From contig NW_015622541.1 in the NCBI RefSeq assembly GCF_000835495.1, positions 8,122,001 through 8,186,000 of the forward strand: a stretch of DNA of 64,000 nt, written 5' to 3'. Source of the stretch: Cladophialophora immunda. Lineage: Eukaryota; Ascomycota; Eurotiomycetes; Chaetothyriales; Herpotrichiellaceae. A model generated the notes under the pieces. It was not told the origin of the DNA, ran no database searches, and was given only the letters and a program-made list of their open reading frames with translations. Both the position numbers and the translations under genes were made by a program. Within the stretch, counting starts at the first letter, position 1; each line of letters opens with the position of its first letter. Shown piece by piece: positions 1 through 64,000 of the stretch.

Positions 1-459
1 GAAAGCATACCACGTCCTTGGCTGTTCTACCCTTGCAGTGGCCTCGTTCATCATTTGCGCGGCTAGCACGTATTTCCCCGTCCGGTATGCTTTCATTTGC
101 TTCGGATTCGCTGGGGTACAGGCCTGCGTACCCTTGTTGATTAGCTGGGAGGTCACCATGTTTCCAGGTCGAGAGCGACGTGCCGTCTCAGTCCCTATCA
201 TCAATGGTTTCGGTAAGTTTTGTAACCACCTCCGTAAGCAGTGGTAACTCGGTGGCTTTTAATAGGTAATCTGGCTTCCGTCTACGGTTCTTTCATCTGG
301 CCTGCCCAGGATGCCCCTCGCTACATTATGGGATTTGCCGTCATGACCACCTTCATGTTCATTGCGGGATCTACTGCTGTGGTAATCAAGAAGATATGGG
401 ACGATAAAGGTCTAGAGAGAATCGACTATGATGCTCAGGAGGACAATGACCAGAAATAG
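1..459 (+). CDS. MFS transporter, allantoate permease-type (ACS family), C-terminal part
   Basis: This is the 3' end of a gene cut by the window start. Two exons are visible, up to 212 and from 266, joined over a GTAAGT..TAG intron at 213-265. The encoded tail has a membrane segment with SWEVTMFPGRERRAVS, then a segment beginning GNLASVYGSFIWPAQDAPRY and a charged cytosolic tail ending at 459. The pattern of a glycine-rich helix followed by 'aPrYi.G' and a hydrophobic last helix matches the final two transmembrane segments of Dal5-like anion:cation symporters, which import allantoate, nicotinate, pantothenate or other organic anions at the plasma membrane. The substrate cannot be told from this fragment. 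The same family occurs intact at 10620-12527. Confidence 0.75.
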
Positions 460-693
460 GTATTGAATAAGTCCCGTAAAAGCGGAAAGGAATTGGTGGT
501 AAGGGTCATCAAGCAGAACTAGCTTTGTTTTCGAGGAATTGGTAGAACATATTGAGTTCGAAGGCCTCTCTGCTTATATCATTAAATCCAGGTAGCTTTG
601 ATGAAATACGCTGGAAACAAGTTGAATACGAATACAAGAATTGGACAGTCGAGTCTAGACACATCCTCTCGAGCCAGGGCTGTATGGAGAGGG

Positions 694-2145
694 TTACAAC
701 TCTCTCTGTGGACGATCAGACCCTTCATCTGACGTCGTCTTCCGGTTCTCTTCTGCTTGCGATGGTTTGCCACATCCTTTAGACAATGATGTCTTTAACA
801 AAATCAAAAAGGACGCTGCTCCGAGGTATATGAAACCAACAAACAACTGGACCCGCAAGTATGGCCTGTCCGCAGTCTTGTTTCCTCTCAGTTGCACAGC
901 TATCGCTTCCGCAACGGCAGTCGGAGGTCCAAGGGTAAACCACAGAATAGCCAGCGCCGTATGGAGATCCTGCAGGCCTACGACTTCGGCCGCCAACGGC
1001 GCCGCACTTGCCCAGATTGTCCCTGCATTCAACCCTGCCACGATCGCGAAGAAGTAGATCACCCCGATTGAATTGGCGAAAGTCCAGATCACGAGACAAA
1101 AGAGGCCAGCAACAAATGTTGAGACGAAGGCGACATGAATACGGCCCAGACGGTCGCTTAGCAAGCCGATAGCAGGACGGCCGAGCGCTTGACCCAGATT
1201 CAGCAACGCACTGGCGATACTGGCCTGCTCTTGCGTGAAGCCCACAGCGACCGTGTAGCTGGAGAGACTGAACAGCAGACCCACGTAGCCCAATACACTC
1301 AGAAAGGCCCAGACCAAAAAGGAGGAGAACTGTAATTTTTTGACGCAGGAGTGGCGCAGTGTAGAACCAGGTGACCAGTCCACCGAAATCGAGTGAGGAC
1401 TCCCAGCAGGCAATCGTAGCAAATTGCAACAAATGCCGTTGACCGTGAAGCACAGGATGCCGAGGATGCGCATCGCGCATGGAAATCCCAGCTGCGGGAT
1501 CATCTTCCCAGCCGCGAGTGAGTAGACTAGTCCCCCGGTGCCGGAACCAGCGGCGGCAATTCCGTTGACGAAGCTGCGCTTTCGCAAGAACCAGTACGAA
1601 ATGACGCCCACGGAACCGCTGAAGCAGAAACCCATGCCAAGGCCGAAGCAAACTCCCTGGGCAAGAAAAAGCTGCCAGTCGGTCCTGACGAACGACGTCG
1701 TGACCAAGGATAGAGTCTCGAGCACGGTACCGGTGTTGAGGACAAAACGGGTGCCAATCTTTCGCGCTAGGTATGTGGAAAGAGGAGCGACGAACATAGC
1801 GCAAGAGATACTCAGACCGCCGACAAACGCGTATTCGAGCGCTGTTGTGCCCGGAAAGGTCTCAGAAGAGAGATAGTATGCAAGGAACACGCCGTATGAC
1901 TGTCATTTCTGTGCTGTCAGCGGTGCACACCTTTTCCTCCTCGCGCAACATAAAACGGGGCATTGCAGTAGCATGCTTACACTGTTGATACCCCATGTAT
2001 GCGCGTTGATGAGAAATGTACAGACAACGCAAATCCAGCCATAGCCGCCCTCAGGAGGGACATTACTCGTTTTCTGGGTGTTGGTGGTCGTAGAACCCTT
2101 CTCGACCTTTCTTTTCTGAAGCAACATGGCCGCCTTGATTCCCAT
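694..2145 (-). CDS. MFS monocarboxylate transporter-like protein (MCT/SLC16-type)
   Basis: Two exons, complement(694..1899, 1981..2145), with a GTAAGC..CAG intron of 81 bp, give 456 residues, a normal length for fungal MCT-like proteins. The junction restores the family signature: the first exon has PPEGGYGWICVV, the [D/E]G[G]xGW motif at the start of TM1, and the splice reads WGINS/SYGVFL. About 12 hydrophobic segments follow, with LLSDRLGR in the central loop. Such proteins are proton-linked or facilitative carriers for monocarboxylates or, in fungi, often unknown small acids. The start was chosen at the ATG that precedes a short polar N-terminus. It is transcribed divergently from the Zn2Cys6 gene at 2784, which could regulate it; that is inference from position. 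Confidence 0.85.
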
Positions 2146-2783
2146 CTTCTAGTTCAAACGACCTTCTTCTGAAATCGCTGGCAAGAGGGAGAATATGTCT
2201 CTTCACAAGGGATAGAATCGATCTTTAAATATCTCACCGCGCGACGCCAACGTAGCGGAATGAAATTTTTTCTCGGGCGAGCATCCACTCGTGGGTGAGC
2301 GTACGGCGGCGTTGTTTGCAGAGCCTTGCATTGCGAAAAGCACGACCGGAGTTGTAAGAAGAGCGGCTCAGATACGGAGCAATTGATCTGGCAAGCGTGG
2401 TCGGACATGGTCAGCGTCATCGAGCATCATCGAGAAGGGGAGGTTAAAGCTGTTCCGTGGCATCATGCAATCGAGTTCGCAGTGTACCAGCTGTGGATGT
2501 CGCTTAAATGCGTCTTATTTCTTTTCTGGGCGAGTATCTCCGGAGCACGTGCCAACAGTCCAAAAAGCTATCCAATGACATGGCCCAGACTTACTACCGA
2601 GTACCCCGTACATCTTTTCCCTTTCTAATTTCCTTAAGTCCGAGCATCGTCGTTTTGGGCATTTCATCGCCGCACCACATTTGAGCTACTCCGCACTTCA
2701 TACGTACTTCCGGCATACCCAGTTCTCTCTTTCATGGTGCAAATCTATGGTGTGAGTGCCAGATAACTTCTACCTTGACTGTC
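2146..2783. promoter_or_regulatory. Divergent intergenic promoter region (638 bp)
   Basis: This lies between the start of the MCT-like gene on the minus strand and the Zn2Cys6 regulator on the plus strand, so it must hold both promoters. No coding frame with family similarity was recognised. No clear inverted CGG triplet site was singled out by eye. Confidence 0.5.
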
Positions 2784-4986
2784 ATGAATGTACAAGGACA
2801 GAAGAAAAGTCGAACTCGGCACGCGTTGAGTTGTGTTCCCTGCCGACAGCGCAAGATCCGATGTGACCGTGCAACCCCGTGCGACACCTGCCAAAGACGT
2901 GGCCGCATCCAGCTCTGTAGATATGGAGATCAAGATCGCCTGTCGAGCAATGATGCGCGCTCTACACCCGAGAGGTGAGTTATAAGCTAGACCACCCCCC
3001 AAGACGGCTCTCCTTGCCTTGATCTGCTGTAAATCTGACCGCCTGGAGAAAGGTCGAAAAGAGTGGTTCACCGTTTCGTAATCGCAACGCCTGACTCCCC
3101 ATTCCCAGCCGAGACATCGACGTCGCCACAATCCCCGAGGAACGAAGACACCGCTAGCGTAGATGAATCTGTGCCGCCAGGCTCCTTGAACGACCTCGGC
3201 GAAACGTCACAGCTGATCCACTTTCTTGACGCCGTTGGCGCTGGCCTTGAAAACACGTGGCATACGGAGCACTTCACGGGCGAGACTATCTTCCTCGGGT
3301 CGAAGTCAGCCGCCTCTCTCTTCCGATGCCTCAGCAAGCAGGTGCCGAGTGTCTTGTGCTTACCAGACGGGCTCACGATTGAATCTGTCTTCGGCCTTAC
3401 GAATCGCACCACATTACACCCATTTGGCTCTCTTTGGTCCTATGCCGGGAATCCTTCGCTGGCAGAGATTCTCAAAGCCCTTCCTGGGGTGGAAAGTTGC
3501 ATGACGTCAGGTTACCTCGGGGACGCCGTACCAGAAGAAGACAGATATCTCTAACTGTTTCACAGATATTATCGTAGTTTCCAACAGAATGTTCATCTAT
3601 TCTACCCTCTGTTGCTCGACCCCGATGATTTCGAAAGCCGTCTGTGCGACTTCATGGAAAAGATAGGGAACTCTGGCATCGAGTCTGCGCTCGAGTTCGC
3701 CTCGGACGAAGGGTGCTTTCATGATGCCGCTTGGTATGCCCTGCTCTTCGGGGTGCTCGCTTGTGGCAGTCAATTCTCGGGCCCCGGGTCACAAGATCGA
3801 GTCCTGAAAGCCAGAGTCTTCGGTACGTGATCAGTGGCGTTTCGTGTTTAATCATGGTTCATCTAGGCTGATGCGCTGTAGTTGCCGGGGCGTTTGAATG
3901 CTTACGACTCGCGCACCACTACGGGATACCCTCACTGGTGACCATTCAGACGCTGCTGATGATCCAGTTCGCAATTGCAAATGACTCGAATCCGGGTGTC
4001 GCCTTGGGAGTCCTCGGTAACGGGCCCCGAACCGCTGTCAAGTTCATCTTGCAAAGACTAACACTTTATGAAGCGTCTACCAGTCAACAAGCACAGTCGC
4101 TTGGCTTGCACGTCGGAAAAGCGGACAATCGACTGACCGCGAGAACTATCCACCCGATCTGGTAAGGGACCTGGCCGACAGTGCCACACTTACTGATGAG
4201 TCCTGACCACTCCTTTCAAGGTCAATGATAATGTTCTTCGACTACGAATTGTCGTCGGCCTTCGGTCGCATCCCAGTGAGTTTCTTGCCCACGGGAAACG
4301 GTCTTGACCTGCCTCTGCACCAGCTCGGCACCCCTCCGATGACATTTTCGGAATTCATGATTGAACTTCTTCGGCTGAAGCAGAGCTGGCAAATGGCGTG
4401 GATGCATGTTCGGAGCCCTGCCGACACCGAGCCGGAGATAATTAGCAGGATTTTAGAGAGGGTCGCTGCGTTAGAAGGATCCACTTCGAGTGGCCGGCTG
4501 ACGCAACCACAGGCTGGGCCAGTTAACATGAAACTGGAACAACTGATGTCCACCATCTACCTCAATAGCTTCCGGGCCGAAATACTACGTTGCAGCTCAT
4601 TGTCGAGATTGGTGAACCCCGAGCTTCGGCAGCGACATTTCTGCAACATGCGAAAACATATTCAGCAAGCCCTGCAGTCTCTCATTACACTCAAGCAGCT
4701 GTCCCCGACAGTCGTCACGTCTTGGACATTACTTCATTGTACAATGAGCTCGGCGATGATACTAGCTGCCTTTGACTGTGCATTGGGCATTCGGGATTCG
4801 CGCACATTGCTGCAGAGGTTCACTCTCTGCTATTCTAGTGCCCCGAGGGACAATGAGAGCAATGTGTCAAGCACACCCTGGTCTGATGCTGTCAGAGCAC
4901 TCGAGTATGTCCTTGAACGAGCAAGTGAAGAAGCTAGGGGAGTACACAGAACCACGTGTAAACTGCAGGACCAACGGTGTACCTAA
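2784..4986 (+). CDS. Zn(II)2Cys6 transcription factor with fungal-specific TF domain
   Basis: Five exons are proposed: 2784..2974, 3053..about 3505, 3566..3822, 3882..4161 and 4221..4986, about 648 residues. Residues ~17-45 form the binuclear zinc cluster CVPCRQRKIRCDRATPC followed by two further cysteines. The middle domain starts with YYRSFQQNVHLFYPLL, the usual entry to the fungal-specific (Fungal_trans) domain, and has LRLAHHYGIPSL after the third intron. Three introns have good donors and acceptors. The second intron is less certain: its acceptor at 3565 fits phase and family, but its donor (GTCAGG at 3506 is my choice) is weak. It acts as a nuclear DNA-binding regulator. Neighbours on both sides are transporter and regulator genes; its targets are unknown. 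Confidence 0.82.
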
Positions 4987-5372
4987 ATCTGGAACAGAAT
5001 TTCATTCCCCCTCGCGCGTAGAAGTGTCCACTTCTGCTCGACGATAACTCTGACTCACTACATCGGAGCCTGCGCAGCTTGTGTAATCGTCTCTACATTT
5101 GAGAAAGCTGTGAAGAATTACTATAGGATCATCTCGACGAAACCCGAGTCAACCTATGATATTGGAATCTGTGAGACAGTTTCCTGGATTACTCCGCAAA
5201 CTTGATGTTCATTGGGCGGTCGAAAGTACGAATTCAATGCAGCGATTCAGCGATGAAGTTACAAACTCAGACGAGTACATCTCTATGAAAGATCCTCCTG
5301 TCTCATCTTCTTCCGGGATCAAAGCCTCGAGGCTGCTCGAATACTATCTGCGTTGTGAGGCCCACAACAGCC
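4987..5372. other. Short intergenic stretch between convergent regulator genes
   Basis: The Zn2Cys6 gene on the plus strand ends at 4986 and the next one on the minus strand ends at 5373, so this is a shared 3' region. I see no gene, RNA or repeat in it. Confidence 0.5.
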
Positions 5373-7593
5373 TCAGCTTAACAGATCGGCCGTCATCTCT
5401 TCAAGAATTAGTCGTGACGCTCTTAAATCCGGGGCTTCACGCTCCCAGTATCGCAACGTTCCTATACAAGTCCGCATTGTGTCACTAAAGGCCGCGTCGG
5501 ATATCTCACCATCTGTGAGACCAGATCGGTGCGCAGCGACGAGAAGCAACCCAGCAGCAAAGCTTTGGCGCACCATCAACCAAGTTCCGTGGTGTCGATG
5601 CGTAGTATTCCAATGCTGGATCAACTGGAGGCAGGCAGATATGTGCTTCTGCACAAGTTGGCGCCGACCACGGTCCTGCACTCCAGGTCCCGGACGATGG
5701 ATTACGATATACAGAAACGGACGAAATATGCGTTCCTTGACCTCGGCAAAGCGGGCCTGCAAATGGAAACTCAACTCGTCGTCGGCCAAGGATTTGTCAT
5801 TAAACGAAACCGGCGAAGGAAGATTGTCACGCCTACAGAAAGGTTTCGATGTTGGCACGAGAAATTTTTCAGGGCCGTACTGCTTACCATTGCGTCAGTT
5901 GTTGATCCAGCTCATCGGCGGACCATATCATATGTGAAATATTCTGTTGTAGCCAGGCATGGTGAGATGATTTGTAAAAGCAGTCGAAAACTCTTTGTAG
6001 GATGCGACGAACTGCTATATCCGCCAGATAGTAGTACCAGGCTTTTTCAAATTCGGGATCCAGCTCTCCGGATCTCATGGTCTTAGCGTGCAGGTCCTCA
6101 GAGACGTGCCATGCCCTTGGGGTTTGCGACGTGTTTGGTATTCCAGGTGGTAGAGGAAAAGCTTGGGTATAGTTGAGTGTGGTGAGTCCAGATGCAGGGA
6201 AGCGCAATTCGACCATGATCTCACTGTGAGGCCCCCCATGTTAGCATTCATTTGGACAACATTCATGAATTTGACATACTGTTCGGATTTGAGGCACGAC
6301 CAGTAGAGACGGCTCGCCTGAGCCTTTTCCAGCCGGCTTTCGTCCACATAGTGCTCCGACCTCATCCAGGTCAAGGCTTGGAACGCGACACAGGCGCGAT
6401 TGAAGGAAATGGATGCCCGAAGAGGGCGCATCGAGTACATTTCATACACACCAGCGAGAAAATGGCACTCAGTCGCCAACTTTGTGTTGGTAAGAAGACC
6501 AATACGCTTGCGCGCAGCGTCGTAATATGCCTCTGCTGTCGTATAATCCGGCGCATCAGCCAGGCTATCGCTACCCGGAAGATCACTGATGGACACGCGA
6601 ACAAAGGGTTGCGAGATAGCGGCACATGCACAGGCCAAAAGCTTCCGCCGATGTCAATCCTCCACCAAAAAAAAAACTGCGGAGGAGAGGCTTACCACAA
6701 GGCATGTTCGAGCGTCCCAGCCGAGCCCCTCACTTGCGACAGGCCTTGCAATTTCTCGCAGAACATTGGATTCGAAGATCGGGTTCTTGGTGTGAACGTT
6801 AGCCAAGAATCTCTCTACAAGATCCCGGACATCCTCTTCTCGAATCCCGCGACCCAAGCTGGATTGGTTGCGAGGATCCAGGCTCACAGCGCTGGGGGAA
6901 GTGGCATGGCGCCCGCTTTCGAAATCAGAATGCAAAGTCTCATCAAAAATGAGCTTTTCAATCTGTTCCCTACCATAGTTGGAATGGAGCACCGACCAGT
7001 CCAGTATGTCCTCGCTTGAACCATGGAAGATCCGTGGGAGAGAGACTCCATCGACATTACCAGTTGTTGAAGTCCGAAGGGTTGATCTGATGTTCGAGAC
7101 ATCTGCATGTGGCGTCTCTGAAGTCCCCGGATCTGGCGTGAAATATGTCTCTGTGGATTCCGGCACAGAGCCAAAGATCATTGGATCAGTGCTTTGCCGT
7201 TCTGCTGCGGGATTCGAATCGCCTGGCATCCGGCCCTTTTGCTCGGATTCAACGATGCCTATTAAGTAATTGAGACGATCGAGTATAGTTAAACTTGCTG
7301 GGTCGAACCTAGAAAGTGTTTAGTAGGTGACCACGAAGTAGAAAGGCACGAACCCACGATGCTTGTTCCAAGTTTGGATCCGGGAAGTTGCAAGTTGAGC
7401 CAAGCTGTCGGCAACTACCGCAGGTAGGACGAGTATTGTCACATTTCGTCTTCCGGGCCCGACAGGTCTGACATGCAACGAATGCTCTCTTCCGGGGCCA
7501 TGCACCCCTGAGCGTGGGGGAATATGTAGTTGGAGGGAGCTTTCGTTTGCTTCCAGCACGGTCGGTGGCTTCTCCAGTGGGCGATGGAAGCAT
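5373..7593 (-). CDS. Zn(II)2Cys6 transcription factor with fungal-specific TF domain
   Basis: Five exons, complement(5373..5832, 5888..6223, 6280..6641, 6696..7308, 7358..7593), give 668 residues with consistent phases. The zinc cluster is CQTCRARKTKCDNTRPTC followed by GSC and TC. Splices recreate typical Fungal_trans sequence: CLV/LLACACAAIS, LYWSCLKSE/HEIMVELRFP and LTQW/RDNLPSP. The third intron is 56 bp, with GTATGT donor and GCTAAC branch point; without it the gene would look frameshifted. A G-run at 6231-6236 lies inside this intron. The protein should be a nuclear regulator, 600-700 residues being usual for the family. It is convergent with the regulator at 2784-4986, and its promoter lies in 7594-8228. 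No target is evident. Confidence 0.88.
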
Positions 7594-8228
7594 GGCGCCT
7601 TCAAGGCTCTCCAGGAGATCCTGCTGGTCCGCCGGACAAACGATGAAGTCTCATGAAATACGATTGCGCGCCGTTGTTGCGGGGTAGGGAGTTTTTCGTT
7701 CGATCAGACTTTTTAGCCAAGTCAAGACCCTCCCGTGGTGGATCTAGAAGAACCAATCAAAAAAAAGCTAGTTCTAGCTAAACTTGTACTTTGACGACGC
7801 GCTCGTACTCAAAGCACTTGTGATTCAATGCAAAAGCAGGTCCACCAACGCAATTGGCATGACTTCGATTTCTGAAAAGGTTATTTTATGTACGAAGATA
7901 TTCAATTTCAAACTTCCTTTGCATCCGGCCACCGTCAGGTCCACTAAGGAGCATATGTAACACCAAATAAACATTGCATTTTTCGTATACCACTTCGAAC
8001 GGAACCGACTCTCTTCTCAGCCTCTTCTAATAGGCGATCGATCCAATCATTGGATCAAGTAGACTCTTATGCTTGGCATCCTCAACTTCTCTCCATGCCG
8101 TATTCTGCTGGTACATCTCGGAGTCTACTACCTGCCGTTCATCTTGAGTATGCAAATGGGTAAATAAGACGGGGAGTTTCGACGATGATACAAGCCCCCT
8201 CAGAAACAGCTCGACTGCCCAGGTGATA
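7594..8228. other. Intergenic region upstream of a Zn2Cys6 gene
   Basis: This 635 bp stretch holds the promoter of the regulator ending at 5373 and the 3' end of the sugar porter. It becomes AT-rich toward 7740-8020. Open frames here give low-complexity translations without family features. Confidence 0.45.
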
Positions 8229-9980
8229 TTACACCTTGCTTTCCACTTCCTCGTAACTCGAGTCCTTATTGTTGACAGTCTGAGCGGCTGGGTCGAAATG
8301 ATCAACACCTGCAGAAGATAGGCGTCTCTGGTTAGCGAACACAGAGTTGCGTCGCTCGGGCACCTCGCCTTCAGCCTTGAGCCTGGCAAAGTTTTTCTCG
8401 GCGTTCCAGTTCCAGATACTGTCTGAGGAAAACAGCATATCAATTTCTTCAAGAGTACGCTGGTTGGTCTCCGGGTACAAGGCCCAGACCATGGGTATGG
8501 TGACGGCATTGCAAGCAGCGAAGATGTATAATGTCTTCTCGCCCAAGCTCTGAAACATGACTGGGCACAAGAGAGTCAACCATCCGTTCCCGATAGACCA
8601 GCCCACAACACCCCAAGCATTGCCCTTGGCGCGAATCTCAAGGGGAAATATTTCGGCAGGGTACAACCATGGCACGGTCAACCATGTCGCGCCGAACACA
8701 AAGGTGAAGATGTATACCATGGACACTGCGGCATTGCCGTATCCAGTGGCCTTAGGCAGGTTTCCCGCGGCTCGGGCGTCTTGACCGAGTCTGGAGAATC
8801 CGCCAGCAAGAGCCATGGCGATACCTTGCCCGATAGATCCCCAATAGCAGGTCCAGCGCCGGCCAATCTTGTCAAGTGTGAAGACACAGATGAGAGTGGA
8901 GAACATGTAGAAGATGTTGTTCAAGCCGGCAATCCACTGTCTTTTCGAGGGACTCATTCCGGCAATCCCAAAAATCGTGGGAGCGTAAATGGTAACACCG
9001 GCTATCCCGATCCACTCTTGCATGATCTGTAGCCAGACCACCAACTGCACCCGGCGCCCAGTGTGAAGCTTCCCAGACCGTGCGCCAAAGAGCATATGAA
9101 AGTAGGTCTGTTTGTGGAAGTGACTGCGCTCATATTGACAGGATTGGATGATATCCTGCAGCTCAGCCTCTGCGAGCTCTTTTTCCTCTGGTGTTGAATT
9201 GCCTCGGAGTCTGCCGAGGACGTAACGAGCTTCGTCCTCCCTACTCATCTTCACAAGCCAGCGCGGGGAGTCAGGAAAAAACAGGACCGTAGCGGCGAGA
9301 AGGATCAGCATGATGATCTGGAAGGCGATGGGAAAGCGCCAGACGAATGAAGAGTCGCCGTTGCCGTAGAAAGAGCAGCCGTATTCGAGCCAATAGGCGA
9401 TCACGACGCCAAGGATGTTCAGAGTAAATTCGATGGCGACAAACTGGCCGCGGGATTTGTGCTCTGCGGTTTCTGTTGCCCAAACAGGAACAATGGCGTT
9501 GAGAATGCCTGTTCCCCAGCCATTGACAAGTCGAGCACAGATCATCCAGGAATGATTCATGGCGGAGCATTGTAAGGTGGCGCCAACGACCGCGATACAA
9601 GCACCAATAAAGATTGATCTGACACGTCCAAATCGATCGCCTAGGGAACCCCCAGCCAAAGCTCCCACCAGAGTGCCCAAGTAGTAGACGGATACGATCC
9701 CTCCCTGGAGTAAAGTATCGATAACAACTGGTCCGCCATCAGGACCACGATGTCCAAAGCCCATGAGAGTATAGTAGTCGTACGCCGTGTTGACGCCTCC
9801 CATCATTCCTTGGTCGTATCCGAAGAAGAGGATCGAGAGGCCAGCGACGCAGTTGATACTAAAAGCGTTAATCAGCAAAAGTGTTGAGACTCTAAAACGT
9901 ATCGAAATCTTCACGTACGCAATCAGAAGAGATCTCTTTTCCAATCGATGGACAACATTGAAGCGGCTAATTTTCTCCAT
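8229..9980 (-). CDS. MFS sugar porter (hexose/polyol transporter-like)
   Basis: Two exons, complement(8229..9858, 9919..9980), encode 563 residues with 12 membrane segments. Sugar porter signatures are present: FGYDQGMMGGV in TM1, GDRFGRVRSI in the first cytosolic loop, PDSPRWLVKM before the central loop and PETNQRTLEEID after TM12. The intron at 9859-9918 (GTACGT..TTTAG, 60 bp) keeps the frame open, so a longer unspliced product is also readable; removing it restores LLIA/INCVAGLSILFFGYDQ, which matches the family. It should import a monosaccharide or polyol across the plasma membrane by proton symport or facilitated diffusion. The substrate cannot be assigned. Its promoter lies in 9981-10619. 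Confidence 0.9.
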   Translation of the reverse strand: MEKISRFNVVHRLEKRSLLIAYVKISIRFRVSTLLLINAFSINCVAGLSILFFGYDQGMMGGVNTAYDYYTLMGFGHRGPDGGPVVIDTLLQGGIVSVYYLGTLVGALAGGSLGDRFGRVRSIFIGACIAVVGATLQCSAMNHSWMICARLVNGWGTGILNAIVPVWATETAEHKSRGQFVAIEFTLNILGVVIAYWLEYGCSFYGNGDSSFVWRFPIAFQIIMLILLAATVLFFPDSPRWLVKMSREDEARYVLGRLRGNSTPEEKELAEAELQDIIQSCQYERSHFHKQTYFHMLFGARSGKLHTGRRVQLVVWLQIMQEWIGIAGVTIYAPTIFGIAGMSPSKRQWIAGLNNIFYMFSTLICVFTLDKIGRRWTCYWGSIGQGIAMALAGGFSRLGQDARAAGNLPKATGYGNAAVSMVYIFTFVFGATWLTVPWLYPAEIFPLEIRAKGNAWGVVGWSIGNGWLTLLCPVMFQSLGEKTLYIFAACNAVTIPMVWALYPETNQRTLEEIDMLFSSDSIWNWNAEKNFARLKAEGEVPERRNSVFANQRRLSSAGVDHFDPAAQTVNNKDSSYEEVESKV

Positions 9981-10619
9981 GCTGATAAATCTTCTCCAGT
10001 CAAGATATCAAAACAATTTCGAATGGTAGGGAAGAGGCAGACAATGTTAGCGTCGATAAGGGCCCGCGCTCACGATGCGAGGTAGAAATCATGTTGGAGA
10101 GTACAAGACCCGATTGATATACCCCTCTGAGGAGAGAGCGTAGATCTTGTTTGCCCATGGGGAGTCTCCATCTGCAAGTGTCTAAATGACGGATGAATGC
10201 AACATGCAAATTTGTTGCGATACGTTGATTCGCTGCGGCTGTTCGGAGATCTTCGTTGCAGTATGATCCGGTTTTTGATCTCTACGATTGGGCGGGGATA
10301 TTCGGACAGGAGTCAGTGGATATCACACTGCCAGTGTCCTATTGGCAGATCGGTAACTGTCGTTCTCCGTTCGGTAGAATACTAAGCCGAAAACCGAATC
10401 ACTTTGACCTCACCGAATCCAGTCAGATCCACGATTTGGACACAGAAGGAAAAAGCGGAATGTATCCCTTACTGAGGCAAGAGGATCGAATAAACACCGT
10501 CCGCCTCGAATATATCTCAGTTCTAGAAAATCATTTGACAACCTGCTTATCGAGTGAAGAAGCCCTTTGTGAATCCTGGGTTTAATTGTCTCTTTACTGG
10601 CAGCAGCACAATGGCAACC
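9981..10619. other. Intergenic region: sugar porter promoter
   Basis: This 639 bp region lies upstream of the sugar porter and downstream of the next transporter, both on the minus strand. No conserved coding sequence, RNA gene or repeat was recognised. Confidence 0.45.
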
Positions 10620-12527
10620 TTAGAGAGTATATCTGAACAAAGGGCTCCGATCACCCATCTCCTGTAGCTGTTCTTCCGTGTATTTGGAGTGTATTTCTTC
10701 AGGAGTCATCTTTTCTCGCTGGTGATTGATCCGCTGGAGGCTAAACCGCAAAATCCACCCCGACACTATGGCGGTAAGGAGGACTGCTAGAGAGATAGAG
10801 TAGCCCGTCCAGTAATGCGGTGACTCGCGAGCCAAGTAGATGTTAGAGCCGATGGCGCCTCCAAGGTTGCCCACCGTTAGTTGCAGAGCCATCCCAATGT
10901 TACGCTTCCAGTTGCCTGCGAGGTTGTTTGCTGTGTGGCCGCATCATGTAGTGTTAGACAATCTGTCTATCTTTACCAACTGTTCTTTGGGCAATCCACT
11001 CACCATTCCAAGCTATGACCCCGCAAAGAGACGGATAGAAGCCTGCCGCGACAAGAAAGAGCATCCCATAGCGTGCTCCAGGCCATTTCTCCTTCGGAAG
11101 TGTCATCAAGATTATAAACGCCACTGCGCATAATTTGAATGGATACAGGATCACAGAGGACCGAGTCTTCCACTTATCGCCATACCAGCTGCTAATGAGC
11201 ACCACGATAACAGCCAGCATGTAGATAGGGATCGTAAGGAGTTGCTGTGAATTCATGGTCAGAAAAGTGCCGAGAAGATCAAGGCGAGATCATACCGCTT
11301 CGGCTGCGGAGTAGCCCAGTCCCTTGATGGCAGCAGGCAAGGAGAATACGAAACTGCCGGCATCAGATCAATGGTCGGACGGAGAGGATCGAGGTGAATA
11401 ATGTGGGCACTCACCCGTATCCTGGAATAGTGTTGCCCCAGAATACCAGCACCGATAGATATATTTTCCAATCTGTCAACGCCTGCTTAAGATACTTCCA
11501 TTTGAAGACATCACGATCCTTGGCCGCAATTTTACTGTCGGTCGAGAGTCGCTGGATGAGAAATGCCTTCTCCCCCTCAGAGAGAAATCCAGCCTTCTCG
11601 GGCGATGAACATAATATGAATGGTAGGGTAATCCCAAGGGCGACCGTGAGCATTCCTTCGATGATGAAGATCCTATACAGCACCCCCAGCTGGTCAACTC
11701 ATGTCTTGGAAAGACAAGTAAAGTATAAAGAACTGACCATCTCCATCCTTCTAAGCCTGCGATGCCCTCCATTTTTTCAATTGCAAATGCAAGGAGCCCC
11801 GAAAATGCCCCGGCAAATGAAGCTGCGGTGTAGAAGACGGCTAGTCGTGTTTGGAGTTCGTATCGGCAGTACCAGGATGTGAGGATATATGTCGCTGCGG
11901 GGAACGTGCCAGCCTGGTTCCAGTTAATCGAGATCGTAATTCTCTTGCTTTATATCAATCGATTTGTGAGTATTAGAATCACATACTTCTGCCAATCCCA
12001 AGAAGAATCGAGCGGCAAGAAGACCGGCGTAGTTTTGAACGATACCCATCAACGTCATGACCGTGCCCCAGGTTATCACAATGATCGGAAGCCAAACAAT
12101 TGGTTTTAATATCTTCAGGACGATGTTGCTTGGGACCTCAAATAAAGCGTAAGGGAAGAAGAAGATGGTCAGGCACATGTTGTACTGCTGATCAGTGAGG
12201 CCCAGGGTGGAGGTCAGACCTGCAACTCGAGTATTTCCAACTAAAAAGGCAAAGATTAGCCACCCATAGTAGGCCGGTAGATATTGAAGCATTGAAAACC
12301 TTACTATTTCCTCGGTCAAGATATGACATGAGGTAAATAAAGGTCAGCACAGGCAAGACGCGAAAATCGACTCGCCGCAAGACCTTCTTCAACTCCGCTG
12401 GATCGATGTCGGCATTTGCTTCCAGGGCAGCCAGATCCTTCTCAACCACCTCCGCGTGCAACGTTTGCTCCTTCTGAACATCGATCACAGGCCCTACTCT
12501 ATTCTTTCGACGTACGAAAGTCGCCAT
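10620..12527 (-). CDS. MFS transporter, allantoate permease/nicotinate-type (ACS family)
   Basis: Seven exons, complement(10620..10930, 11004..11244, 11296..11353, 11415..11672, 11738..11913, 11987..12240, 12305..12527), encode 506 residues. All six introns (51-73 bp) have good borders and fitting phases. Family hallmarks appear across the junctions: IYLMSYLDRGN/IGNTRVAG in TM1, FFPYALFEVPSNIVLK, AARFFLGLAE/AGTFPA, GWRW/IFIIEGMLTV, VIAWN/ANNLAGNWKRNIGMA, and a cytosolic tail rich in charged residues. This is the Dal5/Tna1-like group of organic-anion symporters. The N-terminal 50 residues are polar. It is divergent from the bZIP gene at 13324, across about 800 bp. The substrate is unknown. Confidence 0.9.
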
Positions 12528-13323
12528 GGCTGAAGACGTCTTGCGAGCTTGATCACCTGTCTGATTCCAACCCTGGCAGAGTTGTGCGAGTCGAGTTCCG
12601 GGCTGTATAAGAGTTGGGAGAGGTCATTAGATTGGATTAAGTCAATATCTTGAGATGAGGGTGCCATGCCATATATGGTCGAACATTGTTCTCCCCAATT
12701 GATACTTGTCGGGTTGACTATGCTGGAACGATAGAAGAGCCATTCCTCGATCTCGACTGACTCGCTCCTGACTAAGAATTGTCTGGTACCGTTACGCATC
12801 TAACTTCGTCTCTTCAGTGGCCTTGTGACGAGAAGGCCCGCGTCCACAATATCTCGGTTTCCTGCGCTAGCCCGTTCTCCAGCTGTTGATCTCTCGTTCC
12901 ATGAGGACTGAGACATTCGTTAAGGTTGGGTAATTCCTTGGCATAGATGTCTTCGAGTCAGAAGCTCGAGTCACGACCATGCCATACGAGGTTTGGTGCC
13001 TTCGGCCAACCTTCGGCTAGTCGGCTGCTGGGGGAGATGGGAAGACTGAGGGTTCACCCTGGGGTTTGGTTGTGGATGTGGATGAACCCCGCAAGACCTC
13101 GGAAAGCCGAAGCGGCATAGTTTGGCGAGATACAGCAATTTCGAGAATGCCACCAGTATTGGATTGAAATCATGATGCTCCAGATTTCATGGCGTAGTCC
13201 AATTGAGGCCGATGTTTTGTTCGTCACAAAGGGCGAAAAGGGCGTACGATTTCAGATATATCACGTGGGTTGAATTTCTTGCACAAATATAACTTGCAAT
13301 CAAAGGCTCCTCAGCACGGCAAC
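12528..13323. promoter_or_regulatory. Divergent promoter between transporter and bZIP genes
   Basis: This 796 bp region serves the ACS-type transporter on the minus strand and the bZIP regulator on the plus strand. It contains a CACGTG palindrome at 13262-13267. No gene was recognised inside it. Confidence 0.5.
13262..13267. promoter_or_regulatory. CACGTG palindrome upstream of the bZIP start
   Basis: The G-box/E-box palindrome CACGTG, within ATCACGTGGG, ends 56 bp before the bZIP ATG. It is a known target type for bHLH and some bZIP proteins. A single hexamer also occurs by chance, so this is only a candidate site. Confidence 0.3.
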
Positions 13324-15119
13324 ATGGTAGAGAAAGAGGAACAAAGGCGGGCCAAAAAAAGGGCCGCGGACCGAGCTGCTCAACGGGCACACCGCCAGCG
13401 CACGAAAGACTACATTGCTCATCTCCAGAAGACGATTGAAGCTTGTCGAACGGACAGCCAAACGGATCTGGTCAACAAGCTGCTCGCTCAGAATGAAGCC
13501 CTTTATGCAGAAATTGAGAGATTGCGCAAGCTTCTAGCAAACGATCGGCGCGTCCCTCGTCCCATTTACATTAATGATAGCGCTTCCTCTCCGGACGGGT
13601 GTTCCTCGACCAGCGAAGAAGGCAGGAATCAGCTGAGTTGAGTTAAGCTCCGCCTTCAAGTGTCTTGATGTTCAATATTGACAAGGCGTCAGGGAATGGC
13701 ACCAGCATGCAATATACCGAACCGATCCTCACGTCGACAGCTAATGGTGCAGGAGGGACACCGGGTCGAGTGCCACACGGTTTCGAAGTCTGGCCAAGTG
13801 CGAACAATGCATCAATTCAGAGAACGGGAGAAATGGCGACCCTCGACTCGGAGCATTTCCTGGGCCCGGAATCCCTGGAGTTTTCTCAGAATAGAGTCGA
13901 ACGGCCCGAAGATGCCGGCCATACCACAGAACGACAGAGGCTGGATGTACTTGCCACGCAAATAGAAGCTCCAGGATTCTTAGAACAGGTCGTCAGCTCA
14001 AGACTCGCTACCCAGATATTTGATAACATGGATGACGTTGAACCACGGTGCAAGATCTGGTCTGCCGTGAATGAGATTCTCAGCAAAATCCTGCACATGG
14101 ACGAGCGACAGGCCGAGCAAGCCCAATCCATTCACCCTGGGTCGGTTTTCTTGGGAATTCGAGATGGCTGGGATACATTGGACCCAGATCAGCAGGAGAA
14201 TCTTATTGTTCGAATTCTGAGCGAGTATGACCAGCAGGTCTGGGCTGGCATGGACCCGATCAATCGTCTAGCGATTGCACATAAGAACGAACGACTTATG
14301 AAGGTCAGTCAGGACCCCCTACACTCTGCCCGTTTGCATCGCGACTTAAGGGTATGCTTTAATTTCTAACCCACGAGACAGTACATATTGAGCACCAATA
14401 GCACTGACTTTGAGTGTCTTCCATACTGGCAGAGGCCTAGGTTTGTTTTCCGTCCTGCTGTGCAGCGTTGATCGAGGGACCTGACGACAACAGTCTAAAG
14501 ACCAGAGTTCACAAACACGATATTGCAATTGACTTCCATGCCTGGTGAGCTACAAACCAGAACCCTCAGTGCCGGGCATATTGATTGGCTCATCCTCCAC
14601 CACCTGCCATGCAGGCCAGGGCTTCGCGAAAAGTTTACGCACCATTGTCAGCTTTACATGACCAACAAATGGTCCCATTCTTTCCAGATACATTTCAAAT
14701 TTGCATGGCCATTCTCTTTCGAAGATACCTACAAGGAGGATCCCATCACAGGAAAATACTTCCCCAGTCCCCTCTTCGAGAGATATCACCGCGACTTGAG
14801 GCACTGGCGGATGGAAGACGGGTTTTTCGAGATTTTCCCGGATTTCAGGGAAATTATGACGATCGCAACCTCGCCTTGTCAACAAAACAACAACATTAAT
14901 CCTCCCAAAGAAAAATCCTCATGTAGGGATGCTGAGCCGGAAATATGCCAAGCTTTGCCCACGTCTTCCCTAGAGCAACACGGAGAGAGTAGCGGACCTT
15001 TTTCCTCCATGCTGTTCGATTACGGTGTAACGGCTGGAACAATCGCTAGCCGTCATGTAGCTTGGACTTCTGAAGTTTATCCTGGATTCGAAGGGTTCGT
15101 TGAAGGGGTATTGGCGTGA
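13324..15119 (+). CDS. bZIP transcription factor with DUF3425 C-terminal domain
   Basis: Five exons, 13324..13636, 13693..14303, 14382..14440, 14494..14544 and 14615..15119, give 512 residues. Residues 1-70 form a basic-leucine zipper: a basic region KKRAADRAAQRAHRQRTKDY, then heptad leucines through LLAQNEALYAEIERLRKLL. The C-terminal half matches DUF3425: GLREKFTHHCQLYMTNKWSH, then WPFSFEDTYKED and ending in FFEIFPDFREIM. Introns 2-4 have clear borders; intron 1 (GTTGAG..GTCAG, 13637-13692) has a weaker donor but its phase fits. bZIP-DUF3425 proteins are common fungal regulators of stress and secondary metabolism. It lies between a transporter and the TPP enzyme/acyl-CoA ligase pair and could control either. 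Confidence 0.85.
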
Positions 15120-15685
15120 GACGCGGATGAAAACAAGCCTTAGTGCCACTGGGAACTCCCTGCAGTGAGAAAGGCTTCGCAAGCATGAGCCAACGGAGAC
15201 TGCCCAGGTATGAACGGAGGGAGACTAGTATTACAGGGTTTTGTGGCCGGGCATTAGATAGTATTTGATATTTGTGTGGAGGTTATGGAGATTCCAGATA
15301 AGCCAAGCAGTCTCTTCAACTGAAAGATGAAGGAGTAAGAAGGCGTATCAAAGATTAGAGTCAGGCTGACCTATTCTTTCAATGTCGTTACTAATTCCTG
15401 TACTATCCTGGATTTCATGGTAGCGTGACTCTGGCATCTGTTGAGGAGCATATTCGTTGCTGCTACAGGGATCCTACTGACTCGCAAATCTGAATCTCCC
15501 CATGACTTTCATTTTGAATTTACTTTTGAATTCCACGGAACGATCTCGGCCTGACATTTCTCAATGTCGCGCCACCAAGCAGTCAAGGCTCTTCCCTCAA
15601 CATATGTTGATGAAGTTGTTGTCGCCAACGGGAAGTAAACTGATCACATAGACGACGTGACTTTTGACAAATTTCTTAGAACTCT
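15120..15685. other. Intergenic region upstream of the TPP enzyme gene
   Basis: This 566 bp stretch holds the 3' end of the bZIP gene and the promoter of the TPP-dependent enzyme. No gene was recognised in it. Confidence 0.45.
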
Positions 15686-17628
15686 ATGGCGCTCCCAACA
15701 GGAGCTCAAGTTATCGCACAAGCACTTCAGCAATTGGGTGTGACCGCTGTCTTTGGACTCGTTGGCGTTCCAGTGGGAGTGCTGGGTGAAGAAATCATCA
15801 AGATTGGGATTCGGTTCATTGGGTTTCGGAATGAGCAAGCCGCATCATACGCAGCGAGCATCTATGGCTTTCTGACTGGGAAGCCCGGCGTGTGTCTCGT
15901 GGTTGGAGGTCCGGGCGTGCTACATGCAATGGCTGGAGTAAGTTTCTGGATAACGACATTGTGCCCGCGCTCTGTATAGTTGTCAACCATGCCCGCTTGC
16001 TAATTCTCTTGACCTTTGTGATAAACAGATTGGAAACTCGTCAGCCAATTGTTTTCCAATGCTTCTACTCGCCGGGTCTTCCGAGTCCTACCTCACCACC
16101 AAAGGGGCGTTTCAAGAGCTCGATGCCGTGTCCCTGCTTACACCTCACACCAAGTTAGCGTTGCGTCCTTCAAGAATCGACCTCCTCCCAGAATTGATTC
16201 ACACCGCATACCGGACATCGCTGTATGGCGTACCCGGGCCAACAGTGATTGACCTTCCTGGAGACATTCTCGAGGGCAGACCGGACAGCAGCATGGACAT
16301 CATCCGTCCACTGCGAGCCCTCCCACCTGCTCCGCGGTTCGCGGCTGATCCAAGTAAAGTTGCATCCGTGGCTGCGCTACTGAAGGCCAGCAAAGCGCCT
16401 CTGGTGGTCATTGGCAAGGGGGCGGCGTATTGCCGAGCAGAAAAATCGATCCGCCAATTCATTGATTTGACACAATTACCCTTCCTGCCCACACCGATGG
16501 GCATGGGCGTTGTTCCTGATTCTCACCCATGCAACGTCTCGGCTGCCCGCTCAGCGGCTCTATCTCATGCGGACACCGTGTTGGTGCTTGGAGCCAGACT
16601 CAACTGGATCCTCCACTACGGCGAGGACCCGAAATGGAATCCGTCAGCGACAATTATTCAGGTCGACATTAAGCCCGAGGAAATTGGTAGAACCGGAGGT
16701 AACGCAACACTGGGCCTCGTAGGCGACATCACTGTTGTGGTGGACCAGCTTCGAGTCGAGATGGGTGAGAAATAGCAGTTTCATAGTCATGACGTTGAGT
16801 ATTTTGCGTGCCTGAAGACAGCGGCAGCTAAGAATTTGAAACGGGCATATCGGTTGGCGCAAGAGCCGAAGATGGCAATGACATATTATCGGGCATTCGA
16901 CATCATCAGAAAGACTCTGGAGACTCTGTCCTCCTCCGAGAACGGGGAGATCCTTTGGATCGCCGAAGGTTCCAACACGATGGACATCTCGCGGTCAATA
17001 TTTCCCGTGGAATCTCCCCGGTCCCGGCTCGATGCCGGCACTTACGGAACCATGGGCATTGGGCTTCCCTATGCGATAGCCGCACACCTGGTGCACAATG
17101 AGCTTCAGGAGGAGGTCGGGGAAACATCGATGAGAAAAAGCAAGAAAAAGATCGTCGCCATCGAAGGGGACAGCGCGTTCGGCTTCTCGGCAATGGAAGT
17201 GGAGACTATGGCGCGGTATGGCATGGACGCGTTGATATTCGTTATAAACAACAACGGCATCTACCACGGCGACGGGGATGATGCGGAAGAATGGGCTCGA
17301 AAGAAGCAGAGAACTCTGCAAGGTCAGTGTGGAGGCCTCAGGAGCACGAGCCTCGGTTGGCAGGTTGGCTACGAGGGAATCGCAACGTCGTGTGGTGGAG
17401 TAGGATTCCGCGCCCGTACGCCCGCAGAGCTGGCCCAGGCTACGGAGCGAGCGTATCGTGCCACTATACCTGCCGTGGTGAATGTCATTATCGAGGCCGG
17501 AAGTCCTCCTGAAAAGGTGAGATATGTGTATCCTCCAGGAAATATCCGTGCTCAAGAACTAACGAGCAAATTTGCAGATGTTCAGCTGGCAGGCAAATCG
17601 TCCACGATCAACCTCTTCAAAATTATAG
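15686..17628 (+). CDS. TPP-dependent oxalyl-CoA decarboxylase / 2-hydroxyacyl-CoA lyase family enzyme, peroxisomal
   Basis: Four exons, 15686..15937, 16029..16764, 16822..17516 and 17578..17628, encode 577 residues. The N-terminal TPP domain has [10 protein letters not shown] and the [11 protein letters not shown] segment with the cofactor-activating glutamate. The middle domain has [12 protein letters not shown] and [12 protein letters not shown], which place it in the oxalyl-CoA decarboxylase/2-hydroxyacyl-CoA lyase group rather than pyruvate decarboxylases. The C-terminal TPP-binding domain has the [28 protein letters not shown] motif. The last small exon adds MFSWQ and ends in SKL, a peroxisomal PTS1 signal, which supports that exon. 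It would cleave formyl-CoA from a 2-hydroxyacyl-CoA or decarboxylate oxalyl-CoA; which one cannot be decided here. It is convergent with the acyl-CoA ligase 188 bp away. Confidence 0.9.
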
Positions 17629-17815
17629 GCAGGCTATATAGACACGAAGACAAAAATAAGATGAAATGTCCTCTCATTGCAAGTATATCTTTGGGAATGC
17701 AAAACAAATTCGTTTCGACGAGACCATGATCCAGTTGAGACGCCAATGTGATGAAGGAACATGGCAAATTGAAGTCCCGAAGGAACAGCCTTGTGTTTTG
17801 TCTTCTATCTACTGT

Positions 17816-19909
17816 TCAAATCCTTGCTTTAATCTCTCCGAAAATTCGAGCCTGATCTCTTTGGGCCCAGGCTTTGACCACCCTGCGGTGTGTCTTCCCA
17901 CTCGGCAGCTTTGGAACGTCTGAAACAGACGCAACGCCTCCTGAAAGCCACTTGTGCTTCGAAAGATGTGACTTGACCCAGCTTTGAACGTTTTCTTCCG
18001 TGAGAAGCCCCCAGGCTGCATCCTTGGGCTTTACATAGGCTCGCGGTCGCTCGCTCTCACCACTGTCAAGATTTGCAGGAGATTAGCGTGCAAGCGAGGG
18101 AGGAAATGCATTAGGGCGGACGGCATGAAGCTGTACACCCATGTCCAGCAAGCAGGGGAGACTCACGACTTGATTCCTATCACAGTGGCGTCTGCGATAT
18201 CTTCGTTCTTGAGAAGAACTGCTTCTAATTCCGCAGGTGACACTTGGAAAGCGTTCACTTTTATAAGTTCCTACCAATTGCAAATCGTGTTGTCAGTTGT
18301 TGCCGTAGATGCAACCCGTTGACGGAAGTGACAATCAATACCCCTTAGAAATTCAGACAAGGGTAAGACTATTACCACTTACCTTTCTGCGATCAACGAT
18401 TCTAAAGTAACTGTTTTCGTCAAAGTGAGCGATATCTCCGGTTCTAAGCCAGCCCGCATCGTCGAAAGTGTCTCTTGTCGCCTCTTGGTTTTCAAAGTAT
18501 CCCAGTGCTACGTTCGGCCCGCGCAAGTGTATCTCCCTTTTGACACCGGGCGATACTACCTCAGTGTCGTCTTCGCCAATCAGCTTGGCTTCCATGTTGG
18601 GAATGAGCACTCCGACCGTGCCGACATGGTCTATCCACGACCTGGGGATCAGGGTCGCCGCACAAGTAGCCTCAGTCATGCCCCAGCCTTGCGCCACTCG
18701 GGCTCTACGCTGGAGCCGCTCGTGCACTGATGTCTGTAGTTCTGTGGAAAGCGGTGCCGAGACACAGAGGATGTTTTCTACCGATGACAAGTCGAAATCT
18801 CCAACCTCTGGTCGCTTGGCAAAGAGGAGAAGCACAGGAGGTATTGAATGGAGTCGATTGATGCGATACTTCTGTATCGCATTAAGGTAATCGATAAATT
18901 TGAAGCGTCTCATGATGTAAGTTCTGATTCCGAGACGTGGGGCAAACATGAAGGTGTAAATCTGGCCATAGGCATGGAACATGGGCAGAAAGACCAGCCA
19001 TCTCTCGCTGGGTGAAAATCCTAAGGTAGCTTGAGTTTGCTCGACATTCGCGATCAGGTTGCGGTGAGACACACAAACGCCTTTCGGGAGTCCAGTCGTA
19101 CTGTTTTCACGCTGGATCAGCAAATGTCTGATAGCCTGAAGTTCAATGAAAGAGAGTCTTATGGACCATACGCATACCCAGATGAGAAGTTGATGACAGC
19201 TGTTGTCGAAATGGACTCTGATGGCGTGAGGTTGAGCCATGCCCAGCCCTTGGCGATGGAAGGCACCAGGTCGCGCCAGTCTGGAATGCCATGAGTCGGA
19301 CCATAGTGACGATCTGAGAATAGAACAAGGATGTCCTCTGTGAGCCCTGCCTGGAGAGTTGCTGCAGCCCCGGCCTGGGCGGACTCTGGCTCAACCAGGA
19401 TAATCTTTGCTCGAGTTTTCTTGATCTGATAAGCCAGCTCTGTGGATTCACATCGCATGGCAACCGAGTAAGCAAGAGAAAGTTGTTTTTTCAGATGTCA
19501 GAGGTTATCTTTGAGAAAGCAAAAGGGCCGTGGAAAAAGAAGGACTTGCGACTTATTTGGGGCCAGTTTTACCTGGAACTGTATAGTCTGGATTCAGACC
19601 TGAAAACGCCGCACCACACCCAACGATAGCGTAGAAGGCAATAGGCATGAAGATGTGGTTTTGCGAGAGCGTCAAGCATACGTCGCCCTGCTTGACGCCT
19701 CGACCACTCAGGTACGATCCTAACCGCTGCGTCCAATCCACAGCTTGACGACGGGATATCGTGTGAGAAGAGTCCTCTGCGTCGATCCATATAGGTGACT
19801 CATCATCCAATCGCGAAGATGGGTCCGAATCGGGGATATTAGGGAAAATGTAGTCGAGAAGTCCGAGCCGAGGGATCTCGAGGTCAGGAAGGGGAGACCG
19901 GATCACCAT
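17816..19909 (-). CDS. Acyl-CoA ligase (4-coumarate:CoA ligase-like ANL enzyme), probable peroxisomal
   Basis: Five exons, complement(17816..18062, 18167..18270, 18383..19100, 19178..19439, 19573..19909), encode 555 residues. The AMP-binding P-loop INFSSG/TTGLPKGV is rebuilt over an intron, and NPDYTVP/ELAYQIKK over another. Further ANL motifs are LPMFHAYGQ, VAQGWGMTEA, GWLRTGDIAHF, DRRK/ELIKV and the catalytic-lysine region KLPSGKTHRR near the end. The protein ends in ARI, a permitted PTS1 tripeptide. It should adenylate a carboxylic acid and load it on CoA. With the convergent TPP enzyme this suggests a two-step peroxisomal route (acid activation, then C-C cleavage or decarboxylation). An oxalate route of the Pcs60/AAE3 type is one option; an aryl or fatty acid is another. 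Confidence 0.9.
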
Positions 19910-20524
19910 CTTGGCAGCGTATTAATGCTGCAGACGGTAATGGCCTTCGGTCCAAGCAGTACTGGGTCCAAGTGATTCACAGGCTTAGATGGCTGTGGTT
20001 ACTCGAGGTCGGTCAACACAAAGATTTCATTTTCATGTTCAGATCCAGCCAGGCCCGATGGTATTTGACAAAGAAAGATGCACCCGAAAGCTATTAGACC
20101 ACAGCTCCGCTTAGGGAGTCCATGAGTCAGCTATATGACGCGGATGCGTGGACCTTTGTCTCTACCACCAATACTGAGTATCATACTCATTGTCTCTGTT
20201 GTTGCCTGGCTAGGCCTCCTGACTCGCAACAAACTCTGCACAATACATGCAGCATTTCCTAGTAATATCCAAAATGCTATTACCTTTTGGAAGGCTAAGA
20301 AACAATAGCGGCACAAATATTCAAATTGTCCCTGACAGCAAAAGCAATTTCTCTATAGAATTTTGATTGTTTGAGAGCTGAGATTCAAACCACTACTGCC
20401 AACATGTCACTCTCGAATAGCCCAGTCAAATCCGTCTAATTGATCTCTGCGTAATGTGAGCCGCCTTCCCATGCCAGAAAAACTTAGGACCTTTCGACGT
20501 CTGTGCCAGAATCAATCAGTCCAT
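19910..20524. other. Intergenic region: acyl-CoA ligase promoter
   Basis: This 615 bp stretch lies upstream of the ligase. It is AT-rich around 20150-20400. I see no gene in it. Confidence 0.45.
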
Positions 20525-22159
20525 TCATGCTCTTCTCTTATCATCCCTGACACTCGGGCCATAAATATACAAAGCCACGGGAACCGGAATCATCAGAGCA
20601 GCAAGACAGTCCAGGAGCGTGCCCGACGATTGCATGCAAAGGCTATTGTAAATGTAAGGAGCGAACAGAGGAAAACCTGCGGCGGCAAAAGATCGTAACA
20701 TCGTGTGACCGGCAATTGCCGAGGCCGGCCTGGGTAGGACCAGAGTGTGGGAGTTGGCAAAAATAGGTATCATCACAGCTGACTGGGAGACAGGTCAAAT
20801 CCACCTCTCTAGCTTCGCCTGAATGAGATATGTAATCGATGGCACGAAGGTTGCTAGCAAGCCGAAACCAGTGAAGATCCCGGACAGCGTGGGCAATATC
20901 CAGTGTATGTCCTGTCGATATCCAGACCAGCCAAACCGGGGGATGCCCAAAGAGAAAGCCACTGCGCCGGGAACGGCAATGGATAGCTGCCACTCTGGCA
21001 TCTGCCGGCCTCTGTTCCGATGTGCCTTCTTCGCAATACAGCCCTGCATGGCGCCGATACTTGCCATGCTGCAGACCTGGCCCACTATAAGACTTAGATA
21101 CGGTAGGCCACCTACACCAGGCTGCATGCGGCGGATCTATTGAAAAACGATCCGGTAACCCAACCAAGAAGAGGTAGAGCAAGGCATAGACAAAGGAGCC
21201 GAACAGGCTCATCAGCAGAACAACAGGATCTGAGATGAGTAACCTCAACGGGACGGCGAAGTAGTCAGCCACCAGGACCTTCCAGGTAAGCTTGGTTTAC
21301 TCATGACGAGCGATGAGTGAGAGCGCTCCATTGTCCCTGCGGAGGTGGCGAGCTCTTTTTTACTACAATGACTGGTGCGTATGTCTCGTTCACCACGAAG
21401 ACCATTGGGAGGAGGGTCGCTGCGCCAAGGATGCCGCAGAGATACTCTGTCCATACCCAGCCAGGAGATTCATTGATGACGATGAAGCCGGCGGTAGGCT
21501 GGGAGAGTATCGGATCCAGAAAAACAACGAACGCAAATGAAATCATGGAGATGCCGAGCGCCTTGCCGACAAACATGTCTGATCTCAGCGGCGATGCCAG
21601 CGTTAATGGGCCAGCCCCGAAGAACCCGCCGAGGAAGCGAAACGCCAGAATCGAAGCCATGTTACGGGAGGCACCAGTGGCAAAAGAGAAGACCATGAAC
21701 CCGGCGAGGGATATGGCGAACGAGATGTGCCGTCATTTGAGCTCTCAAAGGGGTGCCCAGATGCTTGGGCCAAACCCAAAACCTGGTACATATAGTGATA
21801 CGCACATCAAATCGAGCTCTCGACTGGTATCGTATTTACGTTCGAGGGAAGGCACGACTGTTGAGAAAATGGCTCTAGCTAACGTTACCACCATGGTGGA
21901 AAACGTCGTCAATGATGCGACCAGGATCCTACGAATGCAGTGCTCTTGTCAGTACGTTGGGGAAATGGGCAAGAAGCTAGATCTTTGCAGCATAATGGAC
22001 TCAGATGCCTTCTGCCCGGCGGTCGATTACGCGGGTTTAGCAGATCATCGGCCCCATCAAAGTCCTGGTATTCTAAGAAACCGTCAATTCTGGTATTGCA
22101 GTATGTGCTTTGTCAATAGCCTTCTTGGGCTGCTCCGGATATTCTTTGGTTTGACACAT
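20525..22159 (-). pseudogene. Broken DHA1-type MFS drug exporter
   Basis: Pieces of one DHA1 transporter lie in order on the minus strand but in several frames. In order they are: an N-terminal segment with GADDLLNPRN, a degenerate form of the family's GPDDPLNPxNW; TM1-2 with GFGFGPSIWAPL that runs into TGA and another TGA where a SEL.GR loop is expected; FRFLGGFFGAGPLTLASP; GWVWTEYLCGILGAA with NETYAPV; YFAVPLRLLISDPVVLLMS; IHWILPTLSGIFTGFGL; and a tail with LRSFAAAGFPLF ending at 20525. Frameshifts and stops between them cannot be explained by introns with good borders. Intact members are about 500-580 residues. This is a decayed copy; whether its loss mattered to the neighbouring genes is unknown. 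Confidence 0.8.
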
Positions 22160-22817
22160 CTTCGTGGGAGTTTCTAGTGACTATGGATGGGAAAAGGAAG
22201 AGATTGCTGTGGCTATAGGCAGGCTATCACGTTGAGAGCGCAGTGTTTAGATCGAACAGCCAACGATCAATCGATATCTCTCTGTGTGTGTTTTCTGTCC
22301 AGACACCTCGCCAGGCTGCTCCTCGAAAGACTGGCCAGGGTTTATAAGAGCACACGCGAAGGCGCGAATCAAGCAAAGCTTAGCTGCATGAGGCAATCTT
22401 CATAAGTCATACTAGGTCAACAACCCGGTATACGGCTTGAAACTACACCGACCGTGCACGCTCAAATACAAATAGAGCAGAAAAACTGCCTGTCCGATCC
22501 CGCATATATCTCGGACCGTGACAATTACTGAACAGCAGGGACCAATATCACATACTCCTGAGTTCAAATGCTAAATTGCAGTACGATGCCTAGCCACCCG
22601 CCGAGGGAAAGGGAGCCATGAAGACTGACCCACCCACGAGGGTACATCGCTCTGGTCCTCTCCCTAGTGTACGGCCGCAGCCTTGGCCAGCAATCACCAC
22701 CGCCAAATCATCAGGCCAAGCCTTTTGTCTTTGACAAAAGAACCAACAAAACGTCCTCCCTCGTAGCCTGGACATCTCCAAACAGTCGGATACATTTCTG
22801 TTTCCGTCTATCACTGC
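22160..22817. other. Intergenic region without recognised genes
   Basis: This 658 bp region separates the start of the broken transporter from the 3' end of the NmrA-like gene, both on the minus strand. Nothing recognisable was found. Confidence 0.45.
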
Positions 22818-23924
22818 CTACTCCGGCTGAGGTGTCCGCCCGCCAACGCCATCACGATAATCCTTCAACACCGAGGCCGGCGTTGCATCATACCCGACCT
22901 TCTTCATCCACTCACGTACGCTCTTCACCCGATCCGGCAGAATCTCGTCCAGAAGCTTATAATCCCTCGTTGTCAGTTCGTCCCGCCATGTATTCCAGAA
23001 GCCAGAGAAATTCTCGCGGAACGTGAATAGGGTGGGATCGTTACGGGTCGTGGAATGCCCGATCTTCATGTCCGGGTACGGAAAAATCGGAAGAGCAAAG
23101 TATTCGTCCAGCGTGACGTTCTTGTACACAGCCTGCTTGCCCGTCACGCATGTAAATGCTTTGACAAGGTCCGCCCATGCGATGTCCTCGGTTGCGACGT
23201 GCAAATCCAGTCCAATACTGCGGGATGGGTTGTCGAGTAGCCAGCGCGCATAGCGGCCGCAGTCGTCGAGGTAGATGAGTGGACACTTCGCGGCCCCCAA
23301 CGGTGCAGCAAATACCAATGTCCCAGGCTCCGAAGGGTGTGGGAATGGCCGCAGGACCTCACTCAGACCTTCCATGTATAGGCAGGAGGTCAGAACAGAC
23401 CATGCCATGCGCTCCGTTGGCTGCGCGGCGATGTAGTCGACGACTTTGCCTTTGCCGTCCAGATGGCCTGTCCGGTATTTTGGATCGAACCCGCCTAGCT
23501 TGCTTGCGTATTCAAGCCCAGCGTAGATGAAGTGCTTGACTTTGAACTCGCGCGCCAGCTCGTACAGTCGGATGCCCCAGTAGATCTCCTCTTTTTCGCC
23601 AATGGCGAATCCGTTCGTGTTGGCGAAGACGTAGTCTACACCTTCGAAAGCCTTGCGAAGATCAGGCTCGTAGTAACTGTTACCCTGTTGGATGGTTACG
23701 CCGGGGAGTTGTGATAGCTCGTGGGCTTCGCTGGAGGTCGCGTCGCGGGTGATGACGCGGGCGGAGTATTTCTGGTCGGCGACCATAGCTTTGAAAGAAG
23801 TGTATTAATACATGTTCTAGTGTTTTTGGATTGAAATTGGGGTAATATTTGTACCTTTGACCACGGGTATACCTTGGGCGCCTGTGCCGCCAACGATCAA
23901 GATGGTGCCTGACTGATTCGACAT
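22818..23924 (-). CDS. NmrA-like family NAD(P)-binding protein
   Basis: Two exons, complement(22818..23788, 23855..23924), encode 346 residues. The first exon carries a Rossmann dinucleotide-binding loop, ILIVGGTGAQGIPVVK, and the 66 bp intron follows directly. Further NmrA-like features are ARVITRDATSSEAHELSQ, the GVDYVFANTN segment, KHFIYAGLEYASKLGG and a C-terminal region with YFALPIFPYPDMK. Family members either sense NAD(P) to modulate GATA regulators, like NmrA itself, or act as atypical short-chain reductases in fungal metabolism. The active-site pattern does not settle which. It is a single gene with no obvious operon-like partner. Confidence 0.88.
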
Positions 23925-25073
23925 GTTTGGAACCAGTGAATGGTTTATCCGTGCTTGTGTGAGTGAAGGTTTAATTTTTCTCGCCCAGTAGATCGACTCG
24001 TGGTTTTATTCCAGGTTCGTCCCATGGTCTACGGCAAATCTGATCCTGAGCTGATGTCACATATCCTGACTCCAGCATTCGAGTCGGGCACAACCATCTC
24101 AAGCAGCAGTTGCCTGATGCGTAAGCTGTACGGTGGGATTCTTACAAATGCATAGTCTGCGAGTAATCGAGATACTTGAGTCGTACCAGATCGAGATGCC
24201 ATCGAGTTTTCGACGGAGACAGGAGTTCCTCCGCTGTGTTACTTGACCCCCTTGGGCGTGGCTCACCGCCTATGTGAGCGGCGTACTTCGCCTGCTGGAC
24301 GTAGTTTGAAGTTCTCGGGAGTGGAAACATGCTTTTGTCAATATCGGCATCCACTGCATCCATCATTTCGTGCCGCCGGCCATGCAACGTCTGCGTTTGA
24401 AGAGTCTTGATTGAGGTGATAATACATGCAGCCAAGAACTCTCCACTTCTCTGTCGTGTCTGGTACCAAGTGGTGCTTAACAGTGCGCCCGCAACTAATC
24501 CGCACCCCGGCCCTGGGGCCACGCCGCTTTTTGGCTAGATTGATGTTAGACACGCACCTTAAAGTGGTTTGGTATGCCTGGTTCCCTGGCTCTAACCTGC
24601 AAGAACGATTGCCGAGACGAGCTAGCCCGCACGCTACTCCGCTGCTTGGGCTCTCAATAGCTTTACCATGCACAGTAGTTGTTGCTTCTGAATCCAGCCG
24701 CAATGTTCGGACTCGCTGTTGAAGTGTTTCAGCTCTAAAAGCATTCCCGCATGCGCTCTCGCTTCGAACAGCAGGAATGTCCGTACCGGTATACGTCGGA
24801 TCTGCGTTACGATCAGCTTTTGCTTAGCAACAGGATGATTTTATGGCCGTAAACAAGTATCGCTCTGTGGCTGATGACCAACAGGAGCGTCATGCACAGA
24901 CGTCACATTCTCAACATACTTCCCACTGCGGTCTTTGGCCATGTTTGGACGCCATTAGAAATAGACCCAGGGATTCCACCAACACAGATTTTTGATGTCT
25001 CAATACCGCCATCCACCTCAGGCTATACAGTAATACTTCCCTTCAACCTTTTCTACCGTCCCAGCGCGCCAGA
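23925..25073. other. Gene-poor region with a possible coding relic
   Basis: About 1.15 kb lies between the NmrA-like start and the carbonic anhydrase relic. On the minus strand at 24142-24522 one frame has a protein-like stretch (KTRWHLDLVRLKYLDYSQ), but I recognise no family and see no start or splice structure. I do not call a gene. Confidence 0.3.
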
Positions 25074-26011
25074 ATGCTTTCCAAGCAAGTCCTCGAGATG
25101 CTAGCCCGCAACAGGTAAGTCCTTCTTCCCCGAACAGCAGTGGATCCACACTTCACGAAAAGTTAATCTGACGACCCCTGCTTCCGGAAGTTTGCCCAGA
25201 GCTATCAGGCACCGCCAGGCCTGTCACAGATGGCGGCAACTATGAGGTCGACCGGAACAGGCGTCGTGGTGCTCTCGTGCTCCGATCCACCCTTCAATCT
25301 ATATCAAATCTTGGGGATCGATGCAACCTTAAGTAAGAAGTCTGTCCCTTCGCCTAGCCGTACCCCATCAACGGGCGTTACGGCTCATGGAGACAATGTT
25401 GATCAATGGCCATAGAAGTTACCATGGTCTGCAACGCTGGCGGCAGAGCATTTGACGCCATTCGCACTTTATCAGTCTTACAGACCATCGGAAACCCGGG
25501 CACAATCATTGTTATGCATCACACCGGTAAGTTAGTAATCAGTCTGGTCTGCTTGGGGGTGATGTAGTCCTGCGTAACATGGGAGTGGTCCTTTCCCCGA
25601 GGGGCTCACTGCTAATAATAGGCTCCAAATTGTGGCCTCAGCTATTACCATGATTCAGATATCAAGAGGGCCCTGCTCGAGTTGAATCCCGAAGCTAATG
25701 AGCTAATTGAATCTTCCAAATTCGGGGAGATTACTACCGGGTCAGTATCCAACACTTTAGCCATATTCCGAATGTTGACATCTACCCGTAGGATGGATGA
25801 GAGTATTAGAGCTGATATCGCATTTCTGAAAGCATCTCCGCTGGTCAAGAACACCACTCAGATTGTTGGCCTGGCGTACGACATCGAAAGCGGGGTGCTG
25901 AGGGAAGTTGATGTCAAGGAAAATAGGCTCCGAATGAGCTTCTGGTACCTTATGCCTATATCTAACGAGGACCGTACCTTAAGCACCAAACACGGCGACA
26001 ACCATATGTGA
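25074..26011 (+). pseudogene. Beta-carbonic anhydrase relic
   Basis: The order of motifs is that of a fungal beta-carbonic anhydrase: a start at 25074, GTGVVVLSCSDPPFNLYQIL, then over an intact-looking intron (GTAAGA..ATAG) VTMVCNAGGRAFDAIRTL and NPGTIIVMHHT, then CGLSYYHDSDIKRALLEL and, after another intact intron, RADIAFLKASPLVKNTTQIV. Two key features are damaged. The Cys-x-Asp-x-Arg zinc/catalytic motif reads CSDPP, so the arginine is lost. Between HHT and CG, where the family has one residue (His-x2-Cys zinc ligands), no acceptor in the right phase exists; the usable alternatives frameshift or insert residues. The first intron's acceptor is also doubtful. The enzyme would interconvert CO2 and bicarbonate; this copy is probably inactive. 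Confidence 0.72.
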
Positions 26012-26739
26012 AAAGTCCGTGACTCGAATATGTGTCTTCGGACACCATCTCGTATTCCATCCTCAAGACCCACATGATTTTCAATAGAAATAGCGGAAAG
26101 TAACTCTCAACTTTCACTTGGCGAACCGAGATACTCTACTTCGGGGAGGCGAGTCTGCTGCGCTGCCCGAGTACGAACAGTAGTAGCAGCGGGGATCGAT
26201 ATCCCTTGAACAAGGATTCTCGCTCGTTCCCCTCGTGCGCCAACCCAGATAGGTCTTCCCATGCGTCTTGGCCTTTATATGCTCTATGTAGAGCGGCTAT
26301 GCTCGTTTCTCCTATGTTGGCCAATGCTGATGCTCTATGACAAGTGCTCCACGAGGATGTGTTGATCCGAGAGAGAAGGTCCCACATCGCAAACGGTGGT
26401 TACATTGCTAGTGCTCCTCTGCCGATGTCAGAATATGACTACTCCTGCCTCGAGAAAGAACAAATCGACTGCTACTAAACTAGGGCTAGTATATAATCAT
26501 GATGAGAGTCTTGATTTGCCGTCGATCGAGGCTACGCTGGGAATGTAGCTGTGACGAGCGTCTTGCAAAGTATCTCTGGATCCGAGGAGGGGTTTTCTTG
26601 CCTCCGATGGAAATTTGGATATAATCAATCTTCTCTATCAGTCATCTCGACAAGAGAGCCATTTTGAAAAGGTGTCTTGAAGTTATCTGCTGGTGATAGA
26701 GCTTCCTACGTATTCAGCAGCAGTTTCCAAAGTCGTGTG
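26012..26739. other. Intergenic region
   Basis: This 728 bp stretch lies between the carbonic anhydrase relic and the regulator-like gene at 26740. No gene, RNA or repeat was recognised. Confidence 0.45.
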
Positions 26740-27690
26740 ATGCATTCACCTCCATTTCTTTTCGTGAGCAGCTCACCTTCATCGTCAACGAGCCAGGAAG
26801 ATAGAAGTCGGCATAAGAGACTGGTTCAACGTCACGTCCAAATCCGCTCGATCATCTCTCGTGTCGCTGCATCAGAACCTCACAAGAGTCCAGCCTCTCC
26901 AAGTTTCATCTTCGCCCACGCTGAAAAACCATTGATGGCCGAGAAAAGCGAAGCTAGCCACAATGTAGAGAATCGACTAAGCACAGAAGCTAATGTTGCC
27001 CTGTTCCAAGAGAGTGTTCTAAAACCAGGCCAGTGCAAGACTGTCGCATGCGATGAATGCACGAAATTCAACGTCCAAGGCCAATGCAGCTTATTTCCAC
27101 CGCTGGCGGATTCATGCAACCCAAAGCCTCGTCATTCGATTTCTCAGCCATCTCCAATTGTTCTGGGCGATCAAGAGTACCAATATCTGCAATATTACCT
27201 GGCCGTGGCGCATGAAAGTCTGTTTTGTTCGGCGGGACTGGGTTTATCGGAACGAAGCGCACCTCTTCTGAAGAGTGCAGCGTTCATGGTGCAAGGTTGT
27301 CTAAGGAACGACCTTTTGATATACTCGTTGCTGGCAAACATGTCGACGATCCTGCCAAAAATAGAGCAGGAGTCTTCCGTACATAACAGTATCTACTACT
27401 GTTACAAGGCCATAGAAGCTCTAAGGCACCGGCTAGGGACTTCTATTCCACCTGACGAACTTGTCATTGTCAGCTTATGGAATCTAATCAGCGCAGAAGC
27501 TAATCGCGGCGACGTTGACGCTGCTCTTACCCACCTCAAAGGGGCCAGGGCGGTCTTTATTCACCTTCAGGAGTCTGGCAACCCTCCAGGCCCACCATAT
27601 GTTGCACTCATCCGAGCTTGCGGGTCACACGTCGCCGCGGCCTCGTTGTTGGGTAAACATGGCTCGACCAGTGCGGGGCGCTTTGGATGA
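26740..27690 (+). CDS. Fungal transcription-factor-like protein without zinc cluster, C-terminus uncertain
   Basis: A single open frame gives 316 residues from the ATG at 26740. The N-terminus FLFVSSSPSSSTSQEDRSRHK followed by RLVQRHVQ resembles the 'FV..SP......R+..VR+HV' start of a class of fungal regulators that carry a C-terminal TF domain but no N-terminal Zn2Cys6 cluster. Residues ~140-300 (YLQYYLAVAHESLF, LIYSLLANMSTI, YYCYKAIEALRHRLG, LVIVSLWNLISAE, ALTHLKGARAVFIHL) look like the helical fungal TF_2/DUF3468 domain. The frame ends soon after SLLGK, where relatives normally continue, so this is either truncated or has a missed 3' intron (a GTAAAC lies there). Function is regulatory by family only. 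Confidence 0.6.
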   Translation: MHSPPFLFVSSSPSSSTSQEDRSRHKRLVQRHVQIRSIISRVAASEPHKSPASPSFIFAHAEKPLMAEKSEASHNVENRLSTEANVALFQESVLKPGQCKTVACDECTKFNVQGQCSLFPPLADSCNPKPRHSISQPSPIVLGDQEYQYLQYYLAVAHESLFCSAGLGLSERSAPLLKSAAFMVQGCLRNDLLIYSLLANMSTILPKIEQESSVHNSIYYCYKAIEALRHRLGTSIPPDELVIVSLWNLISAEANRGDVDAALTHLKGARAVFIHLQESGNPPGPPYVALIRACGSHVAAASLLGKHGSTSAGRFG

Positions 27691-27847
27691 AATGTAGACG
27701 GCTGTTGAGAACTTAAAACATAGTAGCAACCGGTTGGGGCTCGATATAACAAGTCTGAGAATTTGAGGGACAGGATCTGACAGAAGCCATGCTCACTCCA
27801 TCTTTAACGAGTGTAAGGTCTGCAAATACTTTGCTGTAGATTTCGTA

Positions 27848-29479
27848 TCAATGATCACGAGTCTTCAGGATTACCCGCCGCAGTCTAGTGGGGTGCATAC
27901 CTGCGGCAAACCACCGTTTGCTGAAATTTGCGAGGATCTTGAAGAGAGAAGTGACTCTCTCTTTGCAGAATATCTCGTTGGTTCGCTTCCATGCTCGATA
28001 TTGGATCATGGCTGCTTGGTAAAGCGAAAGTGGTATGAGCGGCGACATGTTGCGAATGTCTATGCTTTCAGGGTCTGCAAACAAGTGTCTTGAGAAATCT
28101 ACCAGTCGAATCGCTGCCGACTCGATGCAGTCCAATATGCGAAGCTTTCCCAGGTCTTCGTCGTTGTATTGCTTCATGGCTGCGTCGTACAAGTTGAAAA
28201 GAGCGCTTCCCAAAGTCAGACGAGAACTCGGATCATCGAGGGCTGTTACCTTGTACATATCGCCAGGGCTGCGCAGTACTGGCCGTACTTGGAATCCTCT
28301 TCCATAAGTAGAGGCATGAAAGCTTTGAGCGTGCGTTCAAGCTGTAGCTCCTCACTTGCATGGAAATTTCGATCCGACGTTGGATCAAGTACATGTCTGA
28401 GGACGCGGCCCACAAGGTATGATATTTGGCATTCGCGCGCAAATTGACCCATTGTGATATCAGAGGAGGTACCTAAAGTATGATGAACCAAGGTAGGTAC
28501 CACATTCTCAGACCAGTTACCGTCATCGAACGGGAGCAGGACATCAGTTCTAGGATCCTCGGTCGCAAACAGAGCATCGTTGTTGCACAGGTTGATGAAT
28601 CTATAGTGTCAGATACGATGGAGCACCGGTCCAAGAGGCCTTGACTTTACCTGTCCAAGTTAAACACTGCCCACCACACCCGTCTTCGCTCTTCTTCATC
28701 GAGAGTATGTTGAGTCGTCACCGGGGTCGACCACTGGTTGTGGAGACCAAGGGTGCGTGCGGCTTGTGCACAGGCTGCGATAGAGATTGATGCGGCCGGA
28801 AACAAGCCATGTCCAATCTCGTAGAATACAATGAGAAGTCTGCACTGGCACATTTCCAGTGACAGATAGTCTGTTGCTTCAAGTAAACTGATAATGTTCT
28901 TCACAGTAATGTAGAGCGATGACTGCATATTCTGAGCCTGTAATGGCGGATGCTGCAAAATAAGACGCGTGCATAAACATAGGGCAGTAAAGTCGGCGGG
29001 TGTGCTTGTAAATGGGAATCCCAAAAGAAGGCGCTCCTGGAATCGGCGATTTGAAATGATTGGTAGGCGTTTCGACACGGTAGCGAAGTAGGATGTTGCG
29101 GTCGAACGCCATTCTTCAGGCGAAGCGACTACATGTCGTGCTTGATTGAGTACAAGGGCGTCGATTTCCGAGCGCCGGAAGGCCGACCCGAGTGACAATG
29201 AATCGCCAAAGATGAGCCTAGGGGCTTCTGGGCCGGGGACCGAGTGTGAGTCTGTCTGTGCACCAGTAAAGGAACCTGCTGAGTTGCTCTCCTCGTAAAC
29301 GCAAACACGGCCGGACCTAACAGACCGCAAAGGCTTAGCCTGCGCCGCACCAGGCGCATATCAGTCACAAACCTGACACAGGTGGTGCATGACGGGTAGC
29401 CTCTATCACATTTTCGTTTACGGACACTGCATGATGCACAGGCATTTGTAGAGAAGGATGGAGGTATAGCTGAAGTCAT
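27848..29479 (-). CDS. Zn(II)2Cys6 transcription factor with fungal-specific TF domain
   Basis: Four exons, complement(27848..28205, 28250..28600, 28651..29316, 29373..29479), encode 493 residues. The zinc cluster spans the first intron: CASCSVRKRKCDRGYPSC and TTC in exon 1, then VC in exon 2 (CX2CX6CX6CX2CX6C). The TF domain has ATSYFATVSKRLPIISNRRF, ARTLGLHNQWSTP and EEERRRVWWAVFNLDR/FINL, a strong family signature rebuilt over a 50 bp intron. The third intron (28206-28249, 44 bp, GTAACA..GGAAG) joins LAICT to SALFNLYD and removes an apparent frameshift. It is a nuclear regulator with unknown targets. It is convergent with the regulator-like gene at 26740. Confidence 0.87.
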
Positions 29480-30601
29480 GATACTCGATTGGATTGCGGT
29501 GGTGAGGGTCGAAGGACCGGGAAAGACTCAGGATTGCAACTTTAGCTGGGACTTCACCTGCAACTTGGCACAATCGTAAATTCGCCTAATACTTGGCAGA
29601 ATTTAGATACCAAAATCCTATAGATTGGTAAGCGTTCAAAATTTTAAGAAAATCTCGCAAACTAATCGTATTATTGCCTGTCCTATATACAGTAGGGAGC
29701 TAGCGATAATATTCCGAATAATAAATAAATTGTAACTGCACGGTAAATAGAGATGTTGCGGTAAAGCTGGATTAAGTCTATAGTTTATCACCAAAAAAAA
29801 TTTGGCTCACCCGTAAGAGCCCTAGGCCACTCCAATTTTTAAGGTACGTCAGTATCTTAATAATCTATAGTTTTGCAGCAATCGTCAGGAAACCCATCCA
29901 GCGAGCAATATTCTTCTATTCAGTCAATAGTAGAGTCTCCCCACTTACAGGTGAGCTTCGGGCTTGCGTATTGTAGGTAGTGATAACGGAGGAGCCCATT
30001 CTTTGAAGCCATCCTTCACAGCCAAATCTTTGGGGATCTCAGTCTAGAGGCTTTCTCTCGGAACGCGCTCTTTGCCAATCTCTACAATCTCTCCATTCGA
30101 AGTGGGAAAGGGGTAGGGGTTAGAAGAGGCCTGGTGACTTCACTTTCACAACCTTCATCACCGACACTATCGGCTATACATTTGGCCTCCATACGTATTA
30201 TCCTTCTACCAACCCATTTCTTGACGTGCACCTCCGACCAGGTGGATTTGGACGCGATTTGTGCTCAAAGGAACATAAACCATTGCCCAATCTTGATTTT
30301 CACGGTGATGGAGTTCCCCGATGTAGTAATCCTAGTATTTGGCCTTCCTGGCGTGGTTTGACACAAGCTTACAAGATGATGGAACCTCATTTTTCGACGC
30401 GGTCTAACGTTGTAAGCTGCGAGGATCAACCGCATTTGATATATCGAAGAACAAGGAATGTCGGATTCCAAAAAATTTCTTATAATTCCGTACTTAGTTC
30501 CGTGGATTTTTGTTTCTCGCGAATACTGTCCAGCTGAAACGCCGAATTCAAACTTCCGAGAAGAATTATATAACCCCGAGCAAGGATTCTAGCTATGTGA
30601 A
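29480..30601. promoter_or_regulatory. AT-rich divergent intergenic region
   Basis: About 1.1 kb lies between a Zn2Cys6 gene on the minus strand and a DHA1 transporter on the plus strand. The part at 29570-29900 is clearly AT-rich. The rest holds only short open frames without family features. Both promoters must be here. Confidence 0.45.
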
Positions 30602-32485
30602 ATGATGGTCGAATGTGAGAGTCCGCTCATTTCCTCCGTTCTACTCTTGGAGCTCGACATAAATCTTCCTGTGCTTCCTGTAGCTCTCATAATGCCCACC
30701 CCTCACGAACCCACTGCCTCCGTCGATGAAGTCCCACAACGAGTCACGGACTCCTTCCTACGCAAATCTAGAATCCGATCTCTTCTCGAGCTCACGCGCC
30801 TCGACGACGATGTATGTCGGCAGAATTACGCCGGTAGCGGCACAGTCGACGACCCCTACATTGTCGATTACTTGCGCGACGACCTCCAAGACGCCTTGAA
30901 TTTCTCCAAGGGACGGAAATGGGCCATTGCCATTTCCCAATCCCTTTGCACCTTTGCGGTGACCTTTGCCAGCTCGGTGTACGTCAGCGGCATCGCGGGC
31001 GTCATGCAGCGCTTTCACGTGTCTGAGGAGGTGGCCACACTGGGCTTGTCGCTCTTCGTGTTGGGGTTCGCTTTGGGACCATTGATCTGGGCGCCTCTGT
31101 CGGAGGTGTACGGGCGCAAGACTATCTTTGTGATTTCGTACACGGCGTACACGGCGTTTAGCGTGGCGGCGGCATGCGCGCCGAGCATCACAGCCTTGCT
31201 GGTTCTTCGCTTCTTTGCGAGCGCTTTTGGTTCATCGTCGATGACGAATACTGGGGGCGTTATTGCGGACATGTTCAGCAAGGCGGAGCGCGGACTCGCC
31301 ACGGGATTGTTCGTCACGGCGCCCTTTCTGGGGCCTGCCCTTGGTAGGTCGTCGATTTCCTTCTTCCATGTAACCTTTTTTGCCATTGTTGCTCTTGTAC
31401 ACTTGCTAATTCATTTCAATTCCTTTCAGGTCCCATTGCAGGTGATTTTCTTGACGAGACCCAGGGCTGGCGCTGGATTCTTGGATTGATTGCCATACTG
31501 GGTGGTGTGATCTGGATTGCCACAATGCTTGCCACCCGCGAAACATACGCGCCGTTCATTCTGCGATGTCGAGCCAAGTCCCTCTCTCGGATGATGGGGA
31601 AAGTATATGTATCCCGGCTCGATGCGGCGCAGACGCCCAAAACACTCTCGCAGGAGCTCTTGGTCTCTTTCACGCGCCCCTTGATCCTTCTGTTCCGCGA
31701 ACCCATTGTGTTGCTGACGTCAATGTACATCTCTATCGTCTACGGCACACTGTACATGTTCTTTGCTGGGATTCCCATCGTCTTCCAAGATGCCCGAGGC
31801 TGGAGCCAGGGCACCGCCGGACTTCTGTTTGTCGGCGTCGCTATTGGCGTCTGTCTTGCCACGCTTGCGGCCGGAGTGGACAACAAGCGCTACGTGCGCC
31901 TGTGCGCTGCAGTCGAGGCAGAGGGGTGCGCAGTCGAACCAGAAGCCAGACTAAGCACCGCCATGGCAGGCTCTATTGTCCTTCCGATTGGTCTCTTCCT
32001 GTTTGCGTGGACGACGTATCCGTCGGTGCATTGGATCGCGCCCATTATTGGCGCCACACTGTTTTCATGCGGTCTTGTCATGGTCTTCATCTCGCTGATG
32101 AGCTATTTGGTCGACTCTTGTATGTTTCAATCTTTACCCCGGAATCCTCTGCAAAATTGCACGTACTCACTTCTGTATAGATGTCGTCTATGCTGCCTCT
32201 GTGCTAGCGGCCAACTCAGTGCTTCGATCCTTGTTTGGCACCGCATTTCCGCTGTTTACGACCCAAATGTACGAGAATCTCGGAAATCAATGGGCGAGCT
32301 CCATTCCTGCATTCCTGGTGCTTGGATGCCTGCCTTTCCCGTTTCTATTCCACAAATACGGTCCGCAAATACGCTCCAGATGTAAGTATGCTTCCGAGGC
32401 GGCAAAGGTACTGGAAATGATGCGTCGTCGGCACGTTCTCGTCACCAGGGTCGAGCAAAATGAGCAAGGGAAGGAAGCTGAATAG
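30602..32485 (+). CDS. DHA1-type MFS multidrug/metabolite exporter
   Basis: Three exons, 30602..31343, 31430..32119 and 32181..32485, encode 578 residues; a second in-frame ATG at 30692 would give 548 and begins the better-looking cytosolic N-terminus. Twelve membrane segments are present. Family motifs are [20 protein letters not shown] and SEVYGRK (motif A region), [18 protein letters not shown] over the first intron, [45 protein letters not shown] and a tail with [20 protein letters not shown]. Such proton antiporters export drugs or secondary metabolites. It is the only intact DHA1 gene in the window; two others (20525-22159, 53891-55059) are broken. The regulator at 32668-35282 is convergent and may control it. 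Confidence 0.9.
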
Positions 32486-32667
32486 GTTGATTCAGCAGAG
32501 GCTGGTCCTGACAGTACTATCAGCGCTCCGCGATACGTAATAGGCCGTGCGGGTTTCAAAGATAGACGGAAACTATGTGAAATACAGATTTAATATCATG
32601 GTATATAATGGACACTGCCTCAGATAATGCATGTGCCTTAAGGGCGCCTGTTCTTGGAAAGCCAATG

Positions 32668-35282
32668 TCAATATCGCCCCGTAACATCCAGTTGCCCGAT
32701 CTGCCACTCGTCCAAGAAATCGAATCCTAGGAAATCCACATCAAACAACGGATTACTTTCACGCTGCTCTAAGTGAGGCGAAACTCCGCCGACCTGTGTG
32801 CGCGGCGAAGCCTGGGCATCCGTCAAATCATTGCTTTGTGGGTGCGACTGTGCAGGTACCTGACCGAGATCGTTCGACGGAACCAAGTACAGATTTTTCT
32901 TGGAAAGAATCTCCTCGAATACCGGTAGCGCTCTTTTCAAGGCGGGTATTTCTTTCCCTTGGGTGAGAACAAGCATTGTCTGGCTGATGGATATCCGAGC
33001 CATGGAACGGACAAGATCTGTCTCGGTCGGATCGAGCGCCGATTCGATGTGCAGAGCGAGTAGTGCAGTTATGGTGGTCACGCTGATGAGGCCATTGTTA
33101 GTTCTATTGATGCGTTCCACAGAGCATGCCGAAAAAATGCGAAAATGGGAAGAAAGAGACAGCACTCACAAAGACATAGGAAAATCGTGAAGGGTGCCAC
33201 TCGCCAATACCCTAATGGCAATCGTGTCCAACTCCAGAACAGCCGACCGAAGCCGCTGTTTGGCCCACTCGCTCCATTCCGTATGTCTGGACTGCTGCCA
33301 ACAGCGTCGTATTAAGCGACACAAGACACACTCAAACCTGTAACTCATTGCTTGGATATTGAGATAGTACACATCAGTTCCAGTATTCCCACCCACGTGC
33401 ATCCTGGTTACAAGAGACTTGCGCCATGCATCCAGTGGTTGCATCATTTGGCGAGGATCCTGCTGTGGCTTGATTGTCACAATGGACAAACATTTTCCAA
33501 CTAAATAGAGTTAATCGTGGTCATAGGATTAGTTATAGTTTGAAAATAAAATGAAAATGGAATGAGAAAAGAGAATCAAAGAGAGCTAAGGCTCACATAT
33601 TCGAGACAACTCGCAGTGGACAATGGGGTAGGCCTTTTGCTGAGGCGTGACAGCCGATAGCAAGCCGGATGATATTCCCGAGACATCCTCCGCTTCCCAG
33701 TCATCTTCTGTCCTAGGCTTGATCGCGGAGGTGTCTTCGAGAAGTCGTGAGCGTCTGGTATTAACAAAGACATGGAAAATGTCCAAAAACTACGTAGCCA
33801 TAGTAAGTATAAAGCAGAAATAACAGAACACGGTGGGCGAAAAAAGGGACGTACGTGGAGAGCCCACCAGATCCTTCTGTACACCTTCAAGACTTTGCGG
33901 GGTTTATCTTCTTGAATACATCTGTTAGAGAGCTCCCAGGCAGTTAGTACACGCAATTTATGGCACAGATGTCACAGTCCAGGGTAGGAAACCCACGTGT
34001 TGCGTAGGTCAAGCTTGGTGGCCAGGCGGATTGCGTTGTGGAACCAGTAGCCAAAGTCCCAATCAGTGGGGTGGTCGAGGATCACCATGCACAAGATGAT
34101 AGATCCCTGCAGAATCAACAACGGATCATCTTCGGCGGCAAAGTCGTGGAGCAGCTTAGCCTTAGAGAAGAACGACGCTTGTGCGGCTGAGCAGCTTGCA
34201 AAGCCGCAGGCAGATAGCACATCAGCCGACGCATGGAGACTGGCTGGTGTCAATATGGCGCGGAGTATAAACAAAGAGCAGTCGCCAGATTGATAGCCGC
34301 GAATGAAATCAGCTCTGTTGATTATCGGAGCAAAAGGGTAGACGTGGTCAAAGTATGTCTTAATGAGTGCATCTCTGTTGGTTTTGCCTGTGAGCAGAGT
34401 GGAGACGAAAACATGATGAGGATGGAAAAGGGACGATTCTCTCACAAATGATGGGGATGGGGTAGATCAAAGACACCCTTCTTCATAAGGTATTCATTGT
34501 CAATATCATCCAATTGGCGTAGCTTGGTCCATCGACAGTTCCGAGGAGTGAAACTGCCTTCCAGTCTTGACCGGTGGGGAGTATTGGGAAGGGTGTGATA
34601 TCTACTACTTTCTGAGGTTTCTTCCACTGCGTCCTTTAGGATATTGAGGTAGAGCAAATCTGGCTCAGTTCGACGTATGCTTTGTCGGTCCAGGGAAAGA
34701 GACGATTGTTCTGACTCATTATCAAATGGGGTATTATTGGATATAGCCGGGACATCCGTAGTCTGTCGCTAGTTAGTGGGCATCCCAAATGATTATTCAA
34801 GGTGCAGAAGGAAATATGGAAAATAGAGATCTTTCGAATAATACTAATCCTCTAAAACATACTTGGCTAGAAGTTGGCAAAGGATGTACTGCTGTCCTAT
34901 GAGCCCAAGTAATATTAGTACACACCCAACAAATCATGAGCTGTGAACTATCATATCACCAGCCAACTAACCTGGTCCGACCCTTTCGGGCAGGCAGTAC
35001 GCATTCCTCGGCACATTGCCTGCTGGTACAGCTACTGCAGGGGAGGCCAATCACCGAAGCATCGCACTTTACCTTGCGTGCGCGGCAGGGTAAGCATGCC
35101 TTGTTGACTTTGAGGGCACGCTTCCTAGTTTCACCCGCCACCTGTGGCTCGCGACCAAAAGCAGAAGTATTCATTGAAGGGCAGGGCGGTATTTGCTGTA
35201 GCCTGCAATAGCGTGGGTGATCAGGATAGAAGGACCGGCGTGGAGTGACGGAGTTTTCCTTTATATTTTGAGAGTTCGGCAT
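32668..35282 (-). CDS. Zn(II)2Cys6 transcription factor (AmdR/cutinase-factor-like cluster spacing)
   Basis: Eight exons, complement(32668..33082, 33170..33500, 33597..33789, 33855..33921, 33997..34374, 34446..34762, 34863..34896, 34972..35282), encode 681 residues with consistent phases. The cluster KACLPCRARKVKCDAS, then LPCSSC, CAEEC and a run of basic residues, has the long loop seen in AmdR- and Ctf1-like regulators. The central domain has HHL/DALIKTYFDHVYPFAP, WDFGYWFHNAIRLATKLDLR, VYRRIWWALH and EDDWEAEDV. One exon is only 34 bp (34863-34896); it is required by phase and has good borders. Regulators of this type often control acetamide, fatty-acid or ester use, but the targets here are unknown. 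It is convergent with the DHA1 exporter, 182 bp apart. Confidence 0.85.
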
Positions 35283-36801
35283 TTATACTTTAGGTGGCTC
35301 GGAAATTTTGTATATTGCCGAGCCTAGACCCACTATTAATCTTACCATTATTTCGCCGAAATACACCATGTTTGCCGTGACAGTAGTGTGATGTGGAAAT
35401 TTACGTCCTTATAATCAGACATACTCGATTTTGACCTGAATACCGCCCAATTCGAGTGAGTGCCATACCTCGGCTATCTAGGTCCACCCGTCTGCTAATG
35501 ATATTTCCAGAATCATCGCTACCGTTAAAGCCCATCTGAGGCACACATAGTGGCACATATCAGTCACTCACTTGGAGCGCACAAACAAGCCATTATCAGA
35601 GCCCGCATAGACGACCAGCAATACTCGCGTCAAGTGCGACAAAGGACAGGCTAATTTGCTCGAAAACATCGAAGGAAGCATGTGAGCTTGTTTGATAGGG
35701 CTGAGGTGATATTTTCAAGGGTATGAGTGAAGGTGCTACAGAACAGGCAGTCTCTTAATCGCTGCCTGGCCAGAAGCTTCCGTTCCCAGAATTTATACGA
35801 TTTCACTGGCGAGAGGTACTCGAAAGACTTTATGGCACAGCTGATTGGTTGAAGGCCTTTGGCTTTTGCGAAGGTCTCAAGCAAAACTCCGCTTCGACCT
35901 CGTATTCGCTTGTGAGGCTGAGAGGCTGACCCACAGAACCGGCTCAATACGTGCACCGAGTGACTCCAAATTCTACCTGGTGATGACAGTCTCATCTATC
36001 TCTTTCTCCGAACGCGAACCAACTTACTGCGATCTCCAGGTTCGCCAATTCCGTTAGAGAAAAATCCACTTGTTTCTGTGCGGCATCTGTTATTCATATT
36101 CAGAATTGAATTTTCGAGTGGTTATTTACATGATACTCAAAGGCTTGATATGCTCAAACTGGTCAGGACAAGCTCCCTATGCCACGAGGATCAAGCTCAT
36201 CAGGTGGACTCAGACCCTCTCAAAACTTGAATAAGGATTTTTCCATGAGATCTATGTGCTGACACCGCTGTCCATACTGCCTGCAAGCACCCGCCCATGC
36301 AGTGCCCCAGCGAGCCTGTAGTAGTCTCCGGAGTCCGGAGAAGCACTTTGGGCATTGGTAATCACGTGGATTAAGAAGGCTATGAGTGCTATCGAGGTAT
36401 CGTACTTCAGACCACCATCGATGGCAATCGATACGCAGATCGTCAAGTCTTTGTAGGAATCAATCATCCTAGCAGAAATCAAATCATGGAGAAATACATT
36501 ATTTTTAACAACTCGTCAATACTAAATCAATAATGAATACCTCAGATATTTCATTAATCACTGTTACTACGTGTCCTTCTCAACCGGAGTAGAACGACTC
36601 GTCAGGTCAATCGAAATAAGTTCTCTGAAGAGCTGACAAAGGGTTGATGCTTAGGGTCATCTGTGTCAACGTAAGCTAGCAATGTCCAGCAGAGCCAGAA
36701 GTAGAAGCAACACTTGGATAGACGACCTCGCTAATCATCTATCCAGGATTTCCTAGTATAAACCCGCTGCATTCGTTGACAATGAGCCACTTTCAACCCC
36801 C
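35283..36801. other. Gene-poor region of about 1.5 kb
   Basis: This holds the promoter of the regulator at 32668-35282. Only short open frames occur; one at 36252-36482 on the minus strand has a hydrophobic protein-like stretch but no start context or family match. I see no RNA gene or clear repeat. Confidence 0.4.
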
Positions 36802-37459
36802 CTAGACCTTAAGACGTGCTGCAACGGTCGCTTTGCTTCTTTTCATAATGCTCACTGTTGGCGGAGGAGCCGTTGTGCCACAAAGGTTCGAGGGAATTGG
36901 AATAAAAGCGGTTGGACCGCTACCGATCTAGGATATCCACAGTTAGTATGGTTGTTTGACAGACTCACACTACAGTAGAGTATACAGTACATACCATGGT
37001 TGCAAGACTCTCACTCGCCACACTCGATGCTGCCGGCACACACTTGCCATAATAGTCAGCAGCCGCAGGCTGGACTCCTGTCTGACCCTCCAAACAACAA
37101 ATAGGATCTTTGTTGGTTTCCCACAGCACCCAGCTCGTGTCTGCACACCGGCTGTCCAACGCAACTTGGAAGCCGCACCCGGCCTCCTCGGGACAACAGA
37201 TGTTGGAATTGGTGTTCTGCTCAGTACCACACCAAGAGTTGTCCGGGCAGCAGGTGGCTTTGCCGCAACGGAAGGTGTTCTTGGGACATTCAGTGGGGAT
37301 ACTAAGGGCCCAGCCGCGATAGAGGGGGCTGGTGTCACGCTTGAGGTGGTGCGGAACTCCAACTGCACGTTCCTTAGAGCTAGCTCTGCAGTCTGCCAGA
37401 CTGAAAAAGGAGAAGACCATGAAAGCCACGAAAGTGCATAGTGAAAGTTTGAGGGTCAT
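36802..37459 (-). CDS. Small secreted cysteine-rich protein
   Basis: Two exons are proposed, complement(36802..36927, 36995..37459), 196 residues. The start at 37459 was chosen because it begins an evident signal peptide, MTLKLSLCTFVAFMVFSFF, with cleavage near ADC/RAS. A KR at about residue 43 (HLKRDTSP) could be a Kex2 site. The mature part is rich in paired cysteines: CPKNTFRCGKATCCPDNSWC, ICCPEEAGC and DPICCLEG. The CC doublets recall granulin-like or fungal effector/adhesin proteins, but I recognise no exact family. The intron has a perfect GTATGT donor and ACTAAC branch point; the short last exon has low complexity and is less certain. The product is probably extracellular or wall-associated. 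Confidence 0.68.
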
Positions 37460-38401
37460 GTTGCTTGAGCCAAATGTCCGGCGACTTGGCTGAAGAAGTG
37501 AGCAAGAGTTGATGAGGAAGTTTGGGGGATCGATAGGATCCAACGTGCTTTTACATAGCCCAAGTCCAGTAGACATACTTCCCGTTGCCAAAGATTGATT
37601 CGACTTTTGGAAGTTCGAGTTGAACCTCAGCTCGAAAGAAGCTGGTTACCTACTAGGTAAGTTTCGTGTTGTGGGATCCGCTTTAGGTACGGTGTTGAAA
37701 CAGCGACCCTAGAGTGAGTCCCATGACACCCGAATCGCCTTTCGATGCACATTCCGATTGGGCTCAGCGCGATAGCTAGCTTTCCATGCATTTGCAAGTC
37801 TAGAACATCATTCGTGGTGGGAAGGAATGTTGTATCTTTGCCCGCTGTGGTACAATTCTTCCGCACGAGCGACCAATTTGTCGTTAGTAATTTGTATTCA
37901 ATCCGCTTCATGATTAAGCCTTCGCCAATCCGGACCTTGGAAGGGGTTTCAAAGCTTCGCAAGGCTTTTGGGCATGATTCAGCTGACCTAGAACATGAGG
38001 CTGAAAGGGAAGGTTTCTGTCGTTTGATTGGTCAAGCCTTCCGGTCCTGCAGCATGACTGCCACAAGATACTTTGAGCTCGTATTGTGCCGCAAAGGTGA
38101 ATTAGCCAAACCTTACAACCGAGAATAAACAACAGGCCAGTCAAACTAAATCCTTCGAAAAGATGAGTGGCGAATCTCAAGATTTCAAGGCGTTTAATTC
38201 TGGATCGATCAGGATACTTGTAGTTGATGGAGAGTGGCAGCGTGTCGCATGCGTGCTGATTTAAGCATCTATGATTGCAGACTTTTACGACGCAACATGA
38301 TTTTTCCCAGTGGTGGTCGCCAGTCTCATGCAATGGATTGTCACTGTGCCTATTTTCGACCCAAAATTATTGTTTGAATTGTCTATAATGTGGTCGCAGC
38401 T
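37460..38401. other. Intergenic region
   Basis: About 0.94 kb between the Cys-rich protein gene and the 3' end of the aspartic protease gene. No gene or repeat was recognised. Confidence 0.45.
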
Positions 38402-39709
38402 CTAAGATTGGCTGCTGTAGAAAGGCCTGGGACTGAAAGCCATTTCGGCTGCGCCGATGTCGAAAACAGCCAATACGTTATTCAGGAACGTGTCACCAAG
38501 GATGTAGTGACCGACGGGGCCTGATTGAATGCCACTAATGCAGAGTCCACCAGGTATATCTTCATCGAGGATCAGGTCCACTGGATTGAGCTCAAACAGC
38601 GTTCCTCCGATCCGAATACCCATATCAGGGGCAGTGGCGTTGCAGTTCACAAGATAAAGTCCCTCTTCCACTCTGGCTGGGGGATCGAATAGGCCGTTGA
38701 TGACTTTCGAATCTTGAGTCGGGACGTACATGAGGGTGGTCCCTGAGTCAACAATATATTGGTGGGAGGTAACATTGACGCCGTCGTAGACGAGGGTATC
38801 GATAGTGATTGTGTAGAACTGGAGTTCTGGGTGGGTAGGATCGATTAATTGTGGCTTGGACGGCTCAATAGGCTTCACCGTGAAGGATCCTGTGGCATTG
38901 ATGATGGGGTCGTGAGGGTGTGGGATCCCGCCAATCGCGAGCATACCGCCTGGCGATGTATTGCGCGATGAACGTGAGAGTGCAAGGCTGAACATTGGCC
39001 GGGACAGCTGGTCAATGAAGATCGTGTTCAGGATGCTGGAATAAGGCATGTTGTTGCCGGTAATATTACCAGTGATTTCGTCGTTGGAGGAATTGGTTCC
39101 GGGAAATGCATTGGTAATGGACGAATAAGCCAGCCCGACAAGTCCGGAGGAAATGCCATCGCCAGACCAAGCAGCGAGCAAAGGAAGGGCGACTTCTTGA
39201 TTTTTAATCTCGATTCCGGCGAATGTTACTCTCTCCAAGCCCAGGGTACCATATAGATATTCACCATCACCATAGCTAGTGTAGAAGTTCTCGTCGGGGA
39301 TGTCAATAAAAGAATCGCCTGGGACATAGCCTGACGAGCCGAATCCACACGTCGAAGCCGGTAAGGTAGCATTAGTAGTCTGGTTGACACAAGTAAATCC
39401 GGCTTTGATAAGCCATGTATCCGAACTTCCAGTGTCAATGATTACCGGGAACTCTTGGGTGCCGAATGTAATGTTCGCTACAAAGGCGGAGCTAAAGTCG
39501 ATGCTGGTCAAAGCTGCCTCCCCAAGCCGTAAAGCGTAGTTTCGCAGATGCCAGGAGCTGGTTTTGGCGTGGGTTTTGGCAGCCTGCAGTGCTGTGGTTT
39601 GGTGTGTGTGGAGATACTGACTGACCAAGGCACTTTTGATGGGGATGGCGACTCCGACAGTCTGGTGAGCTGCAAGGGAAATGAGAACTGAAATCTGCAG
39701 TAACCTCAT
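38402..39709 (-). CDS. Secreted pepsin-like aspartic protease
   Basis: One uninterrupted frame of 435 residues carries a signal peptide (MRLLQISVLISLAAHQTVGV). The two catalytic aspartates sit in VIIDTGSSDTWL (Asp92) and YIVDSGTTLMYV (Asp321), as in eukaryotic A1 peptidases. The flap tyrosine region reads TSYGDGEYLYGTLG. Many N-glycosylation sequons are present, and the end FDIGAAEMAFSPR is typical. It should cleave proteins outside the cell or in the secretory route or vacuole. It has no hydrophobic C-terminal tail, so no GPI anchor is expected. Its position next to the UstYa genes makes it a possible precursor-processing or maturation protease, but scavenging is as likely. Confidence 0.92.
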   Translation of the reverse strand: MRLLQISVLISLAAHQTVGVAIPIKSALVSQYLHTHQTTALQAAKTHAKTSSWHLRNYALRLGEAALTSIDFSSAFVANITFGTQEFPVIIDTGSSDTWLIKAGFTCVNQTTNATLPASTCGFGSSGYVPGDSFIDIPDENFYTSYGDGEYLYGTLGLERVTFAGIEIKNQEVALPLLAAWSGDGISSGLVGLAYSSITNAFPGTNSSNDEITGNITGNNMPYSSILNTIFIDQLSRPMFSLALSRSSRNTSPGGMLAIGGIPHPHDPIINATGSFTVKPIEPSKPQLIDPTHPELQFYTITIDTLVYDGVNVTSHQYIVDSGTTLMYVPTQDSKVINGLFDPPARVEEGLYLVNCNATAPDMGIRIGGTLFELNPVDLILDEDIPGGLCISGIQSGPVGHYILGDTFLNNVLAVFDIGAAEMAFSPRPFYSSQS

Positions 39710-40200
39710 GGTGGTGTGGAAGAGGCGGAAATGGGTAAGGAAAGGCTAATGCTTTGCTGACGAGGACAGAAACGCGGCACGAAACTACAAAGCTCGTCCT
39801 TTGGTGATAAAGTGTGGCCCGCTCAAGACAGAGAGACATTTACAAGGGAAATCAGGAGCATTTTTATAATATTGGTCCTGGTGATGACTGGTTGGAACGC
39901 CAGAATACGAAGCATCTCGATCGAAGGGTGACCAATCGAGGATTGTTGGTAGCTTCCACCTTTGAATAGTAGTTCCGTGTGCGTGACGCCTAGAATCGGC
40001 GCGCGTCAATGGTCGCCGGAGTCAAGGCATTGTCAGAGGCTCCAGCGTTCCGAACGTTGGACGTAATAATCAAAATGTGAGAAAATGTACCTGGTACTCC
40101 GTACGAAGTACTTGTAGTTCTTTAGGCCTTATCACGTGGCGACCAGTCTAGTTTAAGTCTCGAGACGCGTTATTAGTGGTCGGGAAACCTTCTGGGTCTG
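39710..40200. other. Intergenic region: aspartic protease promoter
   Basis: This 491 bp stretch lies upstream of the protease gene and downstream of the UstYa-like gene at 40201. A GGCGCGCGTCAATGG-type GC-rich patch occurs near 40000. No gene was recognised. Confidence 0.4.
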
Positions 40201-41001
40201 TCAAGTGGTTGCCAGCATCTTCAGCATGCCCGTTGCGTCAAGTCCGCACTCAACGAAGCCAACCTCCTTAACCACAACCATGTCATCCCATCCGAATTGG
40301 TCGCGATATACAAGCTGTTCGCCGCATGTTTTCGCTAATGGATATGATGCGGACCAGCTGTCTAGGGGCGCTTGCATCAATACTGCCCGCGTCACTTTCT
40401 GCCACGCAGATGTGCATGCAATCAAGTGTGTCCTCCACGAAGCAATCAGTGTCCGTTTTTCATATCTTAACCCACCATGGCCGATCTGGCTCAATGATTC
40501 AACAACTTGGTGCGAACTGATGGCCACCTCTCCCTCGTCAATGCTCGCAAAGATTAGGCTCTCGTTATATCTTCTCATCATATCGTCATAGAGCGGCTGG
40601 TCCCAACATTCCACTGGCGTCCAAGAGTGACTCAGTATATCAAAGCGACATCCCTTCGTTCTTGCTGACGCTTCCGTACCGCCACACCCATACTCGGCGT
40701 GCAGTGGCGTTAAGTCGCTGGTAGCAGTACTGAGCCTCGCTGTATCCTCGAGGGTTCGCGTCTCTTCGTCCGATACACCGAGAGCGAACCCAACGGCAAG
40801 GAGGACAAGAAACGCGACTGCTCCCAATGCTCCCGCATACACGACATCCCCAAACCGTCTCTGGCGGTGCTGCCGACATGACTTGGCCGATGCTGGCCCA
40901 ATTTGTTCTTCATCCAAGCCTTCCACGCTATCCGCGTCGCCTTCCAGATCAATTTTCTTGAATCCATACGAGAGACTGTCGAAGTCGAATGGCGGCTCCA
41001 T
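40201..41001 (-). CDS. UstYa/DUF3328-like membrane protein lacking both HXXHC motifs
   Basis: One frame of 266 residues starts at the ATG at 41001. A single membrane anchor (VVYAGALGAVAFLVLLAVGF) follows an acidic cytosolic N-terminus. The segment CGGTEASARTKGCRFDILSH and WTPVECWDQPLYDDMMRRY aligns with CGSSIDKARSLGCHFDIMS and YPDACWDPHLHDSFVHKY in the divergent neighbour at 41518, so the two are paralogues. Where the neighbour has FHQLHCVYEWQRL, this protein has THLIACTSAWQKV, and where the neighbour has GHAHHC it has PLAKTC. All metal-binding histidines but one are therefore gone while the frame stays open. It may be a non-catalytic partner or a neo-functionalised copy; UstYa proteins oxidise and cyclise RiPP cores. 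Confidence 0.72.
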   Translation of the reverse strand: MEPPFDFDSLSYGFKKIDLEGDADSVEGLDEEQIGPASAKSCRQHRQRRFGDVVYAGALGAVAFLVLLAVGFALGVSDEETRTLEDTARLSTATSDLTPLHAEYGCGGTEASARTKGCRFDILSHSWTPVECWDQPLYDDMMRRYNESLIFASIDEGEVAISSHQVVESLSQIGHGGLRYEKRTLIASWRTHLIACTSAWQKVTRAVLMQAPLDSWSASYPLAKTCGEQLVYRDQFGWDDMVVVKEVGFVECGLDATGMLKMLATT

Positions 41002-41517
41002 GTTCGCCACAAATAGGTGCTCCAATGATGTCGAACGTCCGTCGATAATAAGACCTGGTGGTTAATTAGCCAGGATGACTTCGAATATTGAGCAGACCAC
41101 GTTGAGTTTGATTTCAAGTGAAATGGGCATGTGTCTTTGAAGAATACTACAGCAGATCAAAGCGTCCAAGTCGCGCACGACACGGTAGAGCACCTTCGAC
41201 CCATGCCAGTCTGCAAACTGAAGGACCCTGCCAACCTTGGTTTTGTTCTTGAACACTGCAGCTTATCATGTGGAGCCACTAAGCCGCGCGTTTCGCTCTG
41301 GGCTATATAGTGCAGGCACAAAATTAAAGTTACAAAGCTTTAATCCCTGACACGTCTGCTAAGATATTGTGGTAACGTCTTGCGAGCTAAAGGATCGTAT
41401 CTGTGATCTTCAGTCTTTCGCACCAAGAGTATTTCATACTTCCTTGTTCTACAGGGAGTCTCGAATACCAGGCCACCTATCATCCTGTCTTTGTGCGAAG
41501 CGTACGCCATCCACAAC
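41002..41517. promoter_or_regulatory. Bidirectional promoter of a UstYa-like gene pair
   Basis: This 516 bp region lies between divergent paralogues. CTATATAGTG at about 41303-41312 is TATA-like. No gene was recognised inside. Confidence 0.45.
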
Positions 41518-42087
41518 ATGGTCTGGCGGAAGTCCAACTTGATCATGTTTGCCCTCGGTGGCTTCATTGCCCATTCATACGCTCATCTCATCTCTCCAGC
41601 AACTCCGACGCAAGACATCATCCACTGCGGTTCAAGTATTGACAAAGCCCGCTCTCTGGGCTGTCACTTTGACATCATGTCATATGCCTATTATCCCGAT
41701 GCATGCTGGGATCCACATCTCCACGACTCATTTGTGCACAAGTATCGCAGACAATGGGAATGGTCGACTCTGGATAACGAGACTTTGACCGTCGACCAAG
41801 TTCTCACAGGCAATTACAGCCACTTGCGCGCCAAGTCCGACTTTCATCAACTACATTGCGTCTACGAGTGGCAACGTTTGATCCGCTCACTATCGTTTGG
41901 ACGACCCCTGGACTTCAAGGATGGCGATTTCGGTCACGCTCATCACTGTTCCATGGGCCTTTTGCAGCCACAAACGAAGGACGTCAGCGATGGCGGTCCC
42001 ACGTATTTGGAGCTAATTGTTTGGTTCGCCAGATGCGGCATGACAGCAGATCAGATGATAGAAAAGAGCGGTCCGGACATTCTATGA
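41518..42087 (+). CDS. UstYa/DUF3328-family oxidase-like protein with both HXXHC motifs
   Basis: The frame gives 189 residues from the ATG at 41518. A short hydrophobic N-terminal anchor (NLIMFALGGFIAHSYAHLI) is followed by IHCGSSIDKARSLGCHFDIM and a Trp/Tyr-rich part. The first HXXHC is in DFHQLHCVYEW (His110, His113, Cys114), the second in FGHAHHC (His140, His143, Cys144). This spacing is shorter than in the two-exon-type UstYa genes nearby. UstYa-type proteins are copper- or iron-dependent oxidases that act in the secretory route and crosslink or hydroxylate RiPP core peptides. The N-terminus is short, so an upstream exon could be missing. It is divergent from the degenerate paralogue at 40201. 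Confidence 0.8.
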   Translation: MVWRKSNLIMFALGGFIAHSYAHLISPATPTQDIIHCGSSIDKARSLGCHFDIMSYAYYPDACWDPHLHDSFVHKYRRQWEWSTLDNETLTVDQVLTGNYSHLRAKSDFHQLHCVYEWQRLIRSLSFGRPLDFKDGDFGHAHHCSMGLLQPQTKDVSDGGPTYLELIVWFARCGMTADQMIEKSGPDIL

Positions 42088-42998
42088 CTCTTAGAACGAC
42101 TCTAGCCAAAGACAGGAGTGCAGCGCGCTGCTTTTTCCTTCCTGTCCTCGAACGTTGAACTGAGTGAGTCGAGGCTATGGGTGTTGGGGCCATGTCAGCT
42201 AGTATTAGATTTTGTCACACTGTCTACTTTGCATCATCACAAGACGTTGCCTCAATAGATACTGAACCAATCTACACTGCGAAAAATCCTTCCCTTCCTC
42301 AGCCTGGAAAATGGAAACATGTATTTGCGAAAGAGCTTTCCAACCGAGGAACACGAACCCCGCCTTTCCAGGCTTCCTTCTCTATGCGCGGGAAGGATTC
42401 ACTAGCCCCTCCCCGCTGGTACGTGCTTGCAGCTGAAGAATAATACCTACCCGCTGCAAGCATACGGGTACGCCTATATGTCTCCGGTCGGTCCGCTAGC
42501 CCAACGCGCATTCGTTTAGGCGCGAACCACTCGTGGGAGGCTCTGCGCGCGAGGGATCGATATGCTTAGTCTTGCTAGATGTATAGCCTAATGCTCGCGC
42601 GCTGGTCACAGCTTCGGGCCCGGGTTCATTATTGTTGCGGCACATCTCTAGGATGAATTTCGGCCTATGTTATGCCGAATACTTCCTTCTCCATTCACCG
42701 TGCTAGGCCACGCCTTAATGCAGGGCAACCTTGCGCCGGCGCCAGCTCGGGGCGGCCCGAGAGGCGGGGCGCAGTGGAAACAATTCGAGCAAATGCTGCC
42801 TCATTCTCTGTAGTTCGCCAATGTGCTAAAACAAGGAAATCTGATTGATATGGCACGACAAAATTTCAACTGCAGCATCCTCCCTCACACGGGTCTCGTA
42901 CGCTACTGAAACTTAGTGACTGCCATTACCTTTTGTCGAGTTACAATTATAGCAGGTGTTGCGCGAGTCTTTGAGGTTTTCTGATCCCGGACCTGAAA
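42088..42998. other. Intergenic region upstream of a UstYa gene
   Basis: About 0.9 kb with a GC-rich patch near 42730-42770. No gene, tRNA or clear repeat was found. It holds the promoter of the UstYa gene at 42999. Confidence 0.4.
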
Positions 42999-44097
42999 AT
43001 GCCGTCAAAAACAGAACATTATCAACCACTTGCATCTACCGACATCGAAAGCAACCAGAGACCCTCCAGCGACGAAGGCTCAGAAGTCACCTTCAGCGGC
43101 GAGTTTGAGAAAAGTCGCAGGAGGAGGAAGATATGGGTTCAACTGAAAGAGATATTATCGAGATGGAATCTGATGGGCTCGCCCAGTGCCGGCCTCATCA
43201 TTTCTTGGACCACGTCAGCCATCCTCGCCCTGTTCATTCTGTACAATCTTCACTACAACTCAGGCCCGACGAACCCACTCTTCCCACAAATTGCTTGGTG
43301 TAAGTTACGAAATTCTGTGACGAAAGCTCCTATTTAACAGTTGTCCGAGCAGCGCCACTACAGCACCTTCTTGAATACGACGTTAAGGTCTTTAAATCTG
43401 CGTTCGGCGGAGATATAGACCGTCGATACCAAGGACCACCATCGCCGGAGATTGATGCGAACTGGGACGATCTGTACAACTGTAAGTGGCTGCGGTCTCG
43501 ATTTGGTTGTCTCTTTTTGTCCCATGCCCAGGAACTGATCCACAAGTGATTGAATAGTCGGGTCGACTATGCTCAATACCTACGAGGCGGCGCATCTTCC
43601 GAACAAGACATGGCCAATCGTTCAGGAGCCGGGAAATTACATTGCCGTCATCGACGTCTTCCACCACTTGCACTGCCTTAACATGATCCGCAAAGCCTTA
43701 CATCCAGAATACTACGTTCCTCACGACTGGAGTGATGCCATTCAAGAGGACAACCTTTTGGGAGAGCTCCACCTCGACCATTGTGTTGACTCTATCCGAC
43801 AGTCTTTGATGTGCATGTCGGATGTCAGCGTTATTCCATGGCAATGGGACACCAGTGACAGCACCTCTAAGCCAGTGGGAAATGTGAGTTGTGCCTTTCT
43901 CGCTTGCCTCGGGTAGTCGCTTGACCCCAGTTCTGACAGACGTGCAGATTGTGCATACATGCCGCAATTTCGACGCTATCCGAAGCTGGGTTTACGACAG
44001 AAGAATGATTGTTGATTTTGATAAATACACCGACATGAGACACGATCCACTTGCTGGAGTCTTCGATTGGAGCAACATGGGGCAGCCTGGAATCTAG
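42999..44097 (+). CDS. UstYa-type RiPP oxidase/cyclase (DUF3328)
   Basis: Four exons, 42999..43299, 43341..43481, 43558..43883 and 43948..44097, encode 305 residues. A polar N-terminus with an acidic stretch and an RRRR patch is followed by one membrane anchor (LIISWTTSAILALFILYNL). The core has W/FVRAAPLQHLLEYDVKVF, EAAHLPNKTWPI and both HXXHC motifs: DVFHHLHCLNMIR (His183-Cys187) and ELHLDHCVDSIR (His219-Cys223). The end VHTCRNFDAIRSWV is the usual UstYa C-terminus. All introns have good borders; the first is only 41 bp. The protein should sit in the ER/Golgi membrane with its catalytic part in the lumen and oxidise a ribosomal peptide. No defect is visible. Confidence 0.92.
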
Positions 44098-45641
44098 TCA
44101 CATTAGCATCCAGAGGTTGTATCACCGCTGTCCGCAGCCAGCAGGCAAAGGGGCTACTGGCAATTGTACCCATTTACTTGCAGCTAGGCATTCAGCGGTG
44201 CATGATCTGGCAGAGAGAGTGCATGCGCAACAAAGACCTTTGAGAAACACCTCACAATATCATGACAGCGAACGGGCATGGGCAGAGAAATGCCTCTAGC
44301 CTCGGTTACTGGACAGTTGCAGTTGGGTAAGTAGATCTGAAGACCATAGCTGAAAATAAAACATCGGTTTTCAAGTTTGTGAAGGGGCCAATTGTGTCCA
44401 TACGGATGATGTGCAGTAGTGTGCGCCAGCAGACCCTGCAGATCATTCCTGATTTCGCTGTTGTCCTAAGACCCCAGTCATCTCACAACAGGGTTACAAC
44501 AAAACCAATCAAGTATACGAAACCCCTGGTCCTCACTACCTTATCGCGCTCATTTGCCCGATCGGGCAGCCCCCATAAGCGACCGCTCACAGATACACGT
44601 AGGGTCGTATTCGAAATCCTACCGACGCAATCCAGCCACCCCCACCAAGCACGACGTGCATATGTAAGCTGAGATCCTTCACCCTTTTGCAGATGCTTTC
44701 GAGGACAACCGGGAGGCTTTAGCAGCTTCTCCGCCGGGAAAACAGTCTGGACCCCTGAGTCAATAAAGATGAAGTACTAGTACTCGGGAATCTGTACAAA
44801 AGCAATTCTACCCCTCGGCTAGAGACATAAGCTCTGGTCCTTGCTGACCGTGCCGCCAGCTGAGGTCCCTAGCCCAGTTTTTAATGGCCGCTCGTTACGG
44901 CGCAACTCTTTCCCTCTCAAGGGAATATGGCAACTTTGGCCCTAGCGAAGAGCATCTTCTCCTTTCCACACACAGACGCTGCGAAGGGATACCGGCATCC
45001 AACGCCTCTTCACAGCTGCAAATCCCTGCTTTGCTGGGCAGGTGAACTGCGTAAAAGTCGTAAATGTTGAAGACTAAATTCGACATTGTGCACGTGAGAG
45101 GTGATTGATTGATCATTGGTCGTTCGATGTGCTTGTATATCAGAGGTTCGCTCCTTCTTCTTCTGTCTCTGGAGTCTGGAAGAGAATTCACATCGCCTCT
45201 TTTTCGGCCACTTTCCTTATCGCCACTTTTCTCGAAGGATTGGCACCTTTCCATTTTGAGCCCCATGGCGAATCCCTCAAAGTCAAGACTCGACAGTGGG
45301 ATCATGCCATCTCTACTTGTATCACCATACGCCGGCTTCATGGGCCTCAGGTTAAGTGAACGCCAATAGTATCCCGCTGTCAACAACGCGCTTCAAGTTA
45401 CATATGCCTTAGAGTAGCGTAAAAATCAGACGGGCGTGGCCGCCGTCAGCCGGACCCGCGTGATGCGTAGGACAAGCATTTTGTTTTTCAGCAGAATTTT
45501 GGCGCTACAAGTCTGCTTCGCTACCACAATGAAGCGGTCATGAATATGTTGGCTGGGCATTGTATATAGGCCACAGCCGGCTCCCGGCTCCCGGCTCCCC
45601 ATTCCGACCTGGTTTGCGAAGAAGATCGAAAGTCAGTCGCG
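44098..45641. other. Gene-poor region upstream of the cluster regulator
   Basis: About 1.5 kb with no recognised gene. It ends in the promoter of the Zn2Cys6 gene at 45642, which has a TATA-like TGTATATAGG at 45561-45570 and a triple CCGGCTC repeat at 45577-45597. Confidence 0.4.
45577..45597. repeat. CCGGCTC x3 tandem repeat before the regulator start
   Basis: Three perfect 7 bp units, CCGGCTC, end 44 bp before the ATG. They may simply be slippage or may present repeated CGG triplets to Zn2Cys6 proteins, including the regulator itself. Confidence 0.6.
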
Positions 45642-47542
45642 ATGCCGGATGTGCGAAGTACGCGTGGCTGTTGGACTTGTCGTCTGCGAAGGAAGAAGTG
45701 TGACGAAACACCAGGCTCGTGTGCTACCTGCCGTAACCTTCAGCTCGAATGCGATGGGTACGGTGCACGCCCAAGCTGGATGGATGGCGGCAGAGTTGAG
45801 GACAGCTATCGCAAGTACGTGAAGATTCGCATCAAAAGCAGATCAGGTCCTCGACGCCGAACGCACCCCGACTCAGAGCGATCCTCGTGCACAGAGTCCG
45901 AGCGGTCTTCGTCTTCGTCTGAAGTCCAGCTAGACGACCAACGTCGCGTTCTATCTAGCCCTTTCCAGTGTCCATCCTGGCCGGATCCGATATTGAGCCC
46001 GTCATTCGACCTCGCTGCTTCTTTTGCGGATTATCTTCAGCCTGGCCGGCGCGACCCTCAGAGACCTGAGGTAATATCTGGCGAAGGCGGTGTCGCTGGA
46101 ATGGCATCATCCGGCGCCTCCGCCCTCGAAGTCAACGCACTTACCGTTGGCGCAACCCCAGAACGATTTTCGTGGATTAACGGTCACTATGCTCGAATTC
46201 CAGAGTCCTATAATGATTACTCTTCCCGACTGACTGACGACCCTCCGGCACTGCTAATGCACTATCTCGACCATGTCTTCCACTTACAATACCCTCTGTT
46301 TTCCAAAACCGCTGTCATACACAGTCGCAGTTGGGTGCTGGATATGATGTACGAGTGTGCCTCATTCTACTGGCTGGTTCTAGGTCTTGCTTCTTACCAC
46401 AAAGAGTCAACTGCCGCTACCAGTAACCAGTATTTGGGACCATCAGAACCCGGTCAACTTGCTGGTTGGAGAGTATACCATGCTTTCGGGCTCCACGAAT
46501 TCCGGCAGACTGTCGCCAGCATGGGTCAGGATAATTCTGTGGATGCAGGGACTGGTAAGGTTGAGAAGGGTCTGCAGATTCTGGCCTGCGTCGTGCAGTT
46601 CTTGTCCTTCAAGGTATGTTTGCTGAGAGTGAGATTCGGTGGAATCTTCACTGACATTCGGCGGCGCAGCTCCTTGGGGCCTCGGTGGAGGAAACTGGCG
46701 TACACCGTGGCGCCGAGGTCTTTTTGTTTGATGTAGTCAAAGACTGTGCCCATCTAGGCCAACCATCCAGCGAGACTTCTCAAGTCCAGCAAGTCCCAAT
46801 CAGCACCAGCATGAAACATCAAAGCCTCCCAATCTTCGTCAGCAGCATCATTTGGTATGCCGCTCTGTCGTCTTTATCAATCCGAGAGCCCCCGTTTGCG
46901 GTCCGCATCCTAGACCTCGTGGAGAATACGCCACTCTTACAAGTCCGAAGCTCCTTTGGCTGTGAGACGTGGTTGATTGTGAGTCCCAATCAAGTAAGCG
47001 ACCTCGACGCATGGCAAGCCCAGATGGCCGCCGACAACTGCCTCAGCCGCCTGGAACTCAGTACCAAGGCCGAAGTGATCTGGCTTCAACTCGAGCGGAA
47101 TATGGAGATGTCGACAAAAGCAAGCTCCAGCAAAGCCCAAAAGGCTCCGCTAGGCGGCGAACTCGATCTCGATGCCATCTCTTCTATCGTCACGGCTGCA
47201 TACGCCCGAACAGTCTTGGTTTACCTGCACACTGTGGTATCTGGGCCATATCCCAAGCTCCGCGAAGTTTCGGAAAATGTTGAACACATAATAAACCTTC
47301 TGCCTCATCTGGAATACTCTTCGCTGTTTCGGCTGATCAGCTGGCCCATATACATCGCCGCTGCCATGAGCGATTTCGACAATCGACAGTGGTTCGTAGA
47401 GCAGTGTGAGTCCTTCCCACAGGCTGACTTACAGGTTGTGCAAGCTCGCCAGCGCGTGGAAAAGTGCTGGGAGTTGCGGGACTCAGGGCCATTGGCTTGC
47501 GATTGGGTGGCGGCGTTCAGGATGGAGACAAGCCCTTTATGA
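45642..47542 (+). CDS. Zn(II)2Cys6 transcription factor, candidate regulator of the RiPP locus
   Basis: Two exons, 45642..46613 and 46670..47542, encode 614 residues over a 56 bp GTATGT..GCAG intron. The zinc cluster is at the very N-terminus: GCWTCRLRRKKCDETPGSC, then TCRNLQLECDGYG, the spacing used by UstR/Pro1-type DUF3468 regulators rather than Gal4-like ones. A Ser-rich acidic linker (SERSSCTESERSSSSS) follows. The helical C-terminal domain begins ALLMHYLDHVFHLQYPLF and includes YECASFYWLVLGLASYH. It sits among UstYa genes on both sides, so control of the RiPP genes is a reasonable inference. The promoter carries a CGG-containing repeat at 45577-45597. Confidence 0.88.
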
Positions 47543-47817
47543 CGATTTCGCATTTTCCAAGAGGAGAATGGTCGACGCAAATTCACATATATATGTAGTA
47601 GGTGGCAACGAATGCCAAGTATCTAAGGACTATCGCGACTGGGTCGGCAATGAATCCCCCCTACTCTGTTTTATTTCGAATCCTCTTTTGCAATCGACTC
47701 CACTGCCCAACACATGTCCGCCCTTATATGATTAAACTTGCAAATCAATGAGCATTATTGACGTCGAAGCCGACTGAATTCTGAGCCCGGTCCACATTGA
47801 CATGTCACTATCTGTGC

Positions 47818-48869
47818 CTAAACCGGTTTTGTCGGTGTTCTGTTCAATGCCCTCTCACCGTTTCGATTCCAGTCCACGATTCTGTCAAAGTTCCGGCACT
47901 TGTGCATCACATCGAAGTTTGGGTTGGGAATGTCTTTTTTCGCGCTCCACGTATAGGTGAGCACCGACACGTCGCCGTAGCACATGACATTGCGACGAAG
48001 CATTTCAAGACAATGATCCATGTGCATGCGGACGTTGTCGGGCGTGTCCAGCAGCGCCCTGTCAGACGCGTAGTAGTCTGAATAGACGAACTTGCGAAGC
48101 ATGTTCTGTCAAGTCGGGCTCTCGGCCCGACATAGAGTCAGTGCCTGCTTCTCTCGTCCACATCGAAGATACGCACAATGCAATGCAATTGGTGGAAAAC
48201 CTCGAGGAAACCGAGGTATTCACCACCCTCCTCTTCTGTAAAATGGACTGCTTTGGTGGCTGAATGTCTGAGCTTGTCAGTGACTTCGACTTCTGTCAGC
48301 GCAAAAGGCCGTTCTGCGCGATCGCGATCAGTCACCAGCCTTGCCCATTCTGCCCTTGCCCAAGTGTGCAAAGGATACTTTGCGACTCACCTGCTACAAG
48401 ATCATCCCAATTTGCGTCGATTTCAGGACTTGGCAGGCCACCATACTGGATTGACTCATCGAAGAGGGAACGATAGTTATATTCGATAGCATCGAGGGCG
48501 GGAGCTTACATGTTTGATCAGTAACTTCATCATAGATTCCAGCCCCAAGCTTGCTGGTCAGCGGAAGGGCGTAAACTCACACCAAGCCGAGATCTCTCGT
48601 AGGCACGATGACATGTCAGTTTCCGCGAGGTGGAAGATATATTGCGCTAGTATCAAGATGAAGAGCAGGTTCAGAAATAAGAATGCAGTATTGAGTCGAC
48701 ACAAGAGCCTCTACACCGGCGCTGCGGCCCACCGTGGGCTCGTCTTTGTGGACTCGGTTTGGAATTCTTGTTCGTGCTTTAGTAACGAGGCCTGTGCGGT
48801 CCCAAGCTCTGCCTCAGGATCTTGATCGTCATGGAAAGATGTCATCCTCATGAGCTTCGTCGGCGACAT
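47818..48869 (-). pseudogene. UstYa-type RiPP oxidase gene with an in-frame stop
   Basis: Four exons, complement(47818..48105, 48177..48313, 48391..48504, 48581..48869), with good borders and phases, would encode 275 codons. TAG interrupts codon 53 (plus-strand 48711-48713), just before the membrane anchor (LNTAFLFLNLLFILILAQYI). Everything after the stop looks intact: SPALDAIEYNY, EVFHQLHC (His175-Cys179), RMHMDHC (His208-Cys212) and the MHKCRNFDRIVDW end. No splice variant that removes the stop keeps the anchor. A single nonsense change in an otherwise clean gene suggests recent inactivation, readthrough, or an assembly error. Its intact sister is at 49762-50820, and both point away from the precursor gene. 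Confidence 0.82.
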
Positions 48870-49761
48870 TGCTCATGAGCCAAGGTGCAATGATAGATAG
48901 CTACTGAGCAGGTTGAAGGGGTATGTGGGAGTTGATAGTCCAGCTTCAGCGTGTCAAAGAAATCCTCGGGGACCTCGATGGGCTGCATGTGTATCGCGCA
49001 TCACTCTGTGGGTTGACCTCTAGAGATGAGATCCGTCTCGACGAGCAACAGCATCTTCTGACCATGGCTGGTATGCGAACTGCAGCGGGCATGGCATTGT
49101 GAAATTGCACTTGCCGACTGGTGTTGCATTTCATCGTAGAGCTGGATTTAGCCTCCATATAAGCATCTCCACCCCTGTAGGATCAACCGTGCGTCAGCTC
49201 GCGCGCGATCGACAATGTTCTCCACTATGTTACTGTGAGTTTCTGCGGCCACGTAGCTGACCTCCAGATCTCCTCTCCTCAGGCTGACTCAACACGGCGA
49301 TGCGGCCCCGAGCGAGCGCGCGCTGAATCCTTCCAGGGATCTGCCCGCCTTACCATCAGATGACTAGCTTGCCAGTTGCGATCGCTATTGTCTTGTAGAC
49401 TGTCTCACGCTCATCGATCGCTCGTCGACAGCGATCACTCTATGTGGTGCCGGATAGTGTTCGATTTGGACAACTAGACACAGTCTGGCACATATGTGGA
49501 ACCAAGGCCTTGCGGCTCTGGTAGTCCTCTGGCTGCAAGCGTTGGCAGCGAATGAGAGCTTCAAAACGACTAATTGAAGAAACTGGTATCTATTGGATTG
49601 CTACACAGTTCGTGAAAATTTCAAACGAACGTGTTGTCTAGGCAGGTGACAAGCCCTGGTAGAGTGACCGTGCTTTCACGGGAGTTTCCTTGTTGGACTT
49701 CTCCAATGCTCGATATATCTATTATAAGGTAGTTAACAGAAACGTCTGCAGAATTGGCTAT
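48870..49761. other. Intergenic region between two UstYa genes
   Basis: About 0.9 kb with no recognised gene; it holds the promoter of the UstYa gene ending at 47818. Confidence 0.4.
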
Positions 49762-50820
49762 CTAATGTCCATGCTTCAATAGCGGCTGGAAAAGCACGGC
49801 GTCGGGCGGCTTCGTAGGCATTGTGTACATCTTGCGCGGCGTCTCGTTGACCCAATCAACTATCGCGTCAAATTTCCGACATTTGTGCCTCGTCTCGAAG
49901 TCCGGGTCTGGCCACTTTTTTTCTGCAATCCAGTGGTGAGTCATGACGCTGACATCGCTGGTGCACATGAGATTTATGCGTAGCACGTCGATGCAATGAT
50001 CTGAACAAATAACAATCTTGTCAGTATATGTCATGCTCTCATGAGTGCCGCATACCTAGGTGGCTCCGCAGCGTGTCTGCCGAGTCTAGAAAGGAGGGAT
50101 AAGTGCTGGCGTAATAATCCCAGTGTGTGTAACGCCGGAGCATATCCACGCAGTGGAGTTGGTGAAAGACTTCTAAGAAGCCAGTGTAGAGTTCTTCGCC
50201 TCCTTGCTGAAGATGAACAGCGTAGACTGGATCCTTTCCTAGCTCGTTAACCAACTCGTCTCTCGAGAGAGTGATTCCGGGTTCTGAACGATGGCCAGTG
50301 TCAGCACCCAGCCGCATTCTAATCATCATGGCCGCGTACGATTCGTAATGGCATCCCAAGCGGCATCCACCTCAGGAGAGGGGGCACTCCGATATATGGT
50401 TGAGGCATTGAAAGCAGCTTTGAAGGTATCCAGCTCATACTCGACGGCGGAAATGGCCGGGGCTTCAACAGAAGTCAGTAAGGGGGTGATAAAGCAAGGA
50501 TTCCGAGAGAAAAGCCACGTACACCAGGTGGACAGTGCTTCGGCACATCGTCGCTCATTTGGTCCAAATGTGTAAATTGTCCCCAAGAAGAGAAGGATGG
50601 TACTGTACGATAAGAAGATCAAGGTATGAACCAAGGCAGCTTGTATGTTCGGCAGCGGCTTTCGAGACCTTGGATTCCACCGCCGTAGCTCCTCCTCTTC
50701 TTGCTTGTCTATCAAAGGTTCTGCTGCTGAGGTTGGAGACTCACTGCGTCCTATGGTACGCACTTTCAAAGGCAGAGGCCACAGTTGGCGTTGCTGTCGC
50801 CATGATTCCAGTAGTCTCAT
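49762..50820 (-). CDS. UstYa-type RiPP oxidase/cyclase (DUF3328), intact
   Basis: Four exons, complement(49762..50000, 50056..50283, 50340..50462, 50523..50820), encode 295 residues. A basic/acidic cytosolic N-terminus precedes one membrane anchor (AALVHTLIFLSYSTILLFLG). The core starts STW/SPAISAVEYELDTFKAAF and continues PSPEVDAAWDAITN and KDPVYAVHLQQGGEELYTGF. The motifs are EVFHQLHCVDMLRR (His181-Cys185) and LRSHLDHCIDVLR (His215-Cys219), and the end is RHKCRKFDAIVDWV. The first intron is 60 bp and open, so an unspliced product of 20 more residues can be read; the spliced form fits the family. This is the UstYa gene nearest to the precursor (about 1.4 kb, divergent) and the best candidate for crosslinking its cores. 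Confidence 0.92.
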
Positions 50821-52197
50821 AGGGACACCAGTGATGGGAAGGGGGGTAAGAAGTGGTGCTTGGGAGAAACAACTTTACGACCTGAAGAGGGGATTGAGGT
50901 CGAGACAGGAGGTGCCTGGTGAGAAGCTGAGGTTAGCATTATGAAAAAAGTTTCAGCTCCGAGATCACATCATAGCAATGGTAAACAGTGCGACTGTCCA
51001 TAGTCCGCCTCAAGCTTAATCTCCCAGAGCCCGCCCAAGGCATCTCACACAGGAAGATCCCAGATGGCTAGTGAAGTCCAAATCCGGCGCTCCGCAAGCA
51101 ATTTTCAGCGACTCGACGCGTGTCGCGGGCGGCAAAGACTGAGCGACACCTGCTGAATCGGGCGCAGTGAGCTACGCGCCGGAGAATAATAGAAGGGCGA
51201 CTTTGTCACTGGCCATTGTGGAGTAGTACCAGCAGCACACCGTCTAATTCTTGAATAGTAATTGATATGGTGCTTCGAGGCCCACGACGTGGCATTAATC
51301 AAGCACGGTTCTGTTCCTCGGGCGCAGCTGCGGAGTTGAACGTCTCGCCGTAGTTGCCTTAATGGCTCGACGACTTGATCCTTCGACTCTACACATCCTC
51401 TAGCCGTCTCACCCTTCACTCCATGCCCTGCGTGGTGCCGCAGCTTGTGCATTTCGCTGAACCGTCGTTCGCCAGGCCTCATTCCCCTATTGTGCGCGCC
51501 AGTCTAACACGGTATCGTAGCCCCGCTGTCGTCATTTTGATGCGGCGGTTTCTCTTGTATGCCTTCCTCAGCCCCTGCACCAAGCTCTGGACTTGGTCTG
51601 TACTCGAATCGCCAGCAATATTCCCTGCGCCCTCCATGTCATGTCTCCTACGTCTGCCACGCCAGTGCTGTAGGCTGACAACATAAGCCCACAATCACCT
51701 TCGCACGCGCGAACCTTACAGCTAGATGACGGCGCAATTACAACCTCATGACCTAGACAGGGCGATGGTACAACGACTTCCGGGCACATTACCGCCGTAA
51801 TGCTCAGAGACCTGCAATTATGCTCTCCAGCAGTGAGGTTGCCGGATCTGAGAATGTCAGAGCGCGATACGCGCGAAATCCTGAGATTGCCGAACACGCT
51901 CGCAACATTCCAGGACAGTCTCTGAGAACGGAGCCTTTAGCAAAGGTATGTGTTTTCAGATAGGTCTCGATCTGGAGTTTTGAAAGTGCCTACTTCCGGG
52001 AAGCACCTGGTCTATAAGGTATATATTTCGAGATCTCTCGGCCTCAACTTGAGTGTACATCATCTTCCAGCTCAGCGAAGTGAAGCGAAAACCAACGCAC
52101 AGTCTCCAAGTTGCGACTACCTCTTTAAGGACCCCAAGTCTCTCCAATACTTTGCATTTTGTTCCCGCTAGCTATTCCAGCTCTTGTTTCAGCAAAG
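50821..52197. promoter_or_regulatory. Divergent region between UstYa gene and RiPP precursor
   Basis: This 1.38 kb stretch holds the promoters of the UstYa gene at 49762 and of the precursor at 52198. Short open frames inside (such as 51105-51482 on the minus strand) have no family features. A TATA-like element lies at 52013-52027. Confidence 0.5.
52013..52027 (+). promoter_or_regulatory. TATA-like element of the precursor gene
   Basis: TATAAGGTATATATT lies about 170 bp before the precursor ATG, a plausible distance for a fungal core promoter with a leader of about 140 bp. Confidence 0.4.
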
Positions 52198-52999
52198 ATG
52201 AAGTTCTCTGAAGTCTGTCTTGCGACGGTGTATGCCGCGAGTATGGCAACCGCGGCGCCGGCTCCGGCTCCGGCGGTGAGCTTCCAAACCTCACGAGCCT
52301 ACCATATCGCCGACAGGACACTGATCAATCTACTATAGGACCTGGACAAGGATCTCCTCCTTGCGGGCTGGGGCCTAATTCGCTACGACGACGCCAAGGT
52401 CAAGCGCGACGTGGTGAGTCATTTCCGGGAATAACGAAGGTAGAATATACTAAAGATTACTAGGATACTGACAGTGGATTTTTGGGTGTATGGGCACCTA
52501 AAGTCGATATTCCTACCGACTCAAAGACTAAACGCGCAGTGAGTATAAGATATATACTCTATCTAAAAGCGAGTATATACTGATTATACTTCTCTAGGAG
52601 CTCGATAAGGACCTCCTCCTTGCGGGCTGGGGCCAAATCCGCTACGATGACGCCAAGGTCAAGCGCGACGCAATTGAATCTAATCTTTTCGGCTGGTTGA
52701 TCGCTGTTGCGGATTATGATGGAGAGGACGCCAACCTCATCGCTAAGCGTGACACGCTTGAATCTAACCTTTTCGGCTGGTTGATCAGTATCGCGGACTA
52801 TTCTGGAGAGGATACGAATCTCATTGCCAAGCGCGATGCGATTGAATCCAACCTTTTCGGCTGGTTGATCGCCGTCGCAGATTATGATGGAGAGGACGAC
52901 AACCTCATCGCTAAGCGCGACACGCTTGAATCTAACCTTTTCGGCTGGTTGATCGGCATTGCGGACTACGACGGAGAGGTTGCCGTTGAAGCAGCTTAA
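52198..52999 (+). CDS. Kex2-processed repeat precursor of a dikaritin-type RiPP, Trp-containing cores
   Basis: Four exons, 52198..52275, 52339..52413, 52464..52538 and 52598..52999, all in phase 0, encode 209 residues. Exon 1 is a signal peptide with an Ala-Pro end. Then come seven units ending in Lys-Arg except the last: DLDKDLLLAGWGLIRYDDAK..KR (A1), DTDSGFLGVWAPKVDIPTDS..KR (B), A2 (as A1 with GWGQI), and four C units with NLFGWLIAVADYDGED or close variants. The layout of signal peptide, dibasic-spaced repeats and acidic flanks is that of UstA-type precursors cut by Kex2 in the Golgi and cyclised by UstYa oxidases. Each unit has exactly one Trp, after Gly or Val. A and C units also have Tyr (RYDD, ADYDG). 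The core borders and product are unknown. Confidence 0.88.
52667..52996 (+). repeat. Four tandem 84 bp coding repeats (last 78 bp) in the precursor
   Basis: Units start at 52667, 52751, 52835 and 52919. Units 1 and 3 open with DAIESNLFGWLIAV, units 2 and 4 with DTLESNLFGWLI followed by SI or GI. This alternation points to duplication of a 168 bp dimer. The last unit lacks the NLIAKR end and stops at VAVEAA. Confidence 0.9.
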
Positions 53000-53890
53000 G
53001 CGCTCCAGCCTAACAAGTGTTGCGGATGAAAATCCGATGGATATGGCCGAGCATTTGACGATTGCAGTTGTGGAAGCTTACAAGGCTTTTTGAATTGAAA
53101 TGAGCGCGGCGGGGATCTCGGATTTTTCCGGACACGCCGCAAATGCACGGGATTATTTCAATATGAGGGCACAAAAATCATGATCTGAAGCATAGGAGGT
53201 GAGGGAGGAAATAGGAAACTGGGACTTTGGATGTGTTCTTGTTTCTTTACGGGCAGAATCAATAGACTGGGTAGATGGGAATACAAACACATTCATTTTC
53301 CAGACTTCACGCATCCAATAGTCTCAACTATCCCTGGCCTGTTCTGGAAAGATATCTGTCTACTTGATTATCTTATTTGACCTAGCTCATGCATCGATAC
53401 ACCGCACAGTCATATGAGAACAACTTCATTCAGTAAACGACCAAATTACCTTCTTGAAGTGGCGATAGAACCACTGACCACGTTTACACTGGGTTCATCC
53501 TTCAGTATGGGATGGGCCTACTCTCTCTATACGGTATGATATTTAGTAGGATACGTCACTAGCGAATGTAATAATCATTCTCAGACGCTAAATAAGATCG
53601 TGTCCAATGGGAAGTGGCGAGGAGAGTGTCCAAGCTGTAACTTGATTTAAGGGAGCTGGTTGATTCTCAGAGCCCAGTGACTTAAATCCACTATTCAGGC
53701 CTACCGCCATGCAGTCTCTTCGCCATGACTTGCCAAAATGTTTAAGTGGGGTGAGAGCGAGCTGGAACGAAATGCATGGTATACGATAGGATGAATACCC
53801 CTTCTCACTGGTAGGAAGTAGAGGGACTATCCAGCAATGCAATAGTGCTGAGACGCCAAGATCTTCCGGAGATTCCCGTGACGCACAAGC
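53000..53890. other. Intergenic region downstream of the precursor
   Basis: About 0.9 kb, AT-rich in places, with no recognised gene. It holds the precursor 3' UTR and the 3' end of the broken transporter. Confidence 0.4.
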
Positions 53891-55059
53891 CTATCGAGTA
53901 TTCCCACAAGGCTGCCGTCCACCGAGCAGCTGCAGCTTGGAAATCTGCACCTCCTTGTTCACATTCAGATACTGACTTCGCGATCTAATGCTCTCCCCAA
54001 ACAGGTTCAACAAAGCCGGTGCTGCACAAAGCAACAGCGCTATGACACCCAGCAAAGTCCCAGCCCATCGGAAGCCCAAACGTGTGCACATTTCCGGTGG
54101 TGCAAGTGGCAGAAATGCCGCAAAGCAGTTTTCCCCAAACGCCACCACAGATATAGCACTTGCAGCATTGAAAGCGTAGCAGTCAGTCACATAAACTGTA
54201 ACAGCTATCACGACGCATGTGACTCCGAATCCTGCGAGCACTAGTGAGACTGCCAGCACAATCCAATGGACGGATGGAAGCGCAGTCCATGCATACATGA
54301 AGATGCCGGCCGCAACTCCGAGCAAGGTGGCCGGGATAGCAAGGTACAACCTTCCGGATTCGATCGCTTGGCAGTGATGCGCGGGTAGATAATCAAATCT
54401 TGGATGCCGCAGGCCACGCCGCCCAGGAGGGCTCCAACTAGTAGAGGCGTGGAGAAAATTCCACCCTGGGCTTCATTCTATCTGTAAATTGCCGTGCACA
54501 CCTGGGGTACGGATGCTGCCATCATAAAGACCGTACCGAAGGCGAACGACGTCCACAGTGTGAAGGTGCCGATGATGAACTCCGAAAATAGCATTCGGAT
54601 CCCTGCGTCAGCGTCACTCGTGAAGTTGCCCACACTTCTGATAAGATGATCCTCGTAGAACGTGATTTGTATGTACGTTCGTTCGATGAGGAAACTAGGG
54701 GGAACGTTTTGCCGAGCGTAAAGTAAGTATACGGTAGCAGTGTCTCATAGATTGCAAGCTCGATGTATATCCTGTTTAACCACGGACTCAGCGAAACATT
54801 TGAGCGAGATTGAGAAAGCACATTCATACCACCTCCAATACAGCGAGTTTACGATGAGTCCGCCAAAGACGGACTCTCCGGTGATGCCTGCCAGCAACGC
54901 GGTAAGGTACACGGTCAGGGACACAGCTCGGCGGTGAATGTCAACGCCCCAAAGATCAGTCGCGATCCCATCCACGGCATTCTTCAGAATGCCGCCTGTG
55001 CTGAAATAAGGTCGACTTTGTGTTATAGGCAAAGCTGTTACACGAACGGTTCGAGTCAT
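53891..55059 (-). pseudogene. Broken DHA1-type MFS exporter next to the RiPP precursor
   Basis: Remnants run in order on the minus strand in shifting frames: GIATDLWGVDIHRRAVSLTV and FGGLIVNSLYWRWY (central-loop entry), IELAIYETLLPYTYF, a block RMLFSEFIIGTFTLWTSFAF and VFMMAASVPQV that meets TAG, then FSTPLLVGALLGGVACGI, a frameshift before LYLAIPATLLGVAAGIF, MYAWTALPSVHWIV and a tail ending GESIRSRSQYLNV. The first six helices are missing or unrecognisable. Intact relatives export toxins and secondary metabolites. Its location about 0.9 kb from the precursor suggests it once served the locus, but that is inference. Confidence 0.78.
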
Positions 55060-56749
55060 TAAGCGACCAGACCAATATGGTCTTGGGCATACCTACGCCC
55101 AAATAACTACATAGACGCAGTGACCGATAACGATAATGGATCAAACCAGCGACTTGGTTCACTGATTGAGGTTCATATTTCGGTAAAAGGACCTGATTCG
55201 CCTGGGCGAAGTTGCCGGCGGGGCTCGTCGGACTTCGTTGTACTCTTGTGCCATTCCCCTTTCCAGGTGACCAAGTAGTATAGGTTATCGCAAATGCAGG
55301 TGACAATTTATATAGCTGTCAAGGCTCACCCCCTACAAAGAGGAATAGGCATTTCTACCGAGAGCCGGCCGGGATTTGGAGTGTGAAGCTACACAATTTC
55401 AAATATGCCGGATGGCTAGAGCTTAGTTTGCCCGCATTACCCTGATTACAAGGCAAGCTCTGTTGCTGAACTAAATATTTCGAGTCCATTTCGCTCCGCT
55501 GATTTGACACTGCCGTGCCTCTCCTAGTAGCCACAACGATAGGATTGAAGGTCTCGTCCTTTGACGTCTGGAAAAAACCGAACATTTACATTTAAGGCGA
55601 CACATTGCTTTCGCCTTCTTCGCTGCGAGCTCGGATAAATCGTATTTGTTGTTGTTACCGGCAGCAATCATAGTAGGTACTTACAAGGACACTCGTACTC
55701 TCCTCATTCTCAAAAAATTCAACTCCAAATCTCCACATATTCAATCATCAAAGGAAGTGAAATAGAAATGGCAATCATAATGCACGTCCAAAAAAAAAAG
55801 CGGGCCGTGGAAGTATATATAAGATGTTTAAATGGAAGAAGCCACTGAGGGTGGCGTAAATAGCGCCGGCGGAAGCGGCTGCCTGAATACGAGCAGACTT
55901 TAGTGTATTTGTTGGGTGCTATTCGAGCGAAAACGTAGCCGCCTAAAGGGTCGAGTCCGATAAGAGTAATTGAACATTGGCCATTGGCACTATCCCCGGT
56001 GGTTTCGTTTACGGCTACTATCCCCAAAGGGGAGAGCGTGTTATAGTGACTGTTACAATCGTGAAAAATTTTGAGCCTTGTGGCCTGCAAAAGAAGGGTG
56101 CGAGGAAACCATTAGGGACTCCATTGAGCGAATGAATCAATTCAACTATCATAGAGACTAATACATTCACCTACTAATAATTAAGGCGCTCCATTCGACG
56201 ATCCACGCTATTATCAACATAAGAGAATGGCTGGGTAGTGCGGCTTCTGCTCTTTCCAGCGGTGAAAATCACGTGATTGGCGTGCGGAAGATCAAGTACT
56301 CCCCTCACCAATTATCTGCGGAGGAAGCTATCACCCATTTCTAAGGAAGGTAATCGGACCAATTTGGATTAGGTTCGATGACGCTTTCCGCAACGGTTCG
56401 GGTTTTATTTCCTAGATAAGAAAGTATCTGTGGTTCTTTCACCTCTTCGTGCACGTCAATTGCCTTTGTCGTGATGCGATCATGCGTATAATTATCCTTA
56501 TGGAAAAGACGCGTAGTTTACACAAGTTCTTTCCAAGTTCGGAAATAGTGAGAGATCATCACTGACCCAATCATCTACTATTTACACATACTGTGGAAGC
56601 TATAAAGACGGACCATCTAACAGCGAATAGCCCACTTTGTTTTTGCTCAGTGACTGAGCTGAAGCAGGCTAATTAACTACAACAGTTTCACCAAGTGGAC
56701 TTTCGACCCTATCAGCTCAATCCCCCCGAAATAGTAGCTATTCTACATC
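55060..56749. other. Gene-poor, partly AT-rich region
   Basis: About 1.7 kb between the broken exporter and the cupin gene. Only short open frames are present (for example 55719-56090 on the minus strand), without family features. No RNA gene was seen. Confidence 0.4.
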
Positions 56750-57214
56750 ATGGCAGCCACTACAGACAAAAAACGCTCTATACAGCCTGTCGTTTTGAGT
56801 AAGCAGGATATTGACTCATTGCCAGTCTTGGGCTTTCCAGAGCCAGGACGAATATTTGGGGGATTTCAAAATATATTCGCCAACGAAACGACCCCTACAA
56901 ACGAACTTACCTTTGGGATTGCGAGATTTCCAGCACGGACTAGCCACCAGACAGCATTCGAAGCTCTACACAGACACAAACCAGCAGAGTTTTATCATAT
57001 TCTTTCGGGTCATATGGTTATAATACTAGAAGGTATCCGTCATAGGGTCACCACCGGACACGCGATATATATCCCGGGCGATGCTGAGCATGGATTCTGC
57101 AACCCAAGTACTGAAGAGGATTTGGTGTTCTCCTGGGGTTTCGCTACAGACGGTTTCAGTAATATCGAATACAAATGGTCTGAAAAGCAGCCTGACTGGT
57201 CAAAGGTGGAATAG
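56750..57214 (+). CDS. Small cupin-domain protein (RmlC-like)
   Basis: One exon encodes 154 residues. The cupin barrel motifs are LHRHKPAEFYHILSGHMVII, which has the His-x-His and Glu metal ligands, and TGHAIYIPGDAEHGFCN with the final His. The segment before it, LPVLGFPEPGRIFGGFQN, and the tail FSWGFATDGFSNIEYKWSEK are not diagnostic. Single-domain cupins of this size act as dioxygenases, isomerases or cyclases, and some are found in fungal secondary-metabolite clusters. No signal peptide is visible, so it should be cytosolic. Its place 3.7 kb from the RiPP precursor makes a tailoring role possible but unproven. Confidence 0.85.
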   Translation: MAATTDKKRSIQPVVLSKQDIDSLPVLGFPEPGRIFGGFQNIFANETTPTNELTFGIARFPARTSHQTAFEALHRHKPAEFYHILSGHMVIILEGIRHRVTTGHAIYIPGDAEHGFCNPSTEEDLVFSWGFATDGFSNIEYKWSEKQPDWSKVE

Positions 57215-57753
57215 GAGGATACTCAGGGTAATTAACGGTGATTATTGGAGTGCTTCAACTTGAGGACAAGCGTGCACTGAACTAGTTTTGTTATAACAAG
57301 TCGTCCGAGAGAAGTAGCTGGTACAAGGTTGGGAAGCATCAGCTTATGGAAGCGAAAACCTACGAGTGGAATGCCTGTTGTAGTTAACCATCTCTATAAA
57401 GCGGCTGGCTGCTATCCAATGAGAAATATACACGCAGACACTGAGAGAGAAGAAATATCAATCTGACCAAAATAGGTTGATTTATTAAGGAGTGACTACC
57501 TATACGGTCCAAGGATAAAGAATGTAAAGCCCCCCATGCATCCACCCTCGATCTGTTATCAAAGAATAGCAGACTCTCCAAAAGATTTCCGGACACTTCT
57601 CATTGAGATCTTTCCAGAGCACTTTTACTCTTCACAACCCTTCAACGCATGACTTCCACAACTCTTCAGCTCACGTCTCTGATCACGATTCTTCTCCATC
57701 TTTGTCTTGATCTGCTCGAGGCTCGGGGAGGATCCGTGAAATTTTGTCCGTGT
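57215..57753. other. Convergent intergenic region
   Basis: This 539 bp lies between the 3' ends of the cupin gene and the hydrophobin gene. I see no gene in it. Confidence 0.45.
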
Positions 57754-58198
57754 TCAGAGCGCGATGGGGGTGCACTGGACGTTGACAAGTCCCTACTGAT
57801 GTTAGCTGGTGTATTAAAGTATGAGTAAATACTTACGGTTTGGTCGCCCGTGCAGCAAGCGGCTTGGTTGTCACCGCAGGCTTGTTGAAGAGGGACCTGC
57901 ACGCCGAGGACTATAACAACGACATTAGAACAACGTCTATCCGTCTTGACGGGTGATGGAACTGACCATTGACGGGAATGGGGCTGCAGCTGCCTCCGAG
58001 AACGTCATTCAGGGTGCCGCTGAGGATGCCGGAATCGTCGCCGCTGGAAGTGCTGGTGTTGCAGCAGGAGATGACTTGTCCGTTGCCGCACTGATTGCTA
58101 GCTTCCTCGACGGTCAAGTCACTGTCGCTGCGAGCCTTGACCGGAACGCCAGCGAAAACGCCAGTGGCGGCGAGAGTGATGAGAAGAAGAGTATACAT
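57754..58198 (-). CDS. Hydrophobin (class I-type)
   Basis: Three exons, complement(57754..57792, 57837..57910, 57967..58198), encode 114 residues. A signal peptide (MYTLLLITLAATGVFAG) precedes the mature chain. Eight cysteines follow the hydrophobin order C-CC-C-C-CC-C: NQCGNG, SCCNTS, GSCSPI, QACGDN, ACCTG and VQCTPI. The long, Ser/Gly-rich loop between the CC pair and the third group fits class I. The last intron is short (44 bp, GTAAGT..GTAG) and the last exon encodes only GLVNVQCTPIAL, which supplies the eighth Cys. Hydrophobins are secreted and assemble into amphipathic layers on spores and aerial hyphae. It is unrelated in role to the RiPP genes as far as can be seen. Confidence 0.93.
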
Positions 58199-60805
58199 GA
58201 TGATCTGGAAGGACGAAATGAGTGTGATCTTTTCGAAGAAAAATTGGAAGTGAATGGCAAAGGTAAGCTGGTTTGATGAAGGCTGAAGATGATGAAGATT
58301 TTGGGAAAAACTTGGGAAGAGACATGATTATTTATACGTCTCGGGCGGCTTAGATAGTATCACATCTGGAAATTGTGCTCCCCTTTCGCCATGGATGGTA
58401 TTCAGCCAAATCGAAGAGCTTGGGATCGGCAGGGGCCTCAGAAGGGACATTTGGCTGTGGCTTGAACCTTCGGTAGCTGATATGATGTGTTTGAAGCAAC
58501 TGTGACAGCAACATATTATGTACGCATCTCCGAAACCCTACATAAAGCTTGACGGTGATTAACAGCCATCGCATCTCGCAATCCCATAGACCGCCATTCC
58601 CGGGGAAATCGGTCCGGGTTTCAATCTCCGGAATATGCAGAATCCTGGAGGGAAGACCTCCAAGAAGTGGTAAGTGGATAGCTATAGTGTGAGTGGAGCG
58701 GTAATCCCTCTACTACAGCGAATGAGCCACATGAACCGCTTCGTGGGCCATTGACGGGAGCACTCTCGGAGACAAGCCTACGATCTACGGAAGTTCGAGG
58801 GGCGCCAGGTCCATCTTGCGCATTGCAATTTTAAACCCAACTGGCCAGGGGTAATTACCATATTATATGGGCGGTCGGAATTAAGCAGAAGTTTTGGAGA
58901 CATACTTAACGCCTGATGTAGGGTCAATCTCATAGATGCATACCACAAAGATTTCACCAGACCCTTTCACTTAGTCTTGAGGAGCATTTACAAGACCGTC
59001 TTAGTAGGAGAAGTATATCTGCATCTGTTGGTTGCGTCTCGACTCACGGGAAAGCGGCGTGAATGCTTGTATGGCTGGGGCCAAGCACTCGGACTTTAAC
59101 TTCTGACTGCACAATGTCGGTGTGTCCAGGCATGATTTGGACTCCATTAACTAATGGGGATCACAAATACTTTGGCATGTCTGCTGTGGACAGGAAAAGG
59201 AATTCCGTCGGCGATCAGGATTGCTTTCAGCTGAATGTCACATTAAGAACCCTGTCCTTGTGGGGATCGGATATAAGAGCCGTCAGGGCGCCACACTACA
59301 ATATCCACCGGTAAGAAACTCTCTGATTGGTGTATGACGAGTGTATCCAATGAATTGTGGACGCTGATGTCGACCCTGCTTCGGGTGAAATATTTTGAGA
59401 GGATCATCAAGTTCCGTTGGAGTGTTGGATGTAGTGTATCCATTCACCCTTACTGTGCGCGTACAAGGGGACATTTTCTCCTGACAAGTGTCCAAAGTAT
59501 AGAAATGATAGGAAGTTACTCTATAATGATGAAGAATTGAAAACCTTTGAGGGTTAAGACTGGATAGTCGCCAAGTACGGAGTTCTTTTTGGGTTATTCC
59601 AGGAGCACAGATCATCGGCCCATTCATCCGGCTGGCCCCACTATATTGAGTCGCCCACGTCAGATGCGCCATGTGGCGTGCTCTCAGATCCAGTCAAAGT
59701 CTAAAGCCCCAGCTTGGCTTGCACCCATCGCTCACCCCCCGACTAGGGTCTAAATGCCGGAGGTCCGCGCGGGGCTAATTTCGGTAGAACCCGACTCCCC
59801 CCAGCACCGACTTGTTTGCTCTGATTTCGATATAGGTGAACAAAGAATTTACACCGTCGATCCGGCACCGCGAGTTTACGAAATACGTCCGATTCATCGT
59901 CCTTCGCATCCGAATGAGAGATTTGCTTGTCACAGTTGAAGATTTGCCGGCATAACGATACTTCTTGTTATTGTGTCGACAGGTGGAGAAAAGACAAAGC
60001 ACAACGAATTGGCACAGATAATGACAGGGGGACAACCCTGCGCGTAGACTTCCAGGCTGTATGTTCAATTTATCGATTGTGTTTTGGTGGAAGGGGGTGG
60101 TGGCAAGTCTGTCCTCGTTCTGCTGGTGATCAAAGGGTTTGAGAAGATTCGCCGCTGAGTATGTTGGTCTATAGTTGATGTCTGACACACCCACCGAGTC
60201 TTGAAGCCATCTTGGTTCGGTTTCGCAGGGAGCAAGAGGCGTCGAGTAGAAAGTATCCGGACAAAGTAGCCGGTAAGCCCTTGTCCAATTGCATCTGACT
60301 AGTTCGCAATGCCGATCGAGCCTCAGCGCCTAGAGAGCCATTTCACACATAAATCGTACTCAGCTGAGCCTGAGTCTAAAATATCCACCTTTGCTCCCGA
60401 AGTGGACCTTCATAGCCACCACCATATCCACCATCTTTCAAGCCAGAAAGGTCGAATAGGACCAGAACTGGCATTTGGCGAAACACAGTAGGGCATTTTC
60501 CCGACTGGGGTTTCGGCCCGGAAAAGGACCCTGACCACATATTTGGTGCACTCACAAACCGATCAGCTTCGTCAATACAGAGATACACATAGGCAAGATC
60601 GGCCTACGCACCTATCTCTATACTTATCCCCGACCGGGATATAGATGATACCCCCCTGATCTCGCCGGAGTTGCGGTGAGCCGGGTGAGCTATCCGCTAT
60701 GTCTCACCTATTGTGAAGGGGGAAGACGCCGGCCGCCCTACGTCTACTTCCTCTCCTATATAAACACCTCAGTCCCTTCGACCAGAGCTACTTCTTTCAT
60801 CCTCA
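58199..60805. other. Long gene-poor region before the repeats
   Basis: About 2.6 kb without a recognised gene. It begins with the hydrophobin promoter. Later parts have only short open frames in all directions. A TATATAAACACC at about 60756-60767 lies just before the inverted LTR-like arm and may be the element's promoter. Confidence 0.4.
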
Positions 60806-60990
60806 TCAATAGTCGCTTATTCCTATCTTATATGTCTTTTGTGAAAACGATCTGATTCTACCAACCCTTGATCTTCAATCAAAACCAAGCCCTCCTAACC
60901 GCTCTGATACATTCAAAAATACGCTTCGCAATTGTCTTTACTAGTCTGTTTAGGGCTATACCTCTACTTTAGCTTCTTCCTCTAGCTGGG
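60806..60990 (+). repeat. Inverted repeat arm 1 (LTR-like)
   Basis: This arm contains CTTGATCTTCAATCAAAACC and CCCTCCTAACC, and ends AGCTTCTTCCTCTAGCTGG. It matches the reverse complement of 61131-61312. It has kept more C and G than the other arm. Confidence 0.75.
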
Positions 60991-61130
60991 GGGGTAAGTT
61001 CTACGCCTAAATGATGAACTTTCGCGGTACATACTAACTTTAGACCTAGTCTCTTCCAACACGGCCTTCATCTCGTTAGAGCGGTTAAGGACTGACTTGC
61101 CCGGGCTCCCACTCCTCAGCTCAACTTTTC

Positions 61131-61312
61131 TAACTAGAGGAAGAAGCTAAGGTAGAAATGGCAATAAAAAGGCTAGGGGGACGAATACGCAGCGCATTTG
61201 AATGTATTAGGCCGGTTAGGAGGGCTTAGTTTTGGTTGAAGATCAAGGGTTACTAGAATTAGATCGTTTATACAAAAGACTAATGTAAGTATAAGATAGA
61301 AAAAGTGACTAT
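61131..61312 (-). repeat. Inverted repeat arm 2 (LTR-like, more C-to-T changed)
   Basis: Read on the minus strand it gives CTTGATCTTCAACCAAAACT and CCCTCCTAACC, and earlier CTTAGCTTCTTCCTCTAGTT. It mirrors arm 1 with mostly transition differences and a spacer of about 140 bp. Confidence 0.75.
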
Positions 61313-62029
61313 AGCTATTGCATTACTATTGAGAAAGATAAATGGGAGAAAAACCCTCCACAGTACCTCTAGAGTAGTTCTCACTACCTACAATTGTATC
61401 TACTGTAACGGGAAAGGTTTGAAGGAGATCTGAGGTGCTGTTAGGGATCCCTTATCAGAGCTACTTCCCGCGTAACCTAAACTTAGTTAGGCTCCTCAGT
61501 CATAGATCCTTTATTATATAAGCTAGGCCTAGTAGGTGTAAGGTATAAGTAGTTAAGTAACTAAAGAATAGTATAGTAAAGTAAGTATCATAAATTAGCT
61601 ATAAGAGAGTATAACTGTGAGGGTTTGGAAAGAGTTCTGTAACTAGCTAGCCAACCTAGTAATAAGGAGGACAAATCTAAGGAGAGAGAAGGAAGGAATG
61701 GCTATCCTTCCTTTCTCCTTATATCCTCTAACGCACCGTAAGGAGGTAACTATTGTCCTCACCTCCTTACTCCTTTCCTTACGTACTTATTCTAGCTCCT
61801 TACCTTCCCTTACGTACTTATTCTAACTCCTTACCTTCCCTTACGTATAGTATCTTAGCTATTAGGACTTTATATCTCTTACACTATATGCGTCTTGACT
61901 AATCAGGAGGCAGCATTTCGCCTATACATTATATAGGTAAATCTTAACTAATTAGGAGGTAGTATTTTCTAGCGTTAGTCTTAGCGCTAGTTCGCTAGAA
62001 CTAAGCCTTCTCCTAAGTTTAACCCATCA
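61313..62029. other. AT-rich, RIP-like sequence next to the gypsy element
   Basis: This stretch is dominated by TA-rich words and probably belongs to the element's LTR or untranslated part. It includes a 31 bp tandem repeat at 61777-61860. No intact gene is visible. Confidence 0.5.
61777..61860. repeat. 31 bp tandem repeat, about 2.5 copies
   Basis: The unit begins CCTTACGTACTTATTCTARC and continues TCCTTACCTTC. Copies start at 61777, 61808 and 61839, the last incomplete. Confidence 0.7.
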
Positions 62030-64000
62030 CATCACCCCTCCCTCCTTCTATACTTACCTAGGAAGCCTTATACGTGTCTAGCGCGGCGGAGTCTTATAGC
62101 GCGTTAGCCGGTTCCTACGTTAGTTCGGCGTATCTAGTCTATTTCACTAGATATTACTTCTAGGATCCTCTTCCTCTTTGTACGACCCTATCTTCTAGGA
62201 TCGCCTCCACCTCATATTCTTCATCGTCTCTGACTATTATTAGCGTAGGCTAGTTATCGTCCGTTCTCTATAAGTTAAGAGAGTCTATTAAGGCCGTACG
62301 AAGGAGGTCTAAGTAGAAGATATTATGAATGCCCGGTAGGGTATTTAGGCGGTAGCTATAAGATCCTACTACCTCTATAACGGTATACTTCGCATTCTTC
62401 TAGTTTAGTTTCTTACTAGTACGCGTTATTTATACGTTTCTTAAGTTAAGCTATACCTTATCGCTAACTTAGAATTACGGTGCCTATTATTACGTTTAAT
62501 TCGTTCTCTCCTCCTACTCCTACTACGCGATAGTTATTAAAGACTACGCTTATTCTCTCGCCTCTTAGAGTTACCGTACGATAAAGTCTACTTATTATAT
62601 AGGTTCTTAAGGAGTCTCCACCGTATAGGGGGGTTCTTATATCTAAAGTAGCTCGACGTAATATCTATATAGTAAGAAGAACGGGGCTTACTCCTATAGA
62701 GTATACGTCACGATTATTAATTACTAGTTCCACTATAGGTAGGAGTTCTACCTAGTCGTCCTATTTTCCATTTATAAACGTACGAAGGTACGTTTCGACC
62801 GTTTAGTTTATTCGCTTAGTAAATCCGTCTATCTCTAGGTAGTAAGCTATAGATAGTCACTATATAATACCTAAGAGTTAATAGATCCTTTTTCATAGTA
62901 TACTCACGAATTAGGGGCCGCGATCTAATATAATTACCGATAATAGTCTATATTACCGATAGAACGTCTATAGGAAGACTCCTACTATATCTTTTAACTT
63001 AATTATACGTAACGGTTTAAGTAAGACTCCTTTCCCTAATCGATCTATAATAACTATTAGATTCGTATAGCCCTAACTTTCTAGGAGTTCCGTAATGAAA
63101 TCGACTAATACTTCCTTCTATAGTCGATTAGGGATTAGGAGAGGCTTTAGGAACCTCTATTTCTATTCCTTCTAGGCCTTTATCCGTCTATAGACGTCGT
63201 AGTTCCGTATAAACCTTCGAATATCTTATAGTATATTTAGCTAGAAGAACTACCTTATTATTAAGGTCGCCGTCTCTTCTCGACCTAAGTAACTAATAAC
63301 CTTCGAGTTATATACCTATTGAATAATTACTATATAGAGAGCCTCTAATTCCGGTACCTAGCGCCGTCCCCGAAATAGTAGTTACTCTTCCTCGTTAAGG
63401 GTATATTCTATAATTAATACTTTTAGACCTAGGTTAGAGAGGAATATATAGGTCTCTCTTTATATAGACTTAATAGCTTCCTAATATATCTAGTTATTCT
63501 ATTAAGTTAATCTCTATTATTCTTTAATTAACGGTCCTTCTATCGATATTATATTTACTTATAGCGCCTTAGATCCCGTTCCATCTAGTATCTCTAGCTT
63601 AATAAGGCGCGCTATACGATACTAAAGTCTTTTATCCTCTTAGTCCTAAGATATATCCTACTCTCTCCGGGAGAGGGCGTCTACTTAAATATTTTACCTT
63701 CCGAAGATATATAAGATCGTAAAGTTATACCTTAATAGGATAAGGGACTAATATATTTATCTCTTAGTGAGTTTTCGTACGGATATAAAGTATTTAAGGT
63801 TCTTATAGTTAGACTAAATCTTAAATTTCTTAATACTCTATAGTTCAGTATCCTATTTCTTTAGGCATTATATAATAGCGAGTATTTCCTTATTGTAGAT
63901 CTTATAGTTACATTCGGCCGGGTAATTCTTCTTTAAGAAGAAGATATAGGGGCGTATAACTCCCTCGTTATTAACTTAGAAGAGCGTCCCCCTAATACAC
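62030..64000 (-). mobile_element. RIP-mutated Ty3/gypsy LTR retrotransposon, pol region, open at window end
   Basis: The minus strand from 64000 downward reads, in one frame with many stops, the order RNase H then integrase of a gypsy pol. Recognisable blocks are [20 protein letters not shown] and KNLKYFISVRKLT with ADALSR-like VDALSRRE (RNase H end, 63990-63670), FIRNYDVYRRIKA (integrase zinc-binding, near 63200), FLKPLLIPNRL and VDFITELLES with DRLGKGVLLKPL (integrase core, 63150-62990), and DGFTERIN (near 62800). Stops sit where the family has CAA, CAG or TGG codons, the trace of C-to-T change on both strands. Reverse transcriptase and gag would lie beyond the window end. The element is dead. 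Confidence 0.85.

What the first reader, a model, noticed from the sequence alone, without database searches (positions are those of the whole stretch)
52198..52999. Candidate new dikaritin-type RiPP precursor with tryptophan-centred cores
Seen: a signal peptide and seven dibasic-spaced units of three types, each with a single Trp in a small hydrophobic block (AGWGLI/AGWGQI, GVWAP, FGWLI) flanked by acidic residues. Known: UstA-type precursors have this layout, and their described cores (ustiloxin, phomopsin, asperipin) are led by Tyr or Phe. Inference: this locus makes Trp-containing cyclic peptides, perhaps with a Trp ether or C-C crosslink, or a Trp-Tyr link since A and C units also hold a Tyr 4-7 residues later.
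Basis: partly seen in the sequence, partly recalled or inferred. Interest (0 to 1): 0.92.

Follow-up and report, generated by a model that had tools for sequence, protein, structure and literature searches.

The report
UstYa-linked tryptophan-core peptide precursor
A black-yeast gene encodes a probably secreted protein made of seven tryptophan-bearing repeats beside three genes for copper-type peptide-modifying enzymes, so it probably makes a small modified peptide of a known fungal class, with tryptophan where well-studied relatives have tyrosine.

Summary
In detail: 52198-52999 (+) reads as four exons with short phase-0 GTGAG..AG introns, giving 209 aa: a signal-like N-terminus and seven dibasic-spaced units (A x2, B x1, C x4), each with one Trp. 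C units: pN/pS 0.20. The protein matches Cladophialophora immunda PV07_02400, whose deposited model uses another first exon without signal sequence. Three Pfam UstYa genes lie within 10 kb; no tyrosinase or S41 peptidase match is in the window. A dikaritin-type (UstYa-linked, Kex2-processed) RiPP precursor is well supported. A Trp crosslink is not shown. Trp is the only aromatic in all seven units (Tyr 6, Phe 5). By my scan 6 of 10 UstYa loci of this genome carry such precursors; 4 have Trp in units, 3 of these no Tyr in any unit. The idea is not new in print: Umemura 2020 reports Trp in 20.5% of DUF3328-linked repeat precursors (24.5% without such genes) and a Trp-Pro type in genera including Cladophialophora. 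New member of a known kind; whether UstYa enzymes act on Trp is a good testable question.

The parts
52198..52275 (+). exon 1 of the precursor: start codon and signal-like N-terminus (26 aa)
52276..52338 (+). intron 1 (63 nt, GTGAGC..TATAG, phase 0)
52339..52413 (+). exon 2: unit A1 (AGWGLI) and first two residues of unit B
52414..52463 (+). intron 2 (50 nt, GTGAGT..ACTAG, phase 0)
52464..52538 (+). exon 3: rest of unit B (GVWAP, no Tyr) and first residue of A2
52539..52597 (+). intron 3 (59 nt, GTGAGT..TCTAG, phase 0)
52598..52999 (+). exon 4: unit A2 (AGWGQI), four C units (FGWLI) and stop codon
49762..50820 (-). UstYa gene G4: exons 50820-50523, 50462-50340, 50283-50056, 50000-49762; 295 aa, TM-like segment by eye, HQLHC and HLDHC motifs; deposited for another strain as CLAIMM_09822 isoform 2 (listed 100% identical; one residue differs by eye)
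47818..48614 (-). UstYa gene G3 (deposited as CLAIMM_09821, 190 aa, starting after the TM-like segment; one residue differs by eye); HQLHC and HMDHC motifs; an in-frame TAG at 48713-48711 lies upstream of the TM-like segment, splicing there unresolved
42999..44097 (+). UstYa gene G2: TM-like segment by eye, HHLHC and HLDHC motifs; outer limits from reading frames, inner splice sites not fixed
41518..42087 (+). single open frame with HQLHC and HAHHC motifs, no significant Pfam match (best 13.7 bits, under cut-off) and no NCBIfam match; possible distant UstYa-like oxidase
45570..47542 (+). Zn2Cys6 transcription factor (PF00172 and PF11951, two overlapping open frames)
53891..55092 (-). MFS transporter, probably several exons (PF07690 matched in the 53891-54472 piece; the pieces 54478-54744 and 54745-55092 gave no match)
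56738..57214 (+). small cupin (PF07883); membership of the cluster uncertain

Best explanation
The gene encodes a Kex2-processed repeat precursor of a dikaritin-type RiPP. Proposed path: the signal peptide takes the protein into the secretory pathway; Kex2 cuts after each KR and a carboxypeptidase trims the basic residues; membrane-anchored UstYa enzymes (G2, G4, perhaps G3), dicopper oxidases with two HxxHC motifs, oxidise an aromatic residue of each unit, most likely in the hydrophobic block around the single Trp (LLLAGWG, GFLGVWAP, NLFGWLI); peptidases trim the acidic flanks; the MFS protein exports the product. Shown here by sequence: precursor anatomy, purifying selection on the C units, neighbouring UstYa genes. 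Inferred from the family: secretion, Kex2 cutting, oxidation by UstYa. Inferred and uncertain (about 0.45): that Trp itself is the residue modified or crosslinked.
For: Signal-like N-terminus and seven units between dibasic sites. Three PF11807 genes in the window, the nearest 1.4 kb from the precursor; each has two HxxHC motifs, the copper-site signature according to PMC12435403 (part 1 of 3 read). pN/pS 0.20 between C units. The block LFGWLI is identical even at DNA level in all four C units: 0 of 6 codons vary inside, 11 of 14 compared outside (block chosen after seeing the data; permutation P for a run that long 0.025). LLLAGWG is likewise invariant in A1/A2. Trp is in 7 of 7 units, Tyr in 6, Phe in 5. 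Same genome: by my scan 6 of 10 UstYa loci have repeat precursors; besides this one, C1:5.87 Mb (EEDTERGGIPWKR, nine units) and C3:3.81 Mb (EPSEKGSLTADWLEKR, five units) have Trp and no Tyr in their units, and C1:7.09 Mb has Trp in two of five similar units and no Tyr in them; C5:4.22 Mb and C2:0.91 Mb are Tyr types without Trp.
Against: Trp is not enriched in DUF3328-linked precursors overall (20.5% against 24.5%), whereas Tyr is (65.6% against 38.2%) (PMC7329392). Tyr with Asp nearby, as in A and C units, is a feature of several Tyr-rich precursor types. Trp-ending repeat peptides of a mushroom precursor were detected as linear peptides, though in a heterologous host (PMC9769878 passages). 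No tyrosinase or S41 peptidase match in the window. The precursor has no homologue outside the species to show core conservation. G3 may not be intact. The UstYa tree does not put all enzymes of Trp loci together.
Confidence: 0.75

Rival explanations
1. A dikaritin-type RiPP in which Tyr, not Trp, is oxidised (a sub-case of the RiPP reading above): the Tyr of YDD/YDGED is linked to a neighbouring residue, and the Trp block is a recognition element.
For: Tyr is in 6 of 7 units and invariant in A and C. The three described products named in PMC7329392 react at Tyr; Tyr is enriched in DUF3328-linked precursors, often with Asp nearby.
Against: Unit B has no Tyr. The DNA-invariant block is around Trp; the Tyr codon of C units varies. 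Three other UstYa-linked precursors of this genome have no Tyr in their similar units.
Confidence: 0.3
2. A Trp-to-Tyr linked macrocycle in A and C units, as the first reader suggested (a sub-case of Trp modification); unit B would then be a spacer or differently modified.
For: Trp and Tyr are 5 or 7 residues apart in 6 of 7 units.
Against: The spacing differs between A and C; B lacks Tyr; no precedent seen in the papers listed or read here.
Confidence: 0.12
3. A plain linear repeat-derived peptide (pheromone- or signal-like) that is only cut by Kex2, with the UstYa genes serving another product.
For: Several such precursors give linear, barely modified peptides (PMC9769878 passages); Trp is as common without DUF3328 genes.
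Against: Three UstYa genes within 10 kb, the nearest 1.4 kb from the precursor; my scan found no other repeat precursor in the window. The protein has no Pfam match, pheromone families included.
Confidence: 0.15
4. Not a precursor: a secreted structural repeat protein, or a wrong gene model.
For: The deposited model has a different first exon without signal peptide; no RNA data for this gene here.
Against: Canonical short introns, frame kept through four exons, pN/pS 0.20.
Confidence: 0.05

Closest known systems
Ustiloxin/phomopsin precursors (dikaritins)
   Same: signal peptide, repeats between Kex2 sites, UstYa genes beside it; in C units an aromatic residue, one residue, then Ile (W-L-I), like the published Tyr-x-Ile core pattern
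   Different: Trp in place of Tyr; Ile is at +2 in C but at +3 in A, and B has Pro at +2, so the register holds in C units only; three unit types; no tyrosinase or S41 peptidase match in the window
Asperipin-2a cluster
   Same: cluster without tyrosinase (PMC12048977 passage); more than one repeat type in the precursor (PMC7329392)
   Different: one UstYa gene there, three here; Tyr-Phe ether there (PMC12186524 passage)
Umemura type P-3 repeat precursors (Fonsecaea, Cladophialophora, Galerina, Psilocybe, Coprinellus)
   Same: Trp in the units, DUF3328 genes near 4 of 7, same genus
   Different: Trp accompanied by Pro; probably corresponds to the GGIPW precursor at C1:5.87 Mb (my inference; the figure was not seen), not to this one
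Tyr-type precursor of the same genome (C5:4.22 Mb, units such as GYIAILGNKK)
   Same: UstYa matches on both sides, dibasic spacing, GY.. at the place of GW..
   Different: Tyr, not Trp; one basic unit type
Plant burpitides (lyciumin type)
   Same: works alike at most: a dicopper enzyme that links the Trp indole nitrogen to a carbon (PMC12186524 passages); PMC12435403 compares its four-histidine site with that of DUF3328
   Different: different enzyme family (BURP domain); no membership claimed

Membership tests
Kex2-processed repeat protein (KEP) | at least 3 tandem repeats of at least 8 aa between KR/KK/RK/RR sites | tested here: met
   7 units of 23-28 aa, 4 of one type; definition in PMC7329392 section 13
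Kex2-processed repeat protein (KEP) | signal peptide | tested here: inconclusive
   sequence and hydropathy fit; SignalP not available; deposited model P0001 lacks it
Dikaritin | repeat precursor beside DUF3328/UstYa genes with two HxxHC motifs (class-defining enzyme according to PMC12048977 section 23) | tested here: met
   three PF11807 genes, each with two HxxHC motifs
Dikaritin | tyrosinase in the cluster (older definition) | tested here: not met
   none of 11 PF00264 matches of the genome (E <= 0.001) is in the window; one search says functional clusters lacking one or more of the older definition's genes are known
Dikaritin | methyltransferase in the cluster (older definition) | tested here: inconclusive
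   none among 39 window frames scanned against Pfam, but not all exons were scanned
Dikaritin | transporter or peptidase in the cluster | tested here: met
   MFS gene at 53891-55092; an aspartyl protease frame at 38402-39745; S41 peptidase absent: 0 of 3 genome matches in the window
Dikaritin | side-chain crosslinked product | not testable with these tools
   needs mass spectrometry or NMR
Ustiloxin/phomopsin type | Tyr-led core with Tyr-x-Ile | tested here: not met
   the only aromatic in all units is Trp; no Tyr is followed by x-Ile

The most novel reading that the evidence does not exclude
In this fungus UstYa dicopper oxidases have moved from Tyr to Trp: the precursor yields Trp-crosslinked macrocycles (indole to an aliphatic carbon or to Tyr), a fungal counterpart of the plant lyciumins, and the Trp-bearing precursors at four loci of this genome form a small set of such pathways. 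A UstYa branch (split supported 98/89) holds G2 and the UstYa proteins of two other Trp loci together with four basidiomycete proteins, apart from the one Tyr-locus enzyme in the tree; G3, G4 and the C1:7.09 enzyme lie elsewhere, so this is suggestive only.
Probability: 0.38. Interest if true: 0.75.

Novelty: new member of a known kind. Interest (0 to 1): 0.48.

Why it matters
The crosslinks named for this class in the passages seen here involve Tyr or Phe side chains. One genome that holds Trp-bearing and Tyr-bearing precursors, each beside its own UstYa genes, is a natural set for asking whether these copper enzymes also act on Trp. It also shows how such genes can escape surveys: the deposited model of this gene lacks the signal exon, and the published survey started from annotated proteins with SignalP.

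Tried and rejected
Pattern GGNTGGCTNATH over the genome: far too degenerate, 225 matches against 111 for the reversed control; dropped. Homologues of the precursor: only itself listed among 6224 candidates at E <= 1; in the genome only its own four exons; no Pfam family. Tree of UstYa proteins to test a Trp-specific clade: rough FastTree with 76 rows, then IQ-TREE with 55 rows. Rows from Trp loci need 2 changes, as low in 31 of 500 shuffles, one origin in 0% of bootstrap trees, so not a firm result; G3, G4 and the C1:7.09 enzyme lie elsewhere; C3:3.81 and C1:5.87b are flagged long branches; the outside rows came from a search with G4 and lack G2's own relatives. Left out: short own-genome pieces (C2:0.91, C5:3.29, the second genes at C1:7.09, C8 and C5:4.22) and 18 of 62 database relatives under 230 aa. 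Because the Tyr-type locus C2:0.91 was among these, the tree has one Tyr row only. Solved structures: no relative of G4 (one chance hit at E 0.21). In the repeat scan I dropped two two-unit hits at C6:1.82 Mb as chance and two other frames of the C1:5.87 Mb repeat. Papers PMC12143957 and PMC4822579 are not held, so the primary reports on asperipin cyclisation and on the first dikaritin list were not read. Structure prediction was not used: it would not say which residue is modified.

Full report
1. What is there. The gene at 52198-52999 (+) is real by sequence. With introns 52276-52338, 52414-52463 and 52539-52597 it encodes 209 aa. The introns are 50-63 nt, all in phase 0, with GTGAGC/GTGAGT donors. 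The enumeration also lists other in-frame splice combinations; I chose the one with consensus donors and whole units. After a signal-like N-terminus come two A units (LLLAGWGL/Q-I-RYDD), one B unit (GFLGVWAPKVDIP, no Tyr) and four C units (NLFGWLI...ADYDGED), each ending in KR except the last.

2. More than chance. Random first-order Markov copies of the window gave two similar dibasic-spaced units in 1 of 60 and never more. Pooled over pairs, C units differ at 0.49 per synonymous and 0.098 per replacement site (ratio 0.20). The six codons of LFGWLI do not vary at all, whereas 11 of the 14 other codons compared do (post hoc choice of the block; permutation for a run of that length P 0.025). 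LLLAGWG in A1/A2 is also identical. This marks the Trp block as the constrained core or as a tract kept alike by gene conversion.

3. Organism and deposited annotation. Its model (225 aa) starts at an upstream exon, 51820-51945, and so has no signal peptide. The deposited CLAIMM_09822 isoform 2 is listed as 100% identical to my spliced G4 (one residue differs by eye), which supports the splicing there. A paper that uses CLAIMM gene names for strain CBS 110551 says its annotation was RNA-seq assisted (PMC5595782 passages).

4. Surroundings. Pfam UstYa matches in the genome number 22 (exon by exon), falling into 10 loci by my grouping; six of the 22 are in this window and belong to three genes: G2 (+), G3 and G4 (-). 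Each has two HxxHC motifs. PMC12435403 (part 1 of 3 read) describes this motif pair as a binuclear copper site in membrane-bound CctR and most DUF3328 proteins. A fourth protein, 41518-42087 (+), has HQLHC and HAHHC but no significant family match. A Zn2Cys6 factor and an MFS transporter lie on either side of the precursor. Of 11 tyrosinase and 3 S41 peptidase matches in the genome none is in the window. In G3 an in-frame TAG precedes the membrane segment, and the deposited protein starts after it; whether the TAG lies in an intron is open.

5. Same genome, other loci. I scanned 20 kb at each of the other nine UstYa loci. Five have dibasic repeats with at least five similar units, so with this one 6 of 10. 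Tyr types: C5:4.22 Mb (ten units, such as GYIAILGNKK or GYFNVLGNKK) and C2:0.91 Mb (six units, ETDIYHATIKR). Trp types: C1:5.87 Mb (nine units, GGIPWKR), C3:3.81 Mb (five units, LTADWLEKR, the last one ending LE), C1:7.09 Mb (Trp in two of five similar units, next to di-histidine units), none with Tyr in these units. Signal-like N-termini can be read by eye for all five, in the same open frame at C1:5.87 and C1:7.09; at C5:4.22, C3:3.81 and C2:0.91 a stop or another frame lies between, so an intron must be assumed. C8:0.38, C6:1.82, C5:3.29 and C2:1.67 Mb had none by this scan (two two-unit hits at C6 were dropped as chance); introns may hide some. The GGIPW precursor has eight database relatives of unnamed source, all eight with GGIPW in their repeats, so a Trp core can be strongly conserved.

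6. How it most likely works. By family knowledge: entry into the secretory pathway, Kex2 cutting, oxidation by UstYa, trimming, export. Which residue reacts is not shown. For Trp: present in 7 of 7 units (Tyr 6, Phe 5), in the invariant block, and in C units in the register of the published Tyr-x-Ile core (W-L-I), although not in A (Ile at +3) or B. Against: overall Trp is not enriched beside DUF3328 genes (20.5% against 24.5%) and Tyr is (65.6% against 38.2%) (PMC7329392 section 7). I put Trp modification at about 0.45 in all: 0.38 for the Trp-crosslink case given as the novel reading, the rest for other Trp oxidation. The 0.75 of the best explanation covers the RiPP reading with either Trp (0.45) or Tyr (0.30) as the site.

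7. Enzyme tree. In a 55-row tree one split (98/89) sets G2, both C1:5.87 enzymes and the C3:3.81 enzyme, with four proteins named as Collybiopsis, Mycena, Ephemerocybe and Athelia (basidiomycetes, from my own knowledge), apart from the rest, which holds the one Tyr-locus row and three rows of loci without a detected precursor but also G3, G4 and the C1:7.09 enzyme. The label test is weak (31 of 500 shuffles as low). It is a lead, not evidence. It is in line with the survey's P-3 type, which spans Cladophialophora, Fonsecaea and three mushroom genera.

8. Novelty. Trp-bearing, DUF3328-linked repeat precursors are in print as counts and as type P-3. In nine searches of the held open-licence library (listings capped) I saw no paper on Trp modification by UstYa; subscription papers are mostly missing, so this says little. 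The locus is a new member of a known kind. The survey's method needs a signal peptide on annotated proteins, so this gene was probably missed there, if its assembly was included (inference; the survey's tables were not read).

Noticed in passing
L024:2540-3082 = G000:C5:4221103-4221645 (-): Ten-unit Tyr-type precursor (GYIAILGNKK and variants) lying between two UstYa matches: a textbook-like dikaritin locus in the same genome.
   Followed up: partly
L038 (L037+L038 joined, 14951-15538) = G000:C1:5871951-5872538 (+): Nine near-identical EEDTERGGIPWKR units after a signal-like N-terminus; eight database relatives with the same GGIPW core, two of them with Cys on both sides of it. Probably Umemura's Trp-Pro type P-3.
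   Followed up: partly
L039:6220-7149 = G000:C1:7092220-7093149 (-): Precursor mixing di-histidine units (HHTEAQIAAKEAAAKK) with Trp units (DEFGPWDSTEDEFGSWVDKR) beside UstYa matches.
   Followed up: no
L041:6239-6517 = G000:C3:3805239-3805517 (-): Five-unit precursor with Trp and no Tyr (EPSEKGSLTADWLEKR) 2.4 kb from a UstYa match.
   Followed up: no
L048 (L047+L048 joined, 10886-11188) = G000:C2:913886-914188 (-): Six-unit Tyr precursor (ETDIYHATIKR) about 1.5 kb from a UstYa match.
   Followed up: no
48711-48713 (-): In-frame TAG upstream of the membrane segment of UstYa gene G3; the deposited second-strain model starts downstream of it.
   Followed up: partly
41518-42087 (+): Protein with two HxxHC-type motifs (HQLHC, HAHHC) without significant Pfam or NCBIfam match.
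   Followed up: partly
57911-58327 (-): Weak hydrophobin match (17.3 bits, under the 23-bit cut-off) about 5 kb beyond the precursor.
   Followed up: no
15954-23804: TPP-dependent enzyme, AMP-binding enzyme and NmrA-like protein within 8 kb, perhaps aromatic-compound catabolism in this toluene-degrading species (guess).
   Followed up: no
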